A DNA stretch of 64,000 bases from Thuidium tamariscinum (taxonomy: Eukaryota; Streptophyta; Bryopsida; Hypnales; Thuidiaceae). The stretch covers positions 12,030,501 through 12,094,500 of the forward strand of contig OZ019759.1 of assembly GCA_947034885.2 (NCBI GenBank). The letters are read 5' to 3'. Shown here one piece after another: positions 1 through 64,000 of this stretch; position 1 is the stretch's first letter; each line of letters opens with the position of its first letter. The notes beneath the pieces are model-generated. The model did not search any database. It was not told where the DNA came from and saw nothing but the letters and a program-made list of their open reading frames with translations. The translations under genes were made by a program, and so were the position numbers.

Positions 1-1256
1 TGTAGGCCACCAGAGTTGTGAGCATCTGGGGACCTACCATCTTGCCTGCTTCCAACACCTTCTTGTCGAACAGCATGGCCTTGTTGACGACCTCGCCCGG
101 ATGTGTGATGAACTCTCGGATTTCTCCGAGAGTGTTTCGGGCCTTCGTGGAGAGGCCGTCTCTCTTCGTCCAACTCCTCCTGGGCATGATGGAGATCCCT
201 CCTCAGGGCTGAGACTTGGTTTGTCAGCTGGAGCACTTCCTCTCTGTCCTGGCTCTCATGTGCCTCCTCAATTAGTTCTTCCAACACCTCCATGATCTTG
301 GAGGGTGGTATGGAGCCTAGGGCTCGGCTTATGCCCTGCAACAACCCCCTCTCCTCTAGGTGGTGTCTTCTAAAGTCATCCAGGTCTCGCAGGATCCTTA
401 GCAAGGGATCCTGTTCCCAGACCGGATCTAACCTTTGGACTTCTCTTACTACCACGGGGGTTTCTAGAGGCGGATTCTCTCTTCCTACCTCTGGGTCTTC
501 CTTTCCCTCTTGTGTGCCCTCTTGCTGCTCCTCCTGACTCTCCTCCTCGGAGTCCTCCTCATCTTGGTCGTTCTCAACTTCCGGGTTCGCAATTTCGTAT
601 TCTATCATTGCTGCCCCTACCTCGTAAGCTTCCCTCTCTTTCTCCCTCAAGAGGTCTAACGAATGATACAAATGAAACAGGAATGGAGAAATGGGAGAGG
701 GTTTAGACTTCCCAATTCCCTTCACCATTCGGTCCATCCGGTCCCTCATGACTAACCCGCAATCTATCTTTCGGTCTCCCGACAGCGCACCAAAAATGGT
801 GTTGGCTATGGTGACCGTAATCCTACTAGGCCTATCCGGATTCAAGATAGCCATCATGAACCGCAGCAGCCTCTTGTGTCTAGCGGACACACACTCGGCT
901 ACTGTGAAGCCATCCTTTGGGTTGGTGGGCTTGCGGAACTTACCCTGGTGGAATTTATCCGTCCGGGTGCCCGTCGCATCTCCGCCTTGCTCGAAGGCGT
1001 ACACCTTGCACCACATAGCCGCACTCCACTCCCTTGGCGGCGCCCGGACCGTCCCCTTCCACTCGTTGGTCTGACTGTCCAGCAGATCCTCCACCATCAC
1101 CTCATCCTTCAGGTTCCAGGGATGAGCTATAAATCCCTCGCAGCCCATCTGCCTGAGGTCTTCCTCCAGCTCCCGTTTATCTTGTGCATCAGTTGGTACA
1201 ACCGGATTGACATTCCGGAAGGCTAGAATTAGCCCTTCCTGCACTTCCCCTGCCAT
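1..1256 (-). CDS. Unit A ORF: N-terminal part of the A-F family protein
   Basis: The frame is open from the ATG at 1256 to the window edge with no stop, the longest uninterrupted stretch of this family here. The core has the family signatures in order: a PWNLKDE block (about residue 45), a KFRKPTNPKDGFTVAEC block (about 110), ITVTIANTIFGALSGDRK (about 150), and SPISPFLFHLYHSLDLL (about 195). A Glu/Asp-rich linker and a predicted coiled coil follow. Near base 155 the family-like sequence moves to the +1 frame, where EVVNKAMLFDKKVLEAGKMV matches the LFDEEVHK block of the other units; this indicates one frameshift. The function is unknown. The block around ANTIFG loosely recalls plant transposon-associated proteins of the PF20167 type, but that is from memory and untested. 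A TATA-like GTATAAGA lies on the minus strand near 1489. Confidence 0.75.
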   Translation of the reverse strand, partial: MAGEVQEGLILAFRNVNPVVPTDAQDKRELEEDLRQMGCEGFIAHPWNLKDEVMVEDLLDSQTNEWKGTVRAPPREWSAAMWCKVYAFEQGGDATGTRTDKFHQGKFRKPTNPKDGFTVAECVSARHKRLLRFMMAILNPDRPSRITVTIANTIFGALSGDRKIDCGLVMRDRMDRMVKGIGKSKPSPISPFLFHLYHSLDLLREKEREAYEVGAAMIEYEIANPEVENDQDEEDSEEESQEEQQEGTQEGKEDPEVGRENPPLETPVVVREVQRLDPVWEQDPLLRILRDLDDFRRHHLEERGLLQGISRALGSIPPSKIMEVLEELIEEAHESQDREEVLQLTNQVSALRRDLHHAQEELDEERRPLHEGPKHSRRNPRVHHTSGRGRQQGHAVRQEGVGSRQDGRSPDAHNSGGL

Positions 1257-1806
1257 CGCTCACTTGACACCTACACAATCTAGGCGCGGTCCAACTTGAC
1301 TGAACTCCCGCGCTCAAGAACCTCTCAACTAGCTTAGTGCTAATCGCTCAACTATGCGCCAGACCGGATTGACAACTTCTCTATCCCTTCTCCCTGTCTA
1401 TAGACCGAATACTCTCTCTCCTGCCGGAAGACCCTTTCTCGAATTGTGTGCAAGAGAGTGGCAGGACCTGGCCCTGCCCTCCTAGTCTTATACTTTTCCC
1501 CCAGCATTAATTACTGACCGTTAGGTTTAAACTAGTCTAGTTACGTGGGAGAGTTCCCGACGATCTCTAGGCTCGGTAGCTACTTATTGCCTATCCGGTC
1601 TCGGTCGCTAGGTGGGCTGAATCCGGGTTTTCTTACGCTGTTCCTTAGCGTAGTTTTCTGCTTCCGGTCCGCAGTTTTCCGGTTTCCGGTCTTGGTCCTA
1701 ATTGTGAGTCAAACTAAGAAAACAACAAAAAAAATGGGGATTGAATAGATCCCTTTTTCCCATATTTTGCTTAAGAACCTACTTAGGTGAATTCTAGGTT
1801 GCCACA
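1..1806 (-). mobile_element. Unit A of six-copy coding repeat family (truncated by window edge)
   Basis: This is the left-most member of the A-F family, running off the window at base 1. Its upstream limit is placed at 1806 because the minus-strand sequence beginning TGTGGCAACCTAGAAT is shared with unit E (36726) and similarity stops beyond it. About 550 bases separate this end from the ATG, as in the other units. It begins with TG, as LTRs do, but the far end is not visible, so a target duplication cannot be tested. A and E share protein features (SGDRK, FLFHLYHSLDLL) and are less rich in CCGGA than B, C, D and F. Confidence 0.7.
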
Positions 1807-2809
1807 CAACTTCACAAACTGTAGAACATGGCTGAAACAGTCTCTCAGACCCCTGAAAAAATTCTTTTGGACTCGATAGTGTTGGTAGATTTTTTTGTTT
1901 GCGGGAAATTATGGATTCAATGATGGTAGTGTGTGAGCATGAACACGCAAGCATGTTTCCTGGTACTATGTATATAACTATTTGCACTACCACCTTCGAA
2001 CGTCTTTTCCATATAATTATTATAAGATCGTCACAAGCAGTATAAGTACACTCTTTCTGTGGAAGGCTTCTATAATACTAGCACTTGTACCAGAGGTGAC
2101 ACATATTTCTAGCTAATAAGGTCTCACTTCTATACTGACATACTGCCTACCATGATTATTTATTTTTTGTTGTAAAATACTCTTTCAAGCCTTTCATCCA
2201 ACTTCATTCTCAATTGTTCTAAAAAATTGAATGTAGGATTTATATTGTTCTTTACAAAATTGCAAACATTGGGTTCTGCTTTTCTCTATTCCATAATTAA
2301 ATTTCTAGCAAATCTATACATTTTAATCATTCTTCAATATTGTCTACTCGGGTTAATCACTCTTTGTATGTTTCATACTTACCTTATAGCGAAGGGGTAT
2401 TTCTTAAGGATACATTTACCTCTCGTGAAGAAATAAAAGGGTTCCTGTATTTCATTTTCTTTGAAAAATTGGCCTATGTTATGGCACTCTATTTTAATTA
2501 TATTGAAGACATGGTTTATTTTCCTTATTAGGGAAAAAGAAATTGATAAGCAATGATGAAGACGCTTCTTGGGGAAACAAAGGGATACATACATATGATT
2601 ACTTGAACAATTGCATTTGTTATTTGAAAACATATTCTTATTTTTTTTCCACTATTGGTTTTCAACTAAGTTACTTAGAGTTGTGAGTACTTATCCTTCT
2701 TCATTTTTTCATTTGGTAGTTTGTTTGGATTCATTGCTAACTTCTTCATCGTAACATTTTGACTTCCTATTTTTTTCCATTCCAGTTTTTATTTCTAGTT
2801 AATGTTATA
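1807..2809. other. AT-rich spacer between units A and B
   Basis: I see no supportable gene. Only short chance ORFs occur in AT-rich sequence. The last five bases (2805-2809, TTATA) are the probable left copy of unit B's target duplication. Confidence 0.6.
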
Positions 2810-3175
2810 TGTCACAGTCCAAAAATATCATGTAAGTAAAATACGGAGATAGTTTATAGAATAGTTCAAATTTTCGAAATTTTTAGGTTTTAGATATGGG
2901 AAAAGAAGACATTTAGAGTCTTTCACATCCCAAGATCCGTCCAAGCGGATTGACCAAGGGTAGTTTCCAAGCCGGATGCCCTCAATGTCCGGAACGGATC
3001 CATCTAGAAGACGGAGCGGATCCTAGGCGGATAAGGTGCGATCCAGATCGGATCCGAACTAGTTCCGGATGGACGACACCTACGGGTCTACGCCGCCGAC
3101 CTACGGAAACTAGGGTAACGGCTCGGGAACGTTGCACCGTTCCGATGAGAACCGGGAACGCAAGGTATCGACTGG

Positions 3176-3182
3176 TATATAA
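3176..3182 (+). promoter_or_regulatory. TATA box of unit B
   Basis: TATATAA lies 136 bases upstream of the ORF's ATG (3318), followed by a pyrimidine-rich stretch. Unit C has the same TATATAA(A) at the matching place, and D and F have one at an equivalent position. Confidence 0.65.
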
Positions 3183-3317
3183 ACCACTCCGCCCCACTTC
3201 ATTTTCCCTTTTTGATTTGGCAAATCAAGGTACGCTTGTGTGCAGGTTTTGGAGCGCGTATAGAGAGAGAAAGAGTGGTGAGCAGTAGAGATCGGTTCCG
3301 GGTTTAGTTCAGGGTCG

Positions 3318-5347
3318 ATGTCGAACGCACCGACAGGTTCTGACTCGGGCGGAGAGATGGCAAGCTCCTCCAATCCGAAACGGATGGTGGTGACTGCCAA
3401 GGCAATTTCGCCGCTGATCCCTTCCGATTCGCAGCATCGGAAGGAGCTAGAAGATGATTTAGTCTTCCTAGGGTGTGAGGGTCTGATCCGATGCCCATGG
3501 AGCGTAAAGAGTGACGAGATGGTGTAGGAACTCCTCACGGGAGTTCCGAATCAATACCAGCTCACAGTAAGGGGCAGATTGGGTTCCTGGTCATCGAAAG
3601 TCTGGGCGGAAGTTTACGGGTTTGATAAAATCGGATTAGATATGGCTCCCCGGACGGACAAGTTTGGCGTCTCAAGGTTCCGGAATCCGCCCCACCCGAA
3701 GGACAGATATTCGGTTCCGGATTGCACGAATGACCTACATAGGCGGATGTTGGAATTCCTGATTTCCATCCTCTATTCAGAAAAGCCTACCCGCGTCACC
3801 GTGACAGTAGCGAATACCATTTTTGGATGTTTCGAGAAGCGGATAGTCAACTAGAGCCTAGTCCTCCAGTATGTAGTCAATCGGCTAGCCGAGCATGTTG
3901 GGCGGGACAAGACCAACCCTATCAGCACCTACTTGTTCCATCTGTACCATCACAATGACGTATTGAGCGAACCGGAAATCCTCTCCTATGAAACCGGAGT
4001 TCAGATCTTGAAGTACGGCTTGACTGGGGAGTTGGACAAGGATCTGAAGGATCTGGAGGACGAGCGGATGGATGAAGAGCCTCAGGAGCAGCAACCGGCC
4101 AGCCAACCGGAACGGAAAGCGGAATGGAAGAAAGCGACGACGCCGGATAAGAGGGGTAATCCAGACCCGATCCACCCGGATCGACTCCGGGTAAGAAGAA
4201 GAAGGATCACTTCGACGTCATCATCCGACACGCCATGATGGCGCATGCAGACAGCCTCAACCACCAGGGAATCCTCGAGCAGATCTCCGTCAAGCTAGGC
4301 GGAGTGAAGATCGAGGACATTCCGGAAGCCCTGGACCATCTTCCGACTCAGGAGGTGTTACGGAAGAAGGACGAGGAGATCCGGAAGTGGGAGGACGAAG
4401 CTCGGATCCAGACGGATCGGATCCGGCAAGCGGAAGATCTGACCCGGGCGGCTGAAGAGGGATGGAAGAAGGCGGAAGAGGAGCGGAACGGACTCCAGAG
4501 CACGGTGAATTGGCTGGAAAGCAACCTTAGTGTCGCCAACAACAAGGTGAGCGAGGCTACCACCCTGATCCACAACCTGCAAGGGTTGGTGGCCCAACCG
4601 GCGGAAGTAGTGGTGAGGGCCCAATTGTTTTCCGCCTAGTTGATGAAAGAGGGGCACGTCACCGGATCAAAGCTCCTCACCATCTTGGTGGATTACTAGG
4701 CCAAGATGGAGGGGGTGCTGAAGGAGATGAGGGCCTTGGTTGGGTCCCTCAATCCGGAAATGGGAGAGGGTCTTCCGAACCTGCTCAACAAGTAGGTTTA
4801 CACTGACTTCAGCCATGGAGCACAAGGACGGATGTCGACGGATCGGAAACTCCTAGGTGACACACCCGTCATAAAGACTCTCGGCGAACTCGGATCGGAT
4901 CCGAAGACGGCCGGATCGTCAACAACCCCGCCCGAGAAGAGGATGGCGCCCCGACTTGACCTAGAGATCCGGATGAAGGCCCTACCGAATCCGGCGAGGG
5001 AGGATCCGGACAAGTTCGCCCACATGAAGGAGCCGGATAAGGTTTCACACAATACACCGGTCATCCTGGATGACTCGGACAAGGAAGACAATCCGCCCAC
5101 CATCATCCGCAGCAAAGCTGCGGAGCCGAGCGGATTCTAGGGAGTAGAGCAGTCGGAAAGCTTAGAGGCGGAGTCGAATGAGACCTCAACGGAAGACAGC
5201 GGAATGCCACCAGCCCCGATTTAGAGGAGGCAGACCTGTTCCGCCACCAAGAAGACTCCACCCGCCAAGGCAACGACGCGGAGGAGTTCAGTTCCGCCCG
5301 CGGGTACTACATCGAAGCGGGTGCGTAAAGAGGACAGAGTAGAGTAG
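3318..5347 (+). pseudogene. Unit B ORF, decayed A-F family protein (about 675 codons)
   Basis: The reading starts at ATG 3318 and can be followed to 5347 by comparison with unit C. In-frame TAG stops occur near 3525, 3852, 4637, 4697, 4792, 5138 and 5221, and one base is missing near 4162 relative to C. Core blocks: CPWSVKSDEMV, PPHPKDRYSVPDC, EKPTRVTVTVANTIFG and PISTYLFHLYHH. Then come an acidic linker, a KKKK-type basic patch, a long Glu/Arg/Lys-rich coiled coil (about 4380-4600), a block equivalent to LFDEEVHK (AQLFSA...GHVTGSKLLTILVDY), and a Lys/Arg/Pro/Thr-rich basic tail (RRQTCSATKKTPPAKATTRR) like a DNA- or chromatin-binding tail. Several stops are CAG to TAG compared with C (for example DYQAK to DY*AK). 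Function not recognised; a nuclear role is only inferred from the basic tail. Confidence 0.8.
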
Positions 5348-6239
5348 TTAGATAGTTTTTGAGATATTGAACGGAAGTTTCCGGAATGGATTTCCCAAAT
5401 GTGGGCCCCGATCCAGAAGTTTAGGAGCAACTGGCCGGACCTTTTCGGATAATCCAGTTGGGCTCCGATTGGTTGTTTCGGATTTTCTTTTGCCTTGTTG
5501 GCATTCCGTTTCTGTTTTTAGGCTTTGACTTTTGTTTTGATTTGGGATTTTAAGGGGCAGGCAAGTTAGTTGGCCTGTCATTCCCTCCTAGCGCATATTC
5601 ATGTATTTCATTCCTTTCTTTAATCTGAGCCGGCAAGTGGACATTCCAGCTCTAAACTTTGTGTTTGGTTTTCTCTTGGTGTGTTTGTTTGGGGTGTTGA
5701 GAGGTAAGAGGGACAGGTGAGGAGGAATCCGTATTCTTAGGCAACTAAGATCTGAACTGAGTGACCAACTTCCGAGAGCTGGGGTCTTGACTTGTGAGTT
5801 TGAGCGTGGAGCCTTTAATTTGTCGAAACGGTGATGCGGTGTGAGTCCAGGAGTGACGCGGAGGAGGTTCCGGAACCACAGGGGTGGATCCATGCGGAGT
5901 TAAGCAGCCGCCATAGGAAAGTTTCTGTCCACCGGAAGGTCTGCCAACCACTGAGTCGATCCGTGGAACTAGGGACGTACATCCTTTTAGGTTGGAGGTC
6001 TTTTGATTTGTCGTTGTAGTAAGGGCAAGTGAAGTAATCCTGAGTGACCTGCTAACCGGGTCGGCTCAGATCCATCCGGAAAGTTGTGAGGATCCGCATC
6101 CGCCTCTACTGCAAAACCGTATATATTTGTGTGTTTTTGTGTATTTTGTGTATTTTGTTTGAGGGAAGAGAGTGTGAGGTTTATGAGTGGTAAGTCCCTA
6201 CCCCTCTAAAAATGACCCCGTGAGGATAAAACAGGGGTA

Positions 6240-6480
6240 TCTAAAACCGAAAATCGAAGTGACGGAACCGGAATTCGGATTGGGACGGATCCGGGTGGAA
6301 GTGAAATCCGGATCTGGGAAAGGGATCCGGAAATATTTGGGACATGGATCCGGAGAGAGGTGATGGATCCGGAAGAGGAATCTGGGAACGAAGTGGTATT
6401 CCGGATTGGGAGTAGTAACTTGGGTGTTTTTGAGCTGAGAAACCTAGAAACCGGAAAATGCAACTATTAGTAACGTCTAG
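6240..6480 (+). repeat. CCGGA/GGATCC-rich non-coding tract in unit B
   Basis: About seven CCGGA words occur in roughly 220 bases, several as GATCCGGA, in sequence with no open frame. The matching tract in unit C is at about 18055-18240. The same words fill the coding parts of B, C, D and F. Confidence 0.6.
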
Positions 6481-6562
6481 AATCTCTTGGGACAATATTC
6501 CGTGTCATATTATCACGTTTGGGTGTGATAAAGGTGCTTTCTGCTAGATTGCACGTACGACA

Positions 6563-8846
6563 CTATAGCAAGTGCTCTTTTCATTACACTTCATATTTTG
6601 GTACTTCGAAGAGTTTGTATCATTCTAAGGCTATTTTGGATTTTCTTTTCATTGTACTACCTATTGTTTTACTTGAACTCTTTGTTCGATTTAATGCTAT
6701 TTCAAGTTCAGTTGTCATTTATACTCCCAAATTTTTCTCGTGGAGACTTTGTTTGGGTTTAATGCAATTTCATGTGTCGTTTTCATTTAAAGTCACTATT
6801 TTTTTCTTTAGTGATTTTTTGGCACTTTATGCTATATTGCATTTAGAGTTACTTCCTAGTCCACTTTTTTGTTCTTCTACCTATTTTTTAGGATGAATTT
6901 GCAATTTCTCTTCAAATCCCTATTGCTTTTCTTTAGATTCTTTAATAGATTCTTTTTTATTTCACTACACACCTTCCAGAAAATGGAGTTCTCTATATCC
7001 TATTCCTACTTCAATTAAAGCTTGAAGAAACAACATGGAGTCTAAAACATTCGAACGAATTTTGCAAATGAAGAATTCAATCGCATTTGTATGATTCCAT
7101 GTTTAGTTTGACCTCATAATACATAGTCACGGGAAAATTGTAAACAACAATTCTAAGACCTATTTCTATGGCAATCAACGTTACAAGAATTCTACAAACA
7201 AATGAAAATTACATAAAAAATTGGCACTTCGAATTTTGTTCAGTCAAAACTCCATCTACTTTAACACACATTCACTATCACAAGTGATATTCTCGAAAAA
7301 CTTGTAAGACATAATTGAAACCTATTAAGTTGAATCAAAACACATTTTAATTTAATAGACACTCACCGTATCCAAGACATTTTCCGTGTTGAACACATTT
7401 GACATTTCCAATAACCTATACAAACTAACTTCTCACCCCCAAAACAAAATCTTCCAATAATCACAAATGAGTGACAGAAAAACGTCATACACAAGTTCCC
7501 AACGAAATTGTTTTCTTGTATAGTTTGGCACCTCATATACCTGCTTAGTTGTTGAGCGGCCTGTACAGTTCAGATTACAGGAAACTATTGGACATATACT
7601 TATAGTACAATTCCTACAAACTTAGACATATTCTCCCCTTAATTATTTTTAAGGGAAATTGAGGACCCACATTTGTAGTGTACCTATATCGTATAATAGA
7701 TTTTTCACTTTCTACATTCAATTGTTCAGTTGTAAATTTACCGTACTTTTGTCCTTCTATAAATAATACACTCTCTACATTATGCTAGACGTTATTTCTA
7801 GAACGTGCTAAGAGATCTTCCCAAGATTGTCAACTTCCTATTTCTTCCGCTATAATGCTCAATTCCAAATTCTCTTAATTTTTTGAAGGACACTTCCAAT
7901 TTATACAAGAGAAAAATTCAATAGGAACTCCAGCCTTTCGGGCATTCTTTCATGGAGCATTGAGTTTTCAAAGTGCAATTGCCCTATTTTTTTCTAGGCC
8001 CAATAAAAAAACTGTGATTTTGAATGCCATCCTCTTCCAATCCACATGGTCAAGAAATATGAAATTCATACCACATGCTCTGAAATTATTATAATATAAT
8101 ATCCTACGGTTACATGTATTTGTCAAATGTATTGCTTGGGTAATTTCATTTTGTTAATAAATTGGCTACTCCAGAGGGCCTCTTTTGACCACATCATCAT
8201 GAAATTTTTGGTGTCAACTCCTACAGTAACGAATATATTTTACATCACAATTCCAATTCAGGGCACCTTCGTACGGATGGAGTTTTCATTCGTTTGCTTC
8301 TCAATTTGTCCACAGCATGTGCCGTAGGCGTACCTTCTGGACTCAATAATTTTCTTAAATTCTCACTATATGGTTAAAAAAGCTATGACTTGGTATGTTG
8401 CTTGATCTCATCAGTGGGTAGGCTGGTCATGCACAAATATTCCTCCAAAAACTCATTGACCAAGAACTGAGCATCTGAAATTGGTGTCTTTTATTTTCAT
8501 TTCAATGCACAGCTTCGAATCATTCCATTCTGATTAATGAGGCAAAAGTTATGAGATTTCTTTACTTGAGGTACTCTGTGGCTACTTTAACTGTTAAGCA
8601 GGTCAGCATCCTATATTTGGAGGATGCACAGAAAGGAAGCTCTGGTTCTCTCAGCAGTGACATTTTTTCATCCAATTTTATTTGAAGGACGCAGCTGGGT
8701 GAGCTCTGCAATGCGATAGTAGAAGCCCTCCTCCAAGAACATTGTCTGTATTTTTCAGAAAAATAGAAAGCCGAGGCATGTCAAGAACTCCTGTAATTCG
8801 GCTTTGCGTAAGCTTCGAAGCTCTGACGTCAGACAGGAAACTAACC
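6563..8846. other. AT-rich stretch without a recognised gene
   Basis: The first bases (CTATA) are the probable right target-duplication copy of unit B. The rest is AT-rich with only short ORFs. A short minus-strand reading near 8375-8490 (TPISDAQFLVNEFLEEYL) could be an exon remnant, but I cannot assign it. Confidence 0.5.
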
Positions 8847-9478
8847 CGTGTGATAAACTTCTAGCTCTAGGGTGGAGTTAGGAGCGCTCACAAGATTTTC
8901 ATCTCGCACTTGGTTACCGACTATGGTTATTATCTTATCTGGTTCCCCAATACACTAGCAGGAGCGGCTTACTTTTGGTATCGTTCCCACGAGGCTAGGA
9001 CCTTTGTAACATGGAGGCAGCTCTAAGCAGCATTCCTTAGATATTTCCGCCCAGAGACTAGACAGCAGCAGGCACTGACAGCCCTCACTGACATACGGCG
9101 GGGCCCAACGGAGGACATCACCACCTATGCCCGTCGCTTCCAAATGGTATGTACCCGCTTTGTAGGGGGGCTGCTCAACGACGGCACCATACGACACTAC
9201 TTCATCCAGGGTATAGACTCGGCACCTACCATCCGAGAGATCCTATCTCGGCGACCGGTCACCCTCGAAGATGCGATACGTGCAGCATTGGAGATCGAAA
9301 TCATCGACAAGGAAAATGATTGCATGGTGCGGAGGGCGATTGACCCCATACCAGCCTTCATCCCAGTTTACCAACAGGCGGTTAGCCCCCTGGCTTATCG
9401 TCCCTCGGCGCCCAAGGAGGAAGCTTACCCTTGGCCACTCGAGATCCCATCTTATCACTAACTGCTCCTGTTGACCAA
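8847..9478 (+). pseudogene. gag: Ty3-type gag fragment (capsid region)
   Basis: This is nearly the same sequence as 26971-27600, starting at the shared word CGTGTGATAAACTTCTAG. The protein resembles a retrotransposon capsid: AYFWYRSHEARTFVTWRQL, a YFRPETRQQQ block, then DIRRGPTEDITTYARRFQ and FVGGLLNDGTIRHYFIQG. Within the family, this region would form the particle coat that packages element RNA. A CAA to TAA stop lies in the WRQL...AAF block near 9026, and one C is lost near 9430 relative to the other copy, shifting the frame. Similarity to the other copy ends abruptly after CTGTTGACCAAC near 9478, a rearrangement breakpoint. No zinc knuckle or protease follows. Confidence 0.75.
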
Positions 9479-9653
9479 CGCCACCTTCTTCAACAGCCAG
9501 GACACTTGGGAGGAGCATCAGGTGGACATCGATCGCATGGAGAGCGAGCAGGCGCCGTACTTCTTCGAGGTCCGTCCTTCGATGACGGAGATAGTCAGTA
9601 CCTTGGTCTGTGCAGACAAGGTTATTCTAGCACCACTAGGGCTTAGCAGCTAG
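9479..9653 (+). pseudogene. Unidentified ORF tail joined to the gag fragment
   Basis: From the breakpoint an open stretch reads DIDRMESEQAPYFFEVRPSM and ends at a TAG at 9651. It is absent from the other gag copies. It might be the far end of a polyprotein joined to gag by an internal deletion, but no diagnostic motif supports that. Confidence 0.3.
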
Positions 9654-9772
9654 CTCTATCGGTCAATATACTATTGTATTTGGTTTGGATTGGCGAGGAT
9701 TTGCGTGTATGTTCATATTATGATATATGATTGGATTGGATTTGTGTGAATCAAGACTCACATATGTCTTAA

Positions 9773-11081
9773 ATGCCACCAAAATCCACTACACCTAAAT
9801 CTACTCGCGTATTACGATCACAAACAACATCAACAAACACTACATCACAAGACCAAGCCACGACATCAACGGGAGAGGAAAGAGAACCATCTCCAACAAC
9901 ACCAACTATGGATACTAATCCAGTACAACCACCAAGGCCGTTTGCACCTAAAGGGGACAGGGCAGAGGACCCCGTAGTGCCAATTATAGACCCAATGATG
10001 CTTCCAAGGGGGCTACCCATTGTGGTCCCACAAGGATTAAGGGAAATACCCATTCCTCATCATTTACCTTGATTCTCGGGCTCACGAGATGATGACCCAA
10101 CCTCCCATGTGGAAAGATTCGAGGAAATCCTTATTTCCAGCCTGGTCTTTGACCATGGCTACTATTTGATCTGGTTTTCCAACACCTTGGTGGGAACCGC
10201 TTATTCGTGGTATCGATCACACGACGTTGGATTTTTTACCACATGGCTCCAATTACAGGCAGCCTTTCTAAGCTATTTTAGGCCTGAAACCGGCCAGCAA
10301 CAAGCCCTTATGGCATTAAACAACTTGTGACGAGGAGCGACGGAGGACATTACGGCATATGTACGACAATTTCAAATGGTGCGTACCCGTTTTGTGGGGA
10401 ATCTCCTCAATGATGGAACCATCCGACATTATTTTATCCAAGGAATTGACTCTGCTTCAACCATCCGAGATATACTGTCTCGATGACCGGTGACTTTAGA
10501 AAATGCAATTGAAGCAGCATTGGAGGTGGAAAAGATTGATAAAGAAAATGAACGAATGGTACGAAAAGCAGAAGAACCTATACTTACATTCATATCGGTC
10601 CATCATCAATAAGTCGCTAATCTAGTGACATATCAAAACGGTTCGATGGGAGTAGTTCACAACCTTGCACCATTAGCCGTCAGAGACCCCGTAGGGCCTC
10701 CCTTACTTTTGCCAACACCAACTGACGAGCTGAAACTATTACGTACCGAAATGCGATAGGTCACCAACGAGATGACTAAATCGGTACGGGAACTGACAGA
10801 GCAAATGTCATGTTTAGTACGAGGACAAGGAAAACAAGCACCACTACTACACCATGAGTCAAGGTCGTATACAACGGGGGTATGGTGTAACAATTGTGGC
10901 CAACCAAATTACATGCCACCATTCTGTCCTCTACTCAAAGAATCTCAACCGCAACAGCAGAGGCAACAACGACCGAAGGGCCCGCAACAACCGGAGCCTT
11001 ATCAACATCCTAACGCACCTGGAAGACAAAATCAAGGGTATTCCGTATGCAATACTTGCAAAAAGAATCATGAACCGGGGC
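9773..11081 (+). pseudogene. gag: gag of a second Ty3-like gag-protease element (5' part)
   Basis: Starts at ATG 9773 (MPPKSTTPKSTRVLRSQTTS). A Pro/Thr-rich N-terminus is followed by the capsid region (GYYLIWFSNTLVGTAYSWYR, TWLQLQAAFLSYFRPETGQQ, FVGNLLNDGTIRHYFIQG) and the start of zinc knuckles (CNNCGQPNYMPPFC, then CNTCKKNHEPG). The whole stretch is one frame broken by five stops, near 10070, 10328, 10483, 10610 and 10757. Four fall where the 27-kb copy or context has CGA or CAG, so C-to-T change explains them. The second knuckle is cut after HEPG by the DNA transposon at 11082 and resumes at 13366. In such elements gag forms the particle and the knuckles bind RNA. This copy cannot be translated as it stands. 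Confidence 0.85.
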
Positions 11082-11082
11082 G

Positions 11083-11102
11083 GGGTGAAAGCACACTACG
11101 GT
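11083..11102 (+). repeat. Left terminal inverted repeat
   Basis: A perfect 20-bp match in inverse orientation to 13346-13365. One extra G (11082) precedes it, and the GGC target copy ends at 11081. Confidence 0.9.
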
Positions 11103-11686
11103 TGTCCGAAATCGTAGTCATTGCACAATTTTTGCACAAGACGAAAGTTTGGAGTCAATTTTACTATAGCTCCAGTCATTTTTTTGAAAAAAGAAGAAGA
11201 AGTCAAAGTAGCACATCTTGTATACATTAAGAATTGCAAGACAAAAAGTGACTTTCATTTATTAATTCAAAGTATGAAGTACAAACATAAAATGTTTGTA
11301 CTGTCACAATTCAGCTTTAGCATTGTTGTACTTTTTTCTCCTAGTTTAGGGTTTCATTTTTAAAATTCAAATAGTTAAATCCAATGGTTTAATGTTAAGG
11401 TACAATGACTTGGCACTTCATTAAGATTTGGAGAGTTTTATAAGAAAATATCATTGAAAATGTGTAATTTTAGTATAAGGCCCAAATTTTGATCTTAAAG
11501 AGTGTTTTTTGCATTTTTCATTTTGGAATCTATAAGAAGACCTTTTTGGTGACATGGGCCAACATTTCATTTTATTATAAATGACTTTTTTGTTTTTGTT
11601 TTCTCTATCGGAGAGTTTTGCCCTATTTTTCAACCTGAGCCTCTAGGATTTGTCCATCGTATTGGAGCATACTGTGTGTACCTATT

Positions 11687-13091
11687 GTACAGTAGGGTAC
11701 CAATCAAAATGGCGTTTTCGCATCCGCAGTGAGAAAAATTTCGGTACTGCCAACTTTGGAAGCCTCCCGTGAGCTCAAAAATTGATATTTTACCACGAAA
11801 TTTTTACCACAGCATAATCTTTAAGTTAACTATATGTGTGCCAAATTTCAAGTCCAAAAGATTCACCAAAAAAAAGTTATTTAAAGTCTACCAACATGGG
11901 TAGTGGTGAGAAACATTTCACTATTTTCAACTTTGACACCTTCCTAAGGATTGCATTTTTTTTCTTTTGCCATGAAATTTTTGTCATGAAACAATCTATA
12001 TGATTTTAATATGTATAAAAAATTTCAAGGTAAAAGAATTTTTTTTTAAGAAGATATTTGAAATCTCCCAACAAGTGTAGTTTTGAGAAAATTTTCACAA
12101 TTTCCAACTTTGACACCCTCCCAAGGGCTGAAAAATTGGTTTCTTACCATGAATTTTTTTTTGTGAAGTTACATCTATGTTGATAATATGTGCTCCAAAT
12201 TTCAAGTTCAAATGAATTACCAAAAAAAAGATATACATAATCTCCCAACATGTGTAGTTGTGAGAAAATTTTCACTATTGCTGACTTTGACACCCTCCCA
12301 AGGGCTGAAAATTTGTCTATTTAACATGAATTTTTTTGAATAAGATCAACTTTATGTTGATGATATATGTTTCAAATTTCAAGTTCAAATCACTTACCCA
12401 AAAAAAGATATTCAAAATCTCTCAACATGTGTAGTTGTGAGGTTGAGTTTTTAGATTCGTGTCAAACTTTGCTCCACAAAAAAACACTACACTGAGGGCT
12501 CAAAAACTCCTCCTCACAACTACACATGTTGGGAGATTATGTATATCTTTTTTTTGGTAATTCATTTGAACTTGAAATTTGGAGCACATATTATCAACAT
12601 AGATGTAACTTCACAAAAAAAAATTCATGGTAAGAAACCAATTTTTCAGCCCTTGGGAGGGTGTCAAAGTTGGAAATTGTGAAAATTTTCTCAAAACTAC
12701 ACTTGTTGGGAGATTTCAAATATCTTCTTAAAAAAAAATTCTTTTACCTTGAAATTTTTTATACATATTAAAAACATATAGATTGTTTCATGACAAAAAT
12801 TTCATGGCAAAAGAAAAAAAACGCAATCCTTAGGAAGGTGTCAAAGTTGAAAATAGTGAAATGTTTCTCACCACTACCCATGTTGGTAGACTTTAAATAA
12901 CTTTTTTTTGGTGAATCTTTTGGACTTGAAATTTGGCACACATATAGTTAACTTAAAGATTATGCTGTGGTAAAAATTTCGTGGTAAAATATCAATTTTT
13001 GAGCTCGCGGGAGGCTTCCAAAGTTGGCAGTACCGAAATTTTTCTCACTGCGGATGTGAAAACGCCATTTTGATTGGTACCCTATTGTACA
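11687..13091. repeat. Long palindrome of ~178-bp tandem units inside the transposon
   Basis: The left arm (about 11687-12453) holds four tandem related units of roughly 178 bp, each containing a CCAACTTTGACACCCTCCC-like word and ending near CAACATGTGTAGTTGTGAG. The right arm (about 12505-13091) is the inverse of units 3, 2 and 1; unit 4 has no partner and, with a short spacer, forms the loop. Arm identity is high: the outer ends GGTACCAATCAAAATGGCG and CGCCATTTTGATTGGTACC match base for base. Tandem repeats inside inverted arms are typical of foldback elements. Transcribed, it would give a long double-stranded RNA. Confidence 0.9.
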
Positions 13092-13345
13092 TCAAGGACT
13101 AATAGCCATCCACCACGTATCATCTAAATCAAGATTTACCTGCAACGTCCTAGTTATCTGGGGTGCTTTTGCAGCAATATTCGCTCCCACACATTCGTGG
13201 CCTACATTCACAGGGTCGTTGCCCGCATGCATGTATTGTTTGTCAGAGTACAAGATAAAGTGCCAGAATACAAGGCGCACCAATTATCGTACAGTTTGTA
13301 CAGCTCATACTGTTTGCACTTGTTTGTACTTCGAGAAAAAGAGTG

Positions 13346-13365
13346 ACCGTAGTGTGCTTTCACCC
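13346..13365 (-). repeat. Right terminal inverted repeat
   Basis: Exact inverse complement of 11083-11102, followed by the GGC target-site copy. Confidence 0.9.
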
Positions 13366-14850
13366 GGCATTGCTGGATAGAAAACAACATCATATGCGAG
13401 AAGTGCGGCGACCATCACCCCACGTCTCGTTGCATGACATGAGATAAAATAATTCCGTTAGAATTTCCACAAGCCAACTACAACAGACAAGCTCAAAATA
13501 ATCAGCAAGGGGCTTGATACACGGAACCAAGACCAGAGGCGGGACCCCCAGATTTATTTTTCGATCGCGCTACTCAAAGACAGACCCACGTGGCTCTAGA
13601 AGCATTAAAAACCGCTCAGGGAATTATTTCACTCAATAACACACAAAGTGTTCAAGACGTAAGGTTTCTAGACTTTCAAAACTCCCAGCCTTCTAACAAC
13701 AACCAGACCTCAGTTCTTGTGGAGCTAATAGAACATAGGACCCCTACTACGCTTCCAACCTTAGTTGTTACCAGAGGCGGGGCCCAAACTACCGTACCTC
13801 CTCTACCAGCTGCTATTGAAAACCCAGAAGAAGAAGACGATGGAAGCAGTTCGGATTCATCGGAAGAATCACCAAGAATTTCCGATTTACAACAAACGGT
13901 GCAACAAACCGCCAAGGAAGTGCAATTTGATCTAAACCCACCAATACAAATGGGCTTAGATGAGGATGAATATCAATTCATCGATAACGATGGTATTTAC
14001 CCTCCACCCACACCCAAAACTCGGGTAAAAGCCCCAAAATCCACCAACCCTTCTTATCCATATGATTTTTGGAAAGATTTAGCTCGGGAGAAAGCAGATA
14101 TATCATTTGGGCAGTTAATACAACTGGACCCACAATTACACAAGCAGATGAAGGAAGGAGCCACGATGCCGCGGAACCAAAGAAGGGTGGACCAAGTCAA
14201 CAAGGTGGAGTTAATCCCCGATTTAAGAAACTCGAAGGAAACTTTTGATGCAGTGGAAATCGATGTGGAAATTGTCGATAAAGTTATCCCAAGGGTTCTA
14301 GTAGACGATGGAAGCAGTGTGAACATCATGCCTGCCTTCACCATGGATAAGTCGGGATTAAAAGTAACCCACCCATTTTCTGTCACTTTAAAATGCGCTG
14401 ACCAAAGTTCCGTCAGGTCGTTAGGCCGGATCAAGGATCTTCGCATACAAACTGGGGGTGTTGACTATATAGTCACTTTTGAAGTAATTAAACTTAAAGA
14501 GGAGGCTAATGAAGGGTATCCCTTTCTATTAGGAAGGGGATTCCTTTGACAACATGGGGGAATTGTGAACTGGGCCGAAAAACGACCCACCTTCACTTAC
14601 AGCCCAGAAAATTCACAAACTATGGTTGCAATAGTTTCTCGTGGGCCGCTTCTAGGATTAGAAGGCAAACATGAATTGCCTACCATCCAATCTCGAAGGG
14701 CAGAAGCTACAGTAGATTTAGGCCCCATCAAATGCATTGGCCCAAGATTATATGATTACGTAGACGATGGGACTTTTACAAAATGGATCCAAGAATATTT
14801 CTATTCGGGCGACGAAGCATTTGTTATAATGCAATTATACAAGGAAAAGT
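13366..14850 (+). pseudogene. gag C-terminus and aspartic protease of the split element
   Basis: The third zinc knuckle (CEKCGDHHPTSRC) resumes at once after the transposon. From about 13590 the frame is open for 319 codons. An acidic linker (EEEDDGSSSDSSEES) leads to a retropepsin-like domain: DKVIPRVLVDDGSSVNIMPA carries the active-site DDGSS in place of the usual DTG/DSG, followed by a second half with LGRIKDLRIQTGG and YPFLLGRGFL. A TGA after GRGFL (about 14547) replaces an arginine codon found in the 29-kb copy. Reading continues in frame (QHGGIVNWAEKRPTFTY) to a TAA at about 14850. The protease would cleave the polyprotein in the particle. No reverse transcriptase follows. Confidence 0.8.
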
Positions 14851-15754
14851 AAATGACCCAGAGGCTTCAATCAACAACAACCAACTTAATTTAGAAGTTG
14901 AAGAAGATCATTTTCACACACCAGACCATGACTTTCCAACCGAACAAGAAGACCCGACAACTCAAGGGGTGACACTAAACATAAGCGATCGTACAGGCCG
15001 ACCTTTACAAATACGAATTGAACCGGTATTCAGGCCCATTTTGCGTGCATCGCCTGAGCAGGGGAATACCCAGCCACCAGATCCAGTTATGAGAAGAAAT
15101 AAGGACATACCACAAAGACTAGACTTTGGGGCCCTTACTGTGTTCCCTCAATACCACTAGTCGCCACGAATCCCACACTACCACCAATCGAGCCCTAAGT
15201 GTGAAACAATGTATTGAAATGTTAATTGCTACCGCAGAAGACGTCGAGGACAACCGAGCTGGCCCCAATGTCCAAGTCCGGCTCCAAATTCAGTGGAGCA
15301 ACAACAATACGTGAATTTAACCCTCTCACTGATAGCCAACCCGAAATCAGAGGTGATAAATTCAATAGGAGAGAGGCGCCTTCGACGACGGCCTCACCCA
15401 TATGATGGCCCTATCTGGCCTCCAAGACCTAGGACGCCACGTAGCCGACCAACAGAGGAAGACTTTGAATGCAAATTGGTAAACACTAGCCCTGACGATT
15501 TGGAAGAAGGACGACTACAATCATCAGAAGTGAATTGGCGTCGTCAGGAAGCCCGCATAGTACCAGCCCAACATGGAGAACTCGCGTTTGTAAACTCCCC
15601 TTATAGTATTACAAATGCTCTAGAGATCTACCAACAACGGTTTGCAAGGGCATCGTCGAAGAAAACCGACGTCCTCAAAAATTGGGTACGAACCTCTAAC
15701 AAAATTTTGTGTGGTTGCTTCCGAATGTTTTCAACTCACCTCTCAAACCCATAG
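14783..15754 (+). pseudogene. Downstream region of the gag-protease element
   Basis: Open stretches in two frames (14783-15160 and 15293-15754 in one, about 15180-15310 in another) suggest a broken C-terminal part. It is Pro/Arg-rich (PYDGPIWPPRPRTPRSRP) and lacks reverse transcriptase, RNase H or integrase signatures. The 29-kb copy has a similarly Pro-rich tail after its protease. It could be a spacer region of a non-autonomous element. Function unknown. Confidence 0.45.
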
Positions 15755-17392
15755 AGTTTGGGAATTTCAATTTCTTTGTTTTGCTTTTATTTTCTTTGCT
15801 ATTTGATTTTATTGCTTTCAAGTTATTTCAATTTATTTTGCTATTTGATTTTAATTATTTGCTAAAACCAAAAACAACAAAAAACCCAAAAATACAAAAA
15901 TAGAGTGTTGCTTTGGAAGGTTGAAGGTTCCTAGTACTTAACTTAGCCATGGTTTTGATTTTCAAAAGTTGGTTGTGATTCCCAATAGAGTTTTAAAACC
16001 AGACTCTATCAACCGTAGGGCAAATGATTTGAAAAGACTTAGCTTCTTCAAGAAGCACTTAAATTGCTCACTCTTGGAAATCATGTAAAAATAAGGGCTT
16101 CTTAGTGCCTACCATGCCTAAACTAAGAAAATTCTATCGGTACCTCCATACCGACGACCGACGGACTTCGATTCTTACAACCTTCATTGCAAAAATTTCC
16201 TTTTGAATTGATTTCCTTTTATTATTAAAAAATCCTAAAAAATTAAAAATCTAAAAATCCAAAAATAAAATTACCCTTGCTTGGAGAAATCCAAATTTAT
16301 TTGTGGAGGATAAAACCTTCAAACTCATTGGCCACCTATTCAAAGAGGTATACCCAATTTACTAATGATTACCTCGAATTAAGGATCAAAATTCTTGGTA
16401 CATGTGTTCATGATCAACAGGTACGTTTCAATCAACTCTTTATTGCACCAAATTCCAATTACCCGAAGGGGAATTAAAATTTTGGGCATATACAACAAAA
16501 TACAAACATTTTTGGTGCGTCAAATTATGCCTAGCCCTAAAACTTTGATCTTGATACACCAGATGATAACGAATACTTATTCCGAATTGGTGGTGCATCA
16601 ACAACTAATTCAAAATTAATTATCTTTGGTTGTAACTTCACATGGAAGTTTGTGTTATTATAAGTATGGGATATCTTCATGGCGAAGCCTCCCTGGCCTC
16701 TGGATTGCTTCACTAGACGTAATTCGCACCCAAAAGTAGACTAGGTCCTCCGGAGCCCTTGTTGGATATAAGACTCAAGATTCGTATCATTTACTTGGAA
16801 TATTCATAGATCTAAATGTGGGGAAGCGTAAAAGAAAAGGCATTGGCCACCAATGCTAATCCAAGTTCCGTTGCTAAGTATGTCGAGGAAACGATATATT
16901 TAGTGATTGACAGCGGAATGAAGGCCGGGAGTGCGCGAGCCTCAACATTCATCCACTGTTAGGTTAATGAACATCGGTGCAGCGATGCTTATTTACCAAT
17001 GGTTGCGATTTTTAGAAATAATAGACTAGCCAAAAGCTTCATGAAGAAGCAACCTTACAAAGTAAGGCCGGAAGTACACAAGCTCCAAGCTTCTCAAAGA
17101 AGTTTCTTTAGGATTTTCGTCTGTATCTAGAATTAGCGTAAAAGAAAAGACACTGGTCATCTAGTGTTAACCAACTCTAACCCTTTCCTCTTGTGTTTGT
17201 GCCCAACTCTAGTATAAAAGACAGAGCTTGCCTCTTGTACTTTCAAAACTAGTAGTCATAGCCGGGATGTTCCATCCTTGGTTTTATTAGCTTAGGAGGC
17301 GACGTGAACCGGATAGCCAAGTTCAGAGCTAGTAGAGTCGAAGATCAGTGCACCGATGAATCCAAGTCGACCAATTAGATTAGAATTTGATC
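15755..17392. other. Non-coding stretch with degenerate repeats
   Basis: A T-rich start (15760-15860) is followed by sequence with repeated GCGTAAAAGAAAAG words (about 16826 and 17138) and CTTC/GAAG-rich segments. Similar GTAAAA-GGAAAGGCCCTTGG words recur at 37080 and 37227, so this is probably decayed LTR or internal retroelement DNA. No gene is supported. Confidence 0.4.
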
Positions 17393-17640
17393 GACCTACC
17401 TTGAACCTATGCGACATAAGATGTAGGGACGTAGGATGGCGACGCTATTAGATTAGGACTATCAAAATTTGACCTACCTAGAACCTGCGCGACATAAAGA
17501 TGCAGAGATGAAGGATGGCGAGCTCCATGATTTAGTTTAGGATATTCGGAAGAAAAATTCGACCTACCCTGAACCTATGCGACAAAAGATGTAGGGACGT
17601 AGGATGGTGAGCCCCACTCATTCCACCAAATGATTTAGGA
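17393..17640 (+). repeat. Three tandem ~80-90-bp units
   Basis: The unit starts GACCTACC and contains GAACCTATGCGACA...GATGTAGGGACGTAGGATGG. Copies begin at about 17393, 17471 and 17561. The copies are diverged. Confidence 0.7.
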
Positions 17641-17655
17641 GTAGATTAGATTAGT

Positions 17656-17929
17656 TTGATGGGCCAAGAAATGCCTACTTATTTACTTAGTTCAATGACA
17701 GAGAACCTGAAGGAGCCAAGAGTGGAGACCATGGCAGAGCGAGAGTCCGAGCCCTTGGAGATCCCAACAGTGCCAGTACAGCCCACGAAAGAATCCACAT
17801 CAACGCCCACGGATGAATCCAGATCGGAAGAACCCCCACCAACACCGTTTTCATCACCAGTAGTAGTAGGAACCGACAATATCAACTCATGACAGTCACC
17901 AGTCACGGAGGAGCTTATGCAAGAGCCCA
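17656..17929 (+). pseudogene. Acidic, Pro/Thr/Ser-rich ORF interrupted by unit C
   Basis: The frame reads METMAERESEPLEIP-like acidic sequence and PTPFSSPVVVG up to a TGA at 17890-17892. It then stays open (SPVTEELMQEP) until unit C at 17930. With one copy of the GCCCA duplication removed, the codons run on in the same frame at 21701 (DDPTLREMSQTPDNSM). Unit C therefore landed inside this reading frame. The product is not recognised; a retroelement N-terminal region is possible given the neighbours. Confidence 0.45.
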
Positions 17930-19162
17930 TGTTGTACGCGCAGTCTAGCAGAAAGCACCTTTATCACACGCAAACGTGATAATATGATACGGAATATCGT
18001 CCCAGGAGATTCCAGACATTACTAATAGTTGCATTTTCCGGTTTCTAGGTTTCCCAGCTCAAAACACCCAAGTTACTACTCTTAATCCGGAATACCAACT
18101 TGTCTTCCGGAACTCTTTTTCTGGATCCGTCGTTTCTTTCCGAATCCATCTCTCAACTATGACCGGATTCCTTTCTCGGATCTGGATTTCACCTTCACTC
18201 GGATCCGTCTCAATCCGGAATCCGGTTCCGTCACTCAATAATCGGTTTTTGATACCTGTATTTTACCCTCAGGGGGTCCTCTCTTGATCTTTAGAGGGGT
18301 AGGGACTTACCACTCGTAAGCCTCACGCTTCTCTCCTCTCAAACAAAACACACGATAACACCAAAATATATCCGGTGTTGTATTAGGGCCAGATTAGGAT
18401 CCTCACAACTTCCCGGATAGCTCTAGGCCAATCCGATTAGCAGGTCACTCAGGACTACTTCACTTGCCCTTACTACAACGACAGATTCAAAAACCCCTAG
18501 ACCCGAAAGGACGTACTTTCCTAGTTCTCCGGATTGACTCAGTGGTTGGCAGACCTTCCGGTGGACGGAACTTTCCTATGGCGGTTGCTTAACTCCGCAC
18601 GAATCCGCCCCTGCGGTTCCGGAACCTCCTCCTCGTCACTCCTGGACTCACACCGGATCACCGTTCCGGTGAATTAAAGGCTCCACGCTCAAACTCACGA
18701 CTCAAGATCCTAACCCTCGGAAGTTGGTCACTCAGTTCGGATTTCAAGTGCCTCAAAATCCGGATTCCTCCTCACCCTTCCCTCTTGCCTCTCAACACTT
18801 CAATGAACACACCAAGAAGAGACTCAAACGCAAGTCAGAGCTAGAATGTCCATCCGCCGGCTCAGATTAAAGAAGGGAATGAAATACAATGGAATATGCA
18901 CTAGGAAGGAATGACAGGCCAACTAACTTGCCTGCCCCTTAAAAGCCCCAAAACACAATGAAAGTCAAAGCCTAAAAACAGAAACAGAATGCCAACAAGG
19001 CCAAAGAAAATCCGCAACAACCAATCGGAGCCCAACCGGATTATCCGGAAAGGTCCAGCCAGTTGTCCCTAAAGTTCCGGATCGGGGCCCACATCCGGGA
19101 AATCCGTCCAGGAAACTTCCGTCCCAAAATCTCAAAATCCTACCTAACTACTCAACTCTGTC

Positions 19163-21187
19163 CTACTTACGCGCCCGCTTCGATGTAGTACCCGCGGGCG
19201 GAACTGAACTCCTCCACGTCACTGCCTCGGGAGGGGGAGCCTTCTTGGTGGCAGATCGGGTCTGCCTCTTCTGAATCGGAACCGGTGGGGTTCCGCTGTC
19301 TTCCGTCGAGGTCTCCTCCGAATCCGCCTCGGAGCTTTCCGATCGCTCCAGTTCCTGGAATCCGCCCTACTGCCTAGCTTCATCATGGATGATGAGGGGC
19401 AGATTGTCTTCCCTGTCCGAGTCATCCAAGAGGACTGTCTTGCTGTGCGGATCCTTGCCCGGAACCTTGTCTGGCTCGTTCATGTGGGCGAACTTCTCCG
19501 GATTCTCCCTGGCCGGATTTGCCAAGGCCTTCATCCGGATCTCCAAGTCGATCCGTGGTGATGCCCTCTTCTCTTGCGGTTCCGTAGGTGTGTTTGACAG
19601 TCCGGCCGCATTCGGATCCGATCCGAGCTCACCGAGGTTCTTCACGACCGGTGAGTTTCCGAGTAACTTCCGATCCATCGACATCCGTCCTTGCGCTCCG
19701 GGGCTGAAGTCCGTGTAAACTTGCTGGTTGAGCAAGCTCGACAGGCCTTCCCCCAATTCCGGATTGAGAGCCCCAATTAAGGCCCTCATCTCCTTCAGTA
19801 TCCCTTCCATCTTGGCCTGGTAATCCACCAAGATGGTGAGGACTTTCGATCCGGTGACGTGCCCCTCCGTCATCAGCCGGGCGGAAAACAGTTTGGCCCT
19901 CATCACTATTTCCGCCGGTTGGGCCACCAATTCTTGCAGGTTCTGAACCAAGGTGGTGGCCTCGCCGATCTTCTCGTTAGCGATACTTAGATCACTCTCC
20001 AAGTATGTCACCGTATTACGGAGCCCATTCTGCTCCTCTTCCGCCTTCCGCCGTCCCTCTTCAGCCACCCAGGTCAGATCTTCCGCCTGTCAGGTCCGAT
20101 CCGCCTGGATCCGGGCTTCGTCCTCCCACTTCTGGATCTCCTCGTCCTTCTTCCGCAACACCTCTTAAGTCGGAAGACGATCGAGGATTTCCGGAATATC
20201 CTCGATCTTCACCGCGCCTAGCTTGGTGGCGATCTGCTCGAGTATCGCCTCACACTGGTTGCTGTCCGCGTGTGCCATCATGGCGTGACGGATGATGGTG
20301 TCGAAGTGGTTCCGCTTCTTCTTCCCTAGGGTCGATCCGGGTGGATCCGGGTCTGGATGTCCCCTCTTATCCGGCGTTGTGGATTTCTTCCGTTCCGGCT
20401 GGCTGGCCGGCTTCTGCTCTTCGGGGTCTTCATCCATCCGCTCGTCCTCTGGGTCCTCCGGCTCCTTCTCCAACTCATCAGTCAAGCCGTACTTGAGGAT
20501 CTGAACTACCGTCTCATAGCGGAGGATTTCCGGGCCACTCAGTACATCATTGTGGTGGTACAGGTGGAATAGGTAGGCGCTGATGGTGCTAGTCTTCTCT
20601 CGTCCCACATGATCAACTAGCCGATTAACTACATATTGGAGGACTAGGCTCTAGTTGACTATCCGCTTCTCAAAACACCCGAAGATGGTGTTTGCTACCA
20701 TCACCGTGACACGGGTAGGCTTTTCCAGGTAGAGGATGGGAATCAGGAATTCCAACATCCGTCTGTGCCGGTCGTTCGTGCAATCCGGAACTGAATATCC
20801 GTCCTTAGGGTGGGGCGGATTCCGGAACTTGTTAACACCGAACTTGTCCGTCCGGGGAGCCATACCTAATCCGGTTTTATCAAACCCGTATACATCCGCC
20901 CAGATATCCGGCGACCAGGCACTCGGTCTACCCCTCACTGTGAGCTGGTACTGATTCGGAACTCTCGAGAGGATTTTTTGCACCATCTCGTCACTCTTCA
21001 CACTCCACGGGCGCTTGATCAACCCGTGACACCCTAGGAAGACTAAATCATCCTCTAACTCCTTCCGATGCTGCGGATCGGAAGGGATGAGTGGCGAAAT
21101 CGCCTTGGCAGTCACTACCGCCCGTTTCGGATTGGAGGAACTCGCCATCTCTCCGCCCGAGTCGGAACTTGTTGGTGCGGTCGGCAC
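19163..21187 (-). pseudogene. Unit C ORF, A-F family protein (about 675 codons, stops only)
   Basis: A single frame runs the full 2.0 kb with no frameshift but with stops near 20651, 20165, 20087, 19367 and 19163. Unit B has ATG at the family start position; C has GTG (21187), so its first ATG is at 21148 (MASSSNPKR), also present in B. Blocks in order: RPWSVKSDEMVQKIL, PPHPKDGYSVPDC, EKPTRVTVMVANTIFG, ISAYLFHLYHHNDVL, an acidic linker, KKKRNHFD, a coiled coil (RRKAEEEQNGLRNTV onward), RAKLFSARL...GSKVLTILVDYQAK, and a basic tail with QTRSATKKAPP and SSVPPAGTTSKRARK. The stop after IVN is shared with B, so it predates their split or is read through or spliced around. Confidence 0.8.
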
Positions 21188-21322
21188 CGACCCTGAACTA
21201 AACTTGGAACCGATCTCTACTGCTCACCATTCTTTCTCTTTCTAAACGCGCTCCAGAACCTGCACACAAGCCGTACCTCGATTTGCCAAATCGAAAAGGA
21301 AAAATGAAGTGGAGTGGAGGGG

Positions 21323-21330
21323 TTTATATA
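21323..21330 (-). promoter_or_regulatory. TATA box of unit C
   Basis: TATATAAA on the minus strand, about 136 bases upstream of the family start position, at the same place as in unit B. Confidence 0.65.
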
Positions 21331-21695
21331 CCAGTCGGTACCCTGCGTTCCCAGTTCCCCTCGGAACGGCGCGACGTTCCCCGGCCGTTACGCTAGTTTC
21401 CGTAGGTCGGCGGCGTAGACCCGTAGGTGCCGACCATCCGGAATTGGCTCGGATCCGTCTTTGACAAGTTCCGTCTTTCGGAAAGTTCCGTTCCGGAGAT
21501 TGGAGAATCCGGACTCGGAAACTTATACCCATAACCTGGAAATTCTCCTTGCTCAATCCGGTTCAGACGGATCCCGAGGGAAAAAGACTCTAATTGTCTT
21601 CTTCTCCCCATATCTAACCCTAAAATTTTGAAAAATTGGGCTATCCTATATACTATCTTCCTATTTTACTTACCTGATATTTCCAGACTATGACA

Positions 21696-22160
21696 GCCCA
21701 CAGACGACCCAACTTTGCGAGAAATGTCACAAACACCAGACAACTCAATGTAACTATCTCAGTTACCAAACACTCGAAGACGACGGCGGGATGAGGAAGA
21801 ATAGCCCAGCCGTGAGTTACCGTTGGAGAGGATCCCTTCAGTACAGGAGGATTTTGGCCCTGGCCGCCAAGAGCTAGATCATTATCGATTTATTTAGAGA
21901 ATTACGAGATATTGCAGCCAGGCAACGATGTCATGTTGGAAGGCTAGTTTGCGAATCTCGCCAAAGTTATCAACGTCAACCAGAGGACGGTGGAAGGCGG
22001 ACACGAATTCACAGTTCAAGGTCCTCTTCGCATTCTTCCTCGTAACCGTTGGCCTGCCTACGTTTTAGAAGTGATGGGGCAGCTCATTTCTTTTTTTGGG
22101 AAAGGTTAGCGGTAGTGTTTGTGTAGATAAGTATGATCACAGTGCAGTAGAAGGAGGGTA
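21696..22160 (+). other. Right flank of unit C with remnant ORF sequence
   Basis: Starts with the second GCCCA copy. Codons continue from the ORF at 17656 for a short way (LREMSQTPDNSM), then stops accumulate. An Arg/Glu-rich stretch (PNTRRRRDEEE) follows. No domain recognised. Confidence 0.4.
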
Positions 22161-22164
22161 TTTA

Positions 22165-22430
22165 TACCGCCCTGGCGAGACGACGCACGTCTCCGAGTCG
22201 TCGGAGGCCGATGGCCTATGTGGCGTCAGGCGCGAAATTTTAAACCAGCAACGAGGGTTCGATCTTTGGGCCATCGCTAGGACGCCACCCGCCCCTGAGT
22301 TAGTGACAAGATGCAGGAAGTCATGCAAGAGACTACCGACGGCCGGAGACACTTTTCAAGTGCGCTCCAGAAGCATTGAAGGCGTGACACCTGCTCTAAT
22401 TTTTTCCTTTTCTCCACAACTTGGTTGAGG
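22165..22430 (+). repeat. SINE-like repeat, diverged copy
   Basis: Shares a body with 39190-39390, including CGAGGGTTCGATCTTTGG (B-box-like GGTTCGATC at 22255-22263) and GTTAGTGACAAGA, and ends in a T-rich stretch. The A box is not clear here. Two related copies with a pol III-type B box suggest a tRNA-derived SINE. Confidence 0.4.
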
Positions 22431-22930
22431 AAGAACAATAAAATTTTCTAGTTGTCTAAATTGGTTTCATCCAAGGTAGACAATGGAATCTTTCCTTCCG
22501 AGACAATTTCAAGTCAACTCCGTTTGAGTTGGAATATAACAAGAAAATTATTGAAGATAAATTAATGAACCTTCATAGATTCAAAGATTTAGGTGTAGAA
22601 TCTACACCAGAAATCTTTACAGGAAATTGGGTCCTTAGAATTTCTTAAACCCATATGGGCCTGCAATTGTGACTTTTAATAAAAGTTATATTGGCCTTCT
22701 GAGTAATGATGCTTGATAAATGTACAAGTGACATTTCCATCTTACTTGACTGTCTCCAAATCATACCTTATGAGGTCCGGTTTTGAGTACCACTTGGAGG
22801 TTATATACATTCACGTGTGAAAGCCACTAGATTGAATCTCGATTCAATCAAGACCATGAGTAGATTGACCGTCTTTGCTCAGGATAAGGCATTAGCAAGA
22901 TCTGGGTTCTCATGATTTCCAATCATACCG
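22431..22930. other. Stretch without a recognised gene
   Basis: AT-rich unique-looking sequence; no open frame of note on either strand. Confidence 0.4.
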
Positions 22931-24920
22931 CAGATGGCCGCCATATGTGAGCCCTCGAGATGGCACTCAGGACTCTGGGTCCATTTTTCGCGATTAAATA
23001 GCAAAAATTAGCTAAATTATTCAAGAAAAAGACATAAAAAGAGTGTTGAAGGAGTTTTGGTGTCAGTTTATGCCAAAATGGTGGAAAACCAACTTAGAAG
23101 GTGGAAAATTCCTAAACCTAGAAATTTGAATCATTCTAAGTCTCCAAAGCAAGTTTATGTGAAGATTTAGTAATTTCGAGAGAAATAAGGAATCGAGAGT
23201 TAGTCAGTCCTAGTACTTGTCTGTGCAAAGTCAACCTTTTAAGGATGCACATGACATACTGACTAAGCTAAAAGAGTCTACTACGAGCCTAGAAGAGTTA
23301 CCAAGGCTTAAATTCAATTTTGGAACTAGTTGGATTTAAAAGTAAAACCACTGTAAATGACTTGGAGAATTCGAGCTTCACGAGATAAAAGATGGAGGAT
23401 TGGAGATTGAAGACTACAGAAAGGTGTTCCAAGGGTAGGAGCATGCCAGGAGCGAACGAGAATCAAACAATTGTCCAAGATTCCCGGGCATCGGGAATTA
23501 AATTGTCCAATTGGGCAAAATAATTTCAAATTACTAAAATTAGAATAGTGCAAGGTCGCGTGGGACTTACACTAAGAATCTAGGAGTGCCTTAGATGCTA
23601 CCCAATTTATTTCGGATTTTTCCGAAATTCCACGTTGACTCCATGGGAAGTCAACCGCACATAGAAATGTTTGTAAATTCATGGAAATTACGTATGATGC
23701 GATAAAATCTCACTAAAAATTAGGATAAGTTTTTGTGTGCTTAATAAGTGCCCAATCAAGTTTGAAGACATTCCAACATTCCCAACTACCAGAATCGGCA
23801 TCGACATCGAATTTCAATGGAATTTACAAGTTGGCGGCGGGTTGACCGGCGTATCAGGAGCGAATGATGTCTGATTGTCGCAAATAAGGAGTCATTCCTT
23901 ACTCTCACAGACATTCCTAACAACCGTGGCCTGACAGATTCATCGAAATGCGCAAATCCTAGAAGTTAGACTTTTGACTTTTAATTGGAGTTACCGTAAT
24001 TCCAATTTGGGCGGGCAAACGGCCTAGGAGTGAGGGGTAAGGGGTCCCCTAGGCTAGTGGGGGTCTTCTGAAGACAATGGTGTAGACGGTTTTCCGTTTC
24101 AAGTTGTTCCCTAAAAGATAGAGAGGGTCAGCTCTTAGTTTGACTTTTTAATCATTAATTGCGGTTAATTAGAAGTGATTTTGGAAATATCTCTTGGAAA
24201 ATCGAAGATTGGATTTGGTCAAGATCTCTTTCTTGCGTAAAAAGCCATTTTTGGGCTAAAGAAAGACAATTTTCAAAATGACTTTTGGTTAATTTGCAAA
24301 ATATCTACGTAAATTAGGGTTAATTTCAAAATATTTTGGGTTAAGATCTTGGATTTGATTTGGCCAAGATTTCATTAGCCAAATGGGGATGTTTTTAGAA
24401 ATTTTTACCATTAAACAAGTATTATTTTGGAATTACATTAGGGTAGTTTAGGGTAGGAAGTAACAAAGTGTTTTCACCGGCAATTACCGAGAGGGGCCCG
24501 GCTACGGGTATATAAGGGCCCCCCTCGAGGTTGCCAGTACTCTTATTTCTCGCACCGACACTTTGTTCTTATTTTGTGCTACCGACGTGGTCGGAGCACT
24601 ACTTGGACCAAAGATTTTAGCCAAGTTTTGTTTTATGTTTAAGGTTGAAACTTTGAAGGTTTAGGGCCCCTTCAACTGATTTTTTCCACCCTTGATTATG
24701 TAAGGGACTAAGCCTCTAGTTCGTGCTAACAACTACCTTGTGAAATTTCAAGCATTGAGTGCCAAAGTTTGGTTTAAACACTGTCATGTGTACCTCCTTT
24801 GGTGGCAAAATCTTGAAATACTAAGAAACTTTAAGAACTCAGCGTGAAAGTTTGGTTAAACACTGTCATGTGTACCTCCTTTTGCGATTAATAGCTCTTA
24901 AAGTACTACCACGGATCATT
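22931..24920 (+). repeat. LTR-like region with internal promoter
   Basis: The left end GCAGATGGCCGCCATATGTGAGCCC recurs at 40276, and further patches (GTTGACCGGCGTA.C; GAGTGAGGGGT) recur in the same order at 40960-41180. A strong TATA box lies at 24509-24515. A direct duplication near the end repeats AACACTGTCATGTGTACCTCC at about 24776 and 24862. This fits the U3-R layout of a decayed LTR, but exact ends and a target duplication were not found. Confidence 0.35.
24509..24515 (+). promoter_or_regulatory. TATA box in LTR-like region
   Basis: TATATAA in GGGTATATAAGGGCCCC, in a GC-rich context after a long AT-rich stretch; a good core-promoter candidate. Confidence 0.5.
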
Positions 24921-25170
24921 CCTCATAGGAGAAGTTATATTATCCATAACACCAACCCCGTTAAGCCCCGACTTGAGAAAACGGTTACAGGATAAGGCCC
25001 ACTTAGCCAACTCCAACAACCCATAATTCTCAAAAGATTGGTAGTTAAGGGATTGACCCCTTGATGCCTTTCCTTCACTTTGCCACAAATCAAACTTCTT
25101 GTGTTACACTTGTGGTTAAAGTAGTTAGGGTGGAATTGACCCTTAAAGTCAATTTCCTATAACCAGTCTT

Positions 25171-25357
25171 AGTATTCAAATTCAGTCCAGACCGCAACCA
25201 GCCTAGTATTCAAATTCAGTCCAGACCAAGCAACCAGCTAGTATTCAAACTCAGTCCAGACCAAGCAACTAGCTAGTATTCAAATTCAGTCCAGACCGCA
25301 ACCAGCTAGTATCCGAATTCAGTCCAGACCGCAACCAACTAGTATCCGAATTTAGCC
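25171..25357 (+). repeat. Six tandem ~32-36-bp units
   Basis: The unit is close to TAGTATTCAAATTCAGTCCAG followed by ACC(AAG)CAACCAGC. The copies vary by small indels (CCGCAACC versus CCAAGCAACC). They are followed at 25440-25620 by a GC-rich patch with repeated CCGTCCGAGGTCAGCGTCC. Confidence 0.85.
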
Positions 25358-25620
25358 CAAACTGCGGCCACCCCCTCTTCCCTCCGCCGGCCAATCACGC
25401 CCCGCCACGCGGCAGGGGTGACGGGGCCCGAACGAGGAGTCCGCCCAATAGAAGGCGGCCACGTGGCAGCATCTGTCCGGAACCAAGGCCCGTCCGAGGT
25501 CAGCGTCCATCTGGAGCCAAGGTCCGTCCGAGGTCAGCGTCCGTCCGGAGAGCCAGGGTTTTGGGAGCCAGGGCCTGTTCGGGGAGCCAAGGCCTTCGGG
25601 AAGCTAGGGTCTGTTGGGGA

Positions 25621-26970
25621 GATCGGAGTCCAAAAACTCACATTCTCAAAACACCAAAAATCCTCACGTAAGTGCATCCTCATACAAAAAACTTGTCATT
25701 ACAATCATTTGAATTTTAGTAGAATTAAAGGGGAGTTGCAAAGGAAACTAACAACTTCCACATTCAATTTCCCACCCAAAATTAAACAATTGTAACGTCA
25801 AGAGAATTAGCCCAATTCTTTCCGACTCAAAACTCCATAGCCACCACTCCTCTTACAACAATTGCAAAACATTTCGGAAGCAAAGTGAGGAGGGAGGAGA
25901 GGAATTAGAAGAATTAAGGAAGGAATTAGGATTAAAATATTCATATCCAAAGAATATTACTATTGAATAAGGTTCTTTATTCCGCAAGGTTGACCTTTGG
26001 TATTAAAGAACTATTTAAAAGGAATCCTACTATTGAATTTATTCTTATTCTTTAGGAATGTTCTACATTCTTTGGTAGTTAGTTATTAATTAGATTCTTA
26101 GACGGCTTGGATTTTGTTGGTTTTATTTTATTAGGTCTAATAAGCCAAAAGGAAAGAAACAAATTGACAACCAATTTCTTTAGAATTAATACAGATTCAA
26201 AAATTAATTAGATTCGAAAAGATTTGAAGATGATTTCTTGATTAAAATATTCTAATAAGCCAAAGGGGAAACAAACAAATTGCCAACCAATTTCTTTAGA
26301 ATTAACACAAATTCAAAATTTAATTAGATTTGAAAAGATTTGATGACAATTTCTGATTTAAAATAATTAAATCAATTTGGATTTTGAATATTAACTTAGA
26401 ACCAAAAGGAAAAACTAAAACAACTAACCATTAACTTCCATTGATTTCTTTAGAATAGAATATTTGCTAACCAAATAGGTAGACTAAGTCAAATTGAAGT
26501 ATTTCCTAATTACCGGGAATTTCAGAATATAAAGGATTACGCAATCAATTTAGCACTACATAACCTTTAATTTCCTTTCAACCAGGATAGATTTAATTGA
26601 CCAACAACGTGAGAATTACTATGGATTAGATGGGAAGCCGGGATGATTTTGATGGCGAGGTCGTGGGGGAATATTTACACATGATGATGTTTGACGATGG
26701 GACTATGGAGATTTACGCAAAGGAGGTAAACCGCTCCCATTTGATTTTCATTCTCATTGTTTTACTATTAAGTTTCTTTTTACCAAACGCTTGGAATCAA
26801 AACTAAGCACAATTTCAATTAACAAAGTAGAATAGAATAGAATAGATTAGTTGAATTTTAAACATAATATTATATTAGAAAAACTTAAAGACGTGACTAA
26901 AAGAGTTCATTGCTTGGAAGGCTCTCTTTTAATACCCAATTGGAGAGAAAACTCAATTAGACACAGGACT
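25621..26970. other. AT-rich stretch, probable retroelement leader
   Basis: Contains an internal repeat around AACAAATTG.CAACCAATTTC (26160 and 26277). A short reading near 26630-26727 (DDFDGEVVGEYLHMMMF) ends in a GAGGTAAAC donor-like word. It lies just before the gag at 26971. No gene is supported. Confidence 0.35.
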
Positions 26971-28025
26971 CGTGTGATAAACTTCTAGCTCTAGGGTGGA
27001 GTTAGGAGCGCTCACAAGATTCTCATCTCCCACTTGGTTACCGACCATGGTTATTATCTTATCTGGTTCCCCAATACACTAGCAGGAGCGGCTTACTCTT
27101 GGTATCGCTCCCACGAGGCCAGGACCTTTGTAACATGGAGGTAGCTCCAAGCAGCATTCCTTAGATATTTCCGCCCAGATTCTAGACAGCAGCAGGCACT
27201 GACAGCCCTCACTGACATACAGCAGGGCCCACCGGAGGACATCACCACCTACGCCCATCGCTTCCAAATGGCATGTACCCGCTTTGTAGGGGGGCTACTC
27301 AACGACGGCACCATACGGCACTACTTCATCCAGGGTATAGACTTGGCACCTACCATTCAAGAGATCCTATCTCGGCGACCGGTCACCCTCGAAGATGCGA
27401 TACGTGCAGCATTGGAGATCGAGATCATCGACAAGGAAAATGATTGCATGGTGCGGAGGGCAATTGACCCCATACCAGCTTTCATCCCAGTTTACCAACA
27501 AGCGGTTAGCCCCCTGGTTTATCGTCCCTCGGCGCCCAAGGAGGAAGCTTACCCCTTGGCCACTCAAGATCCCATCTTATCACTAATTGCTCCTGTTGAC
27601 CAACTTCGTACAAAGATGCGACAGGTTTCCAGTGACATGACACGAGTAGTGCGGGAGTTAGCGGAGCAGATGGTTTGCTTGGTGAAGGGCCAAAGTCAGC
27701 AACCCCTTCCTCAATACCACGAGTCTGGCACACACTCTTAGGGGGGGGGGTGCAACCATTGCGGCCAGGCCAACCATACGCTGCCATTCTGCCCGATGAC
27801 TAAAGACACTCCTCCCCCGCCCCGACCGCGTGGGTCGGCACAGCCTTATCAGCATCCAAATGCTCGACCTCAGGTACGCAGCAACAACTCTTCCGATCGG
27901 TTCAGACCTTTTAAGTGCCCCACGTGTAGGAGGGGCCATCCACCAGGGCAGTGTTGGACGGAGAACAATGTGATCTGTGAGCGTTGCGGTGACCACCACC
28001 CCACAATCCGTTGTAACGTCTAAGA
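26971..28025 (+). pseudogene. gag: gag (capsid and zinc knuckles) of a Ty3-like element
   Basis: One frame carries the capsid region (GYYLIWFPNTLAGAAYSWYR, TWR*LQAAFLRYFRPDSRQQ, FVGGLLNDGTIRHYFIQG) and three zinc knuckles: CNHCGQANHTLPFC, CPTCRRGHPPGQC and CERCGDHHPTIRC. Stops occur at about 27140 (CAG to TAG against the 9-kb copy), 27739 and 28021. A run of ten G follows the 27739 stop. The capsid and knuckles would package element RNA. The same region at 8847-9478 is almost identical, and 9773-11081 is a diverged relative. Confidence 0.85.
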
Positions 28026-29891
28026 CAAGGTTATTACCCTCGAGCTACCCAAACACGACTATGCTAGACAGTCCCAAGACAACCAACAGGGAGTGCGGTC
28101 TATCGAGCCTCTTGAGGCGGCCGGCCCCCCTAACATGTACTACGACCACGCGGCTCATAGGCAAATCCAGAATGCCCCCCCCCCCCCGGCCGTTCAAACC
28201 GCGCAGGGGGTCATTTCGATGCCATCGATGCAGAGTACTCAAGATGTCCGATTGATCAGCGTGGGCGCCTCGCCTAGCGTAGAGGTCACCGAATTCCGGA
28301 GTACTCTATTGATCACGACCTCGCTTGAGCTGGAATTGATGCAGAAATCCCTACTAGCCTTAGTGGTCACCAGAGGAGGGGCCAAGACTAACCCCCCTGC
28401 TTGAGAGGACCTTGATGAAGTCGACTCACTGGAGTCTAGTTCCCATAGTAGTATGCATTTGTATTCATCCCCGGGTTCCCCCCAGTTTTTCGACCTATAG
28501 TGCACATTGAAGGAGACGGCTAAGGAGGTCCGATTCCATGAGAACCTTCCCACCCGCACCGAGATGGATGAAAACGAGTTCCAATTTGTTCAAAGAGGAA
28601 CTCCTTTCCACCCAACTAGCCCTCGATTGAGGGCTAAGCCCCGCAAGGGCTCTAACCCCTCTATCCCTTATAACCTGTGGGATGATTTAGCCTCTGCAAA
28701 GGCAAACATCTCTTTTGGACAGTTAGTGAACGCTGCCCCTACCTTGCGGCGCCAACTGAAGGAAGGGGCAACTATCCCACGCATCCCACAATTGGTGGGA
28801 CATGTCAGTCAATCAGATCCTCCGCTTGAACCGGAGGCATTCCCTATTGATCCCGACCAGCCTGAGGCATTAGATCTTGATCCCCCCTTAGGGTCGAAGG
28901 AGGCTCAAGAGGCTTTCGATCCCATAGAGATTGATGTGGAGGTGGTTGATAAGATCATCCCCAAAACCCTAGTCGGCGATGGGAGCGGGGTCAACATCAT
29001 GCCCGCTTTCACCATGCGCAGGCTAGGTCTAGTCATCACCCACCCATCCTTGATTACTCTCAATTGTGCAGATCAGAGATTGGTCAAGACCTTGGGCCGA
29101 ATCAAGGACCCCCGAGTTCAGACAGGGGGGAGTAGATTACCTACTTACCTTCGAAGTTCTACTGCTCGAAGGAGAGGCATGTGCAACTTATCCCTTGCTC
29201 TTGGGTCATGGATTCCTCCGCCAATGTGGCGGCATTGTCAATTGGGCAGAGAAGAAGCCCACCTTCACTTATGGTCCAAAAAATGCAAGGACAGTAGTGG
29301 CCATTGCGTCCACAGGTCCCCCGCTGAGGGCATTGGGACTGTTCACGGTCCAGTCCATTCTAGACCACCCCCCTTCCAACCCAAGGCACTTGAAGTGCAT
29401 GGGTCCGGGCCTCTATGGGTTTGAAGATGATGGCTCACTCGAGCAATGGCTCTGCAAGCATCCCTATTCCGGTAACGACGCTTATGTCATCACCGAAGTT
29501 CCTGCACCCCTTGGAGGTACCATCACCGCGGAGGGCGACGACGAATCCACCGCTGAGTCTGAGCGCCGTACGGACATACCCAAGCCGCCTCGACCACCGT
29601 TGCGCTCTTCATACCAAGTAACTATATCCAATCCACCACCGCCAGATTTGCGGACTACCGCTCCTCCAGCTGCGCCAACCCCGCGAAACCTCCGTCGGTC
29701 GGCCCCTCCACCAGCGAGGCGCTCGCCTATCGCTGCCGCTCTCCGGCCGCTCCATCTTCGGCCGACTGTTCCATCTTCCCAATGTGTGAAGTGCAGCATG
29801 CACCATGAGACGCAAGCAGGCCGAGTGCATCAGCCGGCCAGACCTTCAACTCCGAGGGGACAAGCCTCCGAGGTCCGCCCTTCTCCGATCG
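28026..29891 (+). pseudogene. Linker, aspartic protease and Pro-rich tail of the same element
   Basis: The gag frame continues with stops at about 28402 and 28498. The retropepsin region reads KIIPKTLVGDGSGVNIMPAF; the active-site triplet position holds GDGSG, where the 14-kb copy has DDGSS, so the first Asp is changed. A one-base insertion after the G run at about 29131 shifts the frame. The second half (LLLGHGFLRQCGGIVNWAE) follows in the new frame and runs on in a Pro/Ala/Arg-rich tail. Unit D begins at 29892 and ends the similarity. No reverse transcriptase is present. A run of about 13 C near 28176 may also be a slippage site. Confidence 0.75.
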
Positions 29892-30112
29892 CAGGAACTA
29901 AGCAACCGGAATTTCTCATGGAACGGGTAAAATCCTGCAATAATACCGGATAATGCTGTAGTGACTGGTAGCGGAACAAATCTGATCCATAGAAATTGGA
30001 AAACCGGAAGGAAAATGATTCTGGACCCCTACAGAACCAGAACAGATCCTTTCCGGACTTGGTACTAATCGGATGGAAACGAAAACGGAAGACCGGATCC
30101 ATTTTTGGAGAC

Positions 30113-30119
30113 TATATAA
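30113..30119 (+). promoter_or_regulatory. TATA box of unit D
   Basis: TATATAA within GGAGACTATATAAGGCC, identical in unit F at 47858. It lies about 360 bases before the ATG, with a GT-rich leader between. Confidence 0.65.
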
Positions 30120-30471
30120 GGCCTGACATTTTCAGTTTGCCCATTTGCTCTCAGGCGCTCCGTTGTGTGTGTTTTTTTAACCCTCAGCGTTTTGAATTCA
30201 TTTACCTTTCTGTGAGTTAGTTTTTCGTGCGGGGTTTGTGGCGCAACTTTTTGTGGCGCAGCTGTCAGTGGTAGCGCCTGGTATTTGTCAAAGCGGGCGG
30301 TTGTCAGTGTGCGCGAGTTTCAGACGGCTGCGCCGGTGCATTGGTGTGCGCGGGAGGTGTGTGTATTTGTGCAGGTGGTTATTTTGGGCTGTCTGTGCTG
30401 TGAGTGTTTGTGAGGAACGGGACGTGCGGCTAGGAGGGAAGTGAGGTAGTGTGGGTTTCCGGATAGTTGCC

Positions 30472-32142
30472 ATGCCGCAGCTACGCCGGAAGAGGAACGA
30501 GTCGACTACACCCCCGCCCGCAAGAGTGAAACTTAGAAAAGTAGTTCCGCTCATCCCTTCCACAGAGCCGAAGAAAGGCAATTTGATGGCGGACTTGACC
30601 ACCATGGGGTGCTTAGGGTTTGCAGAGATACCCTGGGGGTTCAAGGAGGAGCGGATGGTCAAGGAGTTGTTGAAGAAGGTGTCGAACCAGTTCGACAACA
30701 CGGAACGGGGAATGGCGCACAAATGGACGGAAGCGTAGTGGAGAGCGATTTACGGGTTCAAGCACCAGGGGCATGGACCAGCCGGGAGGAAGGTAGATTT
30801 CCTCCAGAACAAGTTCCACGGCACCCCTCATCCGAAGGACGGATTCCGGGTGATGGACTGCAATGACGACAGGCATAGGCGCCTATTGAAGTTTCTGCTT
30901 CCGGTCCTCCATCTGGAAAAGCCAACCCGGGTGACAGTCGGCTTGGCGAACACGATCTTTGGCGCCCTAAGCGAAGAACAAAAGGTGGATTGGGGCCGAA
31001 TAGTGGTGGACTTGATCACTCGGTTACTAAACAACATCGGGAAGAGTAGGGCGACTCCCATCTCTCCCTACCTCTTCCACCTCTACCACCACTTGCAGCT
31101 CCTCACGGCTACGGAGGAAAAGACGTGGCACGCTCAGGAGATACTCTTGACGTACGGAGAGTCGGAAACGAATGATGAGGAGGTCTACTCCGAATCCGAA
31201 ACGGAAGCGGAGGACGAGGACAAGAACGAGGAACCGGAAGTTCCGCTCGTGAAGCGACAAAAGACCACACCGCCGAACACGAGAGGATCGCCTCCGGTCC
31301 GTAAGAATCCGGTCGCGGAAGACAGACCGGGACCATCCGAACCGGCAGCAGAAGAAATGGATCCCAAAGATCCGTTCGAGAAGTTGACAGTCATCTTGTG
31401 CAACATCCGAGCGGATTGGGAGATCAAACGGATCACCCTGGAGTCTATCGCGGATATGGTCAATGGCCAACCGGATAGTTCTCTTCCGGGTGTAGTGGGG
31501 AACTGCATCGCCTCACCCACGGATCTCGCCAAGTAGGAGGCGGAAAACCGGAAACTTCAGGAGGAAATTGACGGTTTGAAGGCGGAACTCCTTGTCCTCA
31601 GGGACAACGAGGCCGCTACTAAGGAGATGGCGGCGGAGACCGTCAAGCTGGCTGAGCACGTGAAGGCAATATTCGGGGAACCCGGATCGGTTGCCATCCG
31701 GGCTTGGTTATTTGACGAAGAGGTCCACAAGGAGAAGAAACTATCCGGAAGCCGGATAGTCCGGATCCTCTCTGACTTCTCCGAGCAGGTGGAGACAACT
31801 CTGGTGGAGGTTCGGAAGGCTGCGGAGCGGATGGAAGATTGCACCCGGAGACTGACGAAAATTCCGGTCAGACTCTCTGATCTGTCTCTTCCGGATCTTT
31901 CCGAAGGGTTGCCTCAGAGGCCAGGGAAGGACAAGACGCCGCAGTCCAAGAAGTCAGAGCGGGCGTCAACGGGTCAATGGGAGGCGGCAATCCAATTGTC
32001 GGAGTCTCCTGTGAGCCCGGTCACTGGAACTCCAGTTGCAGTGGACAGAGATTGGAATCGGAACCTCACTGAGGTTTTCGAGCAGATCAGAAGGGCGGAA
32101 AGCCCAACTATGGGCTCTAGAGTAGCAGAGGCAGAGAAATAG
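30472..32142 (+). pseudogene. Unit D ORF, A-F family protein (556 codons, two stops)
   Basis: Starts at ATG 30472 (MPQLRRKRNESTTPP) in a good context (TTGCCATGC). One frame runs to TAG 32140-32142, broken only by TAG at 30736 and 31534, where unit F has CAT and CAA. Blocks: IPWGFKEERMVKELL (about 55), TPHPKDGFRVMDC (about 115), EKPTRVTVGLANTIFGALS (about 150), TPISPYLFHLYHHLQLL (about 195). Next are an acidic linker with the NLS-like KRQKT, a coiled coil (ENRKLQEEIDGLKAELLVLR), the block WLFDEEVHKEKKLSGSRIVR, and a Ser/Pro-rich tail. It lacks the long basic tail of B, C and E. Function unknown; the layout suggests a nuclear or nucleic-acid-associated protein. Confidence 0.8.
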
Positions 32143-33403
32143 GTGTTAGGATTTCTTGTATTTTTAGTTTTTACTTAGAATCGGATCAGAATGTAATCCG
32201 GTCTGGATTAGGAACTTGGAGCGGGTTGGAATCCGTTCCAGTTCAGGAGTAGGTAGGAACGGATCCGCCGAGCGTTAATCGCGGCGGACTTGTATGGCGC
32301 TTTTTGCATTTTGCCCATTATTTAATTCAGTCCCCTCGCGGTGGATTGGGAGTCTCTCTTTTGCATTTCCTTGTGTATTTTATTCTCTCTTGCTTTGCGC
32401 GTGTATCTCCCGAGTTTGGCATGGCGGCGAGACGCGGAGTTAGGAAGGCGCAAGTGGTTTTGCAAGCAACATTCTCCCTTTGGTGCTTATTTTCCGTGCC
32501 TAAGTATATGAGAACGGGTAGAGAAGAGTTGGGAGTGTATTTCTAGTGCCTCAGCGCTTCTAAGACTTAAGATTCCGGGTGAGAAAGCCGTTGTTAGGCT
32601 AGACGAGAGGGAGGGATTCCTTAGTCGTGCTAAAGCTCCTAGGTAGGGAACCCGGTTGAGTGTCCGATCTCCTGTGAGGTCTCATCGTCCTAGTGACAAA
32701 CGGAAGAGTTCTGGTTAACGTTGGAACGGACGGGTACACTTGTAACCACCTGACTCCACAGGAACGGGAAGTAGTGCCAAAGTCGTTGTAGTATGAGAAG
32801 ATCGTACGGGGGATCTCTGTGTGACCTATAGTCCGGATTTCTATCCGTGTTGCTGTGAGAGATCAAACCGGATCTGAAGTAACTTTAGAGTTAACGAGTA
32901 GAAAGTAGGTCTTCAGCCACTATAAGTCACAGAAGGAGCGGTGGGCCTACCGCTCACAAAATCAAGCGGCGACCCCTCTGATGGTAAAACAGAGGCAAAG
33001 CTAAACCGGATTAAGGAACGGATACGTACGGATCATCCGGAACGGATTGGTCTAGAGAGGAAATCAGAAGCGGAATCCGTTAGGGTGCGGATCTGTTGCA
33101 GTTTGACGAAACGGATAAGTTCTGGGAAACCGGAATAGTCATGGAGCGGATCCGTTCCGGACCAGGTTGTTAGAATACTAGTTTTTACGGGATAGCGGGT
33201 TGTTGTCCTTGGGCTATTTTAATGTTTCCGGTTCTAAATCTAGAGCCGGATTGTAAAGTTTTTGGAACTGACCTATCTTAATCGCTTAACAAGGCCAGAT
33301 ACTTCACAGAATCTCGTAGGTTTGATCTTTAGAGTCACTTAGTTATACTCTACAATGATTTTTGTGAGTATAATGGGGAATTTACTTACCCTGTATTGCG
33401 ACA

Positions 33404-36400
33404 CCCACATTACTACAATGACAGACTCATCCAAACTCAGTTCCCAAGGCTTAATCTAGGAGCCAGATAACTAGGGGATTCTAACTGCATGCACATCCCT
33501 CACTTCTGGTTGTAGCAGGACCTCAACAACACGTCAATTAGCATGCGCCCACTCTCCTAGCAGAACACACCCAATCTAAGAGCAGCTTTCCCACACAGAA
33601 GCCTCCAAGTGACTGCAGCTGCTAGACTTCAATCCTAATACACCAGTAGCCTCAACCAAATCACTTCAATTTCCCGGAACCGGATTCAGACAAAGTCTGG
33701 GGGAGCCACCTCATCCAAATACCTGCAAACCCAACTACCTCGCACTATCCAATGGTTCTAGCATTGCACGGCATACCAATCCAGAGTCGAGACTTGTTCA
33801 GACCAATTCTTAGAAAGTAGAAATTTGGAAATCAGATTGCAAATGAAAGGAAAAATAGAAGTAGGAACACCCGGGGCAACCAACTAACAGCCACCCCTAA
33901 ATACCAATCCAAGAGAACCCTAAAAGCCCCAAGGGAACAAAATCAGAGGACAAGAGAATGCCAGGTGGCATTCCTTATCCACAAAAGTCACTTTCCTATC
34001 CACCCAACTGGACCCGAAAAAAGTGGATCTCAGATCCTGAAAATCTGGATCTGACTGACCAGGTGCATTCTAAATCAAAAGCACCTTGGTAACTACTTCC
34101 TACCTACTGGAAAGGTAACTTTCCACCTACTCCACTAAGTCTGCTCCTCAAAATTCTCTACCTACTTTACTTTCTATTCCTAACTACTTCTTCATCCGCT
34201 TTTTGGGGGAATCCGCATGCTTGGCGGCCCCTTTGCGTGCTGGCTGTTTCCTACTGGTGGAAACCTTTGCCGACGCAGGTGCTTTGCCGTTGGAAGGCGT
34301 GGCAACTATCTTACCCTTCCCCGCAGATTTCGGAGGCGTGATTTCCACCGGTTTTGCCGGTTCCGGTTCCGGTTCTGATCCGTATTCTGAATCCGACTCC
34401 TCGTCTTCATGCTTGGTCTGCTTTGGGGACTCGTCCTCTTCCAACTCCTGGTCAATGGGACTCTCCCTCGCCCTTTTTGCTGTAGCCTTCCTCTTCACTG
34501 TGCTAGGAACCTTGGGTGACTTCTCGGATACCTTGCTTGGAGGCGTCTCCTGATCCTTGTCTTCCGCCCAGACTTGCTTCCTGATTTGGGATCCGGGTGT
34601 TATCCCTTCTCTAGCTTCAAGGTCAAGTCGGGAAACTGCCTTGGGCGCTTGTGGAGTCTTCTCTTCCACTGAACCCTTGCCCTTGGACTTCTTAGAGTCA
34701 AGTGGAGAAGCCACTTTGAACTGGGGAACCGGGATTGCAGTTTCCTTACCCTAGCTGGCTTCCTTCCCCGTTTCCGGATCCGGATACAGACCAGTCCCTT
34801 GCAAAGCCTCCCTGATCTCAAACAAAGTTCTCTCCATCCTTTCGCCAAACTCCACTAGCACCTTCACCATCTTAGAAGCTACTGCTGGCCCTGCCTTATG
34901 CACTTCCTCATCAAATAATTTGGCTTTGTTAATTACATCGCCCGAAATCTTAATAGAATCCCGGATCCGCATGAGGGTTGCTTGGGACTCACCCGACAGC
35001 CTCCTAGACTCTTTAGACTTCTTCTCCAACTGATGTTGGAGATCCCTAACCTGAGTGGACAATTCCGCAATCCGGCTCTCCCACTTCCCAACATCCTGAC
35101 TTTTGAGAAGTTCCTCTATTTTCTCACACAAAATAGAGGTGCTGATGTTTCCCATCAAACTACATGCCTTCCGGACTTCCTCTCTTTCTCCACTTTGATC
35201 CTTTCGGATCCTCTCCAAATCCGTGATAACTCTTCCCAACGGATCCTCCTTCCTATCACTAGACCAAACTGGATCCTCTTTCACTTTTTCTACCACTAGC
35301 TCCTTTCCCTTCTCTGAAACAGGAACCTTTTCCTTCTTTCTCTCCTTCTTTGAGGACCCTGGTCCTTGCGAGGCTCCCTTCTCTTCCCTCTCTTCCTCAC
35401 TTTCCGGTTGCGGGCGAGGACTGATGTCATACTTTAGCATCACTAAAGCCGACTTGTACATTGTGGCTTCTTTATCCCTCAGTAGATCTAGAGAGTGATA
35501 CAGATGGAAGAGAAAAGGACTGAGGATGGTGGGTTTAGACTTTCCAGTTGTGGTTACCAATTTTCCTACATGATCCCGGATTACCATTCCCCAAACTAAC
35601 CTTCCGGTCCCCTGATAGTGCCCCAAAGATCGTATTGGCTATGGTGGTTGTAATCCGGGTTCGCCTTTCCGGATACAGAATAGGAGTAAGGAACTCTAAC
35701 ACTCTCCTATCCCTCTTGCTTGCACATTCCGCGACTGTATACCCGTCCTTAGGATGCGGCGGTTTGGAGAACTTACCCTTCAAGAACTTGTCTGTCTTTG
35801 AGGCTGATCCTTCTCCTTCCTGAGGAAACCCATACGCCTTCCTCCAAAGCTCCGCTGTCCACCAGTTAGGAAGCGCCCTAATAGTTCGGCTCCACTCACT
35901 AAACTGATCCTCCATCACCTCCCGGACCATCTCTTCGTCCTTGAGGTTCCATGGGCGCTGCAGCAACCCTAGGCAGTCGATCTGGGTCAAGTCCTCCTCC
36001 AAATAAGCGCGCTCCTTAGCGTCCTTGGGCACTCCCGGAGTCGCAGACTTCAGGTTTAGGGAAACCGGATCCTCCGCTTCCTCAGACCTCCCCATCTCTC
36101 ACTCAGATAAGCGCTCAAGACTTCAAGACAAATTATCTCACCACAAACCCTCAAAACACAACCGGCGCTCAAAGAAAACACAAGGCGCTCACTCAGAACC
36201 CTCTTCCCTCAAGTCAGCCGCGCGCACTTCCGCGATGCAGGAATTGGAAACTTTGAAGCTCTCAAAACTCCCGCTCTTACAACACCAAAAGAGCTCTCAA
36301 AACACATCCGAGCAACACCAAACTCAATCACCACCAAATGAGAGTGACGACCCCTCCATCAACCAAGACCCCTTGAACCCCGGAACTAGCCGTTAACTAA

Positions 36401-36726
36401 CAATTCCGCGATTTCCGGAGGTTCCAATCGTTAGGGTTTCATCCACTTTCTCTCGGCGGCGCCGTCATCGCCGGTTAGGGTTTCGTTGGCTCCTAGACGA
36501 CTGATGGTGGCCCTTAGATGACATCTGGACCCGTCAATGATCCTAGGGCTAACCTCAAATCCTATATCCGGTTCCGGATTTTCCGGTCAGGTAAGGGTTT
36601 CCACTTCCCTTCCTTAACCTAATTATCCCAATTCTTGATCAAAGAATCGAAAAATTTATCTAAGATTAGCTTCCTTATTCCTAATTCTATACTAAATATT
36701 AAAAACCTGTATTCTAGGTTCCCACA
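33404..36726 (-). mobile_element. Unit E of the coding repeat family (3' end probably lost)
   Basis: On the minus strand it begins TGTGGGAACCTAGAAT at 36726, shared with unit A. Its 3' side meets unit D's end at 33403/33404. By alignment with unit C (CTTACTACAACGACAG near 18470) the last roughly 540 bases of a full unit are missing, so it is truncated. The ORF is at 34184-36095. Confidence 0.65.
34184..36095 (-). pseudogene. Unit E ORF, A-F family protein with histone-like basic tail
   Basis: Starts at ATG 36095 (MGRSEEAEDPVSLNLK). The core blocks are present: QRPWNLKDEEMVREVM, PPHPKDGYTVAEC, RRTRITTTIANTIFGALSGD and SPFLFHLYHSLDLLRDKE. One frameshift lies near 35600, between the SGDRK and SPFLF blocks, and one TAG near 34752. 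After the linker come a coiled coil (VRDLQHQLEKKSKESRRL) and the block KAKLFDEEVHKAGPAVASK. The tail is long and lysine-rich (KRKATAKRARES; RKGAAKHADSPKKRMKK), like linker-histone or AT-hook tails. Only two lesions in 1.9 kb make it one of the best-kept copies. The function is unknown; DNA or chromatin binding is inferred from composition. Confidence 0.8.
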
Positions 36727-37483
36727 CTCGTTTGTTTAAATGCTTGACCCTAGATATTGGTTGTTAGTCTCTAAAAAAAGAACTAACGTAAAACTAGCCG
36801 TAGCCCATTTGATGGTGCGTCTTTAGGCTTCCAAATCCCGGGTTGTTACCCCCCTAGAATTTAGGACTAATGTAAAATTGGCCGGTAAGCTTCCCGACTC
36901 GGTTACTTGAAGCAATAGTGGTTATTATCACCCTAGAATTTAGGGCTAATGTAAAATTGGTCGGTAGGCTTCCACCCCACGGTTACTTGGTTATCAAACA
37001 CCCCTCTTTGGATCCTAGTTAACCGAATCAAAGTCACTTGGTTGTTATTTCTAGATCATGCTTGAGTGGTTTACATCTAACGTAAAAGGAAAGGCCCTTG
37101 GGGTCAGCCAATACTTAGAATAGATTAACTGGACAGGTAAGAAGCCTAATCCACTTCTTTAATTAAGTGCTACTCGGTTGTTAATGCTTAGACCAATCCC
37201 CCGATAGGAAATTCGCAAGGATGGCTACGTTAACGTAAAAAGAAAGGCCCTTGGGGTTAGCCAACGTATCACTTAATGATTTAGTTGTGAATCCTCTTAG
37301 GAGGGGAAGCTAGGACGTGGCAGACCCACGCTGTACCCACCACTATTAGAGGATAGCGTCCAGGGGAAGCAAAGAAGCACCTCTATTAGATTAGAAATCC
37401 ACGGACAATCGATGGCCCTCAGAATAGATGCGTGGGAGCTGAAAGGATGGCTACGGGGAGTGTGGTAAAACTAGTGGCCTAAA
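36727..37483. other. Non-coding stretch with short direct repeats
   Basis: Two ~90-bp direct repeats (about 36851 and 36940) share CCTAGAATTTAG.ACTAATGTAAAATTGG. The word AAAGGCCCTTGGGGT.AGCCAA occurs at 37092 and 37241. These resemble words at 15.7-17.4 kb. No gene. Confidence 0.5.
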
Positions 37484-37745
37484 TATATGCCGAGAGAGCT
37501 AAAAAGACACTAGTCTAGAGTAGGATTGAAAAGCCCACTAGTGAGCGTAATAGATGCCGAGAGAGCTGAAAAGGCACTAGTGGCACCAACGATCGTAATA
37601 GACGCCGAAAGAGCTGAAAAGGCGCTGGTTTAGATTAGGTTGGAAGTCCACTAGTGAACGTAATATATGCCGAGAGGGCTGAAAGGGCGCTAGTGGCATC
37701 GGTTACCGTAATAGACGACCCTGGCTGAAAAGGAACTGGAGGGTT
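37484..37745 (+). repeat. Higher-order tandem repeat, ~113-bp period
   Basis: Starts of TAATAGATGCCGAGAGAGCTG-like words occur at about 37484, 37549, 37597, 37661 and 37709, spaced 65, 48, 64 and 48. So a 113-bp unit of two subunits is repeated a little over twice. Confidence 0.8.
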
Positions 37746-39185
37746 CTGACTTCTTCATTACAAAACTAGACTGTCATCAATGCGCCGGTCTGACACCGCC
37801 GCGGAGAGCAGCTAGTCAATGCTCTTGTGCCATGTCCTTCATGGCCTGGTATAAGAATGCGGGGAGGACCCCCAGTTCTGTGTGTAGGGTGTGTTGTGTG
37901 CAGGTATAGGAGGTTAGTGCATGGACCAGGAATGGCATCACCCCCCCTTGGTCATGCCGGTTGGTTTCTTTGGTGTTACGCTTCAGTGCATAGAAAAGAG
38001 GAGTTTCACTAACTTCCTCCTCACTCATTTTGGGTTGCCTTTCCTTGTGCGTGTTCTACAACATCCATGGCCGGTGTTTGTTTTGGTAGTCAATTATGGT
38101 GATACTTGGGAGTGTTTCATCTATATCTTGATCTAGTTGAATGAGCTGTGAAGTCACTGTGAAGTCTTTGTCCCCTCCTTTGTCGTGCTCTTCTATTTCT
38201 TCCTGTCTACCTTCCCCGGTTTCTTCTCTCTTCTCCATCTCCCTTTTCTCCCTTCTACAATGATTCCCTCTTCACCTTTTTCTTAGTTCCAACACCTCGG
38301 GGGAGGGTAGTTAGTAAAACGACCGTTGTTATTTCAAGATCGGGGGAGATGGAGTGATGGCGCGCTCTGTGAGATAGTAGGAGTAGTATAGAGTAGGTTG
38401 TCATGCCCCACTGGAGCGGCCATGTCCTATCATCACCACCTTCAGTGGCCACCTTATTCGGAAGAACTACCTTCGGGACCATCTTCGCCGCCTTTGCCAT
38501 CATCTTATTCATTGCCTATGTGTGCAATGCCTATTGCATCCACAAGCGGGGGAGCCAACGCGGCGCCATTGGAGGCGACTCCAATGAACGCCACGGAGGG
38601 GCCCCTCACCCAACGCTAGGAGAGGTCCGCGTCTCCCGACGGCATCGGTCCGCCGCCACGGCCATGAGGAGTGGATCTAGTAGCAAAACAGCCGACGCTG
38701 AGCACTCGCAAGAGGCGGCGCGCTAAGGCAAGGCAGTGGCCGCCCGATCTTTCCATAGGACCGTGTCGCGCCATTGCAAAGGAGCGATCGCCTTGGCCCT
38801 GCGGGCCCAAGACTTATCTACTCCTTTTGGAGAAGTACGAGACCTCCAACCCCACTGATGACCTCGTTATTGAAGGTCACTTCACCACTAGCAGAAGCAC
38901 TTCTCAAGTCAGCCGAAGCATCATGGATGGAAGTCACGTGCTTGTGCTACGGGGCCCAAGGCTCAAACTACTCACACAAGGGCGGTCTGCGCGGTACATT
39001 CTCGATGTGGTACGCCAATTTGTGACATTCCTTGAGGTCTAAGTTGACTACCACCGCCAGCTTGCCTCCCTCTCATTCTTTGAATGATAGAGAAGCATGC
39101 GGCCTTGTACATAGCTATTTAAAAATTAAAAATAAATAAATAAAAAATGAGTAGCGGTTTTTAGGCCATTACCATGAAATGGAGG
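37746..39185. other. Stretch with several short ORFs, no recognised gene
   Basis: GC-richer DNA around 38400-39030 has overlapping ORFs of up to about 120 codons on both strands, with no conserved motif visible. It may be a decayed gene or retroelement part, but I cannot support a call. Confidence 0.35.
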
Positions 39186-39189
39186 ACGT

Positions 39190-39390
39190 CCCCGGTCGTG
39201 GCGGTCTAGTGGCTTGTGACATCGGTAGTCCCTCCACCACCACCACTCTGGCAGCGAGGGTTCGAACTTTGGACCGTCGCCAGGGCGCCCCCACCCTAAG
39301 CTAGTGACAAGACAAGAAAGTCGTTGACTTCCGCGGCCAGGGGCTCTTTTGCCAAGGAGCTCCTGAGCATTAAGGTCTAATTACCTGCTC
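39190..39390 (+). repeat. SINE-like repeat with A and B boxes
   Basis: TGGCGGTCTAGTGG (39199-39212) matches a pol III A box and GGTTCGAAC (39259-39267) a B box, about 46 bases apart as in tRNA-derived SINEs. The body is shared with 22165-22430. A T-rich stretch follows at 39395-39480. Confidence 0.5.
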
Positions 39391-39474
39391 CCCTCTTCCC
39401 AGTTTTGTTAGTCCTTTCTGTCAGTCCAGTCCGTCTGTCTTGTCTTTATTTTTCTCCTTCTCTAAATCTCTTTA

Positions 39475-39690
39475 GTTCCGAATTCACTCCGTCGAGGGAG
39501 GAAGGATGGGTTTTTATCTTTTTTATCTATAGGTCCAATCCAATTCCATTTGGGGAGGACAAGGGTTTCTCTTTTGTCTCTTTTTCTATCTCTCTCGTTA
39601 GTTCCGAACTCACTCCGTTGAGGGAGGAAGGATGGGTTTTTATCTTTTTTATCTATAGGTCCAAACCAATTCCGTTTGGGGAAGACAAGG
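39475..39690 (+). repeat. Two tandem 126-bp units
   Basis: GTTCCGAA(T/C)TCACTCCGT starts copies at 39475 and 39601; each includes GGAAGGATGGGTTTTTATC and TTTGGGGA.GACAAGG. The second copy is slightly truncated. Confidence 0.9.
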
Positions 39691-41450
39691 GAAAAAACAA
39701 GAAAATTAAAAGATTAGAATAAATAGGAATGAATCAAGTCTAAGTCGGTAGCTAGCTTTGTGGCTTTAAAGTGTCCACATGATGATGTGTCCTAGCGTCA
39801 CAAGATGATAGGTTCAGCTCACATGGTTACACTCACATGATGGTACAATCTGACCACAAAATGACAACGACATGAGATAGCATCGCATGATGGTGTACCT
39901 GATAAAAGCAGGAGGGGGGTTGTAGTCTAGCATCCCCCGAGGTACACACTGGTGTGTCTAGTGGCTACTTCATTGCCACGTTGGGGCCAAGCCACCTACA
40001 GGCATGAAGACCCATGAGCTAGGCACAACCTTGGATTATTCTCTTATCATCAGGGCAAGGAGGCCGCCGCCTGATGGCTTATATGTTGTAACTCAAGCCA
40101 CCGATGCCAAGTAGCAGACCAACCAAGAGATAGGTAGGTCGATAGAACACCTATAGTATTAAGGGTCTATGGTGCTGCATCACCTCCACATGACCGTAGA
40201 ATTTTGCAAAATAGTCACCTTCCAGAGAGAATTTGACCGTGTGCCCTTGAGAGTAGACTGCAAGAGTGGGTCCTCCGCAGATGGCCGCCATATGTGAGCC
40301 CCGGATTCGTCATCGGCGACTCACGGGTTCTTTTTTCGAATTCCTACATAATCTAAGGCATAATTAGGCTTGTAAAACCTACAAAAGGGCATTAGACCGG
40401 TATTGGCATTACACATATCAATATGCCATTTGGTCATTAGAGGGGGTTTAGGATAGTTTGCATCCAAAACGGGCCTTGTCTTAGTTAAATAGACACCAAA
40501 CTGATAGTGATGTGCAAGATTAGGGTAAGAAGCCTAAAAAGGCCCTAGCTAGGTTAGGAAGTCCTCATGGGAGAATCTAGGAGGGATCCCCCACTCCCCA
40601 TAGCATCGAAGAGAATACGGGCGGAATACTAACCTTAAAATGTAGGTACCAGGCGATTTCCTAATTCTAAGAGCACGCAGTAGGGATGCAAATTTGCATC
40701 GAAGTGGGGGGATCCCATGGGTGGTCCCCTCTAAAGTTTGGGAATTTTCCAACATTGTTTGGATATTTTCCCAAACGGTCAACCGCGGTGGACTTTGGGT
40801 GGGAATTCGAAAGAATATCCCAAAGTGCGGTAAAATCCCACTAAAAATCCAGCGAGGTGGTCTCACACCAACGGAGCGCTTCCCCAAGTTTCAAGACAAA
40901 TCGATAGTTGGATGATCCCGAATCGGCGACATTCCTCCCCAACTGACAATTTAAATGACGGAAGTTGTAGTTGACCGGCGTACCGGGGCCATACGACATC
41001 GGATCAGGGCCTACTTTGGGTCTATTCCTACCTCCCTCTATCTACTTAGGAGGTTGGTAAAGGTTTGGGGTCCAAAATTGCCAAACTCCAAAAGTTGGGA
41101 ATTTATCCTAACTTTGACCCCAGCTTACACTGCGATTCTTTGAGAATTGGGACATAGTGTAAGAAGTGAGGGGTTCTCTTTTCAAGCTAATTATGGCCTT
41201 CCAAACCCAATGGCGCAATCCATTTGCCATTTGGAGCTAAACTCCAGAAGTTAGCCTTTTGGGGACAGCACATGGAAGAGAAAATGGGGTTTAAGGCCCC
41301 CCAATGCTTTTTTGGAGAGTTTGGGCCCCAATGGCCGTGGGGAACGTGTAGGGAACGCATGGGGAACTCTAGGCACATGTGGGAGCAAGTAATTTTTGAT
41401 TTACGTCCAGTCATGGTAAAAATGACAACAAGATTTACAACTTTATCAAG
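39691..41450 (+). repeat. Partner of the LTR-like region, diverged
   Basis: From 40276 the sequence starts with GCAGATGGCCGCCATATGTG, as at 22931, and has further patchy collinear similarity to about 41180. No TATA box like the one at 24509 was found. The part 39691-40275 shows only degenerate CACATGATG-type words. No gene is supported. Confidence 0.3.
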
Positions 41451-41793
41451 TATCCTCAAGTCGAGGATAACCCTTACAGAAGAAGGACTATTAGCAAGGG
41501 AACCGCAATCCGAGCTTCATGTAAAAGTTTAAACATAAAATGATACAATTATCAAATATCCAATATCAATATGTATTAGTACACTAAAGAGATATCCTCG
41601 ACTCGAGGATAAGTTCTTCATAAAAATCATGCACAGTACTACCAATGTTAGACTTATTCATCCACATATGCACCTTCAAAATTGAGTTAGAAGTCCTCAA
41701 AGTTCCTGAGTAATAACCTCAATCACTTCTGTGTTCTTTTTTATTATCATCGAGTCGATGATATCGACAACTGCTATCATCGACTCGATGATA
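41451..41793. repeat. Cluster of four 19-bp palindromes
   Basis: TATCCTCAAGTCGAGGATA at 41451-41469, TATCCTCGACTCGAGGATA at 41593-41611, TATCATCGAGTCGATGATA at 41745-41763, and TATCATCGACTCGATGATA at 41775-41793. The last three are perfect about the central base. They belong to the motif family found at 51.9-59.5 kb. The surrounding DNA is AT-rich and may be intronic or intergenic. Confidence 0.85.
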
Positions 41794-43686
41794 CATTACA
41801 TGTCTATGCCACAATTTCCGGCTACAAATTCGGAAGATACCCCAGACAATAACTCCATCAACAGCTCCGTGGAAGTCATTGTAAAGTGCATTGCACGACT
41901 TTCGAATGAATACAGAATCTCAAATAACATAGAAATGCGCACAAACATACGTCAAACATGCAATTCATAGAAAACACTACTTGCTACTTACTATGCAGGA
42001 TGATGATCTTGCAGACGATGTAGAGAGTACCTGAATCCGAAAACGTACTTGGTATCCACAGATGAAACAGCTCCAAGAAGTTGAAAGAAGTTGCAGAAGC
42101 GAATGCAAGATTGAGAAATAGAAAAAAAAGCGTGGTAGCAACAGGAGAGCATACAGTCAATCATTTGTGTAAGACGAAATGACTACGGTCTCAAGAAGAG
42201 AAGCGGGAGCTTCAAGACAGGAAGGGCGGGAAAAATAGGCGCGTAAGGGACATTATTTGAATTTGTCCAAATACCCGCCCTCAGACGCAACAATTTGGGC
42301 AAGTAGAACGAAACTTTTGGCGATGCCTTCGACAACTTTGGTGCACCGAATAAGCGGTCCGAAGTTGTTAATACTGAAATTCCGTGTATCCCCTAACAGA
42401 TTGACGGCATCTTATAGTCGGCTCCCTATTTTATGACCCTCCACAATTGTAGACACTAAATGTAGTTCGTTGACTTCCAAACTCCTACCACTGGAATCTG
42501 CAACTTTTCAGCCAACTTTTACAATGGCTGCCCACGCCTTTTAGTGAATTCCAATAGTAGTAAATTAGTCCTACGCTTTCATTTTTTTTAGATTATAGGG
42601 TTCAACTTCTTCCTTTAGTGTTCAACTTCCAACTGTAGGGAACTGAATCCTAAACCCTACACTTGGATCCTAAATCCTACACCTAAACCCTAAACCCTAT
42701 ACCTGAACCCTAAATCCAAATTGTGGAAGCCTATAGGGTTTAGGATTTAGATGTGGGGTTTAGAATTCAGTTCCTCACTTTTAGGCTTTGGATTTCAAGG
42801 TCTCGAATGGTTCAATTGCAAGGGTTTAAACTCACCAAAAAAACATTGATGATTCATTTGAACATGTGCCTTTCCTAAAGATTTAGAATAAATTATTTCC
42901 TATGAAATATTGTTAGTTATGTCCCAAAAACTTCTATACTCCATTCGTATTTGTTGTGCATATTTCTTTTCATTTTCTACTATAGGCATAAAATCTTTGT
43001 CTTCTAAAATATTTAAATGTAATTTTGATCTTAAGAGTTTAGGATAGTTATTCAATTTCTTCGCAAAATTGACTTTTAATACACTTTAGCGCGTGGCCAT
43101 ATTTTTAAGAACATTGAAGTACACCTAAAATTCTAGAAAAAATTAGATACTACAAGTTCATATAGATAAATACGTAAATGTTTTTTGTTTTGATAATCCA
43201 TCTTTGCATTCACATATGGCACATAACACTAAACTTATTCCTTAAAAAACTAAAAATACTATTATTAAAATAGCAAATTTGATTTCATTTCATGAAGGAT
43301 TTTGTATTTTTACCAACTCATACAGTTAGTGTTGCCCTAAATAGTCTACTTGTCTTCCTTTAAATTAGAATCAGATTATTGTAATTCATGTAATTTTGGA
43401 TAAAAGTCTAAAAATATTATACTATAAAACACTGGTAAACCAAGTAGTTTTAAAAACATTTCATATAATAACTTCAAGTTCATATTTACTTCTTGTAAAA
43501 AAGTGTTTTCAAAATAGCAAAGTTTTTCAAATACTTTTCATCGCATCATTGTAGATAAAGAAGCAACTATGAAGCAACTAAAATCCAAGAACATCTTATA
43601 CCTTCTATTTTCTAGTGAAAATAGATTTCACACCAAATTGTAAAATAGAAATGGACGAAGAGATTGAAGTCAAAGTTCATGGTAAT
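41794..43686. other. Stretch without a gene; telomere-like inverted repeat inside
   Basis: AT-rich DNA. At 42639-42774 degenerate CCCTAAA-type repeats are followed by TTTAGGG-type repeats, and the outer arms 42639-42662 and 42751-42774 are inverse copies (GGAACTGAATCCTAAACCC and its complement, with a few changes). No open frame of note. Confidence 0.6.
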
Positions 43687-44480
43687 TCCAACTTCTACAT
43701 TTGTTTTTGTCCATTCCCCACGTGAAATTTGGTATGATTTGATGCTTGCTTGAATTTTGAGAAAATGGCAGGTTTAGCCATTCTTCCGAATGGAAATAGA
43801 ATTGGGCATGCTTCCTTTTGCGAAACGAAAATTCCTCATGAACTCCAATGGTCTAGGGCCATTCCAACTTCTACGTATTTTTTTTGGCCATTCCTCACGT
43901 GAAATTGGGCATGATTGGATGCTTGCTTGAATTTTGAGAAAATGGCAGGTTTAGCCATTTTTCCAAATGGAAATAGAATTGGGCATGCTCCCTTTTGCGA
44001 AACCAAAATTCCTCATGGATTCCAATGGTCTAGGGCCATTCCAACTTCTACATTTTTTTTTGTCCATTTCCCATGTGAAAGTGGGCATGATTGGATGCTT
44101 GCTTGAATTTTGAGAAAATGGCAGGTTTAGCCATTCTTCCGAATGGAAATAGAATTGGGCATGCTCCCTTTTGTGAAACAAAAATTCCTCATGGATTCCA
44201 ATGGTCTAAGGCCATTCTAACTTCTACGTATTTTTTTTGGCCATTCCCCACGTGAAAGTGGGCATGATCGGATGCTTGCTTGAATTTTGAGAAAATGGCA
44301 GGTTTAGCCATTCTTCCGAATGGAAATAGAATTGGGCATGCTCCCTTTTGTGAAACAAAAATTCCTCATGGATTTGAATGGTCTAGGGCCATTCCAACTT
44401 CTACATTTTTTTTTTGTCCATTCCCCCATGTGAAATTGGGCATGATTGGATACTTGCTTGAATTTTGAGAAAATTACATG
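43687..44480 (+). repeat. Satellite-like array, ~177-bp unit, about 4.5 copies
   Basis: GATGCTTGCTTGAATTTTGA starts at 43741, 43918, 44094 and 44271, with a diverged start at 44449 and a partial unit before 43741. Copies are highly similar and share TTAGCCATTCTTCCGAATGG and ATTGGGCATG. The 177-bp length is typical of plant satellites. Confidence 0.95.
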
Positions 44481-47344
44481 TTTACCTTCCTTTTCAATTG
44501 GAATGTAATAATTTTCATGAAAACATAAATTCATATGCGTCAACTTCATGTTTTGTTATACAATATATTACATCTTTACAATATTTTTAAAGAAGGTTGA
44601 TTACAAATGAGTTGAGGGTTAACAAAGGGATTTACCTTCTATGCTTACATTCTAGGTATTGCAATTTTTTACCATACATTTGGGCAATTCAATGTGTTTT
44701 GTGAGCTCCTTTGAAGTTAAAATTCCAAAAAGTATGCTAATGAAATTTTAAACATTGTGTACTTCTTTAACTAGTTAGGAAACAGGATTTTATTTAAGGA
44801 AACTAAAATAGTAGATGCATTGGAGGTTTAATGAAAATGTTCAAATAAAACAAGTTGGTACAAGTATTTTGAGGTTGCAAGTGTTTGAAATCTAGAATAT
44901 AGCGAGGAATTTGATAATTTCCGAGAGTTCTAAAATATTATAGAAAGTACTATAGTTTAATAATTTTTTTTTAATATTGTTGTTCAGGTGTAAATTGTAT
45001 CCTTCTTGAAAATGATGGCATTGCTAAATGATTCACTTAAAATATCACAGAAGAAACCAATCATATGCTTTGATGAGAAATGATAGAGAAGTTGTTTTAC
45101 ATAAATTTTTCATAAAAAGGGATATCTTTTTCTTTTAGATCTTTTGAAATGTTTTTGTTTAAAAATTTGGAACCCTAAACAATATAATAGTAAAAAATTG
45201 AACAAACGAGAATCATCATTCATTTCCATTATTTCAATACTAGTTTAAAGTGTGGAATTGTACATCATCAAGACTAATGACAATCATGTCTCATGATTGT
45301 GCAAGTGTATAGTAATTGAGTATGCTAGTTGTTTGTGTCACCACAATGCAATGACCATGCCTTGTATAATAGAGGCCATCATTGATTTGAAATGAAGCGA
45401 ACATGATATTTGTCATAATTATGCATTAGTGAAGACTCTAAATGCTCATGACTTATGCCTTAGTTTAGGATTTCATGTCTCTTTCTTATTTTATATGTTA
45501 CATGAGAAGGTGGATGAGGAATTCATAAGGGAATATAAAAATCTAAATTTGAAGAAAAGTTTGCATTAGGTAATTAAGAAGTTGAAATCAAAATTTCTGA
45601 ACTTATTATAATTTTTGTTTTGTCACCAGACATCATTCGTGCTATCATTACAAGTTTAGAATATTCCACAAATGAACTTCTCAAATTATTTTGAAATATA
45701 TCAAGTACTACATTGAAGGGGTTTTAATAATTTATAATTAAATCTCAGTCTCTTTCATAATCCTAGAAAAATCACCAAAAAATGTTTGGATGAAAATTTT
45801 TTTATCATCTTTTGATGTTTAACTTCATAAGTTTCCTAATCACTCTAAGTTTCATTTATGAATACCTAGCATTGATTCAAATGTTTGAATTTGCAAATGC
45901 ACTAAACTTAGAAAAGGAGAATGGAACTCAGATGTCTAATGTTTCAAATTCTTTTTCTATGATTGTACGCTCTTTGAACTAGAAGTATGTGAAAGGTAAA
46001 CTCCTTTAAGTAAATAGTATTTCACATATATATATTTTTTTCACTTAGACACAGTTAAACTTTATATCGCCTAGGTGATCTACAAAGACATTAAACTTCA
46101 ACATCACATGTAATCCCTACCCCTTTCATATCCTCAAAAACTTAAATCATTAAAATAATCCTGAACTAACCTCTAAACACTTAAGGTCTGTTTTTTGGCA
46201 TTATAAAGTTTTTGGGTAGTTCACTACAAATAGAGTTTTTTTTCTTTGCATTACGTACACAAGATGTGCCCAAGGAGTATCTTTACAGCCTCAGTATATC
46301 CATAACTTTCGACTTTGTGGTTAAAAAGGTATGGCATGATTTGTCGTTTTCTTTACTCGGAGGGTAGCTTGGGCAATTGAGAAAACTTCTTTAGAAAACC
46401 TTATTTTTCAAAAGTGAAATTCCAAATTGATTCTTTAGGTTTGTATAGACATGAGAAGCTTTGTTTCATTCCATTTAAATTAAGGAGTGAAAAGTTATGA
46501 GCAATTTTAGTTTGTAAGTAGATTTGGAATTTTTCAGAACCATACCTAGGCTTGTTGTCTTCTAATTGTAGGCTGTATCGCAACATTGTAAAACATAGGT
46601 ATATTGTATACTTTGTAAGCGTGTCATTTTTTCCCTCAAAATAATGTAGTTGTTTTAAAATGAAGATTTAGAAGATAATGGTAAAGACCGTTAAGTGATA
46701 TGAAATATTGAAATACATGTGAAGTACTGGCCTTTGCAGCTTTCAGTTCTACGGTGAATTTGTAGAGCAAGTTTTCACTACCAAACAGGATTTGGCTAGA
46801 AAACATCCCCATTTTTTTTTAGTACATCCCCAAACAACTTTGAAATAAAGAAAAATATTAGATGAATTAGCCTAATTTTGGATGAAATGCATCATACACA
46901 TCCAAAAAATTCTATGTGAGGTGCAAATTAGAGCGTGCGCACAACATTTCATATCGCCCCTATGACTATTGTCCGAAAATGCATTAAAAGTATAAAAAAG
47001 CCCTGTTGGGACCACTGAAAATTTGGCAATTTTTGTGAAAGGGCGTTGATGTAGGTTTGGTGTAGGCTTTTGTGAACAAGCCGCAACCCAGACGTCACGT
47101 TCGGGAATTTTTTTGGCGGCTCGAGGAAGGTCAGCTGGCGGCTTGGGGTGCGGTATGGTGGATCTTCTTCCTCCACGTGCAATTCTCTCATTTTGTGCAT
47201 TTTTGGAGTTCGGGCGTCACTTTCGAATTCGCGTGGGTATTCTTGAGAGTCGGGGTTTACGGAGATTTGTTTTCTTGCGCTCTTCTTCAGAACATTTTCT
47301 TGATTTGTCGTACTTCTTCTCGAGCGTTGGGGCGGGCCAGATCC
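44481..47344. other. AT-rich stretch without a recognised gene
   Basis: No supportable ORF from 44481 to about 46940. From about 47040 the sequence becomes GC-richer and has promoter character, including CAGACGTCACG at about 47088, an ACGTCA element. Confidence 0.5.
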
Positions 47345-47350
47345 TATAAA
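47345..47350 (+). promoter_or_regulatory. TATA box of the host gene upstream of unit F
   Basis: TATAAA in GATCCTATAAATCCC, after a GC-richer region with an ACGTCA element. It precedes a leader without ATG that ends in a splice donor at 47585. Confidence 0.5.
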
Positions 47351-47374
47351 TCCCAAAGCTTTCATTGAGAGCAG

Positions 47375-47590
47375 CGGAAATTCTTATCTTCATTCCTAGA
47401 GCTCTCATTTGGGTTTAGGGTGAGTGCATTCGGGTGTGCATTGCATCGCAGGGGTCCGATCGGTTGTACATTGCAGCGGAGTGGTCCTGTTTGCATCTCT
47501 CTTGCAGCATTGGAGAGCATTGTGGAGCTGCTAGTGTGGCAAGGCATATTTTTGATTTTTTTCCGTTTAGCAAGTTTTGGGAACGTAAGT
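47375..47590 (+). other. Probable 5' UTR exon and splice donor
   Basis: About 210 bases without an ATG, starting some 25 bases after the TATA box, end in GAAC|GTAAGT (donor at 47585-47590). Unit F begins at the very next base (47591). The likely downstream gene is the ParB/methyltransferase-like gene at 52453; that link is inferred from orientation and position only. Confidence 0.4.
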
Positions 47591-47857
47591 CAGGAACTAA
47601 GCAACCGGAATTTCCCATGGAACAGGTAAGATCCTGCAATGATACCGGATAATGCTGTAGTGACTGGTAGCGGAACAAGTCCGGTCCATGACAATGGAAA
47701 ACCGGAACGGAAATGATTCCGGACCCCTACAGAACTAGAGTGGATCCTATCCGGATTCAGTTCCAGAACGGAACGGGTCCTTTCCGAACTTAGTACTGAT
47801 CGGATGGGAACGGAAACGGAAGATCAGGAACGGAAGACCGGATCCATTTTTGGAGAC

Positions 47858-47864
47858 TATATAA
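47858..47864 (+). promoter_or_regulatory. TATA box of unit F
   Basis: TATATAA in the same GGAGACTATATAAGGCC context as unit D, about 360 bases before the ATG. Confidence 0.65.
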
Positions 47865-48215
47865 GGCCTGACATTTTCAGTTGGCCCATTTGCTCTCAGG
47901 TGCTCCGTTGTGTGTTTTTCAACTCTCAGCGTTTTGAGTTCATTTGCCTTTCTGTGAGTTAGTTTTCTGCGCGCATTTTGTGGCGCAACTTTCTGTGGCG
48001 CGGCTGTCAGTGATAGCGTCTGGTATTTGTCAGAGCGGGCGATTGTTAGTGTGCGCGGGTTTCAGATGGCTGCGCCGGCGCGCTGGTGTGCGCGGGAGGT
48101 GTGTGTGTGTTTGTGCATGTGGTTATTACGGGCTGTCTGTGTTGTGAGTGTTTGTGAGGAACGGGACGTGCGGTTAGGAAGGAAGTGAGGTAGTGTGGGT
48201 TTCCGGATAGTTGCC

Positions 48216-49880
48216 ATGCCACAGCTACGCCGGAAGAAGAACGAGTCGACTACACCCTCGCCCGCAGGAGTGAAACTTAGAAAAGTAGTTCCGCTCATCC
48301 CTTCCATAGAGCCGGAGAAAGGCAACTTGATGGCGGACTTGACCACCATGGGGTGCCTAGGGTTTGCAGAGATACCTTGGGGGTTCAAAGAGGAACGGAT
48401 GGTCAAGGAGTTGTTGGGGAAGGTGTCGAACTAGTTCGACAACACGGCGCGGGGAATGGCGCACAAATGGACGGAAGCGCATTGGAGGGCTGTGTACGGG
48501 TTCAAGTACCAAGGGCATGGACCGGCCGGGAGGAAGGTAGACTTCCTCCAGAACAAGTTCCGCGGCACCCCTCACCCGAAGGACGGATTCCGGGTGATGG
48601 ATTGCAACGACGACAGGCATAGTCGCCTGTTGAAGTTTCTGCTTCCAGTCTTGCATCCGGAAAAGCCAACATGGGTGACGGTCGGCCTAGCCAACACGAT
48701 CTTCGGCACCCTGAGCGGAGAACGGAAGGAGGATTGGGGCCGGATAGTGGTGGACTTGATCACCCGGTTGCTAAACAACATCGGGAAGAGTAGGGCGACT
48801 CCCATCTCTCCCTACCTCTTCCACCTCTACCACCACTTGCAGCTCCTCACGGATACGGAGGAGAAGACGCGGAACGCTCAGGAGATAGTCTTGACGTACG
48901 GGGAGTCGGAAACGGACGATGAGGAGGTCTACTCCGAATCGGAGATGGAAGACGAGGACAAGAATGAGGAACCGGAAGTTCCGCTCGTGAAACGGCAAAA
49001 GACCACACCACCGAACACGAGAGGATCGCCTCCGGTCCGTAAGAATCCGGCTGTGGAAGACAAACCGGGACCATCCGAACCGGCAGCGGAAGAAACGGAT
49101 TCCAAAGATCCGTTCGAGAAGTTGACAGACATCCTATGCAACATCCGAGCGGATTGGGAGGTAAAACGGATCACCCTGGAGTCCATCGCGGGTATGGTTA
49201 ATGGCCAACCGGATCATACTCTTCCGGACGTGGTGGGGAACTGCATCGCCTCACCCATGGATCTCGCCAAGCAAGAGGCGGAAAACTAGAAACTTCAGGA
49301 GGAAATTGACGGTTTGAAGGCGGAACTCCTTGTTCTCAGGGACAACGAGGCTACTACTAAGGAGATGGCGGCGGAGACCGTCAAGCTGGCTAAGCACGTG
49401 AAGGCCATATTCGAGGAACCCGGATCGGCTGCCATCCGGGCTCGGCTATTTGACGAGGAGATCCACAAGGAGAAGAAACTATCCGGAAGTCGAATAGTCT
49501 GGATCCTCTCCGACTTCTCCGAGAAGGTGGAGACAACTCTAATGGAGGTTCAGAAGGCTGCCAAACGGATGGAAGACTGCAGCCGAAGACTAACGGAAAT
49601 TCCAGTCAGACTCTCCAATCTGTCTCTTCCGGATATTTCCGAAGGGTTGCCTCAAAGGCCAGGGAAGGACAGGACGCCGCAATCCAAGAAGTCGGAGTGG
49701 GCGTCGACGGGTCAACGGGAGGCGGCAATCCAATTGTCGGAGTCTCTTGTGAGCCCGGTCACTGGAACTCCGGTTGCAGTGGACGGAGACTGGAATCGAA
49801 ACCTCACTGAGGTTTTCGAGCAGATTAGAAGGGCGGAAAGCCCAACTATAGGCTCTAGAGTAATGGAGGCAGAAGAATAG
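48216..49880 (+). pseudogene. Unit F ORF, A-F family protein (554 codons, two stops)
   Basis: ATG 48216 (MPQLRRKKNESTTPSPA), one frame to TAG 49878-49880, broken only by TAG at 48432 and 49287, where unit D has CAG and CGG. Core blocks: EIPWGFKEERMVKELLGK, TPHPKDGFRVMDC, EKPTWVTVGLANTIFGTLSG and TPISPYLFHLYHHLQLL. Then come an acidic linker (YSESEMEDEDKNEEPE), KRQKT, a coiled coil and LFDEEIHKEKKLSGSRIV. D and F have stops at different codons, and each keeps the sense codon where the other is broken. Their common ancestor was therefore intact and recent. Confidence 0.8.
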
Positions 49881-51137
49881 ATGTTAGCCTTTTTGCATTT
49901 TTGACTTAGGATCGGATCAGGAAGTAATCCGGTCCGGATTTAGGAACTTGGAGCGGGTTGGAATCCGTTCCAGTTCAGGAGTAGGTAGGAACGGATTTGC
50001 CGAGCGTTAATCGCGGCAGACTTGTATGGCACTTTTTGTTTTTTGCCCATTATTTAAGTCAATCCCCTTGCGGTGGACTGGGAGTCTTTCATTTGCATTT
50101 CCTTGTGTATTTTATTCTCTCTTGTTTTGCGCATGTATCTCCCGAGTCTGGCAGGGCGGCGTGACGCGGAGTTAGGATGGCGCAAGTGGTTTTGCAGGCG
50201 GCATTCTCCCTTTGGTGTTTATTGTCCGCATCTAAATGTATGAGAACGGGTACAGAAGAGTTGGGAGTGTAATTCTAGTGCCTCAGCGCTTCTAGAACTT
50301 AAGATTCCGGGTGAAAAAGCCGTTGTTAGGCTAGACGAGAGGGAGGGATTCCTTAGTCGTGCTAGAGCTCCTGGGTGGGAAATCCAATTGAGTGTCCGAT
50401 CTCCTATGAGGTCTCACCGCCTTTGTGGCAAACGGAAGAGTTCTGGTTGACGTTGGAATGGACGGGTACACTTGTAACCACCCAACTCCACAGGAATGGG
50501 AAGTAATTCCAAAGTCGTTGTAGTATGAGAAGATCGTACGGGGGATCTATGTGTGACCTACAGTCCGGATTTCTATCTGTACTATTGTGAGAGATCAAAC
50601 CGGATCTAAAGTAACTTTAGAGTTAATGGGTAGAAAGTGGGTCTTCAGCCACTATAAGTCACGAAAGGAGCGGTGGGCCTACCGCTCACAAAATCAAGCG
50701 GCGACCCCTCTGATGGTAAAACAGAGGCAAAGCTAAACCGGATTAAGGAACAGGTACGTACGGATCATAGGGAACAAATTCGTCCAGAGAGGAAACCAAG
50801 AGCGGGATCCGTTAGGATGCGGATCCGTTGCAGTTTGACGGAACGGATAAGTTCCGGGAAACCGGAATAATCAGGGAGCGGATCCGTTCCGGACCAGATT
50901 GTTAGAATACCAATTTGTACGGGATAGCGGATTGTTGTCCTTGGGCTGTTTTGGTGTTTCCGGTTCTAAATCTAGAACCGGATTGTAGAATTTTTGGGAC
51001 TAACCTATCTTAATCGCTTAACAAGGCCAGATACTTCACAAAATCTCATGGGTTCGATCTTTAGAGTCACTTAGTTATACTCTACAGTGATTTTTGTGAC
51101 TATATAATGGGGAATTTACTTACCCTATATTGCGACA

Positions 51138-52452
51138 GCTAGGATTTTCGAGCTTTGTGTTTTCACGTGAGCGTGTGACTACTGCACGGTTTGGAGGCGC
51201 TGTCGGGTTTGTTGCGCCAAGGATTTCCGTCCTCCATTTCCAAATTCCTTATACAAGTGATTTCGATTGCCTTTGTGTGTGTTTGTTGTATTGAGATGTG
51301 TTCCAATGTTGAAGTTCCAATCCTGCCTCATTGCCTGGGCTTCAAATCGCAATTTATACTGTCTTTCTACAATTCTGTTTTCGTAGTTTCTGTTTGTAGT
51401 CCTCCAAAAGTGAGTGTCAGTTTTTGATACAGTAGTGTGTAGTTTAGGGTTTAAGCAAATTCTCTGAAGACTTTAGTTGATTGAATTCATTAACAAATGC
51501 TTTGAACTATCCAGGATCTTCTGTTTTGTAATCGACACAATTTTGCGTGCTTTAGCCCTCTAATTGCAGAGGTTTATTACAGTACTTCTCACATTCGGTA
51601 AGCTATTCCAGAACTTGTTGAATACCTTTATGTTAGTTTCATAGTACATAGGTGTGGAATGTTTTGTCTTTCTTTCTACTATAAATTAGGGTTTAGGCAC
51701 GGGGTTTAGGGTATAAGTGTATTGAAAAATAGAATATAACAACATAATTTTTATGGAATTAGGGTTCGGAAAAAGAAAATGGCCAGTATCTTCGAATCGG
51801 TGATAATATTAAAAGCACAAAGGTGAAGCCAAACTAAAAACTTAGGGTTTTAGGACTGAGAGAATGTTATCCTTGACCCGACGATACAACCAAAGCTGTG
51901 CATTTGAGAATTTTATCCTAGAGTGTAGTTATCGTCGAGTCGAGGATACTACCCAAACACGCTAGCCGATGAACTTGAACACTAAAACCGTACAAATGTA
52001 TTAGAAAAAAGTAACAAAGTAATATAAATCTCAGATCCACATAAATATCCAAAAATCCATCGCATTGCCCACTTCGATATCATGATTTCAAAGTTTCCTC
52101 TCTGTACATTATATCGTGAAGTAGTGTAGTTGTTATCCTCGATACGATGATAGATCCTAAATTCTGTTAGAAGAATTAGTTCATATTAAGAATCTGTAGA
52201 CAGATCTCTCGTGGTACAAACTGTAGAGTGCAAGAAGTAACTTATAACTAAACCCCGATATTATGAATGCTGGATGTGAGAATGTAACTTCCTTCTCGTT
52301 CAAAATGGATTAAGCTGCCTCTCTTCCATAGCTTTTTGGTCAGTGAAAGGCTTTCAAACACTTATTTGTAAAGTATTACGTCATATCTTTGAGTTGACAA
52401 TAACATTGTCATGACTAACGATACATGTGCTCATAATGATGCAGAATTTCAA
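51138..52452 (+). other. Upstream/intronic region of the ParB-like gene with three palindromes
   Basis: No long ORF. Palindromic 19-mers lie at 51868-51886, 51930-51948 and 52134-52152. A telomere-like TTAGGGTTTAGG patch is at about 51688. An acceptor-like ATGATGCAG precedes the first coding block at 52443. Confidence 0.45.
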
Positions 52453-54256
52453 ATGGGGACAGCAGAGGACTACGATTACTCCCTTACGGCTGACCACCTT
52501 CAGCGGTTCATTAACCCCTTGCAGGACGAGCCATTCATTTCAGAAATGCAAAAAATTTATGGGACCCTGTAGGAGTTTAAGAGTCATATCCACATCTGGT
52601 GTTTTGGGGTGAACCGGTTTAAGAACTACGTGTACCTGCGTTACCGTGTTGAAGGAACCACCGTGTATATGCCCTGGAATACAAAAGAGAAGGTGAATTT
52701 CATTGAAGAGCATCACAAAGACTTTGTTGTGATCGTGCTTCAAAAAGTAGACGATGCTGGCAACGTCAAGGATCACATCGTATTGAACATGAATTCATAT
52801 CACGGGAATTCGATATAGATAATTTAATAATATTCTTGGAAGGCTCAGCGATGGAGTCATTGAATGCGCATTTTTTGAAAGCTGAGTACGTTACTTGGAA
52901 GAACAACACTACTAAGTCCAATGCCACTCGATTGCGCCTCATTTTTCAAACATTGGACCGTTACACTATGGAACACGTGGTAAAACAGCCTGTCATTGGT
53001 CGTCCCACTGAGCAGAGACAACGTCCAGTGAACCTTGATCAAGGTAGAAGAACTACGACTAGTGCCGGGTCAGGGAGCAAAGCTTCAAAACCTGGTTAGT
53101 CGAGATCTGAGCCCAAGAAAAGGAACCCTCCTCCACAAGAAGGTGAGTCAAGTAGGAAAAGAAAGAAGAGCCTTTCGTCTACAGCAGCTGCTGCCAACAG
53201 TTCCGCTTCCGCACTCACTACCGTATCAGGGGGTGCAGCAAAATCTGAACCTGAGATTCCAGACTTTAAGAAGTTTGACGAGATTCAGAAGAAGTTTTGG
53301 GTTGAGCACAAGAAGTGCTTTCTGTTTGATGAAGAGACAGTGAAAGTTGACATCAAACAGTGCAATGTGGCGTGTCCCGAGTACGTGATTCGTACTCTTC
53401 AGAGAGACATTCTAGAGGCCGCGAAGAAGGAGCTCATCCAGCTAATAGACGTCAAACAAAGGTAGAAAGTGTGCCTTACTCCAGTGGGTTTGGATGGAGA
53501 CCTATTGCCCCACAAACCAAGGAAGTGGGATGATATTAAGGCTAGCTACTTCATGATTATTAATGGCCAGCATAGCATAAAAGCTTCTCAAGAGCTGCAA
53601 CTAGGCGGCTGTGGGGAAGCCAGGAAGGTGGAACTAAAGACTTGGGATGATTACATCGTATGATCTCTGGACGATAACCAATTAAGAAACATATTGAAGT
53701 TCTATAACTGCACCAATCACTTAAACCACGCTCAACCGACGTGGGGCAACCAAGTAATTAGTTGCAGAAGGATTTGGGTTACTTACGGTCGTCCGACTGA
53801 CATGGAATTAGAGGATGGGACACAAAAAAAATGGAGCAACAGTTGACCTAGTGAAATATAAGGTGAGTATCATCGACTCGATGATATCTTAGGTTCAGTG
53901 TAGGTGTTCAATCTTGCATTCTTCATGGTGAAGAAGTAAAATTCTATAAATTTTTTCACAAATGGTAATCGTACAAATGCTTGGATTATCATTGAGTTGA
54001 CGATATGGCATGATCACTTGCAAAATGTTTGACAAATGATATTGTGAACTGTTTTGCAGAATTTCACGGACGTTGTCATCGAACGGTTCAGAAATATAAA
54101 CCCGGACCAGGATGGCACCTCGATTAGTGGAACCTCAGATCTCAAGAATGAGATCCAAATAATCACCCTGCTCGACGACCTGTGGGAGTTCTGGGAGAGC
54201 TTCTTGACGAAGCACTCCGACGGTGACTTGGTTGACTCCTTTGACTTTGGAATCAT
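52453..54256 (+). pseudogene. ParB-like N-terminal half of a decayed multi-exon gene
   Basis: The reading starts at ATG 52453 (MGTAEDYDYSLTADHLQRF), with TAG at 52570, a frameshift near 52816, stops near 53097, 53463 and 53661, and another frame change in an A run near 53825. Between them lie a basic Ser/Ala-rich segment with NLS-like SSRKRKKS and the block ASYFMIINGQHSIKASQELQ. The last resembles the GQHR..A loop of ParB/sulfiredoxin-fold domains, with Ser in place of Arg. It is followed by a helical stretch (SLDDNQLRNILKFYNCTNHL). An intron (53863-54059, GTGAGT...TTTTGCAG) leads to NFTDVVIERFRNINPDQDG. Such domains bind DNA or use NTP in bacteria and phages. The assignment is by motif only. 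Confidence 0.5.
53863..54059 (+). other. Intron with two palindromes
   Basis: Donor AAG|GTGAGT, acceptor TTTTGCAG|A. The palindrome at 53868 overlaps the last base of the donor hexamer, so a hairpin in the RNA would touch the 5' splice site. A second site is at 53987. Confidence 0.6.
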
Positions 54257-54259
54257 ATA

Positions 54260-55877
54260 AAGCGAACAACCTATTCAAAGCAAAGAACATGTCATTGAAG
54301 AGGGAGTTCTTCAAGCACTGCGGACACTTCACGGACATTCAAGGACTTCGGTGTCAACGCACAACACCTGCTCGGTTTGACCCCAAGACGGATTTGTAAA
54401 TATCCGAAGGTCTCCGTCGCGTCGACCAGAGTTCTAGTTCCTGACAACATGACCCACAAGGAGTGGGTCGAGTGCAGGAAGCGTAAAAAGGTTGTGCTAC
54501 AAGATCTCATGGCAATTAATCCAAGCTTGAAGTTCATCACAACTGGTAGTGAGGTTCTGAATGAGACCTGGAAGTCTTGGAAGGCCAGACATCAATTCAC
54601 CTCAGCTTCATGGGACTTCCTGCTAATGCACCCGGGCGTTGATTACTTCAAGAGGCGATTAAGGAACGATGCATGGTTGAAGCGCGCAAAGGACCTGGAG
54701 AACTAATTTCCCGCGATTCTGCACATGTTTCAACGTTTCATGAAGCTGAAGTATCAACTTCCTAATCCGTTTGGTGGTGTTCAATTTAGAGGCGTGGACT
54801 ACTCAAAGATGGCACTGGTAACGAGCTCAAGTTATCGCTACCATAGTTGCCATGTGAACTTCGCACTGGTCAATTTCAGGGTGGCTCCAAGAGAGAAGCC
54901 CACAGACACAAGCAGTGCCATAGGTCGTTTCTTGACCTTTCTGTGGGAGAATCTTTCGCCAAAATGAATGAAGCCAACGTGTGGCTCTTCATTTTGCGGG
55001 AATCAGATGACATCAAAGCCACGAAGGCCTTTGCGTTGCTTCATATGACAGATTATGAGAGCGTTTTGTCCACGTACCATCCAGCTAGAGCTGAGCTTTT
55101 GGACAATGTGACCTCTCGAGGGACGGCTCCCAACGTGTCCTTCTTCTTCCTATTCAAAAAGAATAACGAGTTTGCAGCGTCTAGTCGAGCGTTCTTGAAG
55201 TCAAGTTATTCGACTGTCCCAACAAATGTATATTACTCGGATTGGGGGAAGAATACTGAAGCGAAGTGGAGGATTAATCCTGGCGAACTCTGTATGGAGT
55301 TTTATTTGGACATCCTTCAAGCTTTTGCAAAGTCAGAGGAGAACATCCTTGGCATTTACGCAGGGGCAAAGTTCATGCTTGCAGCTAAGGTGAGTACCTG
55401 ACCCTTTCTGGGAGTTATCCTCGACTCGATGATATCGTCTTTTGTACTCCTCTGAATTATGCAGACATCGAGTGTTGGTAACTAGCTTAGTGAAATCTGG
55501 TATCATCAACCTGATGATACCCGTCGCGGCGGCCACGATATCAAGTTCCTTGATGATGTTCTAATAGAACTGGTTTTTGTATTTTGCAGATGTTTGGGGC
55601 CTTCTACAGTTATGGATTCGTCAACAAGAGTGAGGTGAAGTCCTACAAAGCGATCTTTTCTCTAGCAGAGAAGATGGATAAAAGGGACTTCATGATTGGG
55701 AATTCGCCATACTCCTTGGATTACGTGAAGCCTCAATCACGTGGACCAATTGTAGCACGATTGGACTCGCCACCATCGCCGACTACTACTTTTGTCTCCC
55801 CAGCTTTAGTAGTTCGACCTTCTTCTCGGGTGAGAGAAAACGTTGGCTCGCACGTAACACCAGATCCGAGGGTCTAG
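54260..55877 (+). pseudogene. Methyltransferase-like second half of the same gene
   Basis: The reading changes frame near 54345 and 54960, with a TAA near 54704. The part from about 54830 to 55650 has the order expected for a beta-class (N4/N6) amino-methyltransferase. A strand and loop (CHVNFALVNFRVAP) sit where DPPY normally lies, then helices (SAIGRFLTFLWENLSP), an intervening region (FYSD/YYSDWGK), and near the end ENILGIYAGAKFMLAAKMFG, which matches the usual LDPFxGSGTTxxAAxxxGR motif I. No DPPY-type catalytic tetrapeptide is visible, so even before decay this copy may have lacked activity. An intron (55390-55589) splits the motif I block, AAK|MFG. ParB-like plus methyltransferase fusions are known in bacteria and phages; I infer the family from layout. 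Confidence 0.45.
55390..55589 (+). other. Intron with two palindromes
   Basis: Donor AAG|GTGAGT at 55390, acceptor TATTTTGCAG|A at 55589. Palindromes at 55416-55434 and 55501-55519. Confidence 0.6.
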
Positions 55878-57165
55878 GGAATTAACGAGTATGGAACAAA
55901 CACGTTCCAGATATATCTCTGGGCATCTGTACCTGCTGCTGGCAACAAGGCTGCACAACCCGCTGTGCCTGAACCTAATGAGCTGGAGGTTTTGGAGATT
56001 GTAGAACATCAGCCTTCTCCACGAGCACAGTTGAATTCTGCTTCAGCCAAGCATGACAAGTCCCAGGATGACGAGAGTATAGAGACAGACTCAGAATTCG
56101 AGCGACAACAGGCAGAGCGGAGAACGAAACGTCGGGAGGAAGAGGACTCCCTGGGCTTCGAAGGCAAGGAAGACTCATTCAAGAAGTCGCCTGTGAAGGA
56201 AGGAGAGGACAAATCCGAAGGTGAAGATGTGGTCATGTAAGAAAGGAGGCTTTCCATCAGTGAGGTGGACAAAGATGGGAAGCCTCTCTTTTATAACTTC
56301 GGAGATGATGATGACCCCATGGATCATCCCCACAATTCGGATCACGACGACGACGATCACAATGGTCCTCCGAAGCAGAAGGAATTGAAACCCTTAGTCC
56401 TCCCCGACGGGACAACAATCAAAATCGAAAAGGACTACTGGGCAGAGCAAGAGGAGGTGAGAAGAAAGCGGATCGAGAGGACAGCCGAGAAGAAAGCGAA
56501 GGACAAGCTGTTGGAGGAAACAAATGCCAAACTCATCCCTGTCACGCAAGAGTCCGTGCAGTCAAAGGAGAAGATGTCTGAGCTGGAGCTCAAATTGTAG
56601 AAGCTCTCTCAACTAGTAGAGAGTTAGTTTGGTCCAACGACTATCCAGTCGCAGCTTCCCTCGCCTGCCCCACCTGCCGTCTCAGTTCCTCCTCCAATGC
56701 AGCAACTAGTTTCTGTACCTTCGTATCCTTGACTCGAGGATACTTCCTAAGTCGTTTCCTTAGTCGACATTAAAGTCGTCGAATGCACTCCTGCATCCCA
56801 GCTCAGGGTGAGGATGGCATCACCAGAGGTGGATGCATTTGAGGTGGCAGTACCTCAACCGCAAGGACCTACTAAAGAACAGGCTCGAGATTATTGTCGA
56901 CTCAACGATATCGTTAAAGTCGTGAAGGAGCAGCCCTCGAGTTCAATATCGGCGCCTGAACTTGATACGTGTGAACAAGCCCATGCAGACTTCCTCTCCG
57001 GTCGAAGAGGAGGAGAGATTGGACTATGGGGAGAACGACCCCGATGAAATCGTCCCTAGGGAAGGGGAAGATCAAGTTGTTGCGATGGAGGTTGGAGATC
57101 AAGGTCCTCTCAACCCGGCAGAACCGACGTTGGTACAATCCTTTGGTCCTTACGCTTTTGATTGA
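55590..57165 (+). pseudogene. Charged C-terminal region of the ParB/methyltransferase-like gene
   Basis: One frame from 55590 to about 56632 has stops only at 55875, 56238 and 56598. It is strongly charged: RRTKRREEEDSLGFEGKEDS, an Asp/His-rich patch (DDDDPMDHPHNSDHDDDD), and a predicted coiled coil (QEEVRRKRIERTAEKKAK). Palindromes at 56724 and 56893 follow. An acidic end (DPDEIVPREGEDQVVAMEVG) closes at TGA 57163-57165. It probably formed a flexible or coiled-coil tail. No catalytic motif seen. Confidence 0.5.
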
Positions 57166-57561
57166 ATATGAAAACACGAGATAAGGTACTTGACCCTGTA
57201 GAAATGAGATGTTCTTTAGAGAATTGTAATTCTTATAATGATTTGTCATGTCTCACAGGAGGGAGTCGACACTCCTTGACATCCTGGCGTTGACAGAGAA
57301 CCCGTTTGTGGCGGACAAAAATGTAGTATAATGTAGAGTAGTTTTGGAGTGTACAACCTTAACGGCCTTAAAATTTTGAAAATGTATTTTATACACCGTG
57401 CAAATAAAATTTCGGAATTTCCAATCTATATAAGTGTGTATATCTAATTGAATTCCCTTATCAATGTTTTTGATTCAGCTCAAGGTTAGTGTAAGCTTGC
57501 ATCACCCGCTACCCATGAAGCCAATTTCTAAAGGAAGGGCGCAGTCCAGTAGCGAGTTGCA
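57166..57561. other. Spacer before the HAD gene
   Basis: AT-rich. Contains a donor-like ATAAG|GTACTTG (57183) and acceptor-like CTCACAG (57259), so it may include a terminal intron of the preceding gene. A short reading at 57464-57560 precedes the next ORF. Confidence 0.4.
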
Positions 57562-58482
57562 ATGGGTCTCTCCGCATTTTGGCTTTACCAGTCCTGCAAT
57601 TATTCAGGTAACTCCAACTCTTTGTTGGTCTGGTTTGATCAGGTAGGATCGGAGGGAGGAAGGGAGGTCATGCAGACGATTGAGCGTCCGATCATGCCTC
57701 CGCCGAGGAGGAAGTGGCTGAACATTGTCTTTGACCTGAACGGGGTGCTTTGTCACTCCGCGTCGACAAAATTCGGCAAAGACTTCAAGCACTACAAGGT
57801 CGAAGACAATGTTCTCAGCCATCGGTACCCGACCATCATCGGGTCCAAGGCTGTATTTGCTAGGCAGAACGTCGGCGAATTTTTGAAACATGTGTCTGAA
57901 ATCGCGAATAAGGTCGTGGTCTGGTCGTCAATGTACAAGTATAACGCGGAGGCCATCGCGGGACACTTGTTCGGGAGGTGCAGACCGCCCTACAACGTCC
58001 TAGGACAGGAAAACTGTACGAAGATAGAGTACAATCTCGGGAAGTTCTTCCACCGTGATGTGAAAGAATTGAACATAAAAGTACTCAAGCATGGTCTGTT
58101 CGACAATTTCGGAAATGCAGGGTCGTCATTTTCCTCGGACAACACCCTGCTCATTGATGACTCTCCCGAAAAGAGTGTCTGCAATGAGATGGGGAACTCC
58201 ATCTTTCTGGAGACCTGGAGCTATGTTCATCGAAGGGATGACGTCCTCATGGGACAACTGCTTCCGTGGCTCCAACGGCTGCATTCGGGGTGCAACCCCC
58301 ACGAGGGGTTGCTCCGATACATAGACGAGAATGGGATAGGCAATAATCCCCTTTCTCGTGACCATTTTCATCTCAAGGAAATCCTTGAGGTCATGAGGGA
58401 GTCGGCCGATTGCAAGAACACTCGTTTCGAAGTGCCTCTGGTAGGAATCACCATTGAGAGACGCTGTCGTTGTAGAAAATAG
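57562..58482 (+). CDS. FCP1/NLI-interacting-factor-like HAD protein
   Basis: An intact 306-codon ORF with ATG at 57562; a second in-frame ATG at 57670 (MQTIERPIMPP, residue 37) is an alternative start, and the first 36 residues may include unspliced intron (GGTAACTCC...TTGATCAG). The FCP1-homology fold covers about residues 52-240. Motif I is FDLNGVLCH (residues 57-65), with Asn-60 replacing the second catalytic Asp of the usual DLDET/DLDGT. Motif II is VVWSSMY (119-125), and motif IV LLIDDSPEK (196-204) is complete. The family dephosphorylates Ser/Thr phosphoproteins such as the RNA polymerase II tail. The Asp-to-Asn change at the general acid suggests weak or altered activity. It is the only apparently intact host gene in the window. 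Confidence 0.8.
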   Translation: MGLSAFWLYQSCNYSGNSNSLLVWFDQVGSEGGREVMQTIERPIMPPPRRKWLNIVFDLNGVLCHSASTKFGKDFKHYKVEDNVLSHRYPTIIGSKAVFARQNVGEFLKHVSEIANKVVVWSSMYKYNAEAIAGHLFGRCRPPYNVLGQENCTKIEYNLGKFFHRDVKELNIKVLKHGLFDNFGNAGSSFSSDNTLLIDDSPEKSVCNEMGNSIFLETWSYVHRRDDVLMGQLLPWLQRLHSGCNPHEGLLRYIDENGIGNNPLSRDHFHLKEILEVMRESADCKNTRFEVPLVGITIERRCRCRK

Positions 58483-58721
58483 ATTTTTTTGATTGTAGAA
58501 TTAGGCATCGAGGGAGTCCAAGAAAATGGTAACTAATTTTTTATGTACGTAATGTTTTTTTGTAAAATAAATATAATGTTTTTTTTATAGCATTCTACAT
58601 TCATCTTGAAAATCTTGTGCTTCATCAATCTTAATGGATAGCAAGTTCCACATGTATCCGTGTACTTATAGCAAGGACCGTCTTTGGATTTGGAACTCTT
58701 GTTTTATTCCAAGTTGGAGCT
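58483..58721. other. Downstream region of the HAD gene
   Basis: AT-rich with AAATAAATATAATG near 58566, a plausible polyadenylation context. No ORF supported. Confidence 0.4.
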
Positions 58722-59628
58722 TTGCGTTCTATTCCAACGCCAGGAAAAGAAAAGCTCACGAAGAGCCTCCTCTCAGGATCAAAGATTTTGCCCTCCACCA
58801 AATCTGATTTTGGTGGTGAGAGCTGCGAATCAGTTCCAATATCCAAGCCTTACATGTTCCGTTCAGCCACAGATGCGGCATCAGCTGCCATAGACTTTTC
58901 CAAGGGGAATATTGAAGATGGCGTCGTGGACAGCCCTTCGAGTTGCACTACGGGCAGGACTCCCATTTGCTTGCCGTCACCATTGAAACGAACATCCTCG
59001 AGCCGAGGAAGGTGTTGGTCGCCGACTCCGCAAAGGGATGGAGCAACCAGTCGAAAGCTCGAACTCCTTGTCGAAGATGCTCTAGGGCATCCTTGCCTCG
59101 AGGATAATCTTGCCCCTTTGAATCGGTTGTCTGCTAGCCCTATCATGGTTGTGGGTTTCCAACTTGAACCTGCTGCTCTTGATGTCCCTATTTCGCTCAC
59201 CTTGATTCCAGGACAATCCAACCCGTTCCTCCAATTCGACAGGGGGAAGGCGCCTGCCATCCACAGATAGTCTTTTCCGTCAAAGATTTTTTAGAGAATA
59301 TCGACGCTCTCTAGACACCGTGTCTACCAAAACTACTCTTCCGTTATTAAACAATGAGAAGGGCCCTCTGCCTAAACCGCCCCCACGGAATCCCAAATCT
59401 ATTTCCACTTCTGCCGTTCCTCCGAGCACGCGATCATCGAAACGGAAAGCTAACGAATGTCATAGTCTAAGTGAGACTGGAACTCTGTACAATGAAAATG
59501 GATCACATTATTCATCTCGACCCGAGGATATCTTAAGAGGTCTTGCAAAGCTGAAAGCCGAAGAGGCAGGGAAGGCTGTATATGTAGTTAAGTGCAAAGC
59601 TGCTAAAAAAGATTCAAGCTCTTACTAG
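58722..59628 (+). pseudogene. Unidentified broken gene, Ser/Pro-rich
   Basis: Two open stretches, 58722-59270 and 59320-59628, lie in different frames with stops between. The first has SFGGESCESVP-like Ser/Gly sequence and PISLTLIPGQSNPFLQFDRG. The second is Pro/Ser/Lys-rich (PLPKPPPRNPKSISTS; SSKRKANECH) with a short helix (EDILRGLAKLKAEEAGK). Three degenerate copies of the 19-bp palindrome lie within it. Its composition resembles the tail of the ParB/methyltransferase-like gene, but I see no shared motif. Confidence 0.35.
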
Positions 59629-59639
59629 CTGTAAGAATG

Positions 59640-60165
59640 TAAGATGCGATATTTCTTACTAAAAATAGAATGTTCCATAACCATAACTTAGATTTACAAG
59701 GTCCATGCCTTCCATATTGTGCAGTCTATAATTAGTATGGAAATGGACATAGAAAAGTAGGTTAAAAAAGATCGAGGCTGCCAAGGCTACACATTGAGTA
59801 CGTAAAACTTTTTGGTCAAATGTAAGTCAATCGTAGAATTTCACGACTTGTTCTCTTTAGTGGAAATTGCATGTGGTCCTTGGATCCAATTACTTTTTAA
59901 GTTTGCAAATGCCCAAAGGCTGTATACCCAATTGAAAATCCACGTTCTTCATTCTACATTGTTCTGCTCATCATCCTCATGCATCATCTGAATGACCATC
60001 TTTAATACAAATGCCTCCATTGAAATGTATAAGCGAATTCTCAAATCACTATCATTCATTTATCGTTGGATTCAACAACTTTTACTTCATTGATCATTAC
60101 ATAGTCATTTTTGCAAGTCTCAAAATCACCATTTTGTCTCAATTTAACCAATAAGGCCTTTTATG
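59640..60165. other. Spacer without a recognised gene
   Basis: AT-rich; only short chance ORFs. Confidence 0.5.
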
Positions 60166-61141
60166 TAGATGTCCAGCAAGATGCACCGCATTCATGATGT
60201 GTAGCAATGTCCATGCAAGCTCAGTGCATTTCTCCTCCATCAACCAAGCCGAAACACCCGAATCACCTCTTCTTCCGGTACAAGCTTGTACATCAATTGA
60301 ACTACAATGTTGTCTGCATAATTATCATCCATAGCCAACATCTGCCGAAGTGCTCCGCCATTCCACCAATATGAATATCCTTCATTCATCTTTGCATGGA
60401 CTGCAATGAATTGTATCACTCCAGGATGTCCAATCCTTACAGCCATCAACTCGTTCTGGTATTCCATCTACGCGAGTTTAGGTCGTATGCCTTGTTGGAG
60501 GGATTTCTTGGCTACAAACTCCCAGGATTCCGATATCTCCGAATAACATTGAATTCAGACTTTTCGAATTGTTGCATACCTTCCCCTCATAGTTTTGTCA
60601 TCAACGGGAATGACAGATGTCGTCTCAGGAAGCGCTATGAGATGTCGCCTGTTTTGAGTGATTTGAGATGTCCTTCCTTGCTATTCCACCAACTCATTGA
60701 TCCTTGCCTATTCCGCTTCTTGGCAAATGGAGTGCATCGACGATTGAATAAGTCACCTCTTATGATGACTTCCTCAAAGTCTTCGTCCATTGCATGATGG
60801 TTCTTGTCATATTTTTGTAGAAGTGATTTTACATTCCACAAGGCATCGTGCACCTTACTTTCCAAGAAACGGAAGAAGCCATGTTTCTCTGTTTCCTCAA
60901 ACCACAGTGGAACATGAAGGGCATCCAACAATCTTTGCCTCATGTCTAGTTGGAATTTCTCTATACACTCCTCTTGATATCTGACGTATTTGTTCTTCAA
61001 GGATGTGGTGGTTTCAGACTCATAGAACTTCACAATACATTCACTCACGAAATTCTTACAGTCTTCCAAAGGCATGTCTTTGGGTGACCGAGTGTTTTGC
61101 ACCACTTCTTTTCCCTTCCCACCTTTCTTCGATTTCGACAT
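60166..61141 (-). pseudogene. Truncated protein-kinase-like pseudogene
   Basis: From ATG 61141 (MSKSKKGGKGKEVVQNTR) a charged N-terminal domain is open to about 60635. After a frameshift near 60640 a kinase N-lobe can be read: a glycine-loop position (TMRGRYATIRKV), the lysine strand (WEFVAKKSLQ), a helix-C glutamate (EYQNELMAVRIGHPGVIQF), and a hinge region (YSYWWNGGALRQMLAM). TGA and TAG stops interrupt it near 60575 and 60468. A further frameshift near 60240 precedes ELAWTLLHIMNAVHLAGHLH, and the sequence ends just where the catalytic HRD loop should begin. The glycine loop is poor in Gly. It cannot make an active kinase. Confidence 0.55.
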
Positions 61142-61349
61142 CTTGAATAATTTGAAGTACTTACAAACACTTCAACTCTTCTATAATAAGGTGTAGCACA
61201 ATTAAATTATGATAAAAAGTTTACCACTGCCAAAAAAATTGGCAACAAGGGGGCCCCAATAATTTGACTCCTGCATTCTAAAGAGAGGAGCCAATGAAAG
61301 GTAAACCACCAAGCTCTACGCTCTACTTGCGAAACGCAAGAGGAAGGCA

Positions 61350-61620
61350 AAAGTGAGAGGCGGACGGCCTTGCCATCCGCTCTTATGCTGGCGGACGGCT
61401 TCGCACAGGCAGACGGGCGGATAGGTGGACGCGCAACAATCCGCCCAACGTTGACTGTCTGATCGGGCGGACCTGAGATCGTCCGCCCGTTTCGGACCGT
61501 CCGACCAGGCGGACACAAGCCCAAGCATCCGCCTCGCGTTCGCCCACGCGGACGGTCTAGATCGGGCGGACAGCCCTGCATCCGCCTGATCAAACGATCA
61601 ACGCCGAGCGGATGCCTCGA
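61350..61620 (-). repeat. GC-rich tract of degenerate GCGGAC words
   Basis: Many copies of GCGGAC/GTCCGCC in both orientations lie in about 270 bases of otherwise AT-rich DNA. The same words (GGGCGGATGGGCGG) return at the right window edge, 63981. A minus-strand ORF over it (61207-61725) is Arg/Pro/Gly low-complexity and probably not a gene. Confidence 0.6.
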
Positions 61621-61725
61621 TGTGGGTGGCAGCCCTTTTTCTTGGACGATATGGTGCTCCATTCCAAAATAAATGTCTATTTTTCGCCAAATAAAACTAA
61701 TCTTTTTTCCCCAGAAGTTCTTCAT

Positions 61726-63773
61726 TTTTATTCAAAACATAGATGAAATTGCCAAATTTCGATGAAAAAGTGCATGGATATAAATGAAAAGTGTCTATTG
61801 GTCAAAAAGATGGATGGATGGAGATATACAATTTTTCACCAAATTTTAAGTGGTTGCCATCTTGCAATTGGCACTTTCTCAAAAATTTTAAAAAAAAGGT
61901 CGGTGGGTGGTGGTGGTGGGAGGTAGTTGACCGATTGTGTGAAGAAGGCAATAAAGTGATCCTCAATCACCAAAGTTGGGGGTCCTTGAATGGGAATGGG
62001 GAGTTGTCAATCCCTCTAGAGACAATCCGGCTCCTTTAGAAACTAAAAGGTCTACAGTTCAATCCCCCGTAGCATCCCCCATTCCCCCGCCCCTAAGAGA
62101 GAGCATTTAGTCAATTTCTCTAATCGTGGAGGAGGGAAGCATTGGATTTTAGGGTGTTTGGCCATCCAGGGCGATCAGAGCCTTACCGAATTCCTAAAAA
62201 TCAAATGATTTCCTCTCTTCACAACTTTTTGAAAAAAATGACACTATTGATCCATTTCAATTTTTGAACAAATTTAATTCTTATCTAATTCTTTCGTACA
62301 TACATTTATAAAGTAATGGTTGATTATTTAATTGATTCGCCAGTCTTATGATAAAACTTATAAGATCCAAATTAGAATTATTCAACCTATTAACTTTATT
62401 TTTTTCCCTTGTTATATATAAATATCACTTCTATGGAAGAGATATCAAAAGTATTTTATTTGTCATAACTCATAAGAGTTTTAGAAAATTTGATTGTGAA
62501 ATTTTTTTCGAATACAAAAGAAATTTTTACAATATGATAATTTCTTAATAGTTATATATTATAGTGTAAATTTTCATGTTATTTTATGATTAAAACTTCA
62601 ATAGACCTTCCTAATAGCATTTCTAAATTTTAAACCTGTGACTCTCTAGTCTCTAAGTTCCTATTGGCCTTTTGCCAATGTCTTGCAGAAAAAAACTCTA
62701 AAGTCACTCGATGGATTCTTGTAGTTACTAAAGGGGCACAGTAAGTATTTGGCTATTTGCTTTCTTCATTTTCAATTCAAATTCTGAACTATCCTAAATC
62801 CTATTAATGACACTTTGCTACATTGGTATACTACTAAATTACAAAGTACTAATTCATTAATACTTGCCCATACTTAATATTTAGTGCTTATTTCGTACAA
62901 CATTATAATTGATTCCAATATCTCTACTAACATTAGAAATATAAAAAAATTTAAAAATTAACCCCTAACTACCCAAGGCATGAGAATATGGTGTTTACAA
63001 AACTTTGAAGCTAAATTAATCCTAATGAAGTAGCTATTTTTTGTAGTTTGGAATTCTGGAAATTTTGTTCTAGAAGGATACATTTATTGTCATAAATCTG
63101 ATCTGGAAAAGGAATGACAATGATTTTCTATGCAAGATTTTGTGCAAGCATACCCCTTTCAATCTTGAGTTTCCATAGTGTTGAGAGCTCTTAAAAATGA
63201 GCCTCAAATATGGAGTATTATAGATGTTGGCAAAAAATTCACATTAAAAATCCATTTACTAAAATTGTAAAGTACATTTCCAGATGATACAAATTGATTG
63301 GAGTTAGGCATGTTAACTAGGCCTTTTCATCTCATTTTTTGGAGTCACCAACTTCTTGGCTTAAACTTGTGAAAAGAGGATAGAAACACTTTACATCACT
63401 TTTGACAAATTGACACCCTCATGGCTCATGCCTCATAGACTAACATTATAATCTTTCACTCCGTAAGTGCTATTGTTGTGTTTTTTTTCCTATACAATCT
63501 CTAACATATATAGTTTGAATTTGTACGCTTTAAATTTAAAAAAATTTGATACACCTTATAAAAATGTTGGTATTTTATTCAACTTTGAGAAAATTCCAAG
63601 AAGCTCAAAATAGGCCTTGGTTAATTAGGGATTAAAGTTCACACATGAGGTACATTGCAATTATTATATTGAAGGACAAATAAGTTTTATAATTTTCAGA
63701 ACAAAACTATGTTTTGTATATGCCATGCTAAGTTTCAACGTCTTTTCCATGAAGAATGTAAAATTTATACTTC
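61726..63773. other. AT-rich stretch without a recognised gene
   Basis: Long AT-rich sequence; no supportable ORF, RNA gene or mobile-element end seen. Confidence 0.5.
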
Positions 63774-63819
63774 TTAGGGTTCATGTTTAGGGTTTACGGT
63801 TTAGGGTATAGGGTTTAGA
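63774..63819 (+). repeat. Interstitial telomere-like repeat
   Basis: Degenerate TTTAGGG units (TTAGGGTTCATGTTTAGGG, TTTAGGGTATAGGGTTTAG). This is the plant-type telomere sequence, here internal and diverged. Confidence 0.75.
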
Positions 63820-64000
63820 ATTTACAAGCAAAGAGGAGGAATTGAAATTGCAGCTCATAAAATTGGAATACTCCCATTGGATTCTAACCTGTTGAATATG
63901 ATATATTGTTATACAATAGACACTTCAAAATCCAATGTTTTCTTGGACAGTGAGGATAGCAAAATATTTGAATGACAATGGGCGGATGGGCGGTCTGGAT

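Follow-up and report, generated by a model that had tools for sequence, protein, structure and literature searches.

Palindromic site arrays in a large DNA transposon family of Thuidium tamariscinum: candidate binding sites for a transposon-encoded protein

The window analyzed here, a stretch of 64,000 nucleotides from the Thuidium tamariscinum genome (contig OZ019759.1, positions 12,030,501 to 12,094,500), contains a truncated and decayed copy of a DNA transposon with terminal inverted repeats (TIRs) at 41393..60160. The copy is collinear with a complete one (C1:25055514-25076431), to which two long pieces are 91–92% identical and two shorter pieces 87% and 74%, and it lacks the end that carries the DUF7869 gene. 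The TIR on the gene A side, AAGGCCTTATTGGTTAAATTGAGACAAA as read on the reverse strand, lies at 60133..60160. A foreign insert of approximately 3.6 kb occupies about 47538-51137, limits that are the ends of alignments, and a 177-bp tandem array at 43685..44474, situated in non-coding DNA in the middle of the element, aligns to the complete copy. On the forward strand lies a decayed gene A, comprising exon 1 (52465..53862, its end an inferred splice site and its start approximate), exon 2 (54060..55389, bounded by inferred splice sites) and an exon 3 region (55590..57160, its end approximate). This gene is followed by an open frame for a NIF/FCP-type phosphatase at 57553..58479 (Pfam PF03031, E=5.3e-13; motif FDLNGVL) and, 3' of it, by conserved open frames at 58635..59625. 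The frame at 58635-59267 has relatives in nine other loci, and no Pfam match was found for it and two of its relatives. Searches of the window with Rfam, at the gathering threshold, and with ARAGORN gave no matches.

Within this element lies a family of 19-bp palindromes. A scan of the window with TATCMTCGANTCGAKGATA found 5 exact copies, 9 at ≤1 mismatch, 14 at ≤3 and 17 at ≤4 mismatches, compared with an average of 0.06, and never more than 1, at ≤3 mismatches in 100 dinucleotide-preserving shuffles. All 17 matches fall into two clusters, 4 at 41451-41793 and 13 at 51787-59530, in agreement with the original prediction of about 16 copies in two clusters, although its list of copies had missed the site at 51787. 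The first cluster consists of a site with one mismatch (41451..41469) and three exact sites (41593..41611, 41745..41763 and 41775..41793). Upstream of gene A are sites at 51787..51805 (2 mismatches), 51868..51886 (3 mismatches), 51930..51948 and 52134..52152 (1 mismatch each). Intron 1 of gene A contains an exact site at 53868..53886, 5 bp past the inferred 5' splice site, and another with 3 mismatches at 53987..54005, and intron 2 contains a site exact to the consensus at 55416..55434 and one with 3 mismatches at 55501..55519. A site with one mismatch in the exon 3 region (56724..56742) has as its counterpart the exonic site 2952 of L018, and a weak site with 3 mismatches (59088..59106) lies within the last open frame. 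The four palindromes with perfect 9-bp arms around a one-base center that had been reported (41593, 41745, 41775 and 53868) were all recovered, and no others of that shape occur in the window. The argument that such structures are rare holds for the shared sequence, which is exceptional, but not for perfect 9-bp-arm inverted repeats as such, which are not rare here (0–4 for each other spacer of 0 to 11 bases).

The motif is not local to the window, since its excess over a reversed control extends across the 363-Mb genome: 1,598 places at ≤1 mismatch, compared with 2 for the control, and 1,532 exact occurrences of TATCNTCGRNYCGANGATA, compared with 0. The palindromes belong to one family of TIR DNA transposons, typically 17–23 kb in length, whose TIRs begin with AAGGCCWTATTCRTTAAA; the TIR pattern was found at ≤1 mismatch in 353+348 places genome-wide and in none for the reversed control. 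The family carries a DUF7869 gene, gene A and a NIF-type phosphatase gene, and two of its genes are divergent. Assignment to DUF7869 (PF25273) follows from the score of L014:2-2359, 155.5 bits against a Pfam gathering threshold of 26. The element termini are AAGGCC, and a 4-bp target site duplication (TSD) was present in all five copies in which both flanks were read (TTAT, CGTA, AGAT, AAAG and TGAG). No TSD lengths by which the element could be assigned to a superfamily were given in the available parts of PMC4455052, and a literature search for DUF7869 by name found no paper. Among the first 50 exact TATCNTCGRNYCGANGATA sites listed, all on C1, 31 lie between facing listed TIRs, 8 lie in L054 at 3.9–15 kb inside its TIR, 6 have one TIR within 18 kb, and 5 are near no listed TIR.

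Gene A and the DUF7869 gene tend to occur together. Among the best-scoring copies listed (87 of 542, 150 of 474 and 150 of 855 for the gene A and DUF7869 lists), 56 of the 87 gene A rows lay no more than 25 kb from a listed DUF7869 row, on the opposite strand in 53 cases, compared with a mean of 5.5 under random placement, in which the lengths of C4, C8 and C10 were guessed. From the DUF7869 candidates (the best 150 of 855 genome places scored), we sampled every seventh row of a list numbered by hand, giving 20 regions, with row 30 replacing row 29 and rows 99 and 148 left out. A listed gene A row lay within 30 kb of 12 of the 14 motif-bearing DUF7869 rows and of none of the 6 motif-free ones, a limit chosen after the distances were known, and lists of best-scoring copies bias such co-occurrence; at 25 kb, with the same distances, the counts were 10/14 and 0/6. 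Five of the 20 regions had no palindrome cluster of either kind described here, indicating that not every DUF7869 element needs one.

Across the family, the palindromes are found 5' of both divergent genes, within the introns of gene A and in a few exons. When sites at ≤1 mismatch were scanned by type of region, they were found to favor non-coding DNA, with 1.42/kb compared with 0.24/kb in the coding footprint of 17 loci. The 145 sites in these loci comprised 129 in non-coding DNA and 16 in the coding footprint, and some of the latter are truly intronic. One to three sites at ≤4 mismatches were present in 21/21 of the gene A intron regions printed, a set picked by hand with the site positions known and from which intron 2 of L007 was left out. 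The spacing of sites within loci makes local duplication likely: two successive intervals in L033 measure 29 bases, and several intervals in L012 measure about 90.

The sites are better conserved than the DNA around them. In alignments that were 60–70% identical, the 14 fixed letters of the site were 96.7% identical, compared with 64.2% in the 80-bp flanks (41 site pairs). In each of the five identity classes the fixed letters were better conserved than the flanks, and the difference was greatest for distant pairs; these comparisons are non-independent, and conserved sites tend to serve as anchors for alignments. Sites also recur in gene A introns between which little other sequence similarity is visible. 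The idea that all copies might lie inside one larger repeat that accounts for them is therefore correct in its first part, because they do lie inside one element, but not in its second, because each element has many separate sites that are more constrained than their flanks.

We suggest, with a probability of roughly one half, that the palindromes are cis-acting arrays of binding sites for a homodimeric, sequence-specific protein that is encoded by the transposon and controls its own family. Of the three options put forward in the original prediction, a putative protein-binding site is the best supported. That a protein binds the palindromes appears very probable, and that this protein is encoded by the element seems reasonably probable, with gene A as the first candidate. 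The transposon-encoded dimer would dock at palindromes spread over the element's non-coding DNA, and the docked protein could then coat and control its family of elements. The most plausible outcome would be that the elements are kept free of silencing, as with VANC on VANDAL elements, and/or that the two divergent genes of the element are driven; by analogy, we regard anti-silencing as a tentative possibility, at slightly less than even odds.

An alternative, which we consider possible but unlikely, is that the palindromes are accessory binding sites used in synapsis or transposition by the transposase (assumed to be the product of the DUF7869 gene), as with the subterminal repeats of CACTA elements. 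The sites are element-specific and form clusters immediately 5' of the DUF7869 gene, and a dimeric transposase would suit palindromes. However, the strong sites (≤2 mismatches to the originally reported consensus) are not subterminal. In 8/8 copies the one closest to the DUF7869-side TIR lies 3.4–3.9 kb away; on this side three of the eight stretches were gap-free and five contained unread gaps, which ranged from 9 to about 2,160 bases. The nearest strong site to the gene-A-side TIR is at least 3.1 kb distant in 7/8 copies and 1.2 kb distant in L022. Weak sites, with 2 mismatches to the wider consensus or to the originally reported one, do occur 0.8–1.5 kb from the gene-A-side TIR in 5/8 copies, which is in keeping with a role for the transposase, but it is hard to see what sites within introns of a different gene would contribute to end recognition.

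It is also conceivable, albeit distinctly unlikely, that the palindromes bind a host transcription factor and are enhancers or promoters that the element has captured. The clusters found upstream of both divergent genes are in line with this reading, and the 5 of 50 listed C1 sites near no listed TIR are compatible with it; the other 45, however, are tied to element ends, and sites are also found in introns and some exons. The palindromes themselves vary between elements, with C/G-, A/T-, T/A- and G/C-type arms. One related element, L041, the single locus of this kind read, has a different palindrome, TTCAGACCGCGCGGTCTGAA, at the same position upstream of its DUF7869 gene, and binding by a fixed host factor would leave this difference unexplained. 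The N-terminal part of the L041 DUF7869 protein is 34% identical to its L019 counterpart, and TTCAGACCGCGCGGTCTGAA occurs in 1,053 places genome-wide at ≤2 mismatches, compared with 0 for the control.

We consider it quite improbable that the palindromes act as RNA hairpins or DNA cruciforms, as the original prediction had also proposed. Dyad symmetry would be in line with such structures, and arm position 5, where covariation had been noted, was indeed symmetric in 170/288 sites compared with 92.9 expected if the arms were independent. Nevertheless, 118/288 sites are asymmetric at this position, which weakens the hairpin reading. Once near-duplicate flanks had been removed, a step applied solely to this count, 101/186 sites were symmetric compared with 88.4 (sd 5.4) when arms were shuffled within loci, and 74 of 5000 shuffles reached 101. 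Coupling within loci is thus weak, and the symmetry at position 5 is mostly an element-level base preference. Paired changes were slightly above expectation at positions 1, 2, 7 and 8; at position 9 and its partner, by contrast, one-sided changes numbered 40 and 46 against 2 paired, with 6.3 expected (320 sites at ≤3 mismatches), although the mismatch limit itself disfavors paired changes there. Finally, that the palindromes are passive repeats, microsatellite-like or tiny mobile units, carried along by the element is scarcely credible in spite of the likely local duplication, because the sites outlast their flanks, belong to a far larger transposon and recur in introns that share little else, and the earlier suggestion of a tiny mobile unit is accordingly unsupported. 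A microsatellite and a plain excess of palindromes were likewise set aside on the basis of site conservation, recurrence in introns and counts of inverted repeats.

The proposed binding of family-specific sites by a transposon's own protein would have a parallel in Arabidopsis, where VANC proteins free VANDAL elements of silencing. As described in the available parts of PMC5735166, VANC motifs are short (the 9-base YAGTATTAY), are arrayed in one orientation and vary from one subfamily to another; they occupy introns as well as intergenic and terminal non-coding DNA. From what is accessible of that study and of PMC10398659, the two systems resemble each other in that a DNA transposon with several genes has short, element-specific motifs concentrated in its introns and its intergenic and upstream non-coding DNA, and in motif types that differ between related families, represented here by the arm types and by the single locus with a different palindrome, L041. 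They differ in that our elements have 19-bp palindromes and are of another transposon type, with a 4-bp target duplication and a DUF7869 gene. The target duplication of MULEs is 8–9 bp, and the 5/5 copies with a 4-bp duplication do not fit that superfamily. CACTA/En-Spm elements have CACTA/G termini, a 3-bp TSD and many copies of a short motif in their subterminal repeats; the Thuidium family likewise has many copies of a short motif in one DNA transposon, but its termini are AAGGCC, its TSD is 4 bp, and its strong sites are internal rather than subterminal. A limited literature search, mostly of records without full texts, found no description of such a palindrome-bearing transposon. As far as the accessible parts of the literature indicate, self-recognition by transposons and resistance to silencing are known in detail for few systems, such as VANDAL/VANC. 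The large family with a DUF7869 gene described here provides, within one Thuidium genome, far more than a thousand natural sites with several types of arm, as well as one wholly different palindrome in a related element. This variety offers a ready test of how the sites of a DNA-binding protein change along with it.

Gene A is under selection, with dN/dS values of 0.12–0.19 among L020, L008 and L007. Profile searches of Pfam, NCBIfam, PHROGs and PDB gave no significant match to it, the weak ones including DUF6551 (E=0.1), and found no recognizable DNA-binding domain. In exon 1, relatives carry a block of the form QRQ - IINGQHSI - ISxxYN, in which QRQ, NGQHS and YN are invariant in all 9 rows of the gene A alignment A4; no relatives of this block were found in viral contigs, prokaryote genomes or phages. 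The motifs listed for DGQHR domains in the available parts of PMC4619093 are QR, DGQHR and FxxxN. The QR pair, IINGQHSI and ISxxYN of gene A follow one another in a similar order, and palindromes lie beside the gene, as in ParB-parS systems; NGQHS stands in place of DGQHR, with D and R replaced. By its order alone, this set of motifs suggests that the gene A product may have a ParB/Srx-like domain of the DGQHR type. It is a speculative and rather improbable extension that the element contains a ParB-parS-like system in a eukaryotic DNA transposon, in which a gene A dimer of ParB/Srx fold would load at the family-specific palindromes, spread over the 20-kb element, mark it as self and protect it against silencing, while the protein and its palindrome would co-evolve between families. 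An hhalign comparison of A4 with one ParB sequence scored 0.1 on a 0–100 scale, which is not significant; its alignment placed NGQHS on the GERR box.

The 19-bp palindrome family of the original prediction is real: its consensus, TATCMTCGANTCGAKGATA, matched 14 places in the window at up to three mismatches, compared with a mean of 0.06 in 100 shuffles, and the claimed confinement to two clusters was borne out, with all 17 places at up to four mismatches falling within 41451-41793 and 51787-59530. Four perfect palindromes with 9-bp arms and a one-base centre had been singled out as exceptional. Every one is a copy of the motif, but perfect 9-bp-arm inverted repeats also occur 0-4 times in the window for each remaining spacer of 0 to 11 bases, so the striking part is the common sequence, and not palindromy as such. 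A scan of the 363-Mb genome (19 contigs; window at C11:12030501-12094500), as had been proposed, found 1,598 places at up to one mismatch, compared with 2 for the reversed pattern. A wider form, TATCNTCGRNYCGANGATA, occurred exactly at 1,532 places compared with 0 in the control; simple arithmetic with equal base use gives a chance expectation of about 0.3 genome-wide.

Loci fetched around motif sites on contig C1 aligned with the window and with one another. A complete copy at C1:25055514-25076431 was collinear with window 41393-60163, with identities of 91-92% in two long pieces and of 87% and 74% in a shorter pair, and lacked an insert of about 3.6 kb found in the window copy at about 47538-51137. 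The ends of the complete copy are inverted repeats starting AAGGCC, a 4-bp target duplication (TTAT, CGTA, AGAT, AAAG, TGAG) was present in all five copies for which both flanks were read, and the TIR pattern, at up to one mismatch, occurred at 353 plus 348 places genome-wide (control, 0), with many facing TIRs, among the matches listed, 17-23 kb apart and a few 39-45 kb apart. These features identify the carrier as a large TIR transposon. In the window, the left end of the element is missing, and the DUF7869 gene was lost with that end.

The DUF7869 gene, at one element end (PF25273 match, 155.5 bits; at least 150 places scored in the genome), encodes a putative transposase, judging from its position in the element and from acidic blocks recognized by eye. 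In the opposite orientation lie gene A, with three large exons, a NIF-type phosphatase gene (PF03031, E=5.3e-13) and more conserved open frames. A listed DUF7869 match lay within 25 kb of 56 of the 87 listed gene A matches, compared with 5.5 for random placement using guessed lengths for three contigs, and 53 of these 56 pairs were on opposite strands. Both regions of gene A that were tested gave dN/dS values of 0.12-0.19 in comparisons among three loci (L020, L008 and L007), and gene A is under purifying selection where dS is unsaturated. Summed over the 87 listed matches, in-frame stops in exon 1 comprised 108 TAG, 21 TAA and 13 TGA, a bias that CHG methylation decay, from CAG to TAG, would explain. 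The element phosphatase (window 57553-58479 and relatives) reads DLNGVL in 8 of 10 printed copies, the other two pieces beginning past this region, at the place where FCP/SCP enzymes have DxDx(T/V); the genome search with PF03031 gave 466 candidates, of which 150, element copies included, were scored. Contig C11 (17.5 Mb) represents 4.8% of the genome, yet has 47 of the 150 listed DUF7869 matches and 37 of the 87 for gene A; it might be a sex chromosome or some other chromosome rich in repeats.

Sites form clusters in the upstream DNA of both the DUF7869 gene and gene A, with further sites inside gene A introns. At up to one mismatch to the wider form, their density was 1.42 per kb in non-coding DNA compared with 0.24 per kb in the coding footprint (129 and 16, respectively, of 145 sites at 17 loci). 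All 21 printed gene A intron regions, hand-picked with site positions already known, contained 1-3 sites at up to four mismatches, often one at 5-30 bases past the 5' splice site, followed by another some 100 bases later; judged by eye, introns of different families had little other sequence visibly in common. In the exon-3 region of gene A, all nine sites tested, several at matching positions and hence not independent, were in a single frame encoding Y/H-P/R-R-L/V-E/D-D, and DNA and protein constraint may overlap here. The peptide encoded at the exon-3 palindromes of L005, L010, L015, L018 and L022 is short and charged. At up to two mismatches to TATCMTCGANTCGAKGATA, the site nearest the DUF7869-side TIR was 3.4-3.9 kb away in all eight copies, with gaps of between 9 and about 2,160 unread bases in five of them; from the gene-A-side TIR the distance was at least 3.1 kb in seven of eight copies and 1.2 kb in L022, with weaker sites at 0.8-1.5 kb in five of the eight.

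The sites are conserved beyond their surroundings. Where alignments had 60-70% identity, the 14 fixed site letters were 96.7% identical (41 site pairs, the partner itself an exact site in 24) compared with 64.2% in 80-bp flanks, and at 80-90% identity they were 95.7% identical compared with 77.9% (38 pairs); the magnitude of the difference is approximate, since conserved stretches serve to anchor the alignments and the site pairs lack independence. Decayed sites (n=137) showed a modest excess of CpG transitions, with 62 of 177 mismatches being transitions at the two CpGs, which account for 4 of 16 constrained positions. The predicted covariation at arm position 5 holds overall (symmetric in 170 of 288 sites, 92.9 expected), but mostly reflects base preference at the level of the element: with comparison confined to single loci, 101 of 186 sites were symmetric compared with 88.4 expected (sd 5.4), a value reached in 74 of 5000 shuffles. 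Symmetric changes in both arms at positions 1, 2, 7 and 8 were in slight excess (4, 1, 4 and 3, with 1.2, 0.2, 2.3 and 0.7 expected for all paired changes), and those at positions 6 and 9 fell below expectation (0 and 2, compared with 1.0 and 6.3). A hairpin had been suggested for these sites. However, A/T- and C/G-type sites are both present in one element, and position 5 breaks the symmetry in 118 of 288 sites, a pattern that fits two half-sites read by a putative dimer better.

Twenty DUF7869 regions were sampled independently of the motif (every 7th listed match). Fourteen had at least three upstream sites at up to three mismatches, and six had none. Five of these six (L027-L031), which are among the 30 best-scoring matches and have AT-rich upstream DNA, had no repeated palindrome upstream of DUF7869 and no listed gene A match within 200 kb, and are perhaps DUF7869 elements arranged in another way. 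In the sixth, L041, another palindrome, TTCAGACCGCGCGGTCTGAA, is present in seven copies (up to three mismatches) in the same position upstream of its DUF7869 gene, whose product shares 34% identity with the L019 protein in its N-terminal part; at up to two mismatches, TTCAGACCGCGCGGTCTGAA occurred at 1,053 places genome-wide (control, none). A listed gene A match lay within 30 kb, a limit chosen after the distances were known, of 12 of the 14 motif-bearing matches and 0 of the 6 motif-free ones (one-sided Fisher 0.0007), and within 25 kb of 10 of 14 and 0 of 6 (0.005). Because the listed gene A matches are the best-scoring copies, a diverged gene A may lie near L041.

With moderate confidence, we suggest that this transposon family carries putative element-specific protein-binding arrays, made of palindromes, that would resemble the VANC system, their closest working analogue. 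VANC21 binds YAGTATTAY motifs, which differ from the palindromes here, in the introns of VANDAL21 and in its intergenic and terminal non-coding DNA, motif types vary among VANDAL subfamilies (PMC5735166), and silencing and anti-silencing both act on motif-bearing non-coding regions (PMC10398659). The 4-bp target duplication rules out membership of the carrier in the VANDAL family. The putative sites could alternatively serve transcriptional control or transposition. As a lead to the binder, the gene A product may be a DGQHR-type ParB/Srx protein. In 9 of 9 sequences, exon 1 ends in a conserved block (QRQ.CLTP ... W..IK.G.F.IINGQHSI ... LQ ... W...IVW.L ... IS..YN.TNHL) with the same motif order as the QR pair, DGQHR and FxxxN of the DGQHR domain, to which GmrS, assigned to the ParB/Srx fold, is related, according to a paper on GmrSD (PMC4619093); the letters match in part, gene A having NGQHS. 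Profile searches gave no support for a ParB/Srx-type domain in gene A, and hhalign of the block alignment against one ParB scored 0.1 on a scale of 0-100.

Other repeats occur in the window. A 177-bp tandem array at 11686-13091 has two inverted halves with 579-bp arms 99% complementary, and a second 177-bp array inside the element (43685-44474) has a relative in L011. TTTAGGG-type repeats, which suggest that the DNA comes from a land plant, are found at 63774-63818. A sequence at 29892-32507 recurs in direct orientation some 17.7 kb away (47591-50239), the copies being 85-97% alike in pieces; the latter lies mainly within the insert that splits the transposon, and two of its open frames had no Pfam match above cut-off. 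Long inverted repeats at 2810-6562 and 17930-21695 are 79-95% complementary in pieces, and by eye their open frames resemble those at 48435-49286.
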